Source: Globisporangium splendens (taxonomy: Eukaryota; Oomycota; Peronosporomycetes; Pythiales; Pythiaceae). Taken from it: a stretch of 64,000 nt of DNA. Numbering within the stretch: position 1 is the first letter of the stretch; each line of letters starts with the position of its first letter. The position numbers and the translations under genes are program-made. This document shows positions 1 through 64,000 of this stretch, piece after piece. A model generated the notes under the pieces. The model searched no databases and was not told where the DNA came from. It saw only the letters and a program-made list of their open reading frames with translations. The stretch is taken from NCBI GenBank assembly GCA_006386115.1, contig VFIW01000029.1, forward strand, positions 124,001 through 188,000, given 5' to 3'.

Positions 1-842
1 TCAATTGATTCCGCCAGTTTTATCAGGGACAACTTCAGATATTCTTGGGCTTCGGGAAGTTCGATGACCCAGCTTGGACATCGCCACGGTGCTCTTGTTC
101 TTGGCTTGAATAGTTCGGAACCGAGGGTGAACTCGATCCCGCAGTGGTCGGCTTTGTTGGGCTGGTGTTTCCAGTCGTGCTTGAGTTGTTTGAGCTGCCG
201 GTTGAATATATCGGAACTCAATAGGACGAAGTCGATGCGAGCACTTCGGTTGGGGCTTGTAAACTCGCGAACATGGGGGTTCTGCAGGCGCCATGCATCA
301 AAGAGATTCAGAGCCTGCATCCACTCCAGGAGTTCTTGACGGCCCTCGCGGCGGGCTCGGTTGTTGGTCTGGGCTTGGTCGAGTTGGGTCGAGAAGACTG
401 TGTTGAAGTCTCCGAGAGCCAAATGTATGGCATTGTCTTCGAACTGTCGGGGGAGACTGTCGAAGAAGCTTGGTCGGTCGGTTGGGTTGACTGGTGCGTA
501 CACTGCGTGGATGTAGGCTGGGGAGCCATCGAGTGTACCTTGGAGCACGAGATACCGTGAGAGAGTGTTTGGGTCACTCACTTGGGTTTCCGTGATGTCT
601 CGGATATCTTGGACCGGACAGGTGGGGGTGAGTAGAATACCCACTCCCGCCTGTCCGGTATACATGTCGGAATGGTCATGGGACCAAAAGGCGGTGTTGA
701 AGCTTGACGACTTTCTCCACAAAAAGTCTGCGCGCTTAAGGTTGGCGGGGTTGGTGAACTTGGTTTCTTGCAATGCGATAATATGGAACTTGGACGAGAA
801 GTAGTTGAGCGTACTCTGAGTGACTCGGTTGAAGCCGTTCAC
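1..842 (-). CDS. LINE-A ORF2, N-terminal AP endonuclease (partial)
   Basis: This encodes the apurinic-endonuclease-like domain that nicks the target for target-primed reverse transcription. The frame matches the LINE-B endonuclease: a LQETKF motif (metal-binding Glu), YAPVNP, LGDFN and a SARIDF segment near the domain end. All differences from LINE-B that I checked are substitutions and none makes a stop, so the visible part looks open. There is no clear ATG; the frame runs upstream towards the ORF1 stop, so initiation may depend on ORF1 translation. The C-terminal reverse transcriptase is off the window. Confidence 0.75.
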   Translation of the reverse strand, partial: MNGFNRVTQSTLNYFSSKFHIIALQETKFTNPANLKRADFLWRKSSSFNTAFWSHDHSDMYTGQAGVGILLTPTCPVQDIRDITETQVSDPNTLSRYLVLQGTLDGSPAYIHAVYAPVNPTDRPSFFDSLPRQFEDNAIHLALGDFNTVFSTQLDQAQTNNRARREGRQELLEWMQALNLFDAWRLQNPHVREFTSPNRSARIDFVLLSSDIFNRQLKQLKHDWKHQPNKADHCGIEFTLGSELFKPRTRAPWRCPSWVIELPEAQEYLKLSLIKLAESI

Positions 843-876
843 ATTAATAGAGTATCCCCGTAGGGTCCAGTCCACA

Positions 877-2727
877 TTAGAGAGAAGGCAGGGTGGGGAA
901 GGCGACCTTGCGCAGCTCGCAGATCGAGGTCAAAAGTTCACTTGGAAGTCGCATACTAGCCAATTTCTCCATCAAATCGGACCGGAGTAGGTTCAGCAGC
1001 GTCGCGTCATCCCATAGTAGCCAAAGTGTGTGCTGGAGTCGCTGAGCCGGAGCTTGCGAAATCGCACACACCTTGAAAGGGTCGGAGTAGATGCTGGGAG
1101 CCATCACTTGTAACAGCAGGTCGAACTCGGCGATCCAGACTTGCTGCCAGAAAAGCGCTTGGTTGTGGTCGAGACACTGACTGAGCATGGTCTGGTAGTC
1201 TTCGGGGTCTTGGGGGTTGAACACGGCTTGGACCTTGTCCTCGAACGTGTCGAGTTCCGGGAGCAGTTCCTGCGAGCTGATTTTCCGGAACAAGGCGTGG
1301 CCGTAGAACTTTCCCCTCATGACAGTGTAGTTGCTCGGGGTGCTCGTATCGTAGAGCGGTCGGAGGTGGCTTGGCTGGGTTTTGAGCAAGACTATGCTCA
1401 TCTCAGGACTTGGTTCTTCTTCAAATTTTTGAAGGAACGCCTGGATGAATTTGCACAGACTCGCCACAGTCATCGACTCGACGTTGTAGTCGATGGTCGC
1501 ACGCTGTACCTCGATCTGACCTTCCACTTGAGTCAGTTGCGATCGGATAGGTGAGCGGTCGTGGTTGTGGAGGGTGACGTCTATGTCCGGAGAGATAGGC
1601 GCGTCCTCCGAGCCCAGCGTAATCCACTCGTACACGTTGTGAGACGCGACGAGCGGATAGGTGGTTTGAGATGGTGGCAGCAGAAAGGCTTGCGCCTGAT
1701 CCGCTCGTGCCGTAGGGAAGATCATCTTCTTGCTCCTCTCGATCAGATGGTACGCGTCGCACACATCTGGGAGAGGCGGGATGGGGATGGTGACCTTCTT
1801 CTCTCCGGAGGTCCACATCGAGGATGGGTTGACAGACAACGACGTCATGTCCGAGTCCGATCCCATATCGGCATCCGAGTCACCACCAGTGTCAGCTGGG
1901 GTGGTCGGCTGCACACCTGCGTCCGAAGGAGAATCGCTGCTTGCTTCGGCAGCCGGTGGGTCTTCGCTGGTCTTGGTCCTGCGCCTTTCCAATAGAAACG
2001 GCGGGGTCTTCTTATTGTAGGCTTGGATGCGGTGGTTGACGACACAACAGCCAGACGCAGTGAACTGGATCTGGCGTAGAGGTTCCTTGCCACCGATCAT
2101 CAGCACTGCAGGGGGGTCTTTCTGGTTGAAGTAGACCCGTCGATTGCGTGACTGCAATCCATTGGCAGTCCGGGAAGGGGTGATGTACACGGGAGGCACA
2201 CCGTGGGCCACAAACCAATCGTAGATGATACTATCAGTCGTATCATCTGCAAGGCGCTGCAGCTCCACATAGTACCAGTGAGAGTACTTGGAGTAGGGTT
2301 GAATCTTGAACGACCGTCCGCAGACGGTGAGTTGCAGATTACCCAGCTTCGTGCAGATCTCTCGATCGGTGCACATGAAGCTCACTCCCTTTCCTCGGAT
2401 CACTTTGAAGTCCCGAAGGTGCACAATACTATTGGCCCACAATGTGGACTTTTGGTCAGCACCCAACGACGTCATGATCTCCGTGTCCGAAAACGTGGAG
2501 GTCAAGTCTCTCGCGGGGATCCACATCGGGTAGCACTGGTCGCTGTTCACTGGCGTGGGAACGCCTCGCAACGCAGCTGCCTTCCGTTCAGCAGCTGTAC
2601 GGTCTTCGTCTTGGAACGCCCTTTCTGCTTCCGCAAAAGTTGCGTCCGTGGGGATGGTCGCTTGTTGGCGTGATGAGTTGGCACGCCATTGCTTGCGCCA
2701 CTCGGTGTTGGCAGCTGAGGTCTTCAT
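877..2727 (-). CDS. LINE-A ORF1, nucleic-acid-binding protein
   Basis: ORF1 of a Tx1-type LINE, expected to coat element RNA. The start is chosen at the ATG at 2727 (MKTSAANTEW), conserved in LINE-B; the frame is open further upstream to 3087 in this copy, but in LINE-B that leader is in another frame, so it is probably untranslated. Residues about 80-230 hold an RRM-like region (a GKGVSF strand, then an FKIQ and a WYYVEL segment, ending in RRVYF), followed by an acidic Ser/Asp-rich linker (GDSDADMGSDSDM) and a helical C-terminal half. It ends 35 bp before the endonuclease frame. The RRM assignment rests on pattern only. Confidence 0.75.
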   Translation of the reverse strand: MKTSAANTEWRKQWRANSSRQQATIPTDATFAEAERAFQDEDRTAAERKAAALRGVPTPVNSDQCYPMWIPARDLTSTFSDTEIMTSLGADQKSTLWANSIVHLRDFKVIRGKGVSFMCTDREICTKLGNLQLTVCGRSFKIQPYSKYSHWYYVELQRLADDTTDSIIYDWFVAHGVPPVYITPSRTANGLQSRNRRVYFNQKDPPAVLMIGGKEPLRQIQFTASGCCVVNHRIQAYNKKTPPFLLERRRTKTSEDPPAAEASSDSPSDAGVQPTTPADTGGDSDADMGSDSDMTSLSVNPSSMWTSGEKKVTIPIPPLPDVCDAYHLIERSKKMIFPTARADQAQAFLLPPSQTTYPLVASHNVYEWITLGSEDAPISPDIDVTLHNHDRSPIRSQLTQVEGQIEVQRATIDYNVESMTVASLCKFIQAFLQKFEEEPSPEMSIVLLKTQPSHLRPLYDTSTPSNYTVMRGKFYGHALFRKISSQELLPELDTFEDKVQAVFNPQDPEDYQTMLSQCLDHNQALFWQQVWIAEFDLLLQVMAPSIYSDPFKVCAISQAPAQRLQHTLWLLWDDATLLNLLRSDLMEKLASMRLPSELLTSICELRKVAFPTLPSL

Positions 2728-3258
2728 AATACAGGGGTAGGTCAAACTTGATATTTTTCTTGATTTTCTTGGCTGGATTTTGTTGGGTTCAAAGTGCAGT
2801 TTTTTTGTGATTTTTTTTTCTTGGGTTGCAGGGGTCGACTGCTTGGTCGAGAACCGAGGGAAAGTCAAACTCTCAAGCTGACCTAAAGATTCCCAGGGAC
2901 CGCTCGTTATGAGGCAGTGTAGGAAGCAGTAGACAGCACCTGAAGAGTCAAAATCAGAGTGCAAAGCGAACCTCAATTCGCGGCAGCTCCGATCAGCACA
3001 CTTCGGGAGAGCAATAGCACTCACTGATGAGCTCCAAAAATTCGATCCCACCAACAAGCGTGGCAGACGAGACTGATCACTAACCACGTCGTGGAAAGCA
3101 CCGGGTCTCTAACCAAAATTTCAGAGGTTCACCCGTGTGAACTAAGGGACGGTCGGGGTTGGGGGTCGGCAGTCGCTTGGGTCCAGCTGGCGAGGAAAGT
3201 CGATAGCAAGCGTGGGCTTGTCTATTCGACCTGTGGGGTAGCTGGCAAATTGGAAAGT

Positions 3259-3315
3259 GCTTAACTTCGCAGAGCGAACGGGATACGGTGTTCTCAGCCT
3301 AAGATGGCCGTCTAC
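3259..3315 (-). pseudogene. 5S rRNA 5' fragment cut by LINE-A
   Basis: The first 57 nucleotides of 5S rRNA, identical at the break to the 5' half at 14,900-14,956. It ends in GTTAAGC, where LINE-A begins. The 3' half must lie beyond LINE-A, outside the window. Confidence 0.9.
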
Positions 3316-3572
3316 ATCATATCACATATTTATGTACTACTCATGCATCAAACCCTAGCTGCACACTCATTTCTTTGCTTCGAGGTAGAGTGGATATTGG
3401 TATATTGGTGTCGCGCAGTGGCATCGTGCGTGGTTCGTGGCGCGCATGGTGTGATAGATGTGGTTGTGGGTGTCAGAGGTGGGGTGTGAGTGGCTCGTTG
3501 ATGGGTCGTGTGTAGGGAGCGAATGGCTGTGTGTGCGATGTTTGTTATTGTGTGTTGTATTAGGTGTGTGAT

Positions 3573-3641
3573 GGGATGTAGCTAAGGCTTAGAGCGCGCG
3601 TAGCATGCGAGAGGTTGGGTCCCCGATTACCCAGCTTCTAC
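3573..3641 (+). pseudogene. Degenerate tRNA-Ala
   Basis: It sits where the array expects a tRNA-Ala. The start (GGGATGTAGCT), an AGC anticodon segment (TAGCATGCGAG) and CCCAGCTTCT survive, but the D-arm, variable loop and T-arm carry several small indels and the last acceptor bases are lost. It should not fold as a functional tRNA. Confidence 0.75.
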
Positions 3642-4045
3642 AAAGTTCTGTTACTTGTGATATTGATCGTATCAACAGCCCTTTCCAAAAGTGCACTCGC
3701 CGTCTCACTGTGATTCGTGACTTGAGTAACAATATTTTGCTGCACCCTTGCATATCCCTTTGTCGGATTGCAAGCCTCCTGTCTTTGTACATTATGAGTA
3801 GTAATCCACACAGCACATTGTCGTAGAAGGCTGCGGGAACGGAAATACGCGTCTGTGCGCAATTCCGCTGTGGGAATGCCAACTCTATCGTGCGAATATG
3901 CAGTGCGATGGTGTGTGTGTGTGTGTTGCGTAGCATGCGTGCGGTTTGTGTTGACTGCAGTGTGCGTGTGTGTGTTGTGTGTGGTGTGCGGTTGGCGACG
4001 ACGAGAAAAGAAGAAAAGAGAAGAAAAGAAAAGAAAAGAAAAAGA

Positions 4046-4163
4046 GTAGACAGCACTCGGACTTCCCCGGTGGTCACCCACCCTAGTACTACCCGAGCTT
4101 GAGGCTGCTTAACTTCGCAGAGCGAACGGGATACGGTGTTCTCAGCCTAAGATGGCCGTCTAC
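4046..4163 (-). rRNA. 5S ribosomal RNA
   Basis: A 118-nt 5S rRNA on the minus strand. The ends are complementary (GTAGAC at the start, GTCTAC at the end) and the internal control region (GTTAAGCAGC, then GGGTGGGTGACC) is recognisable. It differs from the sister copies by one base near 4,082 (CCCTAG for CCCGAG in plus-strand reading). Downstream on the minus strand is a T-rich Pol III terminator. It is likely functional or nearly so. Confidence 0.9.
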
Positions 4164-4425
4164 ATCATATCACATATTTATATACTACTCATGCATCAAA
4201 CCCTAGCTGCACACTCATTTCTTTGCTTCGAGGTAGAGTGGATATTGGTATATTGGTGTCGCGCAGTGGCATCGTGCGTGGTTCGTGGCGCGCATGGTGT
4301 GATAGATGGGGTTGTGGGTGTCAGAGGTGGGGTGTGAGTGGCTCGTTGATGGCGTATGTGTTGTAGGGAGCGATATGGTGTGTGTGCGAGTTTGTTATTG
4401 TGTGTGTGTATATAGTGTGTGTGAT

Positions 4426-4498
4426 GGGGATGTAGCTCAAATGGTAGAGCGCTAGCTTAGCATGCGAGAGGTACTGGGATCGATACCCAGCTTCTCCA
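4426..4498 (+). tRNA. tRNA-Ala (AGC), one anticodon-stem mismatch
   Basis: A 73-nt cloverleaf with anticodon loop TTAGCAT (AGC, alanine), acceptor GGGGATG/CTTCTCC with the G3-T70 wobble that marks alanine tRNAs, T-loop ATCGATA and discriminator A. Compared with sister copies it has CTAGC instead of CTCGC in the 5' anticodon stem, which breaks one pair. The first run of five T follows only about 95 bp downstream, so an early Pol III terminator is not evident. Confidence 0.85.
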
Positions 4499-4911
4499 AA
4501 TGGTTCTGTTACTGTGATATGATCGTCATCAACAGCACTTTCCAAAATGTGCACTTCGCAGTCTCACCTGTGAATTCGTTGACATTGAGTAACAATCTTT
4601 TTGCTGCACCCCTTGCCTCTCCTCCTTCGCTCGGCTGCAAGCCTCCTGTTCTTGTACATTATGCGTCGCTATATCCACACACGCACTCATGTCGTCAAGA
4701 AGGCGCGTGAACGTGAATACGCTTTCTGTGCGCCAATTCGCTTGTGGTACTGCCAAATATCTCGTGCGAATATGCAGTGCATGTGTGTGTGTGTGTGTGT
4801 TGCGTATGCATGCGTGCGGGTTGTGTCTGACTGCAGTGTGCGTGTGTGTGTGTGTGTGTGTGTGCGGTGGCGAGCGCGAGAAAAGAAAAGAGAAGAAAGA
4901 AAAGAAAAGGA

Positions 4912-5345
4912 GTAGACAGCACTCGGACTTCCCCGGTGGTCACCCACCCGAGTACTACCCGAGCTTGAGGCTGCTTAACTTCGCAGAGATTTAAGCCACC
5001 AGGACCCGCCACACCACCCGGAGGTGATGTGGAAGTACAAGTGACTTTGTAACTTAACCCGCGCAGGCCGGGTCCTGTACCCCTCATTACACTACGGGGC
5101 CTTTTTGGCAACGGGGCCTCCCCCACGATGAAGGGCCAGGACACTTATTCAGCGCCCCAGTTGCTCGTCCGCTTAACTGCCTGTCTCCGGTCACACCCGG
5201 CTGACGGGTTGGCATCGACGGGAATCGATCCAGTGACCTCCCGGTCCCCAAGCCAGTGTTTGACCACTGACCCAAATGGGATCGGTTTGCTTAACTTCGC
5301 AGAGCGAACGGGATACGGTGTTCTCAGCCTAAGATGGCCGTCTAC
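4912..5345 (-). pseudogene. 5S rRNA gene split by a SINE
   Basis: The 3' part is 4912-4988 and the 5' part 5289-5345. The bases GCTTAACTTCGCAGAG are present at both junctions (4973-4988 and 5289-5304), a 15-16 bp target duplication. Removing the insert and one duplication leaves the standard 118-nt gene. Confidence 0.9.
4989..5288 (-). mobile_element. tRNA-derived SINE inserted in 5S rRNA
   Basis: A 300-bp insert. On the minus strand it starts with a tRNA-like head: a box A-like TGGGTCAGTGGT and a box B-like GGATCGATTCC, then a GC-rich unrelated body with palindromic stretches, ending in a short AT-rich tail (CTTAAAT). It is flanked by a 15-16 bp duplication of 5S sequence at exactly the site used by LINE-A and LINE-B, which points to mobilisation by a 5S-targeting LINE. 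Its 3' tail does not visibly match the LINE-B 3' end, so the partner element is not proven. Confidence 0.8.
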
Positions 5346-5607
5346 ATCATATCACATATTTATATACTACTCATGCATCAAACCCTAGCTGCACACTCAT
5401 TTCTTTGCTTCGAGGTAGAGCGGATATTGGTATATTGGTGTCGCGCAGTGGCATCGTGCGTGGTTCGTGGCGCGCATGGTGTGATAGATGGTGTTGTGGG
5501 TGTCAGAGGTGGGGTGTGAGTGGCTCGTTGATGGCGTATGTGTTGTAGGGAGCGATATGGTGTGTGTGCGAGTTTGTTATTGTGTGTGTATATATAGTGT
5601 GTGTGAT

Positions 5608-5680
5608 GGGGATGTAGCTCAAATGGTAGAGCGCTCGCTTAGCATGCGAGAGGTACTGGGATCGATACCCAGCTTCTCCA
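5608..5680 (+). tRNA. tRNA-Ala (AGC)
   Basis: The array consensus copy: acceptor GGGGATG/CTTCTCC with G3-T70, D-arm GCTC/GAGC, anticodon stem CTCGC/GCGAG around TTAGCAT, T-stem CTGGG/CCCAG, discriminator A. All stems pair except a T6-T67 mismatch shared by every copy. Confidence 0.93.
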
Positions 5681-6106
5681 AATGGTTCTGTTACTGTGAT
5701 ATGATCGTCATCAACAGCACTTTCCCAAATGTGCACTTCGCAGTCTCACCTGTGAATTCGTTGACATTGAGTAACAATCTTTTTGCTGCACCCCTTGCCT
5801 CTCTTCCTTTGCTCGGCTGCAAGCCTCCTGTTCTTGTACATTATGCGTCGCTATATCCACACACGCACTCATGTCGTCAAGAAGGCGCGTGAACGTGAAT
5901 ACGCTTTCTGTGCGCCAATTCGCATGTGGTACTGCCAAATATCTCGTGCGAATATGCAGTGCATGTGTGTGTGTGTGTGTGTGTGTGTGTTGCGTATGCA
6001 TGCGTGCGGGTTGTGTCTGGCTGCAGTGTGCGTGTGTGTGTGTGTGTGTGTGTGCGGTGGCGAGCGCGAGAAAAGAAAAGAGAAGAAAGAAAAGAAAAGA
6101 AAAAGA

Positions 6107-6224
6107 GTAGACAGCACTCGGACTTCCCCGGTGGTCACCCACCCGAGTACTACCCGAGCTTGAGGCTGCTTAACTTCGCAGAGCGAACGGAATACGGTGT
6201 TCTCAGCCTAAGATGGCCGTCTAC
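6107..6224 (-). rRNA. 5S ribosomal RNA
   Basis: A complete 118-nt copy, with one substitution relative to the array consensus (GAACGGAATACGG in plus-strand reading, near 6,191). A T-run lies directly downstream on the minus strand. Confidence 0.9.
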
Positions 6225-6486
6225 ATCATATCACATATTTATATACTACTCATGCATCAAACCCTAGCTGCACACTCATTTCTTTGCTTCGAGGTAGAGT
6301 GGATATTGGTATATTGGTGTCGCGCAGTGGCATCGTGCGTGGTTCGTGGCGCGCATGGTGTGATAGATGGGGTTGTGGGTGTCAGAGGTGGGGTGTGAGT
6401 GGCTCGTTGATGGCGTATGTGTTGTAGGGAGCGATATGGTGTGTGTGCGAGTTTGTTATTGTGTGTGTGTATATAGTGTGTGTGAT

Positions 6487-6559
6487 GGGGATGTAACTCA
6501 AATGGTAGAGCGCTCGCTTAGCATGCGAGAGGTACTGGGATCGATACCCAGCTTCTCCA
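6487..6559 (+). tRNA. tRNA-Ala (AGC) with a box A / D-stem change
   Basis: Same as the consensus copy but with GTAACTC in place of GTAGCTC, which breaks a D-stem pair and alters the Pol III box A. It may be a weak or dead copy. Confidence 0.85.
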
Positions 6560-6970
6560 AATGGTTCTGTTACTGTGATATGATCGTCATCAACAGCACT
6601 TTCCCAAATGTGCACTTCGCAGTCTCACCTGTGAATTCGTTGACATTGAGTAACAATCTTTTGCTGCACCCCTTGCCTCTCCTCCTTTGCTCGGCTGCAA
6701 GCCTCCTGTTCTTGTACATTATGCGTCGCTATATCCACACACGCACTCATGTCGTCAAGAAGGCGCGTGAACGTGAATACGCTTTCTGTGCGCCAATTCG
6801 CATGTGGTACTGCCAAATATCTCGTGCGAATATGCAGTGCATGTGTGTGTGTGTGTGTGTGTTGCGTATGCATGCGTGCGGGTTGTGTCTGACTGCAGTG
6901 TGCGTGTGTGTGTGTGTGCGGTGGCGAGCGCGAGAAAAGAAAAGAGAAGAAAGAAAAGAAAAGAAAAAGA

Positions 6971-7088
6971 GTAGACAGCACTCGGACTTCCCCGGTGGTC
7001 ACCAACCCGAGTACTACCCGAGCTTGAGGCTGCTTAACTTCGCAGAGCGAACGGGATACGGTGTTCTCAGCCTAAGATGGCCGTCTAC
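6971..7088 (-). rRNA. 5S ribosomal RNA
   Basis: A complete 118-nt copy, with one substitution (ACCAACCCGAG in plus-strand reading, near 7,004) in the region of the internal promoter. Confidence 0.9.
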
Positions 7089-7352
7089 ATCATATCACAT
7101 ATTTATATACTACTCATGCATCAAACCCTAGTTGCACACTCATTTCTTTGCTTCGAGGTCGAGTGGATATTGGTATATTGGTGTCGCGCAGTGGCATCGT
7201 GCGTGGTTCGTGGCGCGCATGGTGTGATAGATGGTGTTGTGGGTGTCAGAGGTGGGGTGTGAGTGGCTCGTTGATGGCGTATGTGTTGTAGGGAGCGATA
7301 TGGTGTGTGTGCGAGTTTGTTATTGTGTGTGTGTGTATATAGTGGGTGTGAT

Positions 7353-7425
7353 GGGGATGTAGCTCAAATGGTAGAGCGCTCGCTTAGCATGCGAGAGGTA
7401 CTGGGATCGATACCCAGCTTCTCCA
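7353..7425 (+). tRNA. tRNA-Ala (AGC)
   Basis: A consensus copy, identical over the 73 nt to the one at 5,608-5,680. It is followed by AAAATGGTTCTG rather than AAATGGTTCTG. Confidence 0.93.
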
Positions 7426-8103
7426 AAATGGTTCTGTTACTGTGATATGATCGTCATCAACAGCACTTTCCCAAATGTGCACTTCGCAGTCTCACCTGTG
7501 AATTCGTTGACATTGAGTAACAATCTTTTTGCTGCACCCCTTGCCTCTCCTCCTTTGCTCGGCTGCAAGCCTCCTGTTCTTGTACATTATGCGTCGCTAT
7601 ATCCACACACGCACTCATGTCGTAAAGAAGGCGCGTGAACGTGAATACGCTTTCTGTGCGCCAATTCGCTTGTGGTACTGCCAAATATCTCGTGCGAATA
7701 TGCAGTGCATGTGTGTGTGTGTGTGTGTTGCGTATGCATGCGTGCGGGTTGTGTCTGACTGCAGTGTGCGTGTGTGTGTGTGTGTGTGTGTGCGGTGGCG
7801 AGCGCGAGAAAAGAAAAGAGAAGAAAGAAAAGAAAAAGAGTAGACAGCACTCGGACTTCCCCGGTGGTCACCCACCCGAGTACTACCCGAGCTTGAGGCT
7901 GCTTAACTTCGCAGATAAATAAGTTACATTACACTCTTAGGGGGTGCTTTCCTATTCTCCGCTACCTATACTAGGGGTGGAATATGCAAATGTGCAGTTT
8001 TTCTGTGAGGGCCACTATTCGGTTAGACCAGTATAGTGAAATCAAGTCAAAATGCAAAACCGGTATGACCAGGTTGGACAGTTGCGACTTGTGTTCTTGG
8101 GTG

Positions 8104-8180
8104 TATGGTGGTGCAGTGGTTTGTACTTGGCTTGGGATCCAGGAGGTCGCTGGATCGATTCCGGGTGGGATCAAAATTTG
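8104..8180 (+). repeat. tRNA-like SINE head in the LINE-B 3' UTR
   Basis: It contains GGTGCAGTGGTTTGTACTTG (box A-like) and GGTCGCTGGATCGATTCC (box B-like), closely similar to the head of the SINE at 4,989-5,288 but on the opposite strand relative to its host element. It is probably an old SINE inserted in antisense in the LINE 3' UTR. I could not define its 3' end or a target duplication. Confidence 0.5.
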
Positions 8181-8471
8181 GGAAAGTCGAAAAAACCGAA
8201 AGTTGTGTAGCTTGGGGTAAATGTCGTGTACAAGCGCTTCTTGGGACCCGAGACATAATCAAGGAACTGGCATATTCCGCTCTACCTTCGGGTAAGTCTC
8301 AATAGGGTCAGGCTTGGGGTTTGACGGGTGGAACTTGCCACCACCCATGCATAACTCTGCATGAGCCGTTTCAAGGAGCCGGATGGGATCATTCCCTGTG
8401 TACGCACGTTCCCGGTTGGCATTCACAGCTTGGTGTAGGCTTCTTCAAATCTTGTCTTCACAACCACTGTA

Positions 8472-11260
8472 TCAATTAGCACCTTCTTCAAAGTCATTCG
8501 ACTCTGTCGTACTGGCGTCAAAGCCAGCGTCTTGTATCAGCCTCTTTAGCTGACGCAAGGCCAGAGCCGAGTGTCTTTGGCTTTTGACGTGTAGCTCGTG
8601 CTTGTACGCCTGGATGTGGAGCTGGAGAAGTGCTTGTATCCTGGCTTGTGTCTCAACTGTGTTGGGGACTTGGCCGTGGAAACGGATGTCATTGCGGTGC
8701 ATCCAGATGCAGCGGGTCACAATGGCTCGCACAAAGTTGAGCACCACAAAGAGTGTGTATCCGTATTTTTCCTTGGCTTGTGTGGTAGGCTGGAGACTGG
8801 AGAAGTACACGAGGGTTCCCCACGAGAGCTCGCTTGCAAAAGCTCTTTGGAGAGGCTGGAGCAAAGGGTCCCATAACCGCGAGGCAAAGGGACAAAGCCA
8901 GAAGAGGTGCTGAGGGGTCTCGAGGTCTTGACAGTCAAAATGGCAAGTTGTCTTGGCGTCTTGGAGGTGCTGGAATCGATAGCCTAAGTGTAAGGCGTTG
9001 TGCTGAAGCCGGTAGAGAAAATCGGCGTAGACTGGGAGGAGGTGCTTGTTCAATTTGAGATCGCGTTTCCAGAAGTCGGGATCAGGAGCTTCCGAGACTC
9101 CTAATCGTTGCAACGGCAACGCAGGGGGCTTGGGACACTTGAGCACGTTCCGGATCTTGGCAACCGTGAGGTCTTCTAGGGGGTGCTCTCCAATAACCCA
9201 GTTATGGAAGGCACTTGCAAAGGCTTGACTTGGACGAGGACCGTGGGGTGGATCACGGAGTACCCGAAGCGCAATATCACAGTCCACGAGGAAGTTCCTG
9301 CAATAGCGTGTGTTGTATGCTCTTGAGTCTCCTGGTTGTTGGATCGCTGTGGCAAGTGCCGCCGGTGTTGGCGTACTACCACAGAGATCGTATATGTCTT
9401 CTGCCGTGTAGAGCCGGAGCTGGGCGAGTCTCTGCACGAGTGCCGAGGGTCTCGTAGCTAATGTGCGGTCTTGGCTTCCATGTCGTAGTGTGGCGTTGTG
9501 CAGTAGCGGCATCGACAGTAGGTCGAATTTGCTTGTGCTGGCTGGTATCTTGGGTCTCAACTTCGTGTGCCACACAAACAGCACCTGGTGCCAGAAGCTG
9601 TTGAGAGCAGACCAGCGGTTTTCACGCCGAGTGCTGGCGTGGTTGGGACTGGTAGTCACTGGTGCGTACAGGATATCGAGGGGTCGACCCCATGGAGTCA
9701 TAGCCTGCTGAAAGACTTCAACAACAGGGGACACCCAACTGGGGAGCGAGTGATGGCACTCTCGCACACTGTTAACCACACGTACAAGTGCATGTACTTG
9801 CAGCGCGTTCACAGAGTCTTCTATCTGTGTGAGACCGAGACCTCCTTGCGATCTTGGAGCGTACCACCAGTCTGTGGCCAGGATAGCTGACAGTCGGGAG
9901 CTGGAAGTGCTGGAGTCACTCAGGAAAGTCGCGATGACACCCTTGATTTGATCTTGAAAACCGGATTGCGGGATATGGCACACACTGGCTGTGTACCAGA
10001 GCGTGGGTAGCACAATTTGCTGAAGCAACGCCACTCGACCGTTCAAAGTCCTTGCGCGGTGCTTCCATACTGTACAACGGAGCTGGATACTGGCAATGAG
10101 GTGGTGCAGCCGATCTGTATTGGAGAGGCGCGGTCCATAACGAATACCGAGGAGCTTGGCTTCACCAGTATTGTCAGTGACTTGCACACCGAGTTGCTGC
10201 AGCTGGGTCTGGAGTTCTTCATCTTCGTCTGTCCATTCTCGAAAAGGTAGTATGACAGTCTTGTGCATGTTGAGTTTCATACCGGCTGCCGAACAAAACT
10301 CTTGGACACGTTGTAGAAACTGGGGTGCCAGAGAGAGATCACTGAGGAGCCCTGTGCAATCATCCGCAAAGCTGATAACTGTGTGGGGTTCGTCGGAGTG
10401 TGGTAACTTGAGACCGTGGGGATTGAACTGGACTCGGAGGTAGTTCAATAGCGGTTCAATGTAGAGCACAAATAACGCTGGCGAGAGTGGATCACCTTGC
10501 CGAACTCCTGCACCCAGTGCGAAATGTGGAAGTGGAGCACCATTGAAGAGAATCGATACGATCGTGCTTCGAATCATCACTCGGATCCATTCCCGGAAAT
10601 TGGGACCAAACCCAAAGTGCCTCAGTATCATCTCGAGTGCATCCCACACAACACTGTCAAAGGCTTTGGCAAAGTCGAGTAGGAGTGCACCTGCCATTTC
10701 TTGGCATCGTTGGAATAGATGCTGGAGAGCTTGGAACCGGAGATGTGCGTTACGAATATCACGTCCTGGGACGAAGCCGTATTGATCCGTGTGGAGCAAC
10801 TTGGGCAAAATCGACTGTAACCTCTTGGACAAGATTTTCGGTCCGAGCTTGGCATCGATGTTCAATAGCGTGATCGGGCGATAGTTACTGGGAACACGCC
10901 GGTCACCACTCTTGTACAGGAGCGAGATCTGTCCTCTTCTCTGGAACTTGGTCATTTTACCGAGTTGGAATTGAGACGAGTACACCACTTCGAGTAACTT
11001 GCTCCAAAGCTGAGTATCCACGTTGTAGTACGCAAGCGGGAGACCGTCTGGACCTGGAGCCTTGTTGGCTGTGGTGTGCTTCAGTACATAGTAGAAGTCG
11101 TTCGCAGTGAACGGACTATCTAGCATGCGCTGGTCTTCTGCAGTAAGTCTGGTCTTGGTGTGCTGGAGGATTCTCGATAGCTTGAGTGGATTCCACTTTG
11201 GTTTGGGATGGGAGTACTCACGAGACGGCGAGCAATAGACACCATCCAATACCGGTTGAA
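8472..11260 (-). pseudogene. LINE-B ORF2, reverse transcriptase part
   Basis: The reverse-transcriptase part of the LINE polyprotein. Visible RT blocks in order: KAPGPDGLP, a YRPITLLNIDAKL block with GFVPGRD, DFAKAFDSV, GVRQGDPLSP, the catalytic FADD (ISFADDCTG) and LLGIRYG. The C-terminal region has a Cys/His motif (CHFDCQD then HLFWLC), as in L1/Tx1-type elements. It is in another frame from the endonuclease: the two frames overlap from 11,354 to 11,120 and the sensible crossover is near 11,245, just after EEFNRYW. Otherwise it is open for about 930 codons to a stop at 8472. The single frameshift suggests recent inactivation. Confidence 0.85.
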
Positions 11261-12487
11261 TTCTTCGCACATCGAGTGTAAGTCTTCTGCCGATTGTACT
11301 GGGATGGTCGTCTTGTGTAGGAGCATTGGGGGTCGGAAGAAATACTTGGCGCACTTTTCGGACTGGTACAGGTCGGAGGCAAATTTTTGCTTGGACTTGT
11401 GGTGGTCTTCTTCTTCAATTTGGGCTCGCAATTTTTGTTGGAGCGAACTCAGGGTTGCTGAGACTTCTTCAGACGGACTGAGATGCTCGAGGTGCTGCAG
11501 CTGATTGATGCGCACGTGCAGGTCTTCTTTCTCGACTTGTCGCTTGTTCTTCTTGTCGTTGAAAAGCTGGCGTAGGTAAATACAGTCTTGGCGCTTGTGC
11601 TCGTCGAGCAGATGTCCTGGGTTGTATGTCGATGCAATGGTCGGGTCAATTGATTCCGCCAGTTTTATCAGGGACAACTTCAGATATTCTTGGGCTTCGG
11701 GAAGTTCGATGACCCAGCTTGGACATCGCCACGGTGCTCTTGTTCTTGGCTTGAATAGTTCGGAACCGAGGGTGAACTCGATCCCGCAGTGGTCGGCTTT
11801 GTTGGGCTGGTGTTTCCAGTCGTGCTTGAGTTGTTTGAGTTGCCGGTTGAATATATCGGAACTCAATAGGACGAAGTCGATGCGAGCACTTCGGTTGGGG
11901 CTTGTAAACTCGCGAACATGGGGGTTCTGCAGGCGCCATGCATCAAAGAGATTCAGAGCCTGCATCCACTCCAGGAGTTCTTGACGGCCCTCGCGGCGGG
12001 CTCGGTTGTTGGTCTGGGCTTGGTCGAGTTGGGTCGAGAAGACTGTGTTGAAGTCTCCGAGAGCCAAATGTATGGCATTGTCTTCGAACTGTCGGGGGAG
12101 ACTGTCGAAGAAGCTTGGTCGGTCGGTTGGGTTGACTGGTGCGTACACTGCGTGGATATAGGCTGGGGAGCCATCGAGTGTACCTTGGAGCACGAGATAC
12201 CGTGAGAGAGTGTTTGGGTCACTCACTTGGGTTTCCGTGATGTCTTGGATATCTTGGACCGGACAGGTGGGGGTGAGTAGAATACCCACTCCCGCCTGTC
12301 CGGTATACATGTCGAAATGGTCATGGGACCAAAAGGCGGTGTTGAAGCTTGAGGACTTTTTCCACAAAAAGTCTGCGCGCTTGAGGTTGGCTGGGTTGGT
12401 GAACTTGGTTTCTTGCAATGCGATAATATGGAACTTGGACGAGAAGTAGTTGAGCGTACTCTGAGTGACTCGGTTGAAGCCGTTCAC
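11245..12487 (-). pseudogene. LINE-B ORF2, AP endonuclease part
   Basis: The first part of ORF2. Motifs: LQETKF, GVGILL, HAVYAPVNP, LGDFNTV and ARIDFVLLS, typical of exonuclease III/AP-endonuclease domains of LINEs; all metal- and DNA-binding landmarks I expect are present. A helical, charged linker follows. No ATG opens this frame; the earliest LINE-like residues (INVNGFN) are read through GTG, 35 bp after the ORF1 stop, so translation may restart or the start is non-standard. The frame leaves the RT frame near 11,245 and then stops at 11,120. Confidence 0.82.
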
Positions 12488-12521
12488 ATTAATAGAGTAT
12501 CCCCGTAGGGTCCAGTCCAGA

Positions 12522-14366
12522 TTAGAGAGAAGGCAGGGTGGGGAAGACGGTCTTGCGCAGCTCGCAGATCGAGGTCAAAAGTCCGCTTGGAAGTCGCATA
12601 CTGGCCAATTTCTCCATCAAATCGGAGCGGAGTAGGTTCAGCAGCGTTGCGTCATCCCATAGTAGCCAAAGTGTGTGCTGGAGTCGCTGAGCCGGAGCTT
12701 GCGAAATCGCACACACCTTGAATGGGTCGCAGTAGATGCTTGGGGCCATCACTTGTAACAGCAGGTCGAACTCGGCGATCCAGACTTGCTGCCAGAAAAG
12801 CGCTTGGTTGTGGTCGAGACACTGGCTGAGCATGGTCTGGTAGTCTTCGGGGTCTTGGGGGTTGAACACGGCTTGGACCTTGTCCTCGAACGTGTCGAGT
12901 TCCGGAAGCAGTTCCTGCGAGCTGATTTTCCGGAACAAGGCGTGGCCGTAGAATTTTCCCGTCATGACACTGTAGTTGTTCGGGGTGGTTGTGTCGTAGA
13001 GCGGACGGAGGTGGCTTGGCTGGGTTTTGAGCGAGACTATGCTCATCTCAGGGCTGGGTTCTTCGTCAAATTTTTGAAGGAACGCCTGGATGTAATTGCA
13101 CAGACTCGCCACAGACATCGATTCAACGTTGTAGTCGATGGTCGCGCGCTGTATCTCGACTTGACCTTCCACTTGAGTCACTTGCGATCGGATAGGCGAG
13201 CGGTCGTGGTTGTGGAGGGTGACGTCTATGTCCGGAGAGATAGGCGCGTCCTCCGAGCCCAGCGTAATCCACTCATACACGTTGTGAGACGCGACGAGCG
13301 GGTAGGTGGTTTGGGATGGTGGCAGCAGAAAGGCTTGCGCCTGATCCGCTGGTACCGTAGGGAAGATGATCTTCTTGCTCCTCTCGATCAGATGGTACGC
13401 GTCGCACACATCTGGGAGAGGCGGGATGGTGACCTTCTTCTCTTCGGAGGTCCACATCGAGGATGGGTTGACAGACAACGAGGTCATGTCCGAGTCCGAT
13501 CCCATATCGGCATCCGAGTCACCACCAGTGTCAGCTGGGGTGGTCAGCTGCGCACCTGCGTCCGAAGTAGCATCGGTGCTTGCTTCGACAGCAGGCGGGT
13601 CTTCGTTGGTCTTGGTCTTGCGCCGTTCCAATAGAAACGGCGGGGTCTTCTTGTTATAGGCTTGGATACGGTGGTTGACGACACAATAGCCAGACGCAGT
13701 GAACTGGATCTGGGGTAGAGGTTCCTTGCCACCGATCATCACCACTGCAGGGGGGTCTTTCTGGTTGAAGTAGACCCGTCGATTGCGTGACTGCAGTCCA
13801 TTGGCAGTCCGGGAAGGGGTGATGTACACGGGAGGTACACCGTGAGCTGTAAACCAATCGTAGATGATACTATCAGTAGTATCATCTGCGAGGCGTTGCA
13901 GCTCCACATAGTACCAGTGAGAGTACTTGGAGTAGGGTTGGATCTTGAACGACCGTCCGCAGACGGTGAGTTGCAGATTACCCAGCTTCGTGCAGATCTC
14001 TCGATCGGTGCACGTGAAGCTCACTCCCTTTCCTCGGATCACTTTGAAGTCGCGGAGGTGCACAATGCTGTTGGCCCACAATGTGGACTTTTGGTCAGCA
14101 CCCAACGAGGTCATGATCTCCGTGTCCGAAAACGTGGAGGTCAAGTCTCTCGCGGGGATCCACATTGGGTAACACTGGTCGCTGTTCACTGGCGTGGGAA
14201 CGCCTCGCAACGCAGCTGCCTTCCGTTCCGCAGCTGTGCGGTCTTCGTCTTGGAACGCCCTTTCTGCTTCCGCGAAAGTTGCGTCCGTCGGGATGGTCAC
14301 TTGTTGGCGTGATGAGTTGGCACGCCATTGCTTGCGCCACTCGGTGTTGGCAGCTGAGGTCTTCAT
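12522..14366 (-). CDS. LINE-B ORF1, nucleic-acid-binding protein
   Basis: An intact 614-codon ORF1, starting at an ATG shared with LINE-A. Residues 80-230 resemble RRM-type ORF1 proteins (GKGVSFTCTD, FKIQPYSKYSHWYYVEL, RRVYFNQ). An acidic Ser-rich linker (residues about 255-300) and a helical C-terminal half follow. LINE-C ORF1 shows the same order of landmarks at much lower identity. The role is inferred from position and the LINE family: binding element RNA in the ribonucleoprotein. Confidence 0.78.
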   Translation of the reverse strand: MKTSAANTEWRKQWRANSSRQQVTIPTDATFAEAERAFQDEDRTAAERKAAALRGVPTPVNSDQCYPMWIPARDLTSTFSDTEIMTSLGADQKSTLWANSIVHLRDFKVIRGKGVSFTCTDREICTKLGNLQLTVCGRSFKIQPYSKYSHWYYVELQRLADDTTDSIIYDWFTAHGVPPVYITPSRTANGLQSRNRRVYFNQKDPPAVVMIGGKEPLPQIQFTASGYCVVNHRIQAYNKKTPPFLLERRKTKTNEDPPAVEASTDATSDAGAQLTTPADTGGDSDADMGSDSDMTSLSVNPSSMWTSEEKKVTIPPLPDVCDAYHLIERSKKIIFPTVPADQAQAFLLPPSQTTYPLVASHNVYEWITLGSEDAPISPDIDVTLHNHDRSPIRSQVTQVEGQVEIQRATIDYNVESMSVASLCNYIQAFLQKFDEEPSPEMSIVSLKTQPSHLRPLYDTTTPNNYSVMTGKFYGHALFRKISSQELLPELDTFEDKVQAVFNPQDPEDYQTMLSQCLDHNQALFWQQVWIAEFDLLLQVMAPSIYCDPFKVCAISQAPAQRLQHTLWLLWDDATLLNLLRSDLMEKLASMRLPSGLLTSICELRKTVFPTLPSL

Positions 14367-14956
14367 ATTGCAGGGGTAGGTCGAACTTGATATTTTTCTG
14401 GATTTTCTTGACTGGATTTTGTTGGGTTGAAAGTGCAGTTTTTTTGTGATTTCTTGTTTTTTGTGGTTGCAGGGGTCGACTGTTTGGTCGAGAACCGAGG
14501 GAAAGTCAAACTCTCGAGCTGACCTAAAGACTCCCAGGGACCGCTCGCTATGAGGCAGTGTAGGAAGCAGTAGGCAGCACCTGAAGAGTCAAAATCAGAG
14601 TGCAAAGCGAACCTCAATTCGCGGCAGCTCCGATCAGCACACTTCGGGAGAGCAATAGCACTCACTGATGAGCTACAAAATTTCGATCCCACCAACAAGC
14701 GTGGCAGACGAGACTGATCACTAACCACGTCGTGGAAAGCACCGGGTCTCTAACCAAAATTTCAGAGGTTCACCAGTGTGAACTAAGGGACGGTCGGGGT
14801 TGGGGGTCGGCAGTCGCTTGAGACCAGCTGGCGAGGAAAGTCGATAGCAAGCGTGGGCTTGTCTATTCGACTTGTGGGGTAGCTGGCAAATTGGAAAGTG
14901 CTTAACTTCGCAGAGCGAACGGGATACGGTGTTCTCAGCCTAAGATGGCCGTCTAC

Positions 14957-15204
14957 ATCGGCTCTTCTCTTTATATCCTACTCATGCATGAAACCTCACA
15001 CTCATTTCTTTGCTTCGAGGTAGAGTATATATTGGCATGTTGGTGTCGCGTAGTGGCATCGTGCGTGGTTTGTGGCGCGCGTGGTGTGATAGATGGGGTT
15101 GCAGGGATCAGACGTGGGGTGTGAGTGGCTCGTTGATGGCGTATATGCTGTGGGGAGCGATGTGGTGTGTGTGTTTGTGTGTGTGTGTGTATAGTAGGTA
15201 TGAT
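14957..15204. repeat. Diverged 5S-tRNA spacer
   Basis: The array spacer between the 5S fragment and a tRNA-Ala fragment. It is alignable to the spacers at 4,164-4,425 and 7,089-7,352 (shared CATTTCTTTGCTTCGAGGTA) but carries many substitutions and small deletions. No gene. Confidence 0.8.
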
Positions 15205-15218
15205 GGGGATGTAGCTCA
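15205..15218 (+). pseudogene. tRNA-Ala 5' fragment, left target duplication of LINE-C
   Basis: GGGGATGTAGCTCA, the first 14 nt of tRNA-Ala, followed directly by the 3' end of LINE-C. The same 14 nt begin the complete tRNA at 22,370, so this is the target-site duplication. Confidence 0.85.
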
Positions 15219-15274
15219 GTTGAAAGTTGTCTATATTACTAGAATTAGACGGAGTGACGACTCAATCTGCCTAG

Positions 15275-18200
15275 CTACATATAGATACTACTACTTTTCG
15301 AATAAATATACTCTACACTTGATAAGGTACAGGATCTTGCGAGTTGCGTTCTGGTCAAAGATCTTTTGACTAGAAACGAGTGCTGGAGGTGACGAACTTG
15401 GAACATTGCTGGGTGGGTCGTCGCAAAGTCATCGAAAGGCGGATACTTCCTTATCTTGATAAACGCCTTCTCGAGTGATGCTCTCTCATCGTCGTCGTAT
15501 CGACACCTCAGGTTGTACCGGAAGTGCGCACTGGCAGTGGTGAAGATGACCAGCAGTGCTGGCGTCGTCGGTGTGGGCTGTCTTCCATCGAACAGACACC
15601 GATTGCGGTCCGACCAGATGAAGTGGAGGGTCGCAGCGCGGAACGTGTGCCACACGTCTCCGATGACGTCCTCACACTCCTTCCATTCTTCTCGCACGAC
15701 TGGTTTCCTTGCTGTCGCAATCATGGTCCATGTCAACTGGGATCGGACAAATGGCGCCATGATGTTCCGTATGTGCTCCCACAGTCTTGTTGCGAGAGCA
15801 CACTCGAAGAACAAGTGTTTCTCCGTCTCGACTGCGTCACACCCGTCGCGAATGCAGTAGATGATGCGCGGGTTCGAGTGTTGCAGGAACCAGAACCGCG
15901 AGCGCACGGGGAGAAGCCGGAACGCGAGGCGGAACTGCAGGTCTTCGAACACGGGGAGCAGGATCTTGCGAAGATGCTTCCCGTACTTCACGAACGACTT
16001 GACTTCTTCGTCACCGACACTCGGAGAGTGCAGCGACATCGGGTGGGACTTGCTCGGTGGTTCCGGCTTCCACACCACTCGAAGAAGCGCGCTCCTCGGG
16101 ATCGCTGGGACCAGACACACCTTCGAGCCACTTTTGCATCCCAGGCGAGGGAATGCACACTCACTCCATGTGTCCGAAGACAAAGGTGCAAGCTCACGCA
16201 CTCCAAGTCGGACCGCGATCTGTGTCGCCTCTCGGTACAGAGAACGCAACCACTGGGATTGCACACCGAGAGCCACAGACGCGAGAGTGAGGTCGAGGTG
16301 CCGTTGGACGAAGTCGGACTCGCTCGGCCAGGAAGCACCATTGCTCATGAAGTCGACCAGCGAGCACAAGCCGAAGACCCTCGAGATGTGCAGACGGAAC
16401 CCACGCTGGGGTTCTGGCACCATCCCGATGCATCGACGGTGTGCAGCGGTGGTTTGCGACCTCGGAGTCTGCTCGTAGTGGAGGTCTGGATCCGAGTGGA
16501 ACCAGATCGGCTGGTTCAGACCATACCAGACACGCTCGTCCGTCGGAAGGTCGTGCCACGAGATCTCCCATCGGATCTTGTACCACCAGACCCACGTCTC
16601 CTTCCACCAACTAGAGATCAACTCCCACTTGATCATCGTGCCATGTCGAAGAGGAGACATCGTGAGGAAGTCGAGCGCTGTGCGTCGACCGACTCGAGGA
16701 AGAACCGCTGTGAGCAGCTCCGCACTCGGTGTCGTCCAGCTTCTCTCGTCTGGCTTGCTCACTGCTCGCATGAACTGGAGCAGATGCTGGAGGCGTTGTC
16801 GCTTCAGTTGCGCTTCGATGCTTGGGATCTGCAGACCACCCTCACTCCTCGGGAGATACAAGAACTCCTTCGGAATGAGCTGGATGTGGCTTGCATCTCG
16901 ATCGTGCTTCCGACTCAAGACGAACCGATTCAGCATCGACTGCCACCTCTTCACGACCGACGACGGGATCGACACGTGCTGGGTGTAGTGCCACAAGCGA
17001 GACAAGACCATCGTTTGCGCCACAAGAAGACGACCGCGAAGAGTCCTTGCTCGTCTGTACCACATCTTGAAGCCGTCGTAGAAGCGTTGCTCGAGGAAGT
17101 TGACGATGTCGTCGTTGACTGGCGACTGACTGAAGGGGATCCCGAGGAACTTGACCGACTCGGCTCGACCAAGCACATGCACACCTGGGAGCTGGGGACA
17201 GATCTCGTTCCGATTCAGCGCCATCAGGTTCGACTTGCCGAGATTGAGCTTCGCGCCAGACCCGTTGCAGTACTCCTCCACGAGCTCAAGCTGCGCTTGC
17301 ACGCTCGCAATGGAGCCTCCCAGGAGAGTCGTGTCGTCTGCGAAGAAGACACTGGTGGATGTGTGATCCTCGGTGAGGCACACTCCGAACTCTTCGTGGG
17401 ACCGCAGCAGGTTTCCTAGTGGCTCGATCGTGAGAAGGAAGAGAAGCGCAGAGAGCGGGTCGCCTTGCTTCACTCCCCGTGTCGGGAACAGCGCAGGCTG
17501 GATGTTCTGGTTGATGAGAAGATGCGCTTGCGGCTCGGTGTACAGCAGTCTCACCCACTGCACAAAGTCCGAACCACACCCCATTCGCTCGAGCACACGG
17601 AACATGTAGTCCCAGTTCACTCGGTCGAACGCCTTCTCGAAGTCCAAGAACAGCGCATACGCTTCTTCGTCTCGACTCGTCACCAAGTCCTGCAGATCCG
17701 CGAGGAACCGCACATGGTGGTGGATCGATCGACCTTTGACGAACCCTTTCTGATCCGTGTGGACCAGGTCCGGTACGACACTTTGCAGTCGATAGGTGAG
17801 AGCCTTCGAGAGAACCTTGACGTCGACCGGGATGAGTGCGATCGGTCGGTAGTTGCCTGGTTGTGCTCTCGAGCCTTTCTTGTGGAGAAGCACGACGGCA
17901 GACTTGCGCTGAGAAGGGAGCAGAACCCCTCGTCGAAGTTGGTCGTTGAAGACAAGACTGAGACACTCACCGAAGACGCCCGGAGCGACCTGGTAGAAAC
18001 CAGCAGTCAATCCGTCCATGCCAGGAGCCGACGTCGCCTTCATGTGTCGAATCGCATCCGCCAGATCGTGAGATGTGACTGGTGCATTCAGGATGTCTCG
18101 ATCCATCTCCGACGTGAACCGGACGATGGAGTCGAGAAGGTTGCATTGCATGGTTTCGTCGGGTGGATGAGCTCTTCCTGCCGGACTGTCAGGATCTCCC

Positions 18201-18724
18201 ATCTCGGACCCCCAGTGTTCCAGGAAGCGAAGCGATATCTCTTGAGGATTCGATGAGACACTGCCACTCGGTGTCACCACCTCCTCGATCGAGACCCTTC
18301 TCAAGCTCGTGTCCAGTGGACGGAAGAAGTGCTTGGTCGACTTTTCAGAGTTGGCCGCTTGGAAGTCAAACGCACTGTCCTGGTTGTATTGACTTGTCCT
18401 CGTGACCGTCTCCTTGTACATCTTCATGGCTTCTTCGAACTCGCTGCGGTTGTCCTCGGTCGACGCGCCTCGATAGCGAGCAGCCGCTTGGTCCAACGCC
18501 GCTTGAGCCTCTTCGATCGCAGCAGTGTCTTGCATCCGCAGTTCCTTCTGCACGTCTTGGAGCTGGGACTTGATGCTCTCCTTCCACTTCTCCCACACCT
18601 TGCCAGGGTATGTCGAAGTGCGAAGCTTGTCGAGCACCATCTCTGCCTCCTTCTCGATCGCCGAGACCACGAGTGGATACTCGAGGAGGTAGCGAGGGAA
18701 CTTCCAGTACCCTCGACCGTGGAG
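15275..18724 (-). CDS. LINE-C ORF2, reverse transcriptase part
   Basis: About 1,149 codons in the same frame as the upstream endonuclease, separated from it by a single TAG at 18725. RT landmarks: SAPGMDGL, NYRPIALIPVDVKVL with KGFVKGRS, DFEKAFDRV, GVKQGDPLSA, catalytic FADD (VFFADDTTL) and FLGIPFS. The C-terminal Cys/His motif is CIRDGCD then HLFFEC. No frameshift is seen. If the TAG is read through or recent, this element could have been active until very lately. Confidence 0.85.
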   Translation of the reverse strand, partial: LHGRGYWKFPRYLLEYPLVVSAIEKEAEMVLDKLRTSTYPGKVWEKWKESIKSQLQDVQKELRMQDTAAIEEAQAALDQAAARYRGASTEDNRSEFEEAMKMYKETVTRTSQYNQDSAFDFQAANSEKSTKHFFRPLDTSLRRVSIEEVVTPSGSVSSNPQEISLRFLEHWGSEMGDPDSPAGRAHPPDETMQCNLLDSIVRFTSEMDRDILNAPVTSHDLADAIRHMKATSAPGMDGLTAGFYQVAPGVFGECLSLVFNDQLRRGVLLPSQRKSAVVLLHKKGSRAQPGNYRPIALIPVDVKVLSKALTYRLQSVVPDLVHTDQKGFVKGRSIHHHVRFLADLQDLVTSRDEEAYALFLDFEKAFDRVNWDYMFRVLERMGCGSDFVQWVRLLYTEPQAHLLINQNIQPALFPTRGVKQGDPLSALLFLLTIEPLGNLLRSHEEFGVCLTEDHTSTSVFFADDTTLLGGSIASVQAQLELVEEYCNGSGAKLNLGKSNLMALNRNEICPQLPGVHVLGRAESVKFLGIPFSQSPVNDDIVNFLEQRFYDGFKMWYRRARTLRGRLLVAQTMVLSRLWHYTQHVSIPSSVVKRWQSMLNRFVLSRKHDRDASHIQLIPKEFLYLPRSEGGLQIPSIEAQLKRQRLQHLLQFMRAVSKPDERSWTTPSAELLTAVLPRVGRRTALDFLTMSPLRHGTMIKWELISSWWKETWVWWYKIRWEISWHDLPTDERVWYGLNQPIWFHSDPDLHYEQTPRSQTTAAHRRCIGMVPEPQRGFRLHISRVFGLCSLVDFMSNGASWPSESDFVQRHLDLTLASVALGVQSQWLRSLYREATQIAVRLGVRELAPLSSDTWSECAFPRLGCKSGSKVCLVPAIPRSALLRVVWKPEPPSKSHPMSLHSPSVGDEEVKSFVKYGKHLRKILLPVFEDLQFRLAFRLLPVRSRFWFLQHSNPRIIYCIRDGCDAVETEKHLFFECALATRLWEHIRNIMAPFVRSQLTWTMIATARKPVVREEWKECEDVIGDVWHTFRAATLHFIWSDRNRCLFDGRQPTPTTPALLVIFTTASAHFRYNLRCRYDDDERASLEKAFIKIRKYPPFDDFATTHPAMFQVRHLQHSFLVKRSLTRTQLARSCTLSSVEYIYSKSSSIYM

Positions 18725-19465
18725 CTACGAACCAGACCGGAAGCTCACACTGTGTGCGAGGTGGTCTCCAGCATGCTTCGGCAGGAAGTACTTGGAGTCG
18801 TCGTAGAAGCGTTCGTAGAAGTCCTCCGACAGCAAGATGTAGTCGAGTCGGTTCTTCCGAGGAAGGGAACCGGTGAAGACTCGCTTGGTGTCGTAGTGGA
18901 TCCGCCACGCATCGACCACACTCAGTTTCGCCAACCACTCGAGACAGCTGGACCGACCGGGGTCGTAGCGTAGATCTGGAGACGACGAGTCGAGTCTGGG
19001 GTCCAGAGGAGTGTTCAGATCTCCCAACACAAAATGCGTCGCTTGGTCCTCGAACCCTTCGGTGTCCAGACTCGAGAAGAATTGGTGTTTCTCTTGCTGG
19101 TCCACTGGCGCGTACACGTTGTGGATGTAGATGGGAGCACACTCGACCATGACCTTCACAACGAGATACCGACCAGGGACTGAGAGTCGAGAGCCCTCTT
19201 CTGCCGTGTCGAAGCCTGGGAAGTCGGAACGGAGCACCGTGAGAACTCCATTGCTCCTTCCTCGCGTCGGTCGATCGAGCTGGCAGTTCGGGTCGTTCAC
19301 AAAGACTCGGTGCTTGAAGCTCGAGTCGAGGTGGAACTTGAACTTGGACAGATGCGTTCTGTCGCTCAACTTGGTTTCTTGGACGCATGCCACCGAGTGT
19401 TTCGATAGCACGCTGTCGATAAATAGGTGACCGTTCTTCTTGATGCCGTTAGTGTTGACGGACAC
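18725..19465 (-). CDS. LINE-C ORF2, AP endonuclease part, ends in a TAG
   Basis: A 246-residue AP endonuclease: SVNTNGI at the start, QETKL, HNVYAPVD, LGDLNTP, NRLDYILLS and a final DHLAHSVSF block, so the whole domain is present. The TAG comes directly after the domain (SFRSGS, stop) and the frame then continues straight into the RT. No ATG opens the frame; the nearest codon is GTG at 19465, as in LINE-B. It is 40 bp downstream of the ORF1 stop. Confidence 0.83.
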   Translation of the reverse strand: MSVNTNGIKKNGHLFIDSVLSKHSVACVQETKLSDRTHLSKFKFHLDSSFKHRVFVNDPNCQLDRPTRGRSNGVLTVLRSDFPGFDTAEEGSRLSVPGRYLVVKVMVECAPIYIHNVYAPVDQQEKHQFFSSLDTEGFEDQATHFVLGDLNTPLDPRLDSSSPDLRYDPGRSSCLEWLAKLSVVDAWRIHYDTKRVFTGSLPRKNRLDYILLSEDFYERFYDDSKYFLPKHAGDHLAHSVSFRSGS

Positions 19466-19505
19466 GACACTAACGTTGCTCCACGTTGTTTGGGTTGGAG
19501 TTGGT

Positions 19506-22142
19506 TTAGCAACGAGTGGCCAAGCCTCCCGCTACCAGTACCACCTCTCCCTCGACAACTCGGAGCTGCAACACCGACTCGTCGACCGGGTAGTACCCAT
19601 CGAGCTTGCGAAGCTCTTCCAGGTCATCGAGCAAGTACCCCTGCCACTGCACTTCGTTCCATTGACTCAAGCAGTGCGCACCAAGGTCCGACCGCAAGAG
19701 CATGAGGAGAGTGTTGGGGTGGAGGAGTCTCGTGTGGTGCGCGGGGATCCACTCGACCGGCTGACCAGTGATGTAGTGGATCCAGTGGTCGTTGCTGAAG
19801 ATCGTCGGCGCGATCGACATCAGCATGAGTTCAAAGAACCCGAGTGCCTTGGTCGCTCGCGATAGTTCCTTCATCTCGTTCGACGACGTCCACCAATTGG
19901 CGCAAGCTCTGAACAACTCTTCTCGCTTCGACGGGACCGTCGCCTTCATCAGCTTCTTCCACTTCGCACTGAACGTCGTGTCTTCGCTCGGCTGAGACGC
20001 GCACAGCACGCGGTTGATCACATGAAGCTGGGCAATCTCGGCGATCTCGCGTCCGCTTCCTGCCATCTTGAGCGACAGAGCGCTGTTGAAGGCGAGGGGT
20101 GACTCCACCGCCTTCTTCATGACATGGTCAGGATTCGTGGCGTTCTCGACGATGTTGAGTACGCTCGCGACCTTCGTGTCTGCAGTCGCAAGACAGTCAG
20201 GGAGGATGCTGAGAAATGCCGTGTTCTCGTCGTTGAACATCGACTCCGCTACCTCGGCAAGCGAGGACGCCTTCGATGCCTTGCGAATCTTCGTGTGGTG
20301 CTTTTCCACGAAGAACGCAGACTCTGGTGAGGTCTTGAGTGCTTCATGATGCTTCACTTCTGTGGGGAGGATCTGGTATCGGGGACCGAACTTCGCATCA
20401 GCACTCACATCCTTTGCTTCGAACGCAACTTCCATCGTCTGTAGCGCTTGGAAGTAGTTGGTCGTGGCGATGCCGTCGAGAGGTTGGGAAGGTTGATCCT
20501 TGACCATCAAATTGAAAAAGTCGATGCCATTTCGGGATCGCTTCTTCTTGTTTCTCACTGTGGTGAACCCATCACCATTCGTCAACAGAGTCGGCTTTGC
20601 TTGAGGCTTCGGACTCCCTGGAGGCGTGATCGGACCGGTCGAGTTCTTCAGCGTCTCCAGCGACACCAATGAGTTGCTTCGTGACTTTGCCAGCGTTGTC
20701 ACCACTGGTGCTTGGCCATGCTGAGCTCTGAGCGTGAGCTGCACTTCCTTCTTCTTGCCTGCGTCGATCGATCTCTGCAGGGACGAGCTGAAAGGCTTCG
20801 CTGTCGCAGCTTGTGCGTAGGTCCTTGGTTGCTGTGGATGATTCTGCGTCGCAGCAGGGGTGTAGTCGAGTGGTGGTGGGAACACGTCACCCGGAACACC
20901 AAGCTCGAGCGCATGCAGTGAGCGATAGCCAAACGGCATTCGCTCTGAACTGAACGGCGCATTCTTCCCGTGAACGGGATGGAGCTTGTTGTCGAAGACC
21001 AGCTGATCACACACCGAGTTGTTGATGATCAGAGCGGGAGGACACGACCTCGACAGGAAGTACACCCGCCACGCCGCGGACGTCACCCCCGTCGTCAAGT
21101 TCACTTCACGGAACGTGTCGTACACCGGCTTGCATCCAAGAAGGAAGAGTCGGTGCAGGATCACGTCCGTGTCCTTGTCGCAGTCTACATTGGCAATATC
21201 CAAGTAGTACTTGTCGCCAAGGCTGTCGAACTCCTTGAAAGTGAAGACACCTCCAAGGATATTCACCTTGGTGCGCTCCAAGCGCACACAGGCTTCTTTC
21301 GACTTGACCTTGACGCGCAAGTTGCCGCCCGGCATCTTGGAGATCTGGCCAATCTCGAATTGCTTGTACAGCTCTTCGAGCGCGCTGTTTCCGTGTTCCG
21401 GACCGGCAAGGGACGCCAATATCTTGTGGACAGAAGTCTTCGCGAGCGCTCTGCCAGTCTCGATCACCATGTCGTACTTGGCTCTCGGCAGCTGGTAGGG
21501 TCGCGCTTGTTCCATTCTCGAAGCGATGAGAGACCAGTCGTGACCAGCAGCATACTGGCGCTCAATCGCCTCGATGTCCACAGCAAGAGGCTTCGGGGTC
21601 TCGACGCGCTTGCGGGCTGCTTCGACCGTAGCTCGGTCGCGTCGGAGGTGTTCTTGTTGCATGATCACGTCGGCCATGGTCGGACGCGTGTCTTCGGCTG
21701 GCGCTTCCACAGTACCTCCTTCCCCCATGACGACATCCCCGTCGTCAATGGTGGTGTCGGGCGGATTCTCGGTTGAAGTACCACCCGTGGTGGTCGCTTC
21801 ATCCAATCCTGGAAGTCCCTCCGAAGATGAGTCGGAGCTGGAATGTTCTCCAGTCTCGAGCCCACTTCCCAAATATTTGCAAGTTGAACTTGCATTTGGT
21901 GTGGATTCGGAACTGGATCCCAGCTTCGGTCGGCTTGATCTTGCAGTTGAGCTTGGGATGAGTTCGTACCCAGATCCCAAATTTTCACGGGTTGAACTTG
22001 CAGTTGAACTTGAACTTGGGTTGAAAACCAGATCCCAAATTTTCGTTCTTTGAACTTGAACTTGGGGTGGGTTCAGAGTCTTGCGACACGGAACCGTTCC
22101 CTCCCGTTCCACAAATCCGCGCCTCTGATTGGCCAGAAGCAT
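19506..22142 (-). CDS. LINE-C ORF1, nucleic-acid-binding protein
   Basis: About 878 codons from the first in-frame ATG (22142); the open frame extends slightly further. The N-terminal 100 residues are Ser-rich and built from imperfect repeats (NLGSGYEL, KLGSSSES, YLGSGLET), reflected in repeated CCCAAATTTT / GAACTTG-type DNA at 21,850-22,060. An acidic stretch follows. Residues about 240-420 show the RRM-like pattern seen in LINE-A/B ORF1 (GNLRVKV, KYYLDI, WRVYFLSR). Later comes a Lys-rich stretch (TVRNKKKRSRNG) that could be nuclear-targeting. The function is inferred from position. Confidence 0.75.
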   Translation of the reverse strand: MLLANQRRGFVEREGTVPCRKTLNPPQVQVQRTKIWDLVFNPSSSSTASSTRENLGSGYELIPSSTARSSRPKLGSSSESTPNASSTCKYLGSGLETGEHSSSDSSSEGLPGLDEATTTGGTSTENPPDTTIDDGDVVMGEGGTVEAPAEDTRPTMADVIMQQEHLRRDRATVEAARKRVETPKPLAVDIEAIERQYAAGHDWSLIASRMEQARPYQLPRAKYDMVIETGRALAKTSVHKILASLAGPEHGNSALEELYKQFEIGQISKMPGGNLRVKVKSKEACVRLERTKVNILGGVFTFKEFDSLGDKYYLDIANVDCDKDTDVILHRLFLLGCKPVYDTFREVNLTTGVTSAAWRVYFLSRSCPPALIINNSVCDQLVFDNKLHPVHGKNAPFSSERMPFGYRSLHALELGVPGDVFPPPLDYTPAATQNHPQQPRTYAQAATAKPFSSSLQRSIDAGKKKEVQLTLRAQHGQAPVVTTLAKSRSNSLVSLETLKNSTGPITPPGSPKPQAKPTLLTNGDGFTTVRNKKKRSRNGIDFFNLMVKDQPSQPLDGIATTNYFQALQTMEVAFEAKDVSADAKFGPRYQILPTEVKHHEALKTSPESAFFVEKHHTKIRKASKASSLAEVAESMFNDENTAFLSILPDCLATADTKVASVLNIVENATNPDHVMKKAVESPLAFNSALSLKMAGSGREIAEIAQLHVINRVLCASQPSEDTTFSAKWKKLMKATVPSKREELFRACANWWTSSNEMKELSRATKALGFFELMLMSIAPTIFSNDHWIHYITGQPVEWIPAHHTRLLHPNTLLMLLRSDLGAHCLSQWNEVQWQGYLLDDLEELRKLDGYYPVDESVLQLRVVEGEVVLVAGGLATRC

Positions 22143-22369
22143 GGGTTGAGGAGGATGGAAGAGCAGACGAGGCAGGCTTCTCACTTGATTCTTTCCCGGA
22201 TCCAGGGCGACGAGTGGCGTTGGCTGGGTTGGCAGCTACGGTCGAAGCTGGATTCTTGGGAGAGACCATTGCGAAAGAAACTTGAGGGTAGGAAGGCGGC
22301 GGCGTGGAGGCGGCGGTTGGCTTGGTATTTCTCAAGTCGACTTGCGGGGTGGCCGGCAAATTGAGAAGT

Positions 22370-22442
22370 GGGGATGTAGCTCAAATGGTAGAGCGCTCGC
22401 TTAGCATGCGAGAGGTACTGGGATCGATACCCAGCTTCTCCA
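22370..22442 (+). tRNA. tRNA-Ala (AGC) at the 5' end of LINE-C
   Basis: A complete consensus tRNA. Its first 14 nt are the right-hand target duplication of LINE-C, so insertion restored a full tRNA on this side, but its natural upstream spacer is replaced by LINE-C. Internal boxes A and B are intact, so it may still be transcribed. Confidence 0.92.
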
Positions 22443-22562
22443 AAATGGTTCTGTTACTGTGATATGATCGTCATCAACAGCACTTTCCCAAATGTGCACT
22501 TCGCAGTCTCACCTGTGAATTCGTTGACATTGAGTAACAATCTTTTTGTGCGAATGTGCAGT
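22443..22562. repeat. Remnant of array spacer
   Basis: Matches the sequence downstream of the other tRNA-Ala genes (GGTTCTGTTACTGTGATATG onwards). After CAATCTTTTTG there is a deletion to a later spacer segment (TGCGAATGTGCAGTG), and then the Gypsy-1 integrase begins. This is the broken right end of the array. Confidence 0.85.
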
Positions 22563-23179
22563 GTGCCGCTGTTGACATGGACAACTTGGTGTCCAGAAGT
22601 CCAAACAGTGCACGCCAGAACTTGGACGTGAAACGGGTGTCACGGTCAGACACGATCTCGACTGGTAGTCCATGTAGACGGAATACGACGTCTACAAAGA
22701 CCTTGGCAGTCTTCTCAGCAGAGATCTTGTCCGAAACAGGCGCAAGATGAACCATCTTGTTGAATCGGTCCACAAACACAAGGATGCCATTGCGTCCGTG
22801 TGTGTCTCTTGGAAGTTCGAATATGAAATCCATACACACAGACATCCAACTGTCCGATGGGACAGCCAATGAACGAAGTGGTGCCTGCGTGGAACCAGAG
22901 GGTTTCACTCGTTGGCAGATCTCGCAAGTCCTCACATACTTGCGAACCCACTTGTACATGTGTGGCCAGTAGTAATCCCGGGAAAGACTGAGAAACGTCT
23001 TCTCACGTCCGAGATGGCCACCCGAAGGACTGTCATGGTACTCATACAAGAGTCGATGACGCAGACCTTCGTCGTTGGGAACAACAACCCTTGCTGTATC
23101 CCCTTGTTCGACCACATAGTACAACAACCCATTGTGTACTCGGAAGCGGTGAACTCGCGATCTTGTGCGCGACGGAAGA
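22563..23179 (-). pseudogene. Gypsy-1 integrase, truncated
   Basis: The integrase zinc-binding region (HDSPSGGHLGREK, CEICQRVK) is followed by the rve catalytic core with the first two acidic residues (MDFIFELP; SDRDTRF). It stops after SMSTA, before the third catalytic residue, where array sequence begins. The segment joins in frame with the RT-RNase H part if the solo LTR and its duplicated flank are removed. Confidence 0.85.
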
Positions 23180-23714
23180 TGTAACCGGACACTTCCGAGT
23201 TACGCAGCACGGTACGTGTGTGAGGAAGCGTATTCAACGCTTCTCTCAAGGACTCTGTTCCGAGAGAGGTGGCCTGCTTCCTGCAGTGCAACAATCGGTT
23301 ACCTATAGGTCTCTATAGAGTAACCGTCGATAACCAAAGGCTCTAGTTAACGGTAAAAATGGAACTGTTTATTTGTTGGAGGTTGCCCTCTGTAGGACAA
23401 CCTGGATTATCTTTATGTAACTATGAACAATAGCAATCTCAAGTGTAATTACTCCCCATGTGGCAATGAGTGGCTATGAAAGACTAACGCTAGTTGTCTT
23501 ATGTGATTGGATGAAATGCATGTTCAATTATGTCCAATCGGAGGCGCCGTCACTCAGACTGGCTGCCGGCTCCACCGTGAAGGTTCGAGCAAGTACGACG
23601 AACCTCATGGTTCGGTCTTAAACTTGTTGCGCGTACTCTACGTACCGCAAGGTTCGATTTGGTTGTGTGGCACAACACAAGTGCGTAACCATGTTACAGT
23701 GTAACCCCGTTACA
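23180..23714. repeat. Solo LTR (Gypsy-2 family) inside Gypsy-1 pol
   Basis: 535 bp, starting TGTAACCGGA and ending CCCCGTTACA, more than 95% like the two LTRs of Gypsy-2 (50,129-50,662 and 58,118-58,652). No internal region is present. It is flanked not by 5 bp but by about 50 bp of duplicated Gypsy-1 sequence (23130-23179 and 23715-23764) with two transitions between the copies. Confidence 0.88.
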
Positions 23715-25839
23715 CATTGTGTACTCGGAAGCGGTGAACTCGCGGTCTTGTGCGTGACGGAAGACCTTGCAGCGCTTTGTCGGAAGGGTCCTTGAAGTAC
23801 TTCAACAAGTCCTGACATGTTTCGTCAGACTTGTACCCTTCGACGATCTCTCCTCGCACTGTAGTCGTAGCTCGCACCGCGATCGCTTGAACATCTTCGC
23901 AGAGTCGACACGCCCCGTCCGTGCCTTCACTCTTGGTCTTCGGATCGTAATCCGGACGTCTTGACAGCGCATCGGCTAAGATGTTCGTCTTGCCTGGCTT
24001 GTAGTGTACAACGAAGTTGTACTCTGCAAAGAAGGAGAACCACCTCGCCATTCTTTGCGACAAATGAGGAGTCTTCACTGCCGTACGCAGGGATGCGTGG
24101 TCAGTGCAGACAGCAAAGCGCTCCTCGCCAAGCAGATACACACGGAACTTGACCAAAGAATACTTCATCGCCAGAAGTTCCTTGTCGTGAACTGGGTAGT
24201 TCCGTTCTGCGGGTCGGAGTTGTCGTGACTGATACGACACAACTCGCTCATGATCCTCATCATCGTGTTGCATCAATGCGCAACCGATGGCATAGTCGCT
24301 CGCATCACAGACGACGTGGAACGACTTGTCGTGGTTTGGCAGAGCCAACACAGGAGCTTCTCGAAGACTCCTCTTGACTTCTTCGAACGCCGTCTGGTGG
24401 TCTTTCGACCACTTCCACTCAACGTCTTTCTTCAAGAGCTGTGTGAGGGGTTGCGCCAACGCTGCATAATTGCGCGTGTACTTGTGCAAGTAGTTGGCTA
24501 GACCCAACCATTGTCGTAGCTGTTTGACATTCTGAGGCACTGGCCAATCGTCAATAGCCTTGACCTTCTCCGGATCGACTCGAACACCGCTCTTGCCCAC
24601 AAAACAACCGAGAACAGGGATCTCGGGGGCGAAGAACATGCACTCCTTCAAGTTCGCGTAGAGTTTATTCTCACGCATGACCTGAAAAACTTGACGAAGA
24701 TGATCGAGATGAACATCGACATCAGACTTCCCATTCGTGGCCTTACTATGAACGAAAATATCGTCAAAGTAACTTGGTGCAAATGTTCGCAGAGGACGAA
24801 GAGCGTTCGTGACCGTTCGATTGAAGGTCGCAGGAGCATTCTTCAGTCCCTGTGGCATCACTAACCATTCCCACAGCATACCACTCGGGGTACTCACTGC
24901 GGTTAGTGGGACATCGTCTTCGCGCATTCGAATCTGATAGAACCCATCTTTCAGATCGATAGCACTAAAGACGGTGCTGCCAACCATTCCATCAAGGATC
25001 GTGTCCTTGCGTGGAACCGGAGTCTGGGCTGGAATTGTCGCGTCGTTCAGCTTGTTGAAAGCATGAACAATGCGCCAACTTCCAGTTGCCTTCTTCACAC
25101 AGAAAGTGGGGCTGCAATGCGGAGACTTGCTCTCTCGCACATGACCAGCCTTAGCACGTTGTGCAAAGAACTCGTCGATTGCCTCGGTTTGTTCCTTTGG
25201 CAGCGGCCACTGTCTTGTGATGCAGTACTTCGCGCCAGGAAGTACATCAATCTCGTGACGAATGCCTCTATCGAATGGCAGTTCGTCCGGCACCTTGTCA
25301 GGGAAAATGTCTTCATATTCCCTGGCAAGCGCATACACGGGGTTCTTCTTGAGGGCGTCCCACGACTGCTCCTCGAACCTCTCCTTCCGTGTCTTTTCGT
25401 CCAACACATCTGCATCCGCACTTGATGCTGTGTTGACGAAGCCTTCGTCGACCATTTCGACGATCACACACACTTGCGCAATGTCGCCTCTCGCTAGGCT
25501 GCGCTCCAGTGTCTTCTTGCTCATCGATGGCAAGGAAATCAACTCTTCGACTGAACTTGGAGGATTTTCAATCTTCATGTGACGGATTACATCCACGTCA
25601 CCTTCTTCATTGTAGACCGCGATATTCGCAAACTCGCTTGGAATGTCTTGTGCTTGGACACTCCCTTCGTCATCACCACTTGCACCTTGATCAGGGGTAC
25701 TCAAAACTCTTGGCGAAAAACTTCTCTTGCTGGTCTTCTTCTTGTCTTGTTGGGAAGGGTGTCTGTTCCTCTTCCATTCACTCTTGTCAACGCCATCGCG
25801 AACCTTCTCGTCGTCGATGGCAAAGGAGACAGTCTTTTT
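23715..25839 (-). pseudogene. Gypsy-1 reverse transcriptase and RNase H
   Basis: RT: HAFNKLNDATIP, DLKDGFYQI, PQGLKNAPATF, catalytic YFDD (SYFDDIFVHS), WLGLANYLHKY. RNase H: VVCDASDYAIG, DKELLA, CTDHASLRTA and ADALSRRPDY. It lies in the same frame as gag-protease, separated by one TAG (25840-25842), and no ATG opens it at the expected place. It is either expressed by readthrough or the TAG is a lesion. The frame is then cut by the solo LTR. Confidence 0.85.
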
Positions 25840-27546
25840 CTAGCGCCTGGCTGCTCCATCTCCGTTCGTCTTCTTCAAAATGGGTACCACTTGTGAACAT
25901 GGGGGGCCATCACACACCGCAATATCACAAGGGCCATCTGGGATCTCTTCCGCTGATATATGCACCCATACTACTTCATCCGTTGTTGTGCAGCACAAGT
26001 CAACATCTCGTGACTTGTCAACGGAGATCTTCATATTCATCCAGTCAATGCTAGGTTGGTAACGCTTCAACCACGGCATTCCCAGGATGACGTCAAACTT
26101 GTCATCGAGGTCGAGTAAAATGAACTCGTCTTCACCTCGGAAATCTTCACACTTGATTGCCAAGCGCACCACACGCTTCGGCATCTTCACAGTTGACCCA
26201 TTTGCCAACCGGACGATCATTGCCTTCTCTTCATTCGCATCAGGCACGAAGACACCATGCCTGACGATCACTTCATTTCGAACAAAGTTGCTCGACGCAC
26301 CAGTGTCAACCAAAGCTCGTAGAGGCGTTGCAATACCGTCTACATGAACTTTGTGAACGATCAAACTTGACGTTTGACTGGCACTCTTTTCACTCATAGT
26401 GGAAACTGCGTGTGCTTGATGCACATAGGGGCCAGAGTCCTGTGTCTCCACAACGTCCACAGTCCTCTTTTCCGGGCCAATAGGAGGCCCCTCCCCTACT
26501 GTCCATTCCCGGTTTTTTGGCCCAGGTGACCGCTCGAACCGACGACCGTAAGAACGATCGTGGTTGTTCGAACGAGCACCCTGTGTCGTTTGCCGACCCG
26601 GCAAAGACACCTTGCAGTTCCAAGCAATGTGACCCGGCTTCCCGCAACAGAAACACTTCCCATCGTTGCGAGGACGCTCATTTCCAGGCGTGGAAATGTA
26701 CGAGATGTCCATGGACTCGGGACCGTCATGCGCAACATTTGATTGCCGCATTGGTCTCGACGCAAACCCATGGAACTTCGCTTGCTTGATGCTGAACTCT
26801 TCTTGCATCGCACGTTCGATAGCTTCGTCCAGCGTCTTGGGGTACTCGCGGAACAATTGGTTCCGAATCGGACCATCGTTCAGACCCGTCATGAACGTCA
26901 CGACTTGCGTCGGAACGTCAATCGGCTCGTCAACGATGCTCGACACCAAGTAGCGAGCACGTTGTGCATACGAGTGAAGGTCGAAACGGCCTTGACGAAG
27001 CTTGAGGAACTCGGCGCGTGCACGGAACTCGCTCTGTGGAGGTTCAAACGCCTTCTTGAGTTCAGCCTTGAAGTGGTCGTAGCTGGGGAAGCAATTTAGA
27101 TCCACTAAACGCTTGCCATACGCCCAGCTCTTCGCACGACCCGCAAGGTTGGACATCGCGAACAACACTTGCTGCGAAGGGTCTCGCAGTTGTCTTGCAG
27201 CGATGGCTGCATCCAACTCGACGAACCATCGTGAGAGAGGCTCGTTCTCTCCGCCGCGATACGGAGAGACGTCAAGCTTCAGTGGCACCGTCCTGATTGA
27301 GGAAACAGGGGTTGCGACCTGCTTCCGGGAGGACATGATCTCGTGGTGCATGAAACTGACCACCGCACTCTTCTGGTCCTCCGGAGATACCGATCGAAGC
27401 AGACTGACCACGGCAGCCTCTCCGATGACATCTCGCATGCGCTCAAGCACCATCCACTCATGAGAAGACAAATGAGGGAAACCCTCAATAGTCAACTCGA
27501 CAGTTTCCGGTACTGCTGGACCGAGTGGGGTTCCTGTAGCATCCAT
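25840..27546 (-). CDS. Gypsy-1 gag and aspartic protease
   Basis: Start chosen at the ATG at 27546 (MDATGTPLGP). The capsid-like Gag region covers residues about 60-270 (LSRWFVELDAA, FKAELKKAFEPP, LHSYAQRARYL), with a CCHC knuckle (CFCCGKPGHIAWNC) near residue 310 and a retroviral-type protease after it: active site LVDTGASSNFV, flap region, ILGMPWL. Gag and protease share one continuous frame, unlike Gypsy-2 where they need a -1 shift. It ends at TAG 25840-25842 with the RT frame continuing beyond. Confidence 0.88.
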   Translation of the reverse strand: MDATGTPLGPAVPETVELTIEGFPHLSSHEWMVLERMRDVIGEAAVVSLLRSVSPEDQKSAVVSFMHHEIMSSRKQVATPVSSIRTVPLKLDVSPYRGGENEPLSRWFVELDAAIAARQLRDPSQQVLFAMSNLAGRAKSWAYGKRLVDLNCFPSYDHFKAELKKAFEPPQSEFRARAEFLKLRQGRFDLHSYAQRARYLVSSIVDEPIDVPTQVVTFMTGLNDGPIRNQLFREYPKTLDEAIERAMQEEFSIKQAKFHGFASRPMRQSNVAHDGPESMDISYISTPGNERPRNDGKCFCCGKPGHIAWNCKVSLPGRQTTQGARSNNHDRSYGRRFERSPGPKNREWTVGEGPPIGPEKRTVDVVETQDSGPYVHQAHAVSTMSEKSASQTSSLIVHKVHVDGIATPLRALVDTGASSNFVRNEVIVRHGVFVPDANEEKAMIVRLANGSTVKMPKRVVRLAIKCEDFRGEDEFILLDLDDKFDVILGMPWLKRYQPSIDWMNMKISVDKSRDVDLCCTTTDEVVWVHISAEEIPDGPCDIAVCDGPPCSQVVPILKKTNGDGAARR

Positions 27547-27648
27547 GTTCCGAACAAGGATGCTCGCAGGGTCTTCGACAGGAATGCTCGACGTGCTTAA
27601 AGCCGCGTCGTCAAACCTCTTCACTTCACTGGGTCGTTGGAAGGACCG

Positions 27649-27663
27649 CTCGAAGTGCTACCA
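27649..27663 (-). promoter_or_regulatory. Gypsy-1 primer-binding site
   Basis: On the minus strand TGGTAGCACTTCGAG lies 2 nt after the end of the 5' LTR. It is complementary to a tRNA ending in AGTGCTACCA. Gypsy-2 has almost the same site (TGGTAGCACTCGTAG). A GCTACCA end is what initiator tRNA-Met usually has, so that primer is likely; this is an inference. Confidence 0.65.
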
Positions 27664-27665
27664 GG

Positions 27666-27876
27666 TGTAAGAGGGCGCTGTCCACAACAGTCCCTCAAAC
27701 ACTGCACACACGCTTGTGCCAGAGGAAGCGATCTCCCGACTTGGAGGGAGGAAGAAGACTTGAGGGCTTGGAGGAAAATTTGCAACTGAATTGAAAAGGT
27801 TATGGTTCCTGTCGCTACTTACTAATGAACCGCAAGGGCTCCTACAGGTTTTATAACTAAAACCTAAACATACACA
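27666..27876. repeat. Gypsy-1 5' LTR (outer boundary approximate)
   Basis: It starts (plus reading) TGTAAGAGGG right after the primer-binding site. The outer end is not certain: candidates are CATACACA (about 27,876) or CTCCTACA (about 27,847). A TATAAAA-like run on the minus strand near 27,853 could be its promoter. No second copy is available for comparison. Confidence 0.55.
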
Positions 27877-27883
27877 ATAAAAC

Positions 27884-29248
27884 CTATGAATCTGATATAT
27901 AAAACCTTGGGTACACTGAGGTTGAACCTACGGGATCTTCTAGAAGCTTGAACTTCAAGTCTTGTATAAAATCCCTCCAAAGTGATTGGCTCGCGCCACT
28001 CACTTCAGGCGGCAGAGACACGTCGGTCTCGTCGCCAGCCCAGTTTCCCAAGCAGGAACCATCACTCAGTACTTGATTAGTACATGAGAACAACATTCTG
28101 CACTGATCAGCACAGAGAACACTCGTGACGTCATCGAATGACGTCACACGTGCATGTGGGGACTGTATTACCGTAATCCCTTTGTTATTTGTATCTCCAC
28201 AATGCACGCTGAAGGTGGTGTGTGGCACACTAGATCTGGGAACAGATCCACCTTCATGTAATGGCTGGCTGTGGCCCGTTGCATCTAGACAAAGCTCATC
28301 ATCGAAGGATTCATTGTCGAGTTGATCTGCAGAATAGTCATCTCCACAAAACACGACGTTGTCAGCAACATCATATCTCTGTTGCTCCCGCTCAACTTGG
28401 TTACGGACGCTCAATGTTTCAGCTTCAATGTGACCACGATGATCTCTGGTAGAGTCATGCATATCTGTACCCAGGCCCGCTTCGTCAACGTCTCCAGGGA
28501 CAGAGTCAATATCCGCTTTCTGCTGTCCTGTCTCATTAACACCCGTGGTGTCTTCCTCCGTAGTGTCTGCCTCGCCTTCAGGCTCGACGGCAACGGACAC
28601 ATCGTCGAGGGTCGTTGCTTCTTTTTCCCCATTCGCGCTGTGAGCACTCGGACCACGAACCCGCGCTTCCTCTGAACCGTTTTTACCAGACTCTACGATG
28701 TTTCTACGATAAGATCTTGACATGCGATCCATTTGACACACTGTTGCCGGGACCACTTCTATGTTTTCACACTCCAAGTCCACACTAACGTAGCTCGCGT
28801 CGTCGCCGCCTTCACTCTCAAGTTAACTGTCACATTCATCCACACTCGTTGATTTATCACCTCGCTCAGCTGCACTAGTCGATTCTATGACATCTTCGCC
28901 CCTCTCGACTGTGTTAGCTGATTGAATCCACAGCTCGCGCGTTTCATCTGATGGCAGCTTGTAGCGATCTTTGTACATGATGTGCTCATCAACCCGCACG
29001 TCAGGAACAAACTTGCGCGTCCGATTCTCTGGGAAATATACCTTGCATCTAACCTAAGTGTCGCTGAAGCCAAGTACGTATCCAATAAAGCTGCAATCGC
29101 TAAGTTTTGTCGACCGTTCACTCTTCGGGATGTGTGCGAATGCGGTTGCTCCGAATGCACAAGTGTGGTGCATGTTTGGCTTCTTCCCATAGAAGCGCTG
29201 CCAAGGGGTCGTTTTAATGCTCCTTGCGAACATTACCACGCTTGCCAT
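27884..29248 (-). pseudogene. Copia integrase C-terminus and linker, broken
   Basis: The minus-strand continuation of the Copia at 29,220-31,560, in other frames. From 29,210 it shows the post-catalytic integrase region (PWQRFYGKKPNMHH, FGATAFAHIPKSERS, IGYVLGFSD), then an acidic linker with VIESTSAAERGD, an in-frame TAA near 28,820, and about 290 open codons of hydrophilic Asp/Glu/Ser-rich sequence to 27,884. About 50 residues of the integrase, including the expected third catalytic residue, are missing between EWYGKRG and this part. The RT that should follow is absent; the Gypsy-1 LTR begins there instead. Confidence 0.7.
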
Positions 29249-31560
29249 ACCACTCTGCGATATGAGATATCGTGAACTCTGAACCGCGGTCAGTCACAAT
29301 CGCTTTCACTCTGTGTGGGTTCGCCTGCCGCTCAGCCCATTGAATGTACTCTATCATGCGGTCGTTGGTTTCAGCTTTCGTCCGCAGGAGGTACAGGGTG
29401 AGGGACTTTGAATAGCCGTCCATGATAACAAACATCTGACTGAAGTGAGAGCGTCCAAATCGTCCAGGACTGAGTAAGTCCGCATACACTACTTCGTTTG
29501 GATATTTGATATCACGAACGATTACATTCTGAGGCGACTTGCGGTGTTGCTTTGCGAGTTGGCACGTGTGGCAGTTATTCTGTTCTAGCTTCGTGATCGT
29601 CATTCCACTAACCATGCCATTGTCGGCCATTTCTGACAAGTACTGATTGCACGTGTGGGCCAAACGGAAGTGCCAGGTTTGCAAGTCGGCTGCACCATCT
29701 GCTCGAGTGTAGTTCACGAAGTGTTCCTTATGTCCATCCTTCTTGGTACTTGAGAGGAAACTGTTAAACGCGCGGAATGGCCAACTCTGAAAATCTTCGT
29801 CGAACTTCGCCTCGATAATCACAGATTCACCCTTGTAGATCTTCTTCATTCTTGTAGTTCGATCGTAGTCGTACTCAAACCCTTGTTGAAGACCAAGACC
29901 TGGTGAGAACAAATTTGTTGCATTTGGAAGATAAAGCACATTATCCACCGTGAATACAGGAAACATATTCTCGTTCTGCTCGCAGTGTGTCGCGAGTGCA
30001 ATTGTGCCGATCCCAACTGGCTTCGCAGTCGTACTGTTCACAAATTCGATCTTCCCTGATGCATCCCCTTCTGCATCAAAGGCTCTATAATGCACGAAGT
30101 ACTGTTTGTTTCCAGCGACGTGCACATTACTCCCTGGATCAACGATCCACAGATCATCTTCGGCACAGCAGGAACTCGATATCTCGGGCGCACAATCTGC
30201 CGCTTCCTCAAACCCCGCCATCTTCGCGGCGTCAGGATGTGGTTCAAGCATTTTCGAAACTAAACTTGACACCACTGGGCTTGCTGCAGGAGGCTTGCAT
30301 TCGCCCTCATCGTGTTTGTGCTTCGTGCTACGCGTCACGCAATTCGCGGAGGCGATCTCCTTCTTTGTTGGCAACGAGCAATTCTTCGCTACGTGACCAG
30401 GTTGATCACAATTACAGCAATTTCCTTTTGCCTTCTGTGTCCTCGAATGTGCTCCTTTTTCTACATTCGTTGACACCTTGCCCTTTTTATGCTGATGTGT
30501 ACCACCATGCTGACTGACCTGATGCATCTGTTTTGCCTCAGCTTCCTTTGTCTGCATTTCTGCTTCAGCAAGTAGTATCATGTCGCGGACATACTCTGGC
30601 GAACTCTTCTTGTCGCCGTACTTAACGGTTTGCTTCATCGCGTTGTACTCGGACATGTTAGGTACGGAGTCCAGCAGCATGTACTCGAAGTCGTAGTCGG
30701 CAATTCCACGTTGCAGTACTTCAAGTCTCTCCTTGAGCTGAAACATGGCCGCCAAGTGCGCTACCATATCACCATGCTTCCCTTTGCTCGATCTCAACTG
30801 GTTTGAGATCCGCCGCGCTTCCAACGCCACTCTCTTGGTGTCCGCCGCGCCCTCATAATGCGTCACGAGGTCCTCCCACACTTCCGAGCCATTTGTGTGG
30901 TTGAAGTAGCGGCTTGCCAGCGCTTCAGAAAGAGATCCCAGGATCAGGCGATACACTTTCGCTTGGCACTGCACAAACCTGCGTTTTCGATCCACATCCC
31001 AGCTGGCGTCTTCATTTAGCTGCCCGGTTGCTACGTCGTGAATCTCCTGCTCGCCGAACAGCGCTAACATTGTAATGGGGCTTCCCGTTACATGGATTTT
31101 TGGGTACAAAGAGTGTGGGTCATACCCACACGGGTTCCACCACTCTCTACAAACCCACCCGTTAACCCATGAACACTGTATGGAGCCAGTTGCATTTTTA
31201 GTCAATAAGAACTTTCTATTAAAGTTTAATCTCATTGGATGATAGTCGGATTGGACACCTGACTATACCAATCAAAGACGCCGTAGGAACAACCCATCAG
31301 ATTTGCATTTCAAACCTTAAGATTTCAATTCACTTCTCTTTTTGCACATTATCGCGCAAAGCTCCCTTCCTTCTTTTGGACACAGCGTTACCGCTGTGTC
31401 CTTCCTCTCACCTGCGCTTCCTCAACGCACGTGTACGCCGTGTAACGGGCATTCCCGTTACAAATATCATCGCCTTGTAATACGGCCAGTTCTCGCCATT
31501 CCAATTTAAGGGCGTCCCCTTGCTGGATAGCTCAAACTTCCTGCACGGCGATGTCATCAT
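29220..31560 (-). pseudogene. Copia gag, protease and integrase (left arm)
   Basis: The gag start is the ATG at 31560. An insertion (31071-31462) splits gag between NWPYYKAM and LALFGEQ. The rest is open: Gag helical region, CCHC knuckle (CCNCDQPGHVAKNC), protease with WIVDPGSNVH as the active-site segment, integrase zinc region (WHFRLAHT, CHTCQLAK) and catalytic core with the first two acidic residues (VYADLLSP; VTDRGSEF). It is then broken by a deletion with frame change at about 29,220. The ATG in front of the inserted element would give a false fusion start. Confidence 0.82.
31071..31462. repeat. Solo-LTR-like insertion in Copia gag (left arm)
   Basis: 392 bp, both ends TG...CA. Each end is itself a near-palindrome built on TGTAACGGG/CCCGTTACA. 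The flanks AACAT and AATAT look like a 5-bp target duplication with one change. Removing it restores the gag reading frame. The terminal TGTAACGGG resembles the Gypsy-2 LTR end, so a related LTR family is likely. The right arm has the same insertion at 62,253-62,911, there enlarged by a SINE. Confidence 0.65.
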
Positions 31561-31615
31561 TTCTCGGATCAATCTCTTGTTGCAATCAACAGCGGCTTTG
31601 GGCTCATAACCCTTT

Positions 31616-31867
31616 TGAGAATTGAAAAACAGATTGAGTAGAGAAAATGCACCTTGTTGTAGGATTATTGGAGATTGAGCAGCCAGAGGGACGGCTCAGT
31701 GCTTGATACATATGTATTGCTCTTCTGCTTTCTAACTGCCGCATCTGAGCTCTTGCGACAGACCTTCGTCTCTGAGGGTACCAGCGTGATATCGGTACAA
31801 CCGGTATCTGGCATATACTGTGGTAGTATCATGTGAGGATTTGGACCTGGTCCAAATACAAATAACA
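31616..31867. repeat. Copia 5' LTR (left arm)
   Basis: 252 bp; in Copia sense it begins TGTTATTTGT with a palindromic TTTGGACCAGGTCCAAAT and ends TTCAATTCTCA. A GGTTATGAGC segment follows a few bases later, resembling the usual Copia primer-binding site from initiator tRNA-Met. The mirror copy lies at 61,848-62,099. No 3' LTR of this element is in the window. Confidence 0.65.
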
Positions 31868-33002
31868 AGTCTAGATCGGACCTGGCCGACCCAGCAGAAA
31901 TACGAAATTGGAGGTCTCGCTACTGAGTTTTTTCATGGATTTGACAGTAAGGTTTTATGAGGAAGGAGAATTTTCATGAGCAGCTGATCGACGCTTCCAG
32001 CAAAACAAAACACTTCAAATTGATGCTTTCTTTGGCCGGGCTTTCAACTCGATTTACTGCGCCTATGTCGAAAGTGACCGTAGCCATACTGTCAGACATG
32101 CGTTTCCATAGTCAATGTGAAGGCAACGATTTATACTCTGATGATGGCCGCAACTGTGTTCGCAATGATGGCAGTAATGGCAGTTCTGTGCCCACACCAT
32201 CACAAGCAGCTACACCGCCGCCACGTAGAGCAACAGCACCATCACAAGCCTCGTAACAAGCAGCATCACCGCCATCATGATTGCCTCAGGCGCCACGAAA
32301 AACAACAGCGCCGCAACCACCACCGCTGCGAGTAGAACCACCACCAACACGAGCAGCGCCGCAGCCCTGCAGCCACCAAAAGCAGAACTAGCGGTATCGA
32401 CATTATATTTAGAATTCGAAGCTTTCCGGTTCGAGGCATCCCCACCGCCGCAATGCGCAAAAAGTTTCGGTATCACGCCAAGGGCGGCGGATATAATGTC
32501 CTTTGGTCGCGGAAGCGCAAGGACCAGATGTGTCGTGGAAATGTCAGATATTTCATGAATATCTGTCGCGCTGGCGCGATGATTGCTGTGATGCCTTTGC
32601 AATGCTTACAGTTACCGGAGGCGAACGACGCACTTAGTGTGTTGCGTGAGAAAGGTAAATGAGGAATTGCAGAGTCGGATGGAGACAAAAGAGTAATTGG
32701 GTATGCTGAAGGGCTTCATGCAAAATGCTCGTATAGATAACCTTCAATTCACCGAAGTTCTGACCAGAAAGCAATCACATGCCACACGTCAGCAAAATGA
32801 AAGATTCTGGGATGTTTAAAAAATTGCGCGCACTCTTAAGAAGCCTACCGACTTGCAATACGTCTCGTTGAAACTTGTCGCTTTCTTAACACATATAGGC
32901 GATGTTGGGCACTATGACAACATTCGCATGCATACATCAGATAGCTGCGGATCTGAACATACACTTCACCAATTTAGGATAGAACTTACACTGCAGGGCT
33001 AG
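31868..33002. other. Unassigned region with conflicting small ORFs (left arm)
   Basis: No recognised gene. A minus-strand frame (32602-32210, 130 codons) ends in a very long hydrophobic Ala/Val/Leu stretch that could be one or two membrane spans. On the plus strand 32117-32335 starts with a plausible signal peptide (MKATIYTLMMAATVFAMM) followed by a His-rich tail. They overlap antisense and at most one is real. Both are conserved in the right arm, which proves nothing because the arms are near-identical. 32,700-33,002 shows nothing. Confidence 0.3.
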
Positions 33003-33395
33003 CTACACCAATCTCTTTACCATCTTCGAAAATGTGTTCAATGACTTTCCACTCAGAACTCTTTTGCTCTCAATTATTTCGGCTGCTTCTTCATACGACA
33101 TATTATTTTTCGAGGCACAAAGCTTGGTAGCATCGTAGTAAACTTTCCGCCGCGAAAAAAACCTGTTCTCGGTCGAGTCAGCACACCACTTCGGCCCAAA
33201 TCGTTTTACTGCTTCTCGGACTGAAATTTGACCACCTAGCCCAATCGCGTACTCGCACCAAACCTCGGGAACAGTGCGCAACGATCTACTTAATCGCAGT
33301 TGTCCCTTTATCGCGACAGAGTACTTGTCAATGCGCTGCGGAGGTGCCGGTGGTTGTTCTTGCGGTTTCTGTTTGTCTCCGTCAACTATGGTCAA
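33003..33395 (-). pseudogene. GCR1_C-like DNA-binding part of a Crypton (left arm)
   Basis: A 130-codon frame. Residues about 28-95 match the pattern of the GCR1_C/CBF3-type DNA-binding domain found at the C-terminus of Crypton recombinases: an LSRSLRTVPEVWCEYAIG start, then SVREAVKRFGPKWC and FFSRRKVYYDAT. The N-terminus is Pro/Gln-rich. It overlaps the end of the preceding frame by 4 bp in another phase, so it was probably the last part of a single recombinase protein (or a separate exon). It is the same strand and order as in Cryptons. Confidence 0.65.
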
Positions 33396-33911
33396 AACGA
33401 GCTTTTGCTGACCGGTAGCGGTGCCTGTTTTTTCAAGTTGCTGACCTCGGACGCGAGGCTGTCCAGCTTTCCATGTACGGACTCAAATCCTGCTTTTAGA
33501 GCAGTAGCTACGAGAGGAATAGCGGACTCGAGGGTTTTGGCGTGTAGTGCTTCTGCTGAGGGGACTTTGGCTATCACTTCATCTTCGAAAGCGCGATACT
33601 CTGATGACAAAAAGAGTGGATCTTGCCAAATAGGATGATCTCTAAACTGGCGGCGGAGAAGCACGGAGTCTTGTAAAAAAAAATACCCGCAGGTCGTGGA
33701 GCATGCCGACAAAACCTCCTGCTGCAATTTCCTTGGTTTCTCTTTTTTCAAAATCAGCCTCTGCTTTCTCGAGATCACGATACACTATGGCACGACCAGT
33801 GCTATAAGAGGCAAATTTATCGATGATGCTATTCATGCAGATCTTTCGACCTGTTATCCAAAAGCGCTCCCTGTTCTCAGTGGCAGTGCTTGCCCGGAGC
33901 ACCAAGTGCAT
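33392..33911 (-). pseudogene. Middle part of a Crypton recombinase, frameshifted (left arm)
   Basis: Two overlapping frames (33911-33642 and 33778-33392) together read as the helical region that usually follows the tyrosine-recombinase domain of Cryptons: GGFVGMLHDLR in one frame and LQDSVLLRRQF with PIWQDPLF in the next. The change of frame falls in a run of nine T (about 33,670-33,680, minus strand), a typical slippage lesion. A heptad-like end (LDSLASEVSNLKK) leads to the GCR1_C-like part. Confidence 0.55.
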
Positions 33912-34091
33912 GGGCCATCAGCGGCACTATACTGAACCTTTGTGCCTGGCTGCAACATGCATTTACGCATACACGCCCCAAGTATAAAAGCACGATGACT
34001 CATTACCTGAAATGAGCCATTTCCCAAATGACTCACTTGCTGATCAAGTGTGTGAGTGTCGTTCCTGGAGTGACGGTCTTCAACCTCCACT

Positions 34092-35315
34092 TCAACTGCT
34101 CCGTCTGCTCAAACTCGGCAACAAAATCTCCACACACACCATCCTTTGCAGCTCGTCACATGGTGTGACACAACCTCGGGTCAGCCAATATGAGCCACCT
34201 TTGGTAGGAAAACCGGCGAGTGAACGCATCGCTTTTCGGGGTATTGTAGTCAAATAACAACCTTCCATACGACCACTATTCCACCGACCAGCTCGCCTAA
34301 TTTGAGCTTCATCGGCGCCATTTGACTCCGCTATTTTGGCTGCTGATACGCGATTGGAGTGCATCCATACAGACGAGTCAATCCCACACGACTCAAATGC
34401 ACGCTTTATTCCGTCGAGCTGAGCGTTGTACGAGAGCTGGACTTTGGAATCTTTGCCTTTCAATAGATGGATGTCGTGCCAAGCTTTCCGGTTTGTCAGA
34501 ACCGGGAAGGGCTCCAAATCCACGTGCCACCTCCAAAAGAGGTACATTGCGACGGCGTTCACGGGGCAAAGTAGGACTTTTTTGCATCGCATTGCAACAC
34601 CGTACTCTACTCTCCCGTGTTGGTTGGTTTTTCCTTTCGTCGTGATTACGACTAGTGGGGTACAGTGCTGTGGGCTTTCGTCACTCAACGACAGAGTCAG
34701 CAAATCAGGAAACTGGATGTACCTTCTTGACTCTCCTCGGGCAAGAAGAGCGTGTCCGAGAAGAAAATCAACGCGATCTCTTAGTGCTACACCAGATTGT
34801 TGACTTAACCAAAACGAGCTCAATGCCTTCATGTCTTCAACGTTGTACCCATCGAGCACTGTTCCTACACCGCGATCGGCGTACGCCTCACGCTTCCGCG
34901 TCACTTCACTGCGTTTCAATAGATCCACGAGAGCACGGAGTGCCATTCCACGAGGATGCGATTCTTCGTTCATGCCGAGAGACTTCTGCTGCTGGTACAG
35001 GTCAACAATGGCCTTCACATACGCGTCAATGGACTCGAACCCTAGCGCTTGCGGAGTTCCGTCGGCCTGCTTAAACCGCTTGTTTCCTCGCGGGACGACA
35101 AAATTGTCCAGAAAGTCAACGAGCTTCGCTTCATACACCAGCTCGCCATCACAAAAGCCCTTGGACGCGCACCACTCACGGTACTCCTTTTGCTTGTTCA
35201 TGTACTGCTTTTGTGTGTTTGCAGACCGCTCAGTGGCCTGGCGAGCGAGGACGTTCACCACAGCATGATGTAGCGATTGCGCGTTGGCCACGTTTACCGA
35301 GACGACGTCTGCCAT
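34092..35315 (-). pseudogene. Crypton-type tyrosine recombinase (left arm)
   Basis: A 407-codon frame starting at ATG 35315. It catalyses strand exchange through a 3'-phosphotyrosine. Catalytic set visible: Arg197/198 (RGESRRYIQF), His319 and Arg322 (WMHSNRVSA), Trp345 (AGRWNSGRM) and Tyr354 (GCYLT). The N-terminal 100 residues form the core-binding region (NTQKQYMNKQKEYREW). The segment after Tyr354 (AMRSLAGF, GSYWLTRG) is typical of Crypton/GCR1 proteins. Near 34,128 the frame is lost by a single-base difference; beyond it the other frame continues with related residues to a GTGAGT splice-donor-like site. The start and catalytic residues are intact, the C-terminus is not. Confidence 0.78.
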
Positions 35316-35527
35316 CGGTTCCCCTCTGCTTGATCTTTTGTGTTAATCCGTGCTTTCGAGGTGCTGGTGGGAGAGGAAGGGGTGAGTGGGTGGATGTTTG
35401 TGGAGGAGGCAAAGGAAAAACCTAGTCGTGAAACGCGCCGATAAATTTTCACATTTTATCAATTTAAGACGGATATTTAATTATGGAGGATGATATGGCT
35501 GCGAGATACATCCGTATTTCGCTCATG

Positions 35528-35902
35528 TCACAGTGCATCTATCAAGTATTTCATGTCCGAGTCCTCGGACCCGGTCCGGATTTGTTGGTAGATACTGACC
35601 TGTATCTCAACAGGGTCTTGTACTGCATCGCTTGTTGGCAACGTTGCCGGTTCGTGACTAGTGGTCACATACAGCGGGTAATGGTGCGCCGTCCTGGTGG
35701 GCGTTGCGGTTGTGCTTCGTGGCGGAGTGACCACGATAGCGGGTGCGTAGTCGTGCTCATATTGGTCGTGCATTCCATTCCTCACCACCCTAGGGCCTCC
35801 AAGAAGGGGGATTCTCTCCCTGGGATGGGCCGGCCCAAACTGGACCGCTGAGGCTGGAACTGGACCGCTTGTGCTTGACTTGGAAAGTTGGAGAATAGTC
35901 AC
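35528..35902 (-). CDS. Hypothetical protein (left arm)
   Basis: A 124-codon frame between the coiled-coil gene and the recombinase, same strand. Thr/Ser/Pro-rich, with HDQYEHDYAPAIVV and TPPRSTTATPTRTAHH. No domain recognised. It differs from the right-arm copy by one residue (M/I near the end). Both ends carry GGACCNGGTCC-like palindromes resembling the Copia LTR tip, so it might instead be a remnant of repeat DNA. Confidence 0.3.
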   Translation of the reverse strand: MTILQLSKSSTSGPVPASAVQFGPAHPRERIPLLGGPRVVRNGMHDQYEHDYAPAIVVTPPRSTTATPTRTAHHYPLYVTTSHEPATLPTSDAVQDPVEIQVSIYQQIRTGSEDSDMKYLIDAL

Positions 35903-36061
35903 AAAAATATAGTTATATGATAATTAAGGAGAGAGGCTCTAAGTTCAGGAGGTTGCTCGGTTTTGAGTAAAACGTATCCATGATCACGAGTAATCACAGC
36001 CGCTCACCCGACAAACATGTTGGATACTCGAGCCAAAAAAAGAGCGTGTCGGAGCGGCAGA

Positions 36062-36680
36062 CTACTTGAAGCGCGCGTTCATCACCACCTCCATCTTCGA
36101 GCGATTCGTGCGACCGTACTCGGCGCAGCAGCCCTTGATGTGCTGCTTCCGGCAGGACCTGCAGATGTTGAGGCTCTGGAAGAGTATGCGCGGGTCGGCA
36201 CTGATCGCGCTCTGCATGTCGATGCCCTCCTTGGGCGCGCACCCACTCCTTGAAGGCCCTGGTGACGTCCCGCTTGGGCAGCTCCGCGCCCGCCGCGAAC
36301 TCCACGCGCTCGATGAAGAAGCGATACGAGAGGTCCTTACTCTCGTCCTCGCTCTCTACCTTCGGCTCATCTTTACACTCTTGCTGTGGCTCCTTTCTAG
36401 ACACTTCCTTCGGCTCCGCGAAAGTTCTGTCCGCCAGCGCGAGCATCAGCTCGTCCATCTTCCTGTTCAGTAGCTCCGACAGATCCGCCACCTTCGCTTC
36501 CAGGCGCTCATGATGCTGGCGATCCACGTCCAACCTCTGTTGGAGCAGGCTCACGCGCGTCAGCAGCAGCTTCACCGCCTCATCCTTCAGTAGTCTGATG
36601 TCGAGCGGCGCCGCCACCGGCTCCTCCGCAGCTTCTTCCACTGGGGTGGGCGGGCGAGATCGCCGGTTTCTATAAATCAT
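36062..36680 (-). pseudogene. Coiled-coil protein with C-terminal Cys motif, frameshifted (left arm)
   Basis: The ATG at 36680 lies 25 bp after the capsid-gene stop, same strand, suggesting a cassette. Residues about 27-80 are a heptad-rich helix (LLTRVSLLQQRLDV, RLEAKVADLSELL). An acidic Lys/Glu linker follows, then a compact C-terminal domain (FIERVEF, RDVTRAFKEWV) that continues, in another frame, with CRSCRKQHIKGCC and NRSKMEVVM to a TAG at 36062. The frame is lost in a GC-dinucleotide run near 36,235; the right arm has two bases fewer there and is also out of frame. I do not recognise the family; a DNA-binding or packaging role would be a guess. Confidence 0.5.
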
Positions 36681-36705
36681 GACTGTATGTTATGTAAGAA
36701 AGTTC

Positions 36706-38750
36706 TCAGTCGTATTCGTGGACCTCTCCCGTTAATCGATCCACGCTGAGGGACCGACCATAGCAGATCAGAACCAGATAGTTTGTGCCCTGGCTGCAGT
36801 TGTTCACGCTGCTGACCAAGATGGACTGGGGAATTTCTGGGTTCGTCACGCGAGAGCAATCCGCCAGCAGGATGCGCTGCACATTCGACCACTTGTTGAA
36901 GTCTAGGAGGCCGTTCGAGATTTTTTTTAATTTTATTGAGGTATATTTAGGTTCATCGTCGTGACCTACAATATCCATATTGAGAGGTCGGAATTACAGG
37001 GCTGGGTCTTATTGCCCCCCATGGGGTCCTACCTCGACCCCTGATTGGGCCCGATGAACTTCGATTTTCCGCACGTTGAAAATCCCGCTCTGAATGGGAC
37101 TCGAACCCGCAATCAACAGCGTAGAGGTCAGAAGCTTACCCCACTAGAACCGCGCCACCGGTTAGGCCGTTCGAGATTTCGTGCGTCAAGCCGCCATTCA
37201 CAGAGGCGATCTTGCTGAGCTCGTCGAAAAACGACTCATAATTGTAGTCAATCGTCTTGTTGAAGATGCTCTCGTTGCCAATCTGGACCTGGAAGTTGCG
37301 CACACTAGAGCCTGGCTGGCACGTCAACGGAGCTGAATCGAACGGCGAGGCGAACTGCTGGGCGAGATTGGCGGACGAGTTTGCGCAATGGCCGCTCGAC
37401 GTTTCCGCAAATGGCATGAGCGCCACGTACTTGATGCTCTTGAGCGAGGCGCTCAGTTGGAAACTGAAGGCAACGTTCTGCTGCGAGGTGCTAACGCCTG
37501 TGCCGGCTTTTTGCTGGAAATATTGGGCGTAGCAATCCAAGTAATTCAACTTCTTAATCGGGTTTTTGAACTATCTGGGTTGGATTTGCGATATCGTAGA
37601 ATGGGATGTATAAACGGCTTGTCGTAAACGGGAATACCTGGCCGCTGGTAGCCAGAGTCGTTAAAGAGTTCTGGAGCAGGCCGAACGCAACGCGAAGTGC
37701 TCCAGCAGTCGCGTGGGGCACATCATTCATTGGGTTGCCGGCAGCAGCAGATGCGATCATGATAGGAACCGTGGTTCCTGACGTCAGGGTGGTACCCGCG
37801 AGCGACATCACGTTCGAAGCCCCAGTCGTTACGTCGACGTAGCCTTGATTGACGCCGAGCTTGATCTTGATTTGTGGGTTCGCGACCAGATCGAGTTCCT
37901 TGAAAATCGGATGCAGGTCAACCAGCCGGATGTTTAGCATGTGATACCAAGTGACCGCAATACCACCAGCTGCAGAAGCCGTGTTAACGAAACCCCCCTT
38001 GCTATTCTGCTGGATCATGCTGGGGATTCCTCCCGATCGGGTAGTCGTCCAACCATACGGGTTCGCTGCTGCGAGCGTGCTCCCATCCGTTGAAGTGGCA
38101 ATCTGATCTGGATTATTGTACAGCCGGCTGATGAACCCAGTGTTGTAAGGAGGAGCCGTGCCCGTAGATTCAGGAACCAAACCCGTAGCTGCTGTCGACG
38201 TCACATTTGTTGTGTTGTTCAGATAGCCATCGCCCCAGGCACTAGCCGCAGCGCTGCCACTAGATTGAGCGAATAAAACGCTGGCAGAATCGTCCGGAGC
38301 TAAAAACGCACCCGCTCCTCGCTTGACCACATCAATCGAACTCCACTCCGTCATCGCGCGCAGATTGTTCCAATACAGCTTGTAGTCGTTGTCCGTGATA
38401 ATGCCCTTGCCGTTGAGTTCGACGCTGAGCGAATCAATGACATTCCAAACGCCACAATTCAGACCGACAGCATATTTGGAGACCGTACCTGCCAATGCAT
38501 TTGTGCCATGCGTGTTTTTCATCGTAACAACGTAGGGCAGCGCGATATACGCGTCGCGGAGACTTCCGAAACCGGTGGAGCCATTCAGCTGGCTGGTAGC
38601 ATCGATAGTGATAACGCCAGCCTGGTAGGAGCCGTTGGAGTTGCCGACGCAGTGCACTACGCGCTTGTCCTTTGAGACAGACACGACGGGCTCAGGAGAG
38701 ACCGAGCAGTCGCTCTGGAACTGATTGACGAGTTGCGTCGAGGCAGCCAT
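36706..38750 (-). pseudogene. Double jelly-roll-type major capsid protein, virophage/Polinton-like (left arm)
   Basis: About 600 codons from ATG 38750, in three blocks. Block 1 (38750-37554) has the N-terminal pattern of virophage/Polinton-like capsids: SLRDAYIALPYVV, CGVWNVIDSLSVELNGK and YKLYWNNLRAMTEW. Block 2 (37553-37180) is in a shifted frame (QQNVAFSFQLSASLKSIKYV). Block 3 (36923-36706) has the characteristic end: ILLADCSRV, then LVLICYGRSLSVDRLTGEV, like the last strands of the second jelly roll. Lesions: a frame change with TAA at 37554, and a SINE (36924-37163) with a 16-bp TSD between blocks 2 and 3. It is rich in Ser/Thr/Asn/Gly as capsids often are. The assignment is by motif pattern, not by search. 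Confidence 0.62.
36924..37163 (-). mobile_element. tRNA-derived SINE in the capsid gene (left arm)
   Basis: 240 bp in capsid sense. Head with box A-like TGGCGCGGTTCTAGTGGGG and box B GGTTCGAGTCC, a body with GGACCCCATGGGGGGCAA, and an A-rich tail (AATAAAATTAAAAAAA). Flanked by AGGCCGTTCGAGATTT at 36908-36923 and 37164-37179 (16-bp TSD). Present in both arms, so it predates the duplication. Confidence 0.88.
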
Positions 38751-38841
38751 TATTGTACTGCTATAGTTTTGCAGCAGCGACGAGGTCGGTGGGGGAGGGC
38801 CCTTCTGTGTCGTCACGGCGGATTTTGTAGATCATGACGAC

Positions 38842-39111
38842 TTGTACCCGTATCGCCCCCAAGGGCGTGTGCGCCAAGACGTGACTGCAGTCGTAGCCAT
38901 GCGGTATTGCAATAGGAAGTGCTTCAACCTCGTCACAAGCCAGGAAGAGGTCGAGAACGTCGTCGTCATGACCCGGTCGTGCTTCCTCAAGCTACACAAG
39001 ACGGACACTGCCGTGTCAAAGCCAGTCGAGCACGATATGCATCAGCGGATAGGCGAGTGGGGCGACGTCATGCTCAATTCGGTCGTTGAGTACGTCTACT
39101 CGCAAAGATAA
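38842..39111 (+). CDS. Possible small gene divergent from the capsid gene
   Basis: An 89-codon frame on the plus strand, opening 91 bp from the capsid ATG. It has Cys and Lys-rich residues (CNRKCFNLV, TRSCFLKLHK) and an acidic end. The frame has no ATG at its very start; an ATG in another frame lies at 38,835. It could be a fragment of a second gene of the virus-like element reading outward, or chance. No family recognised. It lies outside the duplicated arm, so there is no second copy. Confidence 0.25.
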   Translation: MYPYRPQGRVRQDVTAVVAMRYCNRKCFNLVTSQEEVENVVVMTRSCFLKLHKTDTAVSKPVEHDMHQRIGEWGDVMLNSVVEYVYSQR

Positions 39112-39551
39112 GCACCGACCGATCTTGCAGCGCTTCACACGCAGCGGGTAGTGCCAACAACGGTCGGCTCATTGAGGCAGTTGGCCTAGTTTCACGCATC
39201 GTGGTCCACTCGGCGTCATTTCGATGCCCGGAGACGGCGTGGCTATAAGGAACAGTCCGCACGACAAGTATAATATATGCTGTTTGATGGCGTTGATGGA
39301 TCATCATGATTCATTAGGCGTCTCCACTCAGACCCTCGGTGCTTAGAGCACGGTAGTTTTGTACAATGTGTTGTCTGCCACTCGATCAAGAATTAAAAGA
39401 CTGTGATATGACCAGTCGAACGATGTTGTCTGTAATCGTAGCTTGATGTCGACAGTGACTATCAAATGCAACGCCAATATGGATTCATATCACTCTGTGC
39501 GCCTTTACCAGACTACTGCGTTCGGCTAGCCGGAAGTAACCACCCAGACGC
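39112..39551. other. Intergenic, nothing recognised
   Basis: AT-richer than its neighbours. I see no open frame, repeat or tRNA. It is the 3' flank of the hydrolase gene. Confidence 0.6.
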
Positions 39552-41156
39552 CTAGAACTCCACCACGAGGAGCCAGTCGTTGTCGATCCCGCCAGTCGAG
39601 GGTGGCGTGAAGTCCACGCGGGTGCCATTGCTACCATCAACGACGCTGATCTTCGTCGTGTTACTGTACTTGCCGTCGCGCGGGGAGAACCAGCGGGCCG
39701 TGCCATACCGACTGTCGGCTCCATTGCCAAGATCCAGACTGAACGAGTCGCCATGGCCAGTGTACGCGTAGACGCGGTCGCGGGTCTTGGAGGCGAGGAT
39801 CGAGATGTACCGGGTGCCCTCGTATGTGTTCACCGACTTGCCCGTGTGGTTGGTGGGGCTTCCGAGGAGCTCACGCGCGGGCTCAAGCTGCTCGAGCGTG
39901 GAGGTGTTGAGCCCCTGCAGCGGCTTGGTCACGTACTGGATCTGCCACGCGCCCTCGAAGTTGATGTCGTTCCTCCACGAGCCGCTCGCGTTCTGCGCGA
40001 TCTGCGGCACGATGTAGTCGCTGTCACGCAAAAGGTCTTCCCGCGGCTCGTACATCTGCCACACGCTGTTGGCGCCGTACGTGAAGCCGGTCGCGCCGCT
40101 GTAGACACCGTGGTAGAGCCCCGTACGGACGTGCGACGCGTTCCAGATGAACTTGGTCACGTCGAAGCCATTGTGCGCGCCCTCGTAGTGGTTCTCGAGG
40201 TCGAGCACTGGGCCTGTGAACTTGTCGCGCATCTCGTGTATGTTCTCGTAGTTCTTGGTCGAGTCCCAGCCGGCGAGGTAGTTCCCTTCCGTCTCGGGCG
40301 TGACGTGCCCGGACTGCACCGCGTCCACCGACATGCGGTCCTCCTCATTCGGCAGCATGACGTGGCCGTACGGGTTCGGCGTGTCCACCGGGTGATTGAT
40401 CCACGAGTTGGTCGGGTGGTACAGTAGCATGGACTCGTAGCCGAGTGCTTGCTCGGCCTCATACAGGCCCGCACGCATGCTCGCCCAGATGGACGACGTG
40501 TCCTCGATGGGCCCCAGGAGCGACGCCGCGTCCACGTCCGGGTTGGCCGCGACGGCCGCTTGGACTTCGGACACGTTGCGCGACCAGAGCGCGTTCGAGT
40601 CGCCGCCGAGGATCTTGGGCAGGCCAGGGTAGCGTGCGCCGATGTACTGGCCCCACTTGCGCGCGGTCGTCTCGTTGAAGATGGGCGTCGTCGTGTGCCA
40701 GCCGCCGTTGACGTACATGCCCCAGGTTGGGACAAGCGCGAGGAGGATGCCGTAGCTGGCCGCGAGGTCGCTGGCCCAGTCGACGAGCTTGAAGTAGGCT
40801 TCGTTGGGGCGTGTCGGGTCCGAGTCGTTGATGGGCAGGTCGCCGTAGAAGTTGGGGCGCGTCGTGCCGTTGAGCTCCGAGATGATGACGGACTGCACGA
40901 CGTTGTAGCCCTGGGACGCGCGGGTGCGCAGGTAGAAGTCGATGGAGGTCTTGTTGAGTCGGTGGAAGAGCTCCCAGGCCGTGTCGGCCTGCCAGAAGAA
41001 GGCCTCCTGCGAGTTGGTGCGGTACAGGTAGCGGCCGTAGCGGGGAGCGGAGATGGCGAGGTCGTGCCACGATGGCTCCGCCAAGGCGTTGCCAGCAAGA
41101 CAGGCGAACGAGGCCAGGCTGGCAACGACGGCCGCGAGGATGGTTTGGACCTTCAT
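39552..41156 (-). CDS. Secreted apiosidase-like glycoside hydrolase (DUF4038/GH140 type)
   Basis: An intact single-exon gene of 534 codons, the only clearly non-mobile protein gene here. A signal peptide covers residues 1-26 (hydrophobic core, ALA cleavage site), so it is secreted. Residues about 30-400 follow the DUF4038/apiosidase-like barrel: FFWQADTAWELFHRL, RASQGYNVVQ, LVPTWGMYVNGGW, ILGGDSNALW, LDLENHYEG and SGATGFTYGANSVWQMY; the Asp and Glu in LGGD and DLENHYE are candidate catalytic residues. Residues about 435-534 match the small beta domain often annotated as putative collagen-binding (RYISILAS, ARWFSPRDGKY, DNDWLLVVE). Several N-glycosylation sequons. Likely substrate: plant or algal pectic side chains or similar glycans. 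Much more GC-rich than the flanks. Confidence 0.85.
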   Translation of the reverse strand: MKVQTILAAVVASLASFACLAGNALAEPSWHDLAISAPRYGRYLYRTNSQEAFFWQADTAWELFHRLNKTSIDFYLRTRASQGYNVVQSVIISELNGTTRPNFYGDLPINDSDPTRPNEAYFKLVDWASDLAASYGILLALVPTWGMYVNGGWHTTTPIFNETTARKWGQYIGARYPGLPKILGGDSNALWSRNVSEVQAAVAANPDVDAASLLGPIEDTSSIWASMRAGLYEAEQALGYESMLLYHPTNSWINHPVDTPNPYGHVMLPNEEDRMSVDAVQSGHVTPETEGNYLAGWDSTKNYENIHEMRDKFTGPVLDLENHYEGAHNGFDVTKFIWNASHVRTGLYHGVYSGATGFTYGANSVWQMYEPREDLLRDSDYIVPQIAQNASGSWRNDINFEGAWQIQYVTKPLQGLNTSTLEQLEPARELLGSPTNHTGKSVNTYEGTRYISILASKTRDRVYAYTGHGDSFSLDLGNGADSRYGTARWFSPRDGKYSNTTKISVVDGSNGTRVDFTPPSTGGIDNDWLLVVEF

Positions 41157-42569
41157 CGCTGGGGGACAGGCAAAGCTTGAGCGCTTGTGAAGACGAAAAC
41201 TTGGCTTGTCGTGAAGATGGCGAGTTGGGAAATGCGGGTTTTGGCTTGGCTGGTGTGTCCAGTATCAACTGGTGAGCCCAAGGACGCGCTGCTTGGGTTT
41301 CATGCCCTGGTGAAGCATTTTCGGCATTTTTATGCAAGGTTGAAGTAGCCGAATCAATCCACAATTCATTGATTATTCAGAAAGCGGATGCGTTTTATTG
41401 AAGGTTGGTCTTTTTACCTGCATCCATTATATGGGGCCGGCATCAACAATTGATTTCGAAACTATTTATGACGATTACGAAATAGAGTGCACGGCGTTGA
41501 CGAAATGGGTCGCCGCGTGTCCTAAACGAATGGATTTCGCTTTGCATCGAGCTGCTGCATTCGACTTTTACAGTATCCGCTTTACGCTTCGAAGGCACCC
41601 CGCTCGGCTGATTTGGCTATTCAGGGCTAGCACCTGGGTTGCATTTTCAAGTCAGCTGTCACCGTCGACATGTTGGTGACATTATGACAGTGTTGTGTAT
41701 TGTCCACGCCAAAAAAAGGGTCCAAAACGCAACCTATAAAACTGGTCCAAGTCCTCCACCACCGGTTTTACAGCAGCAACGCCGCTCCCGCAGTGTTCTA
41801 TTAGCAGACAAAAGCAACTGACTATGCGATGGTGTCGACAATGAACGCGAGCAGCGTCACTCATCCTGATCAATTGGCGCCTCTTTGGACCAGCGTCACC
41901 GAAAGGAGACTCGAATGGCCAACGCAACTACATGCTGCGTGCGCCTGGCGTCGTGGTGCGATTGCTGACGGTGAGCGAATGGAACAGCGCGAAGCTGGTA
42001 AAATTGGCCACGGTGTTGCAGGCTGAGCTGCAAAGGACCGAGACGGGGAGGATGAGCACGCGCCGCCCAACAGATCATTTCGGACCAGCAGCTGGCGACG
42101 CTGCTCTACCGCGAGACCGCGCGGATCCAGCAGCTTCCCGCTAGGCAACGCTCTCGGAACTGTAGTAGTGTAATCCGAAACCTGATCGCCTCAGCGCTGA
42201 AAGCGCCCAGCAGCTCAACCTCTGACTCGAATGGGACGCTGCTTGACAACCTAGACGGTTGGTGATCGCCGGCGCGACCACCCGACGCTCTGCGGCGGGC
42301 TGGAGCCCGTGCTCGAGGCGTTCGTAGTGCAGTTGCTGCTGGATCAAACCGACGGAACTCGCGACTGCTCGCTCGTTGATCATGAACGAGCGTCCAAGAA
42401 GGCGCGAGGATCTCCACAATGCAGTATCAACTTGCACTCCTGTATGCGCAATGCAGTACACAGGGATCCATCAAAATACCAGTCGAAAAACATATGGATT
42501 TGAGTATTAAATGTGAAATGTTTTCTCTAGATAAAGGTATAAAAAAAGGCAGGGGGAGTGGTGTTTACT
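41157..42569. other. Hydrolase upstream region and degenerate coding-like DNA
   Basis: 41,157-41,400 is the upstream region of the hydrolase; I see no certain core promoter. 41,830-42,250 has short coding-like stretches in changing frames on the plus strand (for example SEWNSAKLVKLATVLQAELQ, then QIISDQQLATLLYRE), as in a decayed helical protein. No family recognised. The rest shows nothing. Confidence 0.35.
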
Positions 42570-42859
42570 TCATTTGGCAAGTTGGAGCAATGTTGGTGCC
42601 CCAAGGCGGCACTTCTGCATACTGTCAACCAGCTCGTACATCTCTTCGTCTAGGATCTTCGCGTGACGCCAGCAGTTGGCTATGGAGGAGCTGGCCACGT
42701 GCTGCCACGCTTCCTCAGCCCACTGCATTGCTTGGAGGACGTCTGCTTGATGGAGCGCGTCAGTTTCTCTCTCCATGTTCTCCGCACCGATCTCTGCTGC
42801 GCGCATACCGTGCGCTTCTGCTCCAGCGTCAGGCGGATGCGACTGGTCGTTGTCGCCAT
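42570..42859 (-). pseudogene. pogo/Tigger-like transposase relic, internally deleted
   Basis: From an ATG at 42859 an N-terminal CENP-B-type helix-turn-helix start is visible (IRLTLEQKRTVCAQQ). After a short stretch and a frame change come residues typical of the C-terminus of pogo/Tigger transposases (AMQWAEEAWQHV, SIANCWRHAKIL). The whole DDE catalytic core is absent. It therefore looks like a deletion derivative, perhaps a non-autonomous element; I could not identify terminal inverted repeats. Confidence 0.55.
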
Positions 42860-44040
42860 GTAGTCGCTGCTCTTCGACTCTCGCCGCTGCTTATGTGCCG
42901 CTCAGAGAACACAGAGAACGCAGCGCGCCAAAATTTGAAAATGAAACAGGAGTATTTGTTTGTGATCGGTTTGGAGAGGGAATAATTTTACAGTGATGAC
43001 CGGTATTTTGAAGGATGTCTGTGCTGGTATCAATTTGGAGCTTATGATAGTGGGAGCACTTGAAGGAAGGAGACGAGGCGAAAGACGACAGAAAGGCGGG
43101 AAAAGGAAGAGTGTATTGTTGGGTTTGGCCTGTCTGCCGTGTGGTCTCGTGTGAGCCATTCGATTCCGGAATGGATTGTTAAAGGATAATGTAACCACAC
43201 CATATCTGTTTAGCCAAGACGTTATATTTCGCAGTGACGTCAGCCTGTGACGGTTCCGCTCCGTGACCTCCCTGGATTATTATCAGGGTTGACTATTGAA
43301 GTTGCTGAAAGGGCGTCTAGACATTTCTCCAGTCCGATTGGACAGGGTCCAGTTTATGGTCCATCCCGAACTGCCTCCCTGGGACGCAATCAGGGACACA
43401 TCTGCCTTCCTGAACGTAATCACCGGGGTGCGACTAATCGATCACGCCTGGTTTTTACGTTAAACATATTGCACCTTGCAAACCCGTGAGTCTAAATCTG
43501 GGAGTCGCTGGATCAACCAATCAGCGGTTGAATCGACCAAATAACCTAAGGTTATTTCGAAGTCAGTTTGGGAAACAAAATTCAGGTCATCCCTCCTGGG
43601 AAATCGAAAAATCGCTTCATTGAGTGCATTTCAAAACGTTTTGGGCACTCTCACTCTGGGCGCGTAGAGTGCGTTGGGTAGGTTAGGGTGGGCGACGTCT
43701 GCGGTCAGCCGCACAAGAGACATGCTGTGGGCCGCCTATGGCGTGGCGGGTTTTTGTCTGGGCCGGGTTTGACTGAAACGTTTATGAATACCCGGCCCAG
43801 GGCACTCAGAGTAGAGCGCTGTGCCTCTTCAGCGGGCACACAGGCGCTTTGGTAAGCGCGAGGCGCTCGGGCATTCCTATTTACGGTGCAGTGTCGGTTT
43901 GTCGTGTCGGGAGCTGTCCGTGGTAGTGGTGCACACTGGGCTCTCCAATAACATGGCAGCTCGGGGCCTATTGCTCGGACCAAGCGAACGGCGCGTAAGA
44001 CGACGGGTGGCTGCGCACCACGCGGGCAGTTGGCTGACAA
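42860..44040. other. No gene recognised
   Basis: Only short, non-conserved frames on both strands. 43,200-43,560 contains several GATTGG/CCAATC-like repeats, and 43,600-44,040 turns GC-rich towards the chromodomain relic, of which it may be a decayed upstream part. Confidence 0.5.
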
Positions 44041-44780
44041 GGCCAATCGGAAGTGCGCGCCTGTGACCGCGCAGGTCGACAAGCGCGCGTACCCCGTGAG
44101 GTGCATCGTGGCGCGCCGGGAGGTCCGCGGCGGCCAGTTGGAGTACAAGGTGCTCTGGTACTCGCCCCGGGGCAAGCAGCAGCACACGTGAGAGCCCCGG
44201 GAGCACTTGGCCGAGCAAGGCTTCCTCGAGTACCTGGCCGCCGTGGACAAGTACTACGAGGACTACTATCGCCCCCCCTCAGTTCTCTCGCTGGGCCACC
44301 AAGCACTGGCCCGCTGTGCTGACGGCGAATCCGTCCGGCATGTGCATGGTCGAGGCGCTGCGTCGCGCGCTGCAGTTGCTGGGCGACGACTTTGGCGTGT
44401 CGGAGACCGAGGTGGAGCTGTTCCGCGAAGGCGCGCGAGCTCGCAGCGTTGATCTCGAGGCCGGCGTCACCTGGATGGTGTTCCGCGCCTTCGTGCGGCA
44501 GCTCGTCGGCGCCAGTTCGCGCATCGACTTCAAGTTGATCGACACGAACCTCCACGTGACTGGCCATCGCGGCAAGGAAGCGGTCGAGCGTTTGGGCCTG
44601 CGCAACGGGCTGTAGCTCGTTTGCGCAATGAACTCAATGCGAGTTGGCCATGCGTTCGTGCTATACACCATGGAAGATGAGCTACGCGTCGTTGAGAAGA
44701 AGCTGTTCAAGCCGTTCAAGAACTACGGGGGTTGGATTGAGTGCGTGATGTTCCTGCGCAAGGTTGAGTTAGTGTACTAA
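44041..44780 (+). pseudogene. Chromodomain plus papain-fold-like cysteine peptidase relic
   Basis: The first frame (from 44081) is a chromodomain: [27 protein letters not shown], then a TGA where the conserved Trp of the WEP motif is expected, then EPREHLAEQGFLEYL. A run of seven C near 44,271 changes the frame. The second frame has NPSGMCMVEALRRAL, a plausible nucleophile Cys, and later, after a TAG at 44,612, NSMRVGHAFVLYT with a plausible catalytic His. A Cys...GHAFVL arrangement suggests a papain-like or OTU-like peptidase fold. Three lesions make it dead. The chromodomain suggests a retroelement-related origin; the peptidase assignment is tentative. Confidence 0.5.
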
Positions 44781-45015
44781 TCGGAAAATATACTGGCTCT
44801 GCCTTAGTCATGTTGAGTTGTGTTACTTTGTGTGCATTTGTGAATTCGGTACCAAGTGTACCAGGAAAATCTCTAGCGCATGCGCAGAGGGAAAACCTTT
44901 TGCCATCCTTCTTGAAAACCTGAGCTGATGATAATAGCCAGGAGAAAGCAAGAAGGTGCAGTAATGGGAACAAAGAGACAGGAGATGAAGTTCAAAGCGA
45001 TGTCTATTGATTCAG

Positions 45016-46606
45016 TTACGAACGGTTAGAGAGAGTTCGAACGCCAAGTCCCTCGCGCAAAGCACGGAACTGATGCTTGTCAAGCGCTTTCGTGAAGATG
45101 TCGGCGATCATCTGCTTGGTGGAGCAGTACGTGACAACTAACTCATGGCGCTCCACCTTCTCTTGGACAAAGTGGTAGCGTATGTCGATGTGCTTTGAAC
45201 GTTCATGTAGCTCAGGATTGTTGGAGATTTTGATGCAGCTCTGATTGTCCTCACGAATGGTGAGGCTGGTGGTCGTTGGGAAACCAAGTCCCTTCAACAA
45301 GAGCTTGAGAAAGATCATCTCTTGCATACAATGGCAGAGTGCAACGTACTCCGCTCCCGTGGTGGAAAGCACTACCGTGTGGTGCTTCCGTGAAAGCCAC
45401 GAGATAGGACTGTCGCCAAGCATGGTGACGTAGCCACCGACTGAGCGTCGCGTGTCAGGGCAGTTGGCGTAGTCCGAGTCTGAGTAGGCAGTCAGGTTGT
45501 CTGCCAAATTGTCTGGGGCGACGTTAGACGTGCCACCAAGCGTGATGCCGAACTCGGACGTGCCCTGCAGATAGCGGAGGCCACGGAGAACTGCGTGCCA
45601 ATGCAGTTGGCCAGGGCTGGCGAGGAATTGGCTTACCTCACGCATAAAGTACGCAAAATCCGGTCGCGTGCCAACCATCAGACACATCATGCACCCAACC
45701 GCTTCGCGATATGGAATGGCTTGCATCGCATGGATGTCAGACTGAAGACTAGGGTGCATGTCAGCCGTCAGCTTCAGGGTGCGCTCACATGGGGTGGAGG
45801 AAGGGTAGGTGATATACTGCATAAAGCGGTCAAGGACTGTCGTGGCGCATTTGTGCTAGTGGATGAGCAGCGCTCGGCACTTACGGTCTCTGACGATGGA
45901 TCAGCCGAGGAGGTCCTTCACCTCACCAAGATCAGTCATATGAAATTTCCGCTTCAATGCATTCAGGATTCGCTGAATGATGCGTACATTGGTGCGACAA
46001 TGAGCAGGTCGTCGACGTAGACTGCGATGTAGCAGGTCAATCCATCGATGATGCCAATGAAGACACAGCGATTTTTGATGAGGCGGTGGAAGTTCAGCTT
46101 TTCCAGGAAGGTGCACAGAAATTGGTACCACACGCGCGGAGCTTGCTTGAGGCCACAGAGGCTCTTTAACAACTTGCACACAAGGTACTCACGACCAGGG
46201 GCAACGAACCCTTCTAGTTGTTCCATGTAAATCTCAATGTCAAGGACACCATGGAGGAACGCCGTTTTGACGTCCATTTGATGGATTTCGATGTCCAACA
46301 GAGCTGCGATGGTGAGGAGGAGTCGCAGAACCTCCATGCGAATGACTGGCGAGAAGATCTCGTCATAGTCGACGCCATGCAGTTGGAGAAATCCATTGAC
46401 GACCAGCCGTGCTTTGAAGTGGTCAATCGTGCCGTCACCCTTGTGCTTAACCACAAACACTCAACGGTTCTTGAGGATATTCCGACCGGGTGGTGTAGAA
46501 CAAGAATCCAAGTCCTGTTGGTCATGTACGACGCATATTCCAGCTTGGTGGCTGCATCCCATTCGGTTGCATGCTCGGATTTTCATAAGCACATCACCCA
46601 CGGACA
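45016..46606 (-). pseudogene. Copia reverse transcriptase and RNase H fragment
   Basis: A second Copia family. RT (46600-45900): TWILVLHHPVG, VFVVKHKGDG, ARLVVNGFLQ, MDVKTAFLHG, LCGLKQAPRVWYQ, catalytic YVDD (YIAVYVDDLLIV). RNase H (45822-45016): AVGCMMCLMVGTRPD, GLRYLQGT, YSDSDYANCPDTRRSVGGY, STTGAEYVAL, IADIFTKAL, an apparently complete end. Lesions: TGA in place of the Trp before VFVVKHK, and frame changes near 45,960 and 45,860. It is cut off at 46607, where the right duplication arm begins, so integrase and Gag are missing. Confidence 0.82.
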
Positions 46607-48482
46607 GCTCCACCGGTTTCGGAAGTCTCCGTGACGCGTATATCGCGCTGCCCTACGTTGTTACGATGAAAAACACGCATGGCACAAATGCATTGGCAGG
46701 TACGGTCTCCAAGTATGCTGTCGGTCTGAAGTGTGGCGTTTGGAATGTCATTGATTCGCTCAGCGTCGAACTCAACGGCAAGGGCATTATCACGGACAAC
46801 GACTACAAGCTGTATTGGAACAATCTGCGCGCGATGACGGAGTGGAGTTCGATTGATGTGGTCAAGCGAGGAGCGGATGCGTTTTTAGCTCTGGACGATT
46901 CTGCCAGCGTTTTATTCGCTCAATCTAGTGGCAGCGCTGCGGCTAGTGCCTGGGGCGATGGCTATCTGAACAACACAACAAATGTGACGTCGACAGCAGC
47001 TACGGGTTTGGTTCCTGAATCTACGGGCACGGCTCCTCCTTACAACACTGGGTTCATCAGCCGGCTGTACAATAATCCAGATCAGATTGCCACTTCAACG
47101 GATGGGAGCACGCTCGCAGCAGCGAACCCGTATGGTTGGACGACTACCCGATCGGGAGGAATCCCCAGCATGATCCAGCAGAATAGCAAGGGGGGTTTCG
47201 TTAACACGGCTTCTGCAGCTGGTGGTATTGCGGTCACTTGGTATCACATGCTAAACATCCGGCTGGTTGACCTGCATCCGATTTTCAAGGAACTCGATCT
47301 GGTCGCGAACCCACAAATCAAGATCAAGCTCGGCGTCAATCAAGGCTACGTCGACGTAACGACTGGGGCTTCGAACGTGATGTCGCTCGCGGGTACCACC
47401 CTGACGTCAGGAACCACGGTTCCTATCATGATCGCATCTGCTGCTGCCGGCAACCCAATGAATGATGTGCCCCACGCGACTGCTGGAGCACTTCGCGTTG
47501 CGTTCGGCCTGCTCCAGAACTCTTTAACGACTCTGGCTACCAGCGGCCAGGTATTCCCGTTTACGACAAGCCGTTTATACATCCCATTCTACGATATCGC
47601 AAATCCAACCCAGATAGTTCAAAAACCCGATTAAGAAGTTGAATTACTTGGATTGCTACGCCCAATATTTCCAGCAAAAAGCCGGCACAGGCGTTAGCAC
47701 CTCGCAGCAGAACGTTGCCTTCAGTTTCCAACTGAGCGCCTCGCTCAAGAGCATCAAGTACGTGGCGCTCATGCCATTTGCGGAAACGTCGAGCGGCCAT
47801 TGCGCAAACTCGTCCGCCAATCTCGCCCAGCAGTTCGCCTCGCCGTTCGATTCAGCTCCGTTGACGTGCCAGCCAGGCTCTAGTGTGCGCAACTTCCAGG
47901 TCCAGATTGGCAACGAGAGCATCTTCAACAAGACGATTGACTACAATTATGAGTCGTTTTTCGACGAGCTCAGCAAGATCGCCTCTGTGAATGGCGGCTT
48001 GACGCACGAAATCTCGAACGGCCTAACCGGTGGCGCGGTTCTAGTGGGGTAAGCTTCTGACCTCTACGCTGTTGATTGCGGGTTCGAGTCCCATTCAGAG
48101 CGGGATTTTCAACGTGCGGAAAATCGAAGTTCATCGGGCCCAATCAGGGGTCGAGGTAGGACCCCATGGGGGGCAATAAGACCCAGCCCTGTAATTCCGA
48201 CCTCTCAATATGGATATTGTAGGTCACGACGATGAACCTAAATATACCTCAATAAAATTAAAAAAAATCTCGAACGGCCTCCTAGACTTCAACAAGTGGT
48301 CGAATGTGCAGCGCATCCTGCTGGCGGATTGCTCTCGCGTGACGAACCCAGAAATTCCCCAGTCCATCTTGGTCAGCAGCGTGAACAACTGCAGCCAGGG
48401 CACAAACTATCTGGTTCTGATCTGCTATGGTCGGTCCCTCAGCGTGGATCGATTAACGGGAGAGGTCCACGAATACGACTGA
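46607..48482 (+). pseudogene. Virophage/Polinton-like capsid protein, 5'-truncated (right arm)
   Basis: The mirror copy of the capsid gene, lacking about the first 55 codons, which were lost at the duplication edge; the upstream frame is by chance open into Copia DNA. It has the same frame change and TAA at 47,632-47,634 and the same SINE. I noticed three residue differences from the left copy (for example K for N in GLKCGVW, D for G in RGADAF, L for P in LALDD). The identical lesions show that the gene was already damaged before duplication. Confidence 0.62.
48025..48264 (+). mobile_element. tRNA-derived SINE in the capsid gene (right arm)
   Basis: Mirror copy of the SINE at 36,924-37,163, with the TSD at 48009-48024 and 48265-48280. 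Its internal ATG (near 48,210) makes an open frame run by chance into the last capsid block. Confidence 0.88.
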
Positions 48483-48507
48483 GAACTTTCTTACATAACA
48501 TACAGTC

Positions 48508-49124
48508 ATGATTTATAGAAACCGGCGATCTCGCCCGCCCACCCCAGTGGAAGAAGCTGCGGAGGAGCCGGTGGCGGCGCCGCTCGACATCAGACTACTG
48601 AAGGATGAGGCGGTGAAGCTGCTGCTGACGCGCGTGAGCCTGCTCCAACAGAGGTTGGACGTGGATCGCCAGCATCATGAGCGCCTGGAAGCGAAGGTGG
48701 CGGATCTGTCGGAGCTACTGAACAGGAAGATGGACGAGCTGATGCTCGCGCTGGCGGACAGAACTTTCGCGGAGCCGAAGGAAGTGTCTAGAAAGGAGCC
48801 ACAGCAAGAGTGTAAAGATGAGCCGAAGGTAGAGAGCGAGGACGAGAGTAAGGACCTCTCGTATCGCTTCTTCACCGAGCGCGTGGAGTTCGCGGCGGGC
48901 GCGGAGCTGCCCAAGCGGGACGTCACCAGGGCCTTCAAGGAGTGGGTGCGCCCAAGGAGGGCATCGACATGCAGAGCGCGATCAGTGCCGACCCGCGCAT
49001 ACTCTTCCAGAGCCTCAACATCTGCAGGTCCTGCCGGAAGCAGCACATCAAGGGCTGCTGCGCCGAGTACGGTCGCACGAATCGCTCGAAGATGGAGGTG
49101 GTGATGAACGCGCGCTTCAAGTAG
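48508..49124 (+). pseudogene. Coiled-coil protein with Cys motif, frameshifted (right arm)
   Basis: Mirror copy of 36,062-36,680, 25 bp after the capsid stop. At 48,950 it lacks a GC dinucleotide that the left copy has; neither copy reads through. One further residue differs (T for I in FFTERVEF). The end of the protein (CRSCRKQHIKGCC) is in the third frame, to TAG 49122-49124. Confidence 0.5.
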
Positions 49125-49283
49125 TCTGCCGCTCCGACACGCTCTTTTTTTGGCTCGAGTATCCAACATGTTTGTCGGGTGAGCGGCTGTGATTACTCGT
49201 GATCATGGATACGTTTTACTCAAAACCGAGCAACCTCCTGAACTTAGAGCCTCTCTCCTTAATTATCATATAACTATATTTTT

Positions 49284-49658
49284 GTGACTATTCTCCAACT
49301 TTCCAAGTCAAGCACAAGCGGTCCAGTTCCAGCCTCAGCGGTCCAGTTTGGGCCGGCCCATCCCAGGGAGAGAATCCCCCTTCTTGGAGGCCCTAGGGTG
49401 GTGAGGAATGGAATGCACGACCAATATGAGCACGACTACGCACCCGCTATCGTGGTCACTCCGCCACGAAGCACAACCGCAACGCCCACCAGGACGGCGC
49501 ACCATTACCCGCTGTATGTGACCACTAGTCACGAACCGGCAACGTTGCCAACAAGCGACGCAGTACAAGACCCTGTTGAGATACAGGTCAGTATCTACCA
49601 ACAAATCCGGACCGGGTCCGAGGACTCGGACATTAAATACTTGATAGATGCACTGTGA
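49284..49658 (+). CDS. Hypothetical protein (right arm)
   Basis: Mirror copy of 35,528-35,902; 124 codons, Thr/Pro-rich, no recognised domain, with one residue difference near the C-terminus. Same caveat about possible repeat origin. Confidence 0.3.
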   Translation: MTILQLSKSSTSGPVPASAVQFGPAHPRERIPLLGGPRVVRNGMHDQYEHDYAPAIVVTPPRSTTATPTRTAHHYPLYVTTSHEPATLPTSDAVQDPVEIQVSIYQQIRTGSEDSDIKYLIDAL

Positions 49659-50128
49659 CATGAGCGAAATACGGATGTATCTCGCAGCCATATCATCCTC
49701 CATAATTAAATATCCGTCTTAAATTGATAAAATGTGAAAATTTATCGGCGCGTTTCACGACTAGGTTTTTCCTTTGCCTCCTCCACAAACATCCACCCAC
49801 TCACCCCTTCCTCTCCCACCAGCACCTCGAAAGCACGGATTAACACAAAAGATCAAGCAGAGGGGAACCGATGGCAGACGTCGTCTCGGTAAACGTGGCC
49901 AACGCGCAATCGCTACATCATGCTGTGGTGAACGTCCTCGCTCGCCAGGCCACTGAGCGGTCTGCAAACACACAAAAGCAGTACATGAACAAGCAAAAGG
50001 AGTACCGTGAGTGGTGCGCGTCCAAGGGCTTTTGTGATGGCGAGCTGGTGTATGAAGCGAAGCTCGTTGACTTTCTGGACAATTTTGTCGTCCCGCGAGG
50101 AAACAAGCGGTTTAAGCAGGCCGACGGA

Positions 50129-50662
50129 TGTAACCGGACACTTCCGAGTTACGCAGCACGATACGTGTGTGAGGAAGCGTATTCAACGCTTCTCTCAAGG
50201 ACTCTGTTCCGAGAGCGGTTGCCTGCTTCCTGCAGTGCAACAATCGGTTACCTATAGGTCTCTATAGAGTAACCGTCGATAACCAAAGACTCAGTTAACG
50301 GTAAAAATGGAACTGTTTATTTGTTGGAGGTTGCCCTCTGTAGAGCAACCTGAGTTATCTTTATGTAACTATGAACAATAGCAATCTCAAGTGTAATTAC
50401 TCCCCATGGGGCAATGAATGGCTATGAAAGACTAACGCTAGTTGTCTTATGTGATTGGATGAAATGCATGTTCAATTATATCCAATCGGAGGCGCCGTCA
50501 CTCAGACTGGCTGCCGGCTCCACCGTGAAGGTTCGAGCAAGTACGACGAACCTCATTGTTCGGTCTTAAACTTGTTGCGCGTACTCTACGTACCGCAAGG
50601 TTCGGTTTGGTTGTGTGGCACAACACAAGTGCGTAACCATGTTACAGTGTAACCCCGTTACA
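50129..50662. repeat. Gypsy-2 3' LTR
   Basis: 534 bp, TG...CA, in Gypsy-2 sense starting TGTAACGGGG and ending CCGGTTACA. It carries most of the differences between the two LTRs (for example AGAGC/GAGTT where the other LTR and the solo LTR have GGACA/GGATT). Confidence 0.93.
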
Positions 50663-50675
50663 CCACCCCCCACTT
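50663..50675 (-). promoter_or_regulatory. Gypsy-2 polypurine tract
   Basis: On the minus strand AAGTGGGGGGTGG lies directly before the 3' LTR, the expected primer for plus-strand DNA synthesis. Confidence 0.75.
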
Positions 50676-50833
50676 AAAGTGCGAAACACTCGAAGGGTCG
50701 GTGTGAGAAACGTGTGGTGGTCACGCTACGACTCACGAGGTCGTGGTCAGAATTTATCGTGAGAGGCACAGCGAACACGCGTGCAAAGCTCTCCGAGAAT
50801 CGTCGTAAAATCACAAGTGTGGACGCACACGTG

Positions 50834-52369
50834 ATGGCGACAAACAAATCGGTGCGCGAGAAGATCGCCCGATGCGCGAGCGGCCCTGCAGAAGGACTCG
50901 TTCAAAGATTGCAAAAGCTCGACGCTGAAAAGCGCGAGACGGCGAGCGCAAAACAACGCGCTGCCGCTGCGACCACGACTGCCACAGTAGACGTGAGCAT
51001 GAGCGACGTCGAGTCGACTCAACCGAAGGCTGCTCCTGACTGTGTCAGTGAGCTACAATTTGGCGACCTCCCTGCCATCATGCCGATGAGCAGGACAAGC
51101 GACGCCGAAGACGACACGGCAGTCGACTACCAAGAGTACTCGCCCGAAGAAGGGGAGGAAGGGGAAGACATCACAGTGAAGCTCGGCTCCATCGGCGAGT
51201 GGGTCGAGTACGAGGAGTTGCATTACGGGAGCGGTAGCCCCGAACTGCACGAGTTGGAACGGAATCCCTCGGCAGACGTCTCGATTTATCGGACGGATGA
51301 AGAAAATGACGTCGCAAAGACTGTCAAAGAAAGAGGGAAGGAGGAGGTCATCATTACCAATAATGAGACCGGACTGGAACCACCGCGAAAAGGTTCCGTC
51401 CATTATTCGCTTCCCATTATGCCGCCGCCAAGTTAATGGCCGACAGCAAAAACCCCGGCAAATTTACTTGCACAGGCGCGGGTTCCACTCGAGAGGTATG
51501 ACTCCGAGTTCGCACGATGGCGCGAAGCCGATCTGCGAGGACGTGATGGGGCACTGCGCGTGCACCCGATCCCGGTTATCCTTTACGAAGATGAGACCGA
51601 GGATCAATATGAAACCGCGTTCTTGGCATCAAGAACCGGTGTGAAACGCTTTGGCACTGCGCGTATATTGGCCACCGATCCTGGGGCACAACGTAGCCAG
51701 CGCATGCAATTCGCTGTGCAGCGCGTACAAAAGTACCGCGAAGCGATCAAGACTGTTGACCGTGCTCGTTCGAGTCACGTCGTTAACAAGCGGCAGATGG
51801 ACGAGTCCCACTCGCCACCAACGCACGCTCAAAAGCGGCGACCAAATCGGGAACGTCCTCGAGGAGGCGCTCAGCAGGCTCCCACGAGCTCTGCGACACA
51901 TCGTACCCACGCCACTTCACAAGGTAGTGGGTGTTCCCCTTACGCCGCTGCACACGCAGCAGGCGCTCAACATGGTAGTGGCGCTGTCCCTGCTTGTCAA
52001 TCAGCGGGATAGGTGGCGCCCTACTTCGCTTCAGCATCGGTGGTTGCACCAGATGCGGTGGTTCAGATGGTTCACGCGAACGCATCGTCTTTTGGGGCGC
52101 TACAGCAAGCCGTCCGTACCCTTCGCCAGCAATATCTGGACGAAACCTCGCTGTTGAAGCAGAGGGTGACGGCGCTTGAGACGGAGCTGAAGGAAGCTCG
52201 TCAGATGCTGGAGGAGTACCATGTCCGCGGGAAGCACTTCCACGCGAGGTATGCTCCGCGAGTGAAGACGCTTTGGGAGAGGCACAACGCGCTCGTGTCT
52301 CGATGGGCGGCGTCTGAGCCCCCTGATGAGACCGACGTGCTCCCGCACTGGGATAAGAATCCACAGTAG
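50834..52369 (+). other. Antisense reading frame at the 3' end of Gypsy-2
   Basis: One plus-strand frame is open from 50714 (first ATG 50834) to 52369 except for TAA at 51434-51436 and TAG near 52,010. The first part (about 200 codons) is acidic and hydrophilic (KSVREKIARCAS, EYSPEEGEEGEDI); the middle has LERYDSEFARWREADL and YEDETEDQYETAFLAS; the end is a strong heptad coiled coil (LLKQRVTALETELKEARQMLEE). 50,714-51,782 has no sense-strand gene. Beyond 51,783 it overlaps pol in antisense. The stops may be lesions or lie in introns. No family recognised. Confidence 0.45.
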
Positions 52370-54711
52370 CGTCGTGGTAGCGTTTCAGCAAACCCACGTA
52401 GAACACGGGGTGCGTTGCCATTCTCGTTGGGAGATCGAGCTTGTAATTCAAGTCTCCAATCTTCTCCACAACAGTGTATGGCCCGATAAATCGTGGCAAC
52501 AACTTACTCCCGCTGGGGAGCGTTGTGACTGCATCGTTTGGTAGGTTTTTAATGCTTAAAAGCACTTTATCACCCACACAAAACGTTTGTTTGTTCTTTC
52601 TACCCGATTTATCGGCGTAGAGCTTTTGCTTGTCTTGCGCAGCAGCTAGTTGGTCGCGTACGCGACGCAACAATGCTGCGCGCTCATCGACAAATTGCCG
52701 CGCTGCCGCGACGGCTTTGTCTTGCTTTTTCGTTGCTCTCGCAGCGCGTGCTGCAGAGAGATCTATTTCTGCGCCGGTGTGTGACACCGCGCGTCCTTCC
52801 ATTCGTGGCTGATGCTCACACGAGCAGTCGCCTGATTCCGTCTGAGACTGGCTATTTTTAGCACGAGTACCGTAACTCGGTACCGTGGGTGATCCATCTT
52901 TAGGGACACGAGTACCGTAACTCAGTACCGTGGGTGATCCATCTTTAGGGACACGAGTACCGTAACTCAGTACCGTGCCCGAGATGTCAATACTCTGCGT
53001 GCTGTCCGGTAAGACCGTGACAGATTCGGAACGCGATCGCACAGGCGGCGCATCGCGCGCGTCCACGTGAGCGGTCGACGCCACGTCCGGTGACGGAGAT
53101 CGCGCGCTCGCATCGAGCGCAGCGAGTTGCCCTCCCACCGCAGAACGTTCGACGCCCTCGAACAGAGTGGCGGGTACGCGCGGGTGCCGCAGCGAGTTAA
53201 AATAGAACGGAGTCACGGCCGCAGAGGCGTGCTCGCTGCTATTTATAGCAAACTCGGCGTACGGCAGCCAGCGGCTCCAGTCGCGGGGATGGTCGACAGC
53301 GATGCTGCGAAGAATATCCTCGACGACACGGTTCACGCGCTCAGTTTGCCCGTCTGTCTCGGGGTGATCGGCAGTGGACAACGCCAGATCTGTGCCGAGC
53401 AGGCGAAAGAGTTCGCGCCAAAAGGCAGCGGTAAAACGCGGGTCCCGGTCTGATACAATAGACTCGGGCAAGCCGTGATAGCGGAACACGTGCTCTAAAA
53501 ATAGGCACGCCGTCTCTTGCGCAGTGACATGCTTGCGCACGGGTGCAACGTGCACCATTTTGCTCAGTCGATCGACGAACACGACGACGCCTGTGTTGCG
53601 CGCCTTGTCTTCCGGGAAACCGAAGACGAAATCCATGCTGACCGACTTCCAGCAGTCTTGCGGAATCGGCAGCGGATGCAGCGGCGCTTTGTTCTTGCCC
53701 GCAGGCTTCACGCGCTGGCACTGTTCGCATGAGCGTACATAATTGGCCACCCATTTGTATTGGTGTGGCCACCAAAACACATTAGACACTTGCAAGAAGG
53801 TCTTTTCACGCCCGAGATGCCCACTCGCTGGTGCATCGTGAAACTCATGCAGGATCGAAAGTTTCAGATCCTGGTCATGCGGTACATACACACGCGGGTA
53901 ATCAAAGTTGGACAGTCGATGCCACAACAACCCATCGTGGTAACTAAACCGAGCAAGCTTTGACTCGAGTTTGGCAGGCAATGACTCTTTGGACGAGCCG
54001 TCAAAGTGAGCAATCAACAAGCGACATTCATCGTCCTTTGCATAAAGCGACTGAATGTTGTCCTTGAGCTTTGTTTGCACTCGACTGATGCTCAGATGCA
54101 TGAGATCAGGAGTGCGCTCCAAACACAGGGCGTCAGAGCTGTCGTCAACGCTCGACTCGTAATCTGGACGGCGCGAGAGCGCGTCCGCCAGAACATTTTC
54201 CTTTCCTGGTTTGTATTCGACCCGAAAGTTGAACTCGGAGAAGAAAGCAAGCCATCGCGCCATTCGCTGCGATAAATGGGGGGAATTAATCGCGGTCCGC
54301 AAGGACGCGTGATCCGTGTACACAACGAACAGTGTCGCACCCAAAAGGTGGACCCTGAACTTCAAGAGGGCGTACTTGATCGCAAGCAGCTCCTTGTCGT
54401 GCACAGGATAATTCTTTTCAGCTGCTCTAAGCAGTCTGCTTTGGTATGATACGACGCGCTCATGGCCGTCATCATCCTTCTGCATCAGTGCACAGCCGAT
54501 TGCAAAATCGCTGGCATCGCACACGACACTGAAGGCTTTCGTGTGGTCCGGCAACGCCAGGACAGGAGCGCGAACGAGTGACTCCTTCACGTCAATGAAT
54601 GCATTCATGACATCATTCGTCCAGTCCCACTCGACATCCTTTTTCAAGAGATGCGTGAGCGGACGGACTCTTGCCGCATAGTTGTGGCTGTACTTGTGCA
54701 AGTAATTTGCC
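51783..54711 (-). pseudogene. Gypsy-2 RNase H, integrase and chromodomain
   Basis: The downstream pol frame. LANYLHKYSHNYA (RT thumb/connection), RNase H (VVCDASDFAIG, DKELLAIKY, YTDHASLRTA, ADALSRRPDY), integrase zinc region (HLGREK, CEQCQRVK), core (MDFVFGFPE; SDRDPRF; DHPETDGQTERVNR, so the DDE set is complete), a three-copy 15-residue repeat, GPY-like module (LLPRFIGPYTVVEKIGD), a Ser/Pro-rich linker and a C-terminal chromodomain (YHVERLLRVQRRKG, HYLVKWRGY, SSWEPAERL). The frame is separated from the RT part by a shift in LRKWLG/LANYLH near 54,712. Confidence 0.88.
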
Positions 54712-56207
54712 AAGCCACTTGCGCAAGTCCTTGACATTCTTTGGGATCGGCCAGTCGGCGATCGCCTTGATCTTCTCTGGGTCCGCGCGGACGCCAGCTT
54801 TGCCAACATAGCAGCCCAGGATCGGAATCTCTGAGGCGCCAAAGATGCATTTCTTCAGGTTGCAATACAGACTGTTGTCTCGTAAGCACTGCAACACTGA
54901 GCGCAAATGTCTCTTGTGCACGTCAACGGCACTGAGATCTCCTTCGGCACGACTGTGCACGAAGATGTCATCGAAATAGCTCGGTGCATACGCACGATGA
55001 GGACGCAGAAGATGCGTTACCAGACGATTGAACGTCGCTGGTGCATTCTTCAAACCTTGCGGCATAACGAGCCACTCCCACAGCATCCCGCTGGGTGTGC
55101 TTACTGCCGTCAAGGGAACGTCACTCTCTCGCATGAGGATCTGATAGAACCCATCCATCAGATCCAGTGCGGAGAACACTGTCGAGCCGCCCATGGAGTC
55201 GATCAAGACATCCTTCCTTGGGATCGGCGTTTGTGCCGGAATGGTGGCGGCGTTCAGCTTGTTGAAAGCGTGAACAATGCGCCAGCCACCAGTCGCTTTC
55301 CGCACACAAAACGTGGGTGAGCTATGCGGAGACTTGCTTTCTCTCACATGACCGGCGAGGGCTCGTTTCGCGAAGAACTCGTCGATAGCCTCAACCTGCT
55401 CGCGGGGCAGCGGCCATTGTCTGGTCACGCAATATTTGCTCCCGGGCTCGAGGTCAATCTCGTGCCGTACGCCACGATCAACGGGCAGGGCACTTGGCAC
55501 TTTGTCGGGAAACACATCTTTGAACTCCCACAATAAGTCAAAGTATGGACTGCCTTTCACGGCGTCCCAATCCTGAGCAGCAAAACGTTTCTGTTTGTCT
55601 GGCTCCAAAACACTCTCATCCGCAGTGGACGAGGTGCATAGTTCGCTACGCGTGAACGCAGTCGGAACGACGATCTCGCGGATCTGATCACGCTCTAGAT
55701 CCGTAAGAAAGAGCTCATAGCTCATTTCTTCGAGGGATACAATCGCCTCAACGGTACTCGGCAGCTCATGGAGCGCCGCAAATTCAGCGAAGAACACTTC
55801 GTCTGATGCGTTTGCTTCCGGACTGCGCTTCGCGCGTCTGAGCGCCACGTCAACGTGAGCGCGATCTATCGACGGATCCGAGGTCCTGTCGAGGGCGCGC
55901 AGCGAAGTTGCAGCTGCATTGAGAGATGGGGCAATCATATGCGAGGCGGCCGTTTCCTCAGCAACAGATGCCAATGCACTGTCTCTCTCGCAAGCTGACA
56001 ACTTGCGTCGCCCTCGTCGGTTGATGCGAACACGCGACCTCGCGGTTCTGAGCTCCAGTACTGCACCGTCAGGGTGGTACGAGCTGGTTGACGCGTGTAC
56101 ACCTGTACTGTCGCTGTCACTTGCGGGGCTGGCTCGGGTGCTCTGGAGCCGCACACTTGCGCACCAGTGTCCACGTCTGGACTTTCTGGCGCTTCCGCAC
56201 AAACTGG
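54712..56207 (-). pseudogene. Gypsy-2 reverse transcriptase part
   Basis: RT frame: HAFNKLNAATIP, DLMDGFYQI, PQGLKNAPATF, catalytic YFDD (SYFDDIFVHS), ILGCYVGKAG. It opens just after a TAG at about 56,208 and overlaps the protease frame to 55,935, in the -1 phase. An ATG at 55,939 overlaps the protease stop as ATGA and begins MIAPSLNAAATS, so stop-restart translation is possible; I see no phased slippery heptamer in the overlap. At about 54,712 the frame is lost within LRKWLG. Confidence 0.85.
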
Positions 56208-56899
56208 GCTACCTGCCGCAGTTGATCTCTTTGCTGGGCTCACTGCCACAGCGTATCTTCTAGCTGGGCTCCCTACCACAGCGTGAGTGTTTTGAGCGGG
56301 GCTCGCTGCCGCCGCATGTCTTCCTGCTGGGCTCCCTGCCACAGCGTGTTCAAAGCTCGCATCCATTGCGTGGAAATTTTCCCGCAACCTTCGCTCTTCA
56401 TCAGAGGAAGGGGTGGAGCTTCCGATTGTGCGTGCTCGCCAATCGATCCAAGGCTGATGTTTCGCCAGCCAAGGCATCCCTAGGATGAGGTCGTACTTCG
56501 ACCCCATCGCTAGTACCACGAACGTTTCTTTGCAGACAAAGTCGCAAAAACTGAAGGAGAGTTCGACTTGAACCCCTTCAGTGTGTACTGTCGACCCATC
56601 GGCCAGACGTACGATCATCTTCTCGCGCTTGCCACTGTGGACAAGTCGCTCATACGCTTGCAGACTCTGTTCCAGAGCTCCCTTCGAGACGAAGTTCTGT
56701 GACGCACCGCAGTCAACAAGAACCGTCATTTTCTTCCCATAGCCCTTCACATCGGCGCTATATACCAACATCTCACTCGGAGCCTTGTTGCCAAGAGCTC
56801 CTGGGACTAAGCTTCCCATCTGCACGACTCTAGTAGTCGGCGACGCCGAAGCTATAGAGTCTGTCTCAGTAGAGCGTCCCGCTTCTACTGAGACATTCC
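55935..56899 (-). CDS. Gypsy-2 aspartic protease and spacer region
   Basis: Entered by a -1 shift from gag. Protease active site LVDCGASQNFV, MIVRLADGST, and ILGMPWLAKHQP near the end of the domain. Then a spacer of imperfect 12-14-residue repeats (AGSPAGRH, AASPAQNTH, VGSPARRY, VSPAKRST, AGSPVC; 56,225-56,365) and an Ala/Pro-rich tail to TGA at 55935. The active-site triplet is DCG rather than the usual DTG/DSG, which may lower activity or be a family feature. Confidence 0.83.
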
Positions 56900-56906
56900 G
56901 TTTCCC
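56862..56906 (-). promoter_or_regulatory. -1 ribosomal frameshift signal, gag to protease
   Basis: On the minus strand G-GGA-AAC (56906-56900) lies in the gag phase (AAG GGA AAC). Four bases later a perfect 12-bp stem begins: TGTCTCAGTAGA (56895-56884), a 10-nt loop that can form three more pairs, TCTACTGAGACA (56873-56862). The gag stop TAG (56887-56885) is in the first arm. A -1 slip continues directly into the protease frame (RNVSVEAG). Heptamer, short spacer and stem-loop match the known retroviral -1 signal; GGGAAAC is used by several viruses. Confidence 0.85.
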
Positions 56907-58045
56907 TTTCTTGCCACAGCGGATCTGCCACCTCGATGAGCGTGGTTGCCGCGCGGCGTTTGGTAGTCCCTCGCCTGATTTCCAGTGCGAGGAGCGGGCT
57001 GCCTTGGAGCGGGACACTTCGACTGATAGTGTCCTCGCTTGCCACAGTTAAAGCAGGTCACTTCGGCGCTGCTGAGATCCATTGGTGTCGGACCATGGAA
57101 GCGCCGCTCATTCGTGACTGCTCGATGGCTGTGATGCGCACCGTTGTGGCGGCCAGCGTTCCAATCAGGTCGGCTGACTCTGAACGATTGCTGCTCAACG
57201 AGCGCAATGCGGATCGCATCTTCCATCGTGGCCGGCAAGCGTCGGTACAACTCCTGACGCGCTGGTCCACTGTTGAGGCCGTTGAGAAACGCAGGCACTT
57301 TCACAGACTCAGGCAAAGGACTGGTCGTGATCGCCGCGCACAGGCTTCTCATCTCCTGGATGTATCGTTCCAGTGAGAGCTTCCCTTGTTTCAAGGAGAA
57401 GAAACGACCTTGCAACAGCACTTCGTTGTTCGGAGGCTGATACATGGCGGTGATTCTCGCACGGAAAATATCCCACGTGTCGAATGCACACTCATCGGTG
57501 AGCAACGTCGAGAATGCCCATTCCGACGCTCGACCGCGCAGGTTCGAGATGGCGTAAGACACCATCTGCTCGTTGCTGTCGATGAGCTGAGCCTTGGCGC
57601 AACGCTCCACGGCGAGCAGCCAGTGGATGAGCTTGTCGCCATCCGCACCATCGAATTTCGGAGCGTCGATCTTGACAGCTCTTGGGCGGGGAGTTTGGGA
57701 CGCGGGTGTCTGAGGCGCAGAAGCCGCACTCGACAAAGACGTGGCTGCACCAGCAACCACAGAAACCACTCGCTCGAGCGCTTCGCGCGACTCAGCAGCT
57801 GAGCGCAGCATCTCTGCGGTCAAGCTTGCGGTGGCTTGCATTTGTGCTTGCGCACTTCGTTCTCCTTCGAGGCGCTGAGCGTTCGAGAAGTTCTCGAACT
57901 GCTCGAGTCGAAAGATTTGCTGTTCCGGCGACGCCGAGAGCACGTCTAGAGCGACTTGGTCGCCTAGCGCTTGTGCCATTCGGGTCAGCACACTCCGGTG
58001 CTCAGCCGAGAGGTGCGGGAACTGCGCAGGGTCAATTGACGCCAT
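56885..58045 (-). CDS. Gypsy-2 Gag
   Basis: 386 codons from ATG 58045 (MASIDPAQFPHLS). Helical N-terminal region, capsid-like core (LIHWLLAVERCAKA, LRGRASEWAF, RITAMYQPPNNE, LKQGKLSLERYIQEMRSL), and one CCHC knuckle (CFNCGKRGHYQSKC) near residue 345, then a basic, Arg/Gly-rich tail. It ends at the TAG inside the frameshift stem-loop, so most ribosomes should make Gag alone and a minority Gag-protease. Confidence 0.9.
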   Translation of the reverse strand: MASIDPAQFPHLSAEHRSVLTRMAQALGDQVALDVLSASPEQQIFRLEQFENFSNAQRLEGERSAQAQMQATASLTAEMLRSAAESREALERVVSVVAGAATSLSSAASAPQTPASQTPRPRAVKIDAPKFDGADGDKLIHWLLAVERCAKAQLIDSNEQMVSYAISNLRGRASEWAFSTLLTDECAFDTWDIFRARITAMYQPPNNEVLLQGRFFSLKQGKLSLERYIQEMRSLCAAITTSPLPESVKVPAFLNGLNSGPARQELYRRLPATMEDAIRIALVEQQSFRVSRPDWNAGRHNGAHHSHRAVTNERRFHGPTPMDLSSAEVTCFNCGKRGHYQSKCPAPRQPAPRTGNQARDYQTPRGNHAHRGGRSAVARKGNGMSQ

Positions 58046-58100
58046 GATGAATCCTTGAGGAAGCGATTCAGGCAGTCACCTCTGCCGGGTCGTAGATTGA

Positions 58101-58115
58101 CTACGAGTGCTACCA
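58101..58115 (-). promoter_or_regulatory. Gypsy-2 primer-binding site
   Basis: On the minus strand TGGTAGCACTCGTAG starts 2 nt after the 5' LTR. It nearly equals the Gypsy-1 site and is complementary to a tRNA 3' end AGTGCTACCA, probably initiator tRNA-Met. Confidence 0.68.
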
Positions 58116-58117
58116 GT

Positions 58118-58652
58118 TGTAACCGGACACTTCCGAGTTACGCAGCACGATACGTGTGTGAGGAAGCGTATGCAACGCTTCTCTCAAGGACTCTGTTCCG
58201 AGAGCGGTTGCCTGCTTCCTGCAGTGCAACAATCGGTTACCTATAGGTCTCTATAGAGTAACCGTCGATAACCAAAGGCTTTAGTTAACGGTAAAAATGG
58301 AACTGTTTATTTGTTGGAGGTTGCCCTCTGTAGGACAACCTGGATTATCTTTATGTAACTATGAACAATAACAATCTCAAGTGTAATTACTCCCCATGGG
58401 GCAATGAGTGGCTATGAAAGACTAACGCTAGTTGTCTTATGTGATTGGATGAAATGCATGTTCAATTATATCCAATCGGAGGCGCCGTCACTCAGACTGG
58501 CTGCCGGCTCCACCGTGAAGGTTCGAGCAAGTACGACGAACCTCATGGTTCGGTCTTAAACTTGTTGCGCGTACTCTACGTACCGCAAGGTTCGGTTTGG
58601 TTGTGTGGCACAACACAAGTGCGTAACCATGTTACAGTGTAACCCCGTTACA
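58118..58652. repeat. Gypsy-2 5' LTR
   Basis: 535 bp, TG...CA, followed by the ACGGA target duplication at 58653-58657. Closer to the solo LTR at 23,180-23,714 than the 3' LTR is at several positions. Confidence 0.93.
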
Positions 58653-59803
58653 ACGGAACTCCGCAAGCGCTAGGGTTCGAGTCCATTGACGCGTATGTGA
58701 AGGCCATTGTTGACCTGTACCAGCAGCAGAAGTCTCTCGGCATGAACGAAGAATCGCATCCTCGTGGAATGGCACTCCGTGCTCTCGTGGATCTATTGAA
58801 ACGCAGTGAAGTGACGCGGAAGCGTGAGGCGTACGCCGATCGCGGTGTAGGAACAGTGCTCGATGGGTACAACGTTGAAGACATGAAGGCATTGAGCTCG
58901 TTTTGGTTAAGTCAACAATCTGGTGTAGCACTAAGAGATCGCGTTGATTTTCTTCTCGGACACGCTCTTCTTGCCCGAGGAGAGTCAAGAAGGTACATCC
59001 AGTTTCCTGATTTGCTGACTCTGTCGTTGAGTGACGAAAGCCCACAGCACTGTACCCCACTAGTCGTAATCACGACGAAAGGAAAAACCAACCAACACGG
59101 GAGAGTAGAGTACGGTGTTGCAATGCGATGCAAAAAAGTCCTACTTTGCCCCGTGAACGCCGTCGCAATGTACCTCTTTTGGAGGTGGCACGTGGATTTG
59201 GAGCCCTTCCCGGTTCTGACAAACCGGAAAGCTTGGCACGACATCCATCTATTGAAAGGCAAAGATTCCAAAGTCCAGCTCTCGTACAACGCTCAGCTCG
59301 ACGGAATAAAGCGTGCATTTGAGTCGTGTGGGATTGACTCGTCTGTATGGATGCACTCCAATCGCGTATCAGCAGCCAAAATAGCGGAGTCAAATGGCGC
59401 CGATGAAGCTCAAATTAGGCGAGCTGGTCGGTGGAATAGTGGTCGTATGGAAGGTTGTTATTTGACTACAATACCCCGAAAAGCGATGCGTTCACTCGCC
59501 GGTTTTCCTACCAAAGGTGGCTCATATTGGCTGACCCGAGGTTGTGTCACACCATGTGACGAGCTGCAAAGGATGGTGTGTGTGGAGATTTTGTTGCCGA
59601 GTTTGAGCAGACGGAGCAGTTGAAGTGGAGGTTGAAGACCGTCACTCCAGGAACGACACTCACACACTTGATCAGCAAGTGAGTCATTTGGGAAATGGCT
59701 CATTTCAGGTAATGAGTCATCGTGCTTTTATACTTGGGGCGTGTATGCGTAAATGCATGTTGCAGCCAGGCACAAAGGTTCAGTATAGTGCCGCTGATGG
59801 CCC

Positions 59804-60323
59804 ATGCACTTGGTGCTCCGGGCAAGCACTGCCACTGAGAACAGGGAGCGCTTTTGGATAACAGGTCGAAAGATCTGCATGAATAGCATCATCGATAAAT
59901 TTGCCTCTTATAGCACTGGTCGTGCCATAGTGTATCGTGATCTCGAGAAAGCAGAGGCTGATTTTGAAAAAAGAGAAACCAAGGAAATTGCAGCAGGAGG
60001 TTTTGTCGGCATGCTCCACGACCTGCGGGTATTTTTTTTTACAAGACTCCGTGCTTCTCCGCCGCCAGTTTAGAGATCATCCTATTTGGCAAGATCCACT
60101 CTTTTTGTCATCAGAGTATCGCGCTTTCGAAGATGAAGTGATAGCCAAAGTCCCCTCAGCAGAAGCACTACACGCCAAAACCCTCGAGTCCGCTATTCCT
60201 CTCGTAGCTACTGCTCTAAAAGCAGGATTTGAGTCCGTACATGGAAAGCTGGACAGCCTCGCGTCCGAGGTCAGCAACTTGAAAAAACAGGCACCGCTAC
60301 CGGTCAGCAAAAGCTCGTTTTGA
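59804..60323 (+). pseudogene. Middle part of the Crypton recombinase (right arm)
   Basis: Mirror of 33,392-33,911, with the same T-run frame change. The predicted protein parts are identical to the left copy. Confidence 0.55.
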
Positions 60324-60712
60324 CCATAGTTGACGGAGACAAACAGAAACCGCAAGAACAACCACCGGCACCTCCGCAGCGCATTGACAAGTACTCTGTC
60401 GCGATAAAGGGACAACTGCGATTAAGTAGATCGTTGCGCACTGTTCCCGAGGTTTGGTGCGAGTACGCGATTGGGCTAGGTGGTCAAATTTCAGTCCGAG
60501 AAGCAGTAAAACGATTTGGGCCGAAGTGGTGTGCTGACTCGACCGAGAACAGGTTTTTTTCGCGGCGGAAAGTTTACTACGATGCTACCAAGCTTTGTGC
60601 CTCGAAAAATAATATGTCGTATGAAGAAGCAGCCGAAGTAATTGAGAGCAAAAGAGTTCTGAGTGGAAAGTCATTGAACGCATTTTCGAAGATGGTAAAG
60701 AGATTGGTGTAG
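60320..60712 (+). pseudogene. GCR1_C-like part of the Crypton (right arm)
   Basis: Mirror of 33,003-33,395, 130 codons, with two residue differences near the end (V for I in AAEVIES, A for T in SLNAFSK). Confidence 0.65.
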
Positions 60713-61847
60713 CTAGCCCTGCAGTGTAAGTTCTATCCTAAACTGGTGAAGTGTTTGTTCAGATCCGCAGCTATCTGATGTATGCATGCGAATGTTGTCA
60801 TAGTGCCCAACATCGCCTATATGTGTTAAGAAAGCGACAAGTTTCAACGAGACGTATTGCAAGTCGGTAGGCTTCTTAAGAGTGCGCGCAATTTTTTAAA
60901 CATCCCAGAATCTTTCATTTTGCTGACGTGTGGCATGTGATTGCTTTCTGGTCAGAACTTCGGTGAATTGAAGGTTATCTATACGAGCATTTTGCATGAA
61001 GCCCTTCAGCATACCCAATTACTCTTTTGTCTCCATCCGACTCTGCAATTCCTCATTTACCTTTCTCACGCAACACACTAAGTGCGCCGTTCGCCTCCGG
61101 TAACTGTAAGCATTGCAAAGGCATCACAGCAATCATCGCGCCAGCGCGACAGATATTCATGAAATATCTGACATTTCCACGACACATCTGGTCCTTGCGC
61201 TTCCGCGACCAAAGGATATTATATCCGCCGCCCTTGGCGTGATACCGAAACTTTTTGCGCATTGCGGCGGTGGGGATGCCTCGAACCGGAAAGCTTCGAA
61301 TTCTAAATATAATGTCGATACCGCTAGTTCTGCTTTTGGTGGCTGCAGGGCTGCGGCGCTGCTCGTGTTGGTGGTGGTTCTACTCGCAGCGGTGGTGGTT
61401 GCGGCGCTGTTGTTTTTCGTGGCGCCTGAGGCAATCATGATGGCGGTGATGCTGCTTGTTACGAGGCTTGTGATGGTGCTGTTGCTCTACGTGGCGGCGG
61501 TGTAGCTGCTTGTGATGGTGTGGGCACAGAACTGCCATTACTGCCATCATTGCGAACACAGTTGCGGCCATCATCAGAGTATAAATCGTTGCCTTCACAT
61601 TGACTATGGAAACGCATGTCTGACAGTATGGCTACGGTCACTTTCGACATAGGCGCAGTAAATCGAGTTGAAAGCCCGGCCAAAGAAAGCATCAATTTGA
61701 AGTGTTTTGTTTTGCTGGAAGCGTCGATCAGCTGCTCATGAAAATTCTCCTTCCTCATAAAACCTTACTGTCAAATCCATGAAAAAACTCAGTAGCGAGA
61801 CCTCCAATTTCGTATTTCTGCTGGGTCGGCCAGGTCCGATCTAGACT
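60713..61847. other. Unassigned region with conflicting small ORFs (right arm)
   Basis: Mirror of 31,868-33,002. The hydrophobic-tailed frame is 61113-61505 (plus) and the signal-peptide/His-rich frame 61380-61598 (minus). No recognised gene. Confidence 0.3.
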
Positions 61848-62099
61848 TGTTATTTGTATTTGGACCAGGTCCAAATCCTCACATGATACTACCACAGTAT
61901 ATGCCAGATACCGGTTGTACCGATATCACGCTGGTACCCTCAGAGACGAAGGTCTGTCGCAAGAGCTCAGATGCGGCAGTTAGAAAGCAGAAGAGCAATA
62001 CATATGTATCAAGCACTGAGCCGTCCCTCTGGCTGCTCAATCTCCAATAATCCTACAACAAGGTGCATTTTCTCTACTCAATCTGTTTTTCAATTCTCA
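61848..62099. repeat. Copia 5' LTR (right arm)
   Basis: Mirror of 31,616-31,867, 252 bp, TGTTATTTGT to TTCAATTCTCA, followed by GGTTATGAGCCC as a likely primer-binding site. Confidence 0.65.
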
Positions 62100-62252
62100 A
62101 AAGGGTTATGAGCCCAAAGCCGCTGTTGATTGCAACAAGAGATTGATCCGAGAAATGATGACATCGCCGTGCAGGAAGTTTGAGCTATCCAGCAAGGGGA
62201 CGCCCTTAAATTGGAATGGCGAGAACTGGCCGTATTACAAGGCGATGATATT

Positions 62253-62911
62253 TGTAACGGGAATGCCCGTTACACGGCGTACACGTGCGTTGAGGAAGCG
62301 CAGGTGAGAGGAAGGGCACAGCGTTACCGCTGTGTCCAAAAGAAGGAAAGGATTTTGATTTTGATTTTGAAAGTGAGGTATATTTAGGTTCATCGTTGTG
62401 ACCTACAATAGCCGATTATTATTGAAGAGGTAGGAATTACAGGGCTGGGTCTTATTGCCCCCCATGGGGTCCCACCGCTACCCCTGATTAGGCCCGAAGA
62501 ACTTCGAATTCCGCTCGTTGAAAATCCCGCTCCGAACGGGACTCGAACCCGCAATCAACAGCGTAGAGGTCAGAAGCTTACCCCACTAGAACCGCGCCAC
62601 CGGCAAAAGAAGGAAAGGAGCTTTGCGCGATAATGTGCAAAAAGAGAAGTGAATTGAAATCTTAAGGTTTGAAATGCAAATCTGATGGGTTGTTCCTACG
62701 GCGTCTTTGATTGGTATAGTCAGGTGTCCAATCCGACTATCATCCAATGAGATTAAACTTTAATAGAAAGTTCTTATTGACTAAAAATGCAACTGGCTCC
62801 ATACAGTGTTCATGGGTTAACGGGTGGGTTTGTAGAGAGTGGTGGAACCCGTGTGGGTATGACCCACACTCTTTGTACCCAAAAATCCATGTAACGGGAA
62901 GCCCCATTACA
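62253..62911. repeat. Solo-LTR-like insertion in Copia gag, itself carrying a SINE (right arm)
   Basis: Mirror of 31,071-31,462 (392 bp) enlarged by a 252-bp SINE and its 15-bp duplication. Confidence 0.65.
62353..62604 (-). mobile_element. Second copy of the capsid-type SINE, right arm only
   Basis: Same family as 36,924-37,163: CCACCGG head end, box B (GGTTCGAGTCC on the minus strand), CCCCATGGGG body, and a CAAAATCAAAATC-type tail. Flanked by AAAAGAAGGAAAGGA at 62338-62352 and 62605-62619 (15-bp TSD). The left arm has the uninterrupted site (about 31,363-31,377), so this insertion followed the duplication. Confidence 0.9.
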
Positions 62912-64000
62912 ATGTTAGCGCTGTTCGGCGAGCAGGAGATTCACGACGTAGCAACCGGGCAGCTAAATGAAGACGCCAGCTGGGATGTGGATCGAAAACG
63001 CAGGTTTGTGCAGTGCCAAGCGAAAGTGTATCGCCTGATCCTGGGATCTCTTTCTGAAGCGCTGGCAAGCCGCTACTTCAACCACACAAATGGCTCGGAA
63101 GTGTGGGAGGACCTCGTGACGCATTATGAGGGCGCGGCGGACACCAAGAGAGTGGCGTTGGAAGCGCGGCGGATCTCAAACCAGTTGAGATCGAGCAAAG
63201 GGAAGCATGGTGATATGGTAGCGCACTTGGCGGCCATGTTTCAGCTCAAGGAGAGACTTGAAGTACTGCAACGTGGAATTGCCGACTACGACTTCGAGTA
63301 CATGCTGTTGGACTCCGTACCTAACATGTCCGAGTACAACGCGATGAAGCAAACCGTTAAGTACGGCGACAAGAAGAGTTCGCCAGAGTATGTCCGCGAC
63401 ATGATACTACTTGCTGAAGCAGAAATGCAGACAAAGGAAGCTGAGGCAAAACAGATGCATCAGGTCAGTCAGCATGGTGGTACACATCAGCATAAAAAGG
63501 GCAAGGTGTCAACGAATGTAGAAAAAGGAGCACATTCGAGGACACAGAAGGCAAAAGGAAATTGCTGTAATTGTGATCAACCTGGTCACGTAGCGAAGAA
63601 TTGCTCGTTGCCAACAAAGAAGGAGATCGCCTCCGCGAATTGCGTGACGCGTAGCACGAAGCACAAACACGATGAGGGCGAATGCAAGCCTCCTGCAGCA
63701 AGCCCAGTGGTGTCAAGTTTAGTTTCGAAAATGCTTGAACCACATCCTGACGCCGCGAAGATGGCGGGGTTTGAGGAAGCGGCAGATTGTGCGCCCGAGA
63801 TATCGAGTTCCTGCTGTGCCGAAGATGATCTGTGGATCGTTTATCCAGGGAGTAATGTGCACATCGCTGGAAACAAACAGTACTTCGTGCATTATAGAGC
63901 CTTTGGTGCAGAAGGGGATGCATCAGGGAAGATCGAATTTGTGAACAGTACGACTGCGAAGCCAGTTGGGATCGGCACAATTGCACTCGTGACACACTGC

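Follow-up and report, generated by a model that had tools for sequence, protein, structure and literature searches.

Organisation of the locus

The window, a stretch of 64,000 nucleotides from the genome of the oomycete Globisporangium splendens, contains a capsid-like gene, a Crypton-type tyrosine recombinase and parts of a copia-like retrotransposon within one block, of which an inverted copy is present further along. The features of this block are listed below with the evidence used for each.

29214..31235, minus strand: copia-like gag-pol ORF (Retrotran_gag_2, gag_pre-integrs, Pol_BBD and rve; Pfam)
31610..31814 (inner limit approximate), minus strand: remainder of the copia LTR, beyond the Crypton (joined-flank alignments)
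31815..35597, minus strand: CryptonF-type element with terminal CAGTAT repeats (ends common to sister copies)
33003..33395, minus strand: GCR1_C domain of the Crypton protein (Pfam)
33789..34135, minus strand: dispersed insert splitting the Crypton gene (dispersed-repeat search and sister copies)
34092..35315, minus strand: tyrosine recombinase domain, NDC10_II, of the Crypton (NDC10_II match and conserved residues)
35598..35612, minus strand: opening 15 bases of the copia LTR (TGTTGA...), separated from the rest by the Crypton (joined-flank alignments)
35613..35904, minus strand: dispersed repeat between the probable viral remnant and the copia LTR (dispersed-repeat search)
35994..36680, minus strand: coiled-coil ORF downstream of the capsid-like gene (ORF list, homologue search and frame comparison of its two copies)
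36709..38750, minus strand: broken gene resembling a major capsid protein (MCP) gene (tblastn with relatives P0001, P0003 and P0008, and homologues)
36921..37164, minus strand: SINE-like dispersed repeat inside the capsid-like gene (genome copies and a 13-16-bp target duplication)
46607..50128, plus strand: second copy, inverted, of the MCP remnant together with the 5' part of the Crypton (99.7% identity)
58653..62352, plus strand: inverted second copy of the 3' part of the Crypton (99.7% identity)

The capsid motifs, the ORF downstream of them, the recombinase and the GCR1_C domain were all found on the minus strand and in the order given by the original prediction, but the gene structures were not as described there. 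What had been taken for a gene of 600 codons is broken here into three pieces (38750-37506, 37567-37163 and 36933-36709, from tblastn with the three relatives) by a frame break near 37.55 kb and a dispersed repeat of ~240 bp. The coiled-coil ORF does begin 25 bp downstream, but no homologue was found at E <= 0.001 among 1222 candidates and the window's two copies of it do not have the same reading frame; it is possibly a broken gene of a Polinton-like virus (PLV). An Imm1 match of this ORF fell below the cut-off and was judged to be chance. The supposed small gene at 35528-35902 is probably no gene: its frame extends across the dispersed repeat and the 15-base piece of copia LTR into the end of the Crypton. 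The dispersed-repeat search of the DNA scored the best 40 of 649 candidates.

There are 27 ORFs of at least 260 aa in the window and 14 of them were put to Pfam; among the ten further window ORFs in this set, five carry retroelement domains and five gave nothing at E <= 1e-5. Five tRNA-Ala genes were also predicted in the window by Aragorn.

The Crypton element and its target site

Six further copies of this Crypton subfamily were retrieved for comparison, of which three are of full length (contigs C35, C113 and C67) and three are 5' parts (C45, C184 and C124). The 5' end is common to all six sister copies and the 3' end matches in all three full-length ones, although the last bases of the C67 copy are degenerate. 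CAGTAT is present at both ends of the window, C35 and C113 copies. Searches by tblastn with three MCP relatives found an MCP in none of the six sister loci (L044-L049) and in none of the three loci of a second Crypton subfamily (L053-L055).

The recombinase matches NDC10_II at 1.4e-44 and the GCR1_C domain was found at 2e-18; with 172 homologues of the capsid-like ORF at E <= 0.001 (8000 candidates scored), neither this ORF nor the recombinase is therefore a chance finding. Both domains of the predicted recombinase with a GCR1_C-like end are thus present, but they lie on separate ORFs because the insert at 33789-34135 splits the Crypton gene. None of the other three full-length copies has this insert of ~347 bp, around which a target duplication was looked for and not found. 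In relatives such as P0122-P0124, the NDC10_II-side recombinase and GCR1_C occur in one protein. Among the rows that carry a letter at the respective position in an alignment of 46 rows (P0144 left out), R193 was conserved in 41/42, H319 in 42/43, R322 in 43/45 and Y354 in 44/44. We read these residues as the putative catalytic tetrad, with R198 (41/42) as an alternative for the first arginine. A terminase match of the recombinase in PHROGs (E 0.15) was judged to be chance.

The Crypton is located 15 bp into the LTR of the copia-like retrotransposon. When its flanks are joined, they align across the junction with LTR copies at C141:187223-187443 and C173:42126-42346 (94%), C141:192663-192886 (93%), C141:109680-109899 (89%) and C129:736874-737094 (86%), where the best 40 of 96 candidates were scored and four of the five LTR matches were realigned. 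These empty LTR copies have one extra base at the junction. In addition, an empty counterpart of the C35 Crypton was found at C23:10546-10954 (88%), which reads CAGTAC and also differs in the bases just before. Judged from these alignments, the Crypton inserted precisely into a target site that exists empty elsewhere, with small differences at the junctions; the empty sites are paralogous copies within one genome, not the same locus of another strain. The Crypton lies within a copia LTR of which unoccupied copies exist, and therefore it hit a copia element abutting the probable viral remnant.

The capsid-like gene

Homologues of the capsid-like ORF come from oomycetes wherever the organism is given, among the 120 matches listed, and the intact proteins of this family are ~570-600 aa long. 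The names that one source gives to them include major capsid protein. The SINE-like repeat has struck the gene itself, and copies of it were found in the genome (best 40 of 547 candidates scored). Genome-wide, MCP matches were observed at three places, the two arms within the window and contig C175, which is the sole other MCP locus of this genome. At C175 a Pox_A32-type (packaging-type) ATPase gene (5.7e-8) lies ~1.9 kb from the MCP. A penton and a protease at this locus are by-eye guesses, and the protease-like ORF was rejected with a best PDB match at E 0.45.

The C175 ATPase and penton candidate match C175 only, and neither is recognised in the window, although divergent versions could escape such a search. 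No ends of the viral remnant were found in the window, and ATPase, protease and replication genes were not recognised. The remnant is truncated, and inverted pairs of at least 18 bp, as in the terminal inverted repeats of PLVs, were not found between 28 and 44 kb of the window.

The MCP-like gene is most likely the MCP of the GKS1/Gossevirus group of PLVs, and it is probably a decayed gene from an old virus integration. The link to PLV capsids is supported by the protein family, the C175 neighbourhood and the literature, and we infer the virus group and a putative double jelly-roll fold.

History of the locus

The locus very probably consists of stacked relics of unrelated mobile elements, with the capsid remnant and the Crypton as chance neighbours and not parts of one new virus. 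The nested reading offered by the original prediction was essentially right, with three unrelated mobile elements stacked. A PLV that most likely belonged to the GKS1/Gossevirus group would once have integrated, leaving the broken capsid gene and perhaps the next ORF. Directly downstream of the viral remnant, behind the dispersed repeat, is a copia-like retrotransposon; we infer this order of arrival of PLV and copia. CryptonF then inserted into the LTR at a CAGTAT site, presumably by the crossover proposed for Cryptons, in which the recombinase fuses the circular form of the element with a short core of matching sequence. The block would next have been duplicated in inverted orientation, and another LTR element would have struck the duplicate.

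It is unlikely, but still the best of the alternatives, that the Crypton or the surrounding copia element landed inside a once longer PLV, with viral DNA formerly on both sides. The viral remnant is indeed truncated, and the repeat and copia block follows it immediately. However, the Crypton itself lies within the copia LTR, and the far side shows recognised retroelement ORFs only, namely copia and, at 23.7-27.6 kb, gag and RT ORFs of Ty3-like type.

That the capsid-like family consists of oomycete host genes is very improbable. Such an origin would suit a family that is present in many oomycete genomes and has no match in Pfam, PHROGs, solved structures or IMG/VR contigs. Three viral-contig scans with the MCP family gave no relative, as did a scan with the C175 ATPase, and PHROGs had no family for the MCP pieces. 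The MCP profile matched 11 sequences of solved structures at E <= 1 (best 0.12, judged to be chance), and Pfam gave 12 weak families for the 37 members of MCP alignment A1, each in one member. Against a host family, the packaging-type ATPase next to the C175 copy, the capsid name and the oomycete GKS1 capsids, which reach up to 299 copies within a single genome in the available text of PMC10120064, argue for a virus.

It is more doubtful still that a GCR1_C-type Crypton recombinase was taken over as integrase by some other oomycete PLV lineage, absent from this locus; the window locus lends no support to such recruitment. Least credible of all, and rejected, is the predicted single element, a PLV or Crypton derivative that encodes the capsid and uses the GCR1_C recombinase as its integrase: the two genes do lie close together, in order and on the same strand, and the available text of PMC7805220 describes PLVs with tyrosine recombinases, oomycetes included, but in the loci fetched from this same genome the recombinase occurs in independent copies with clean ends matching 31.8-35.6 kb and no capsid gene, the Crypton ends at 31815 and 35597 leave the capsid gene outside, the target is a copia LTR that exists empty, and C175 has none of the 35 genome-wide recombinase matches, many of which are fragments.

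A genuine composite of this kind would have connected a class of transposons with a class of viruses. The tempting link between capsid-encoding viruses and Cryptons is closed as unsupported. In G. splendens, the one genome in which neighbourhoods were compared, the analysis documents what is probably the remnant of a PLV, a family of CryptonF elements whose ends are exactly defined and whose target sites also exist empty, and the nesting of both with copia.

Comparison with known systems

With the GKS1/Gossevirus PLVs, as far as they are described in the available text of PMC7805220 and PMC10120064, the capsid remnant shares the oomycete host and a capsid family spread across many oomycete genomes, and C175 also shares a packaging-type ATPase gene near the capsid gene. 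In contrast to these viruses, the window keeps no more than the broken capsid gene plus a single ORF. Membership of the group is most likely, as argued from the family, the neighbourhood and the literature.

The Crypton shares with oomycete CryptonF, in the available text of PMC3212892, a tyrosine recombinase with GCR1_C, 6-bp terminal direct repeats, an oomycete host and relatives in fungi. The window copy differs in being split by the dispersed insert, and a Pfam search with five ORFs on the Crypton side gave no C48 peptidase match. Furthermore, the retrotransposon shares the gag, gag_pre-integrase and integrase domains and an LTR beginning with TG with other copia-like LTR retrotransposons, but the Crypton interrupts its LTR.

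The Crypton and its insertion site

The window corresponds to C121:124001-188000. Its features that bear on the capsid-recombinase neighbourhood, together with other repeats observed, are as follows.

Features of the window
31815-35597 (-), CryptonF-type element with CAGTAT at both ends
33003-33395 (-), Crypton ORF with a GCR1_C match (Pfam, 2e-18)
34092-35315 (-), Crypton ORF with an NDC10_II match (Pfam, 1.4e-44)
36709-38750 (-), broken gene resembling a major capsid protein (MCP)
29982-38581 and 46607-64000, arms of a large inverted duplication, ~8 kb apart
23177-23714, LTR related to that of the element at 50129-58652
3258-7923 and 22369-22443, ~0.9-kb tandem repeats with tRNA-Ala(AGC) genes (four within the first stretch, a fifth at 22369)

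Residues R193, H319, R322 and Y354 were found to be near-invariant in the recombinase and would fit the recombinase tetrad. The ends of the Crypton were set by comparison with other copies in the genome. Full-length sister copies were observed on contigs C35, C113 and C67 and 5' parts on C45, C184 and C124, all with the same starting base as the window Crypton. The flanks of these copies are unlike each other except at C184 and C124, which are mutual duplicates (98%), and the copy on C67 has a degenerate 3' end. A second subfamily (C138, C21 and another place on C67) shows about 64-65% DNA identity over 1.1 kb; it starts with CGGTAT and the two 3' ends seen are CGGTAT and CGGTTT. Kojima and Jurka (PMC3212892) describe, in passages on oomycete CryptonF elements, a YR, GCR1_C and 6-bp terminal direct repeats.

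Both flanks of the window Crypton, fused with a single CAGTAT, were used as a query for empty sites (40 of 96 candidates scored).

Empty sites with alignment through the junction
C141:187223-187443, 94%
C173:42126-42346, 94%
C141:192663-192886, 93%
C141:109680-109899, 89%
C129:736874-737094, 86%

A sixth flank match, C6:16668-16872, begins right at the junction. Alignment of four empty copies showed that the shared part starts with TGTTGA, as expected of an LTR, 15 bp before the Crypton, and that the empty copies carry one extra base at the junction. A copia-like gag-pol ORF lies beside this LTR on the same strand, with a further copy at C141:190946-192861. The C35 Crypton also has an empty counterpart (C23:10546-10954, 88% over all 406 query bases), where the core is CAGTAC and the bases just before it also differ. 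From these observations we conclude that the Crypton entered a copia LTR and neither brought nor shared the capsid gene.

The original prediction left two alternatives, nested elements or one capsid-encoding element with a Crypton-type integrase. The second is excluded at this locus by the Crypton ends at 31815 and 35597, by the empty sites and by tblastn with three MCP relatives, which found MCP in none of the six sister Crypton loci; the first is essentially right. MCP was likewise missing from the three second-subfamily loci in the same search. Among all 12 fetched loci, tblastn found MCP in one, on C175 (L050), a contig that holds none of the 35 genome matches of the recombinase. With window 35900-39500 as a DNA query (best 40 of 547 candidates scored), the listed matches outside the window arms all fell within the SINE-like stretch inside the capsid gene. 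The locus is read as a group of relics, nested in or lying next to one another, all of known kinds.

Inverted duplication

Three blocks are repeated inverted: 31363-35062 at 62352-58653 and 35058-38581 at 50128-46607 (both 99.7% identity), and 29982-31378 at 64000-62604 (99.6%). The duplication either arose recently or is an artefact of assembly, and its inner break truncates the second copy of the capsid gene near residue 73 of the ORF used as query. The 5-base overlap of the blocks and the ~535-bp direct repeats at 50129-50662 and 58118-58652 point to an LTR element inserted into the second copy. An ORF inside 50129-58652 matches RNase H, integrase and chromodomain families, indicating a chromodomain-type LTR retrotransposon.

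The capsid-like gene

For ORF 37554-38816(-), 172 homologues reached E <= 0.001 (8000 candidates scored), and the organisms shown among the 120 listed are oomycetes (Lagenidium, Phytophthora, Aphanomyces, Thraustotheca and Plasmopara). Many relatives are 570-600 aa long, and mean column identity was 54% in an alignment of 37 chosen members. Database names include major capsid protein (P0002) and virion structural protein (P0042 and P0100), which we take to be automatic annotation. The family gave no match in Pfam, PHROGs, PDB sequences or IMG/VR.

What the original prediction described in the sequence is largely borne out. In the window, tblastn with MCP relatives shows the capsid gene to be broken into three pieces. 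The frame breaks near 37.55 kb, and pieces two and three are separated by a ~240-bp repeat with an A-rich end, of which dozens of further copies were among the DNA matches listed. Its target duplication is up to 16 bp, the first three letters being perhaps part of the A-rich end. On our own reading of its sequence the repeat appears tRNA-like; Aragorn called no tRNA within it.

A tree was built from 122 sequences and 374 columns. It places the window copy in a group (support 0.998) together with P0011 (P. lilii), P0002 (L. giganteum) and P0001, and the C175 copy apart from this group.

Probable viral origin and known Polinton-like viruses

Besides the window, the genome (53,310,241 bases, 195 contigs) holds one MCP match, C175:184595-185149, in a gene that by tblastn is without the middle part of the protein. 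An ORF ~1.9 kb away matches Pox_A32 (5.7e-8); an IMG/VR scan with this ATPase found no relative. Judged by eye, a small adjacent ORF appears to have the H-D-C order of adenovirus-type proteases, and a further ORF is a candidate penton gene. This locus (C175:180001-190000) is a better preserved Polinton-like virus (PLV)-like locus than the window, and also contains an ORF of 514 aa that ends in a coiled coil, and a fibre-like ORF of repetitive sequence. Elsewhere on C175, a 620-aa ORF (198088-199950; L052:8088-9950), ~13 kb from the capsid gene, has an intein-type match (Hom_end_hint, 6.5e-11) and clusters of cysteines that by eye resemble a RING domain, and a TnpB/Fanzor-like zinc-ribbon end (175912-176397; L051:5912-6397; Cas12f1-like_TNB, 1.9e-8) lies ~8 kb from the capsid gene.

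According to Bellas and Sommaruga (PMC7805220), PLVs of the Gossevirus group are integrated in oomycete genomes and have a capsid that HHpred assigns to the double jelly-roll type. Bellas et al. (PMC10120064) describe oomycete capsid genes as confined to five clusters of this group, a single genome having as many as 299 copies. From the C175 neighbourhood and this literature, which lend indirect support, we infer that the window gene is probably a GKS1-type capsid gene. A study of cryptophyte PLVs (PMC12220804) puts some integrases near PLV genes down to nested retrotransposons, which provides a precedent for caution.
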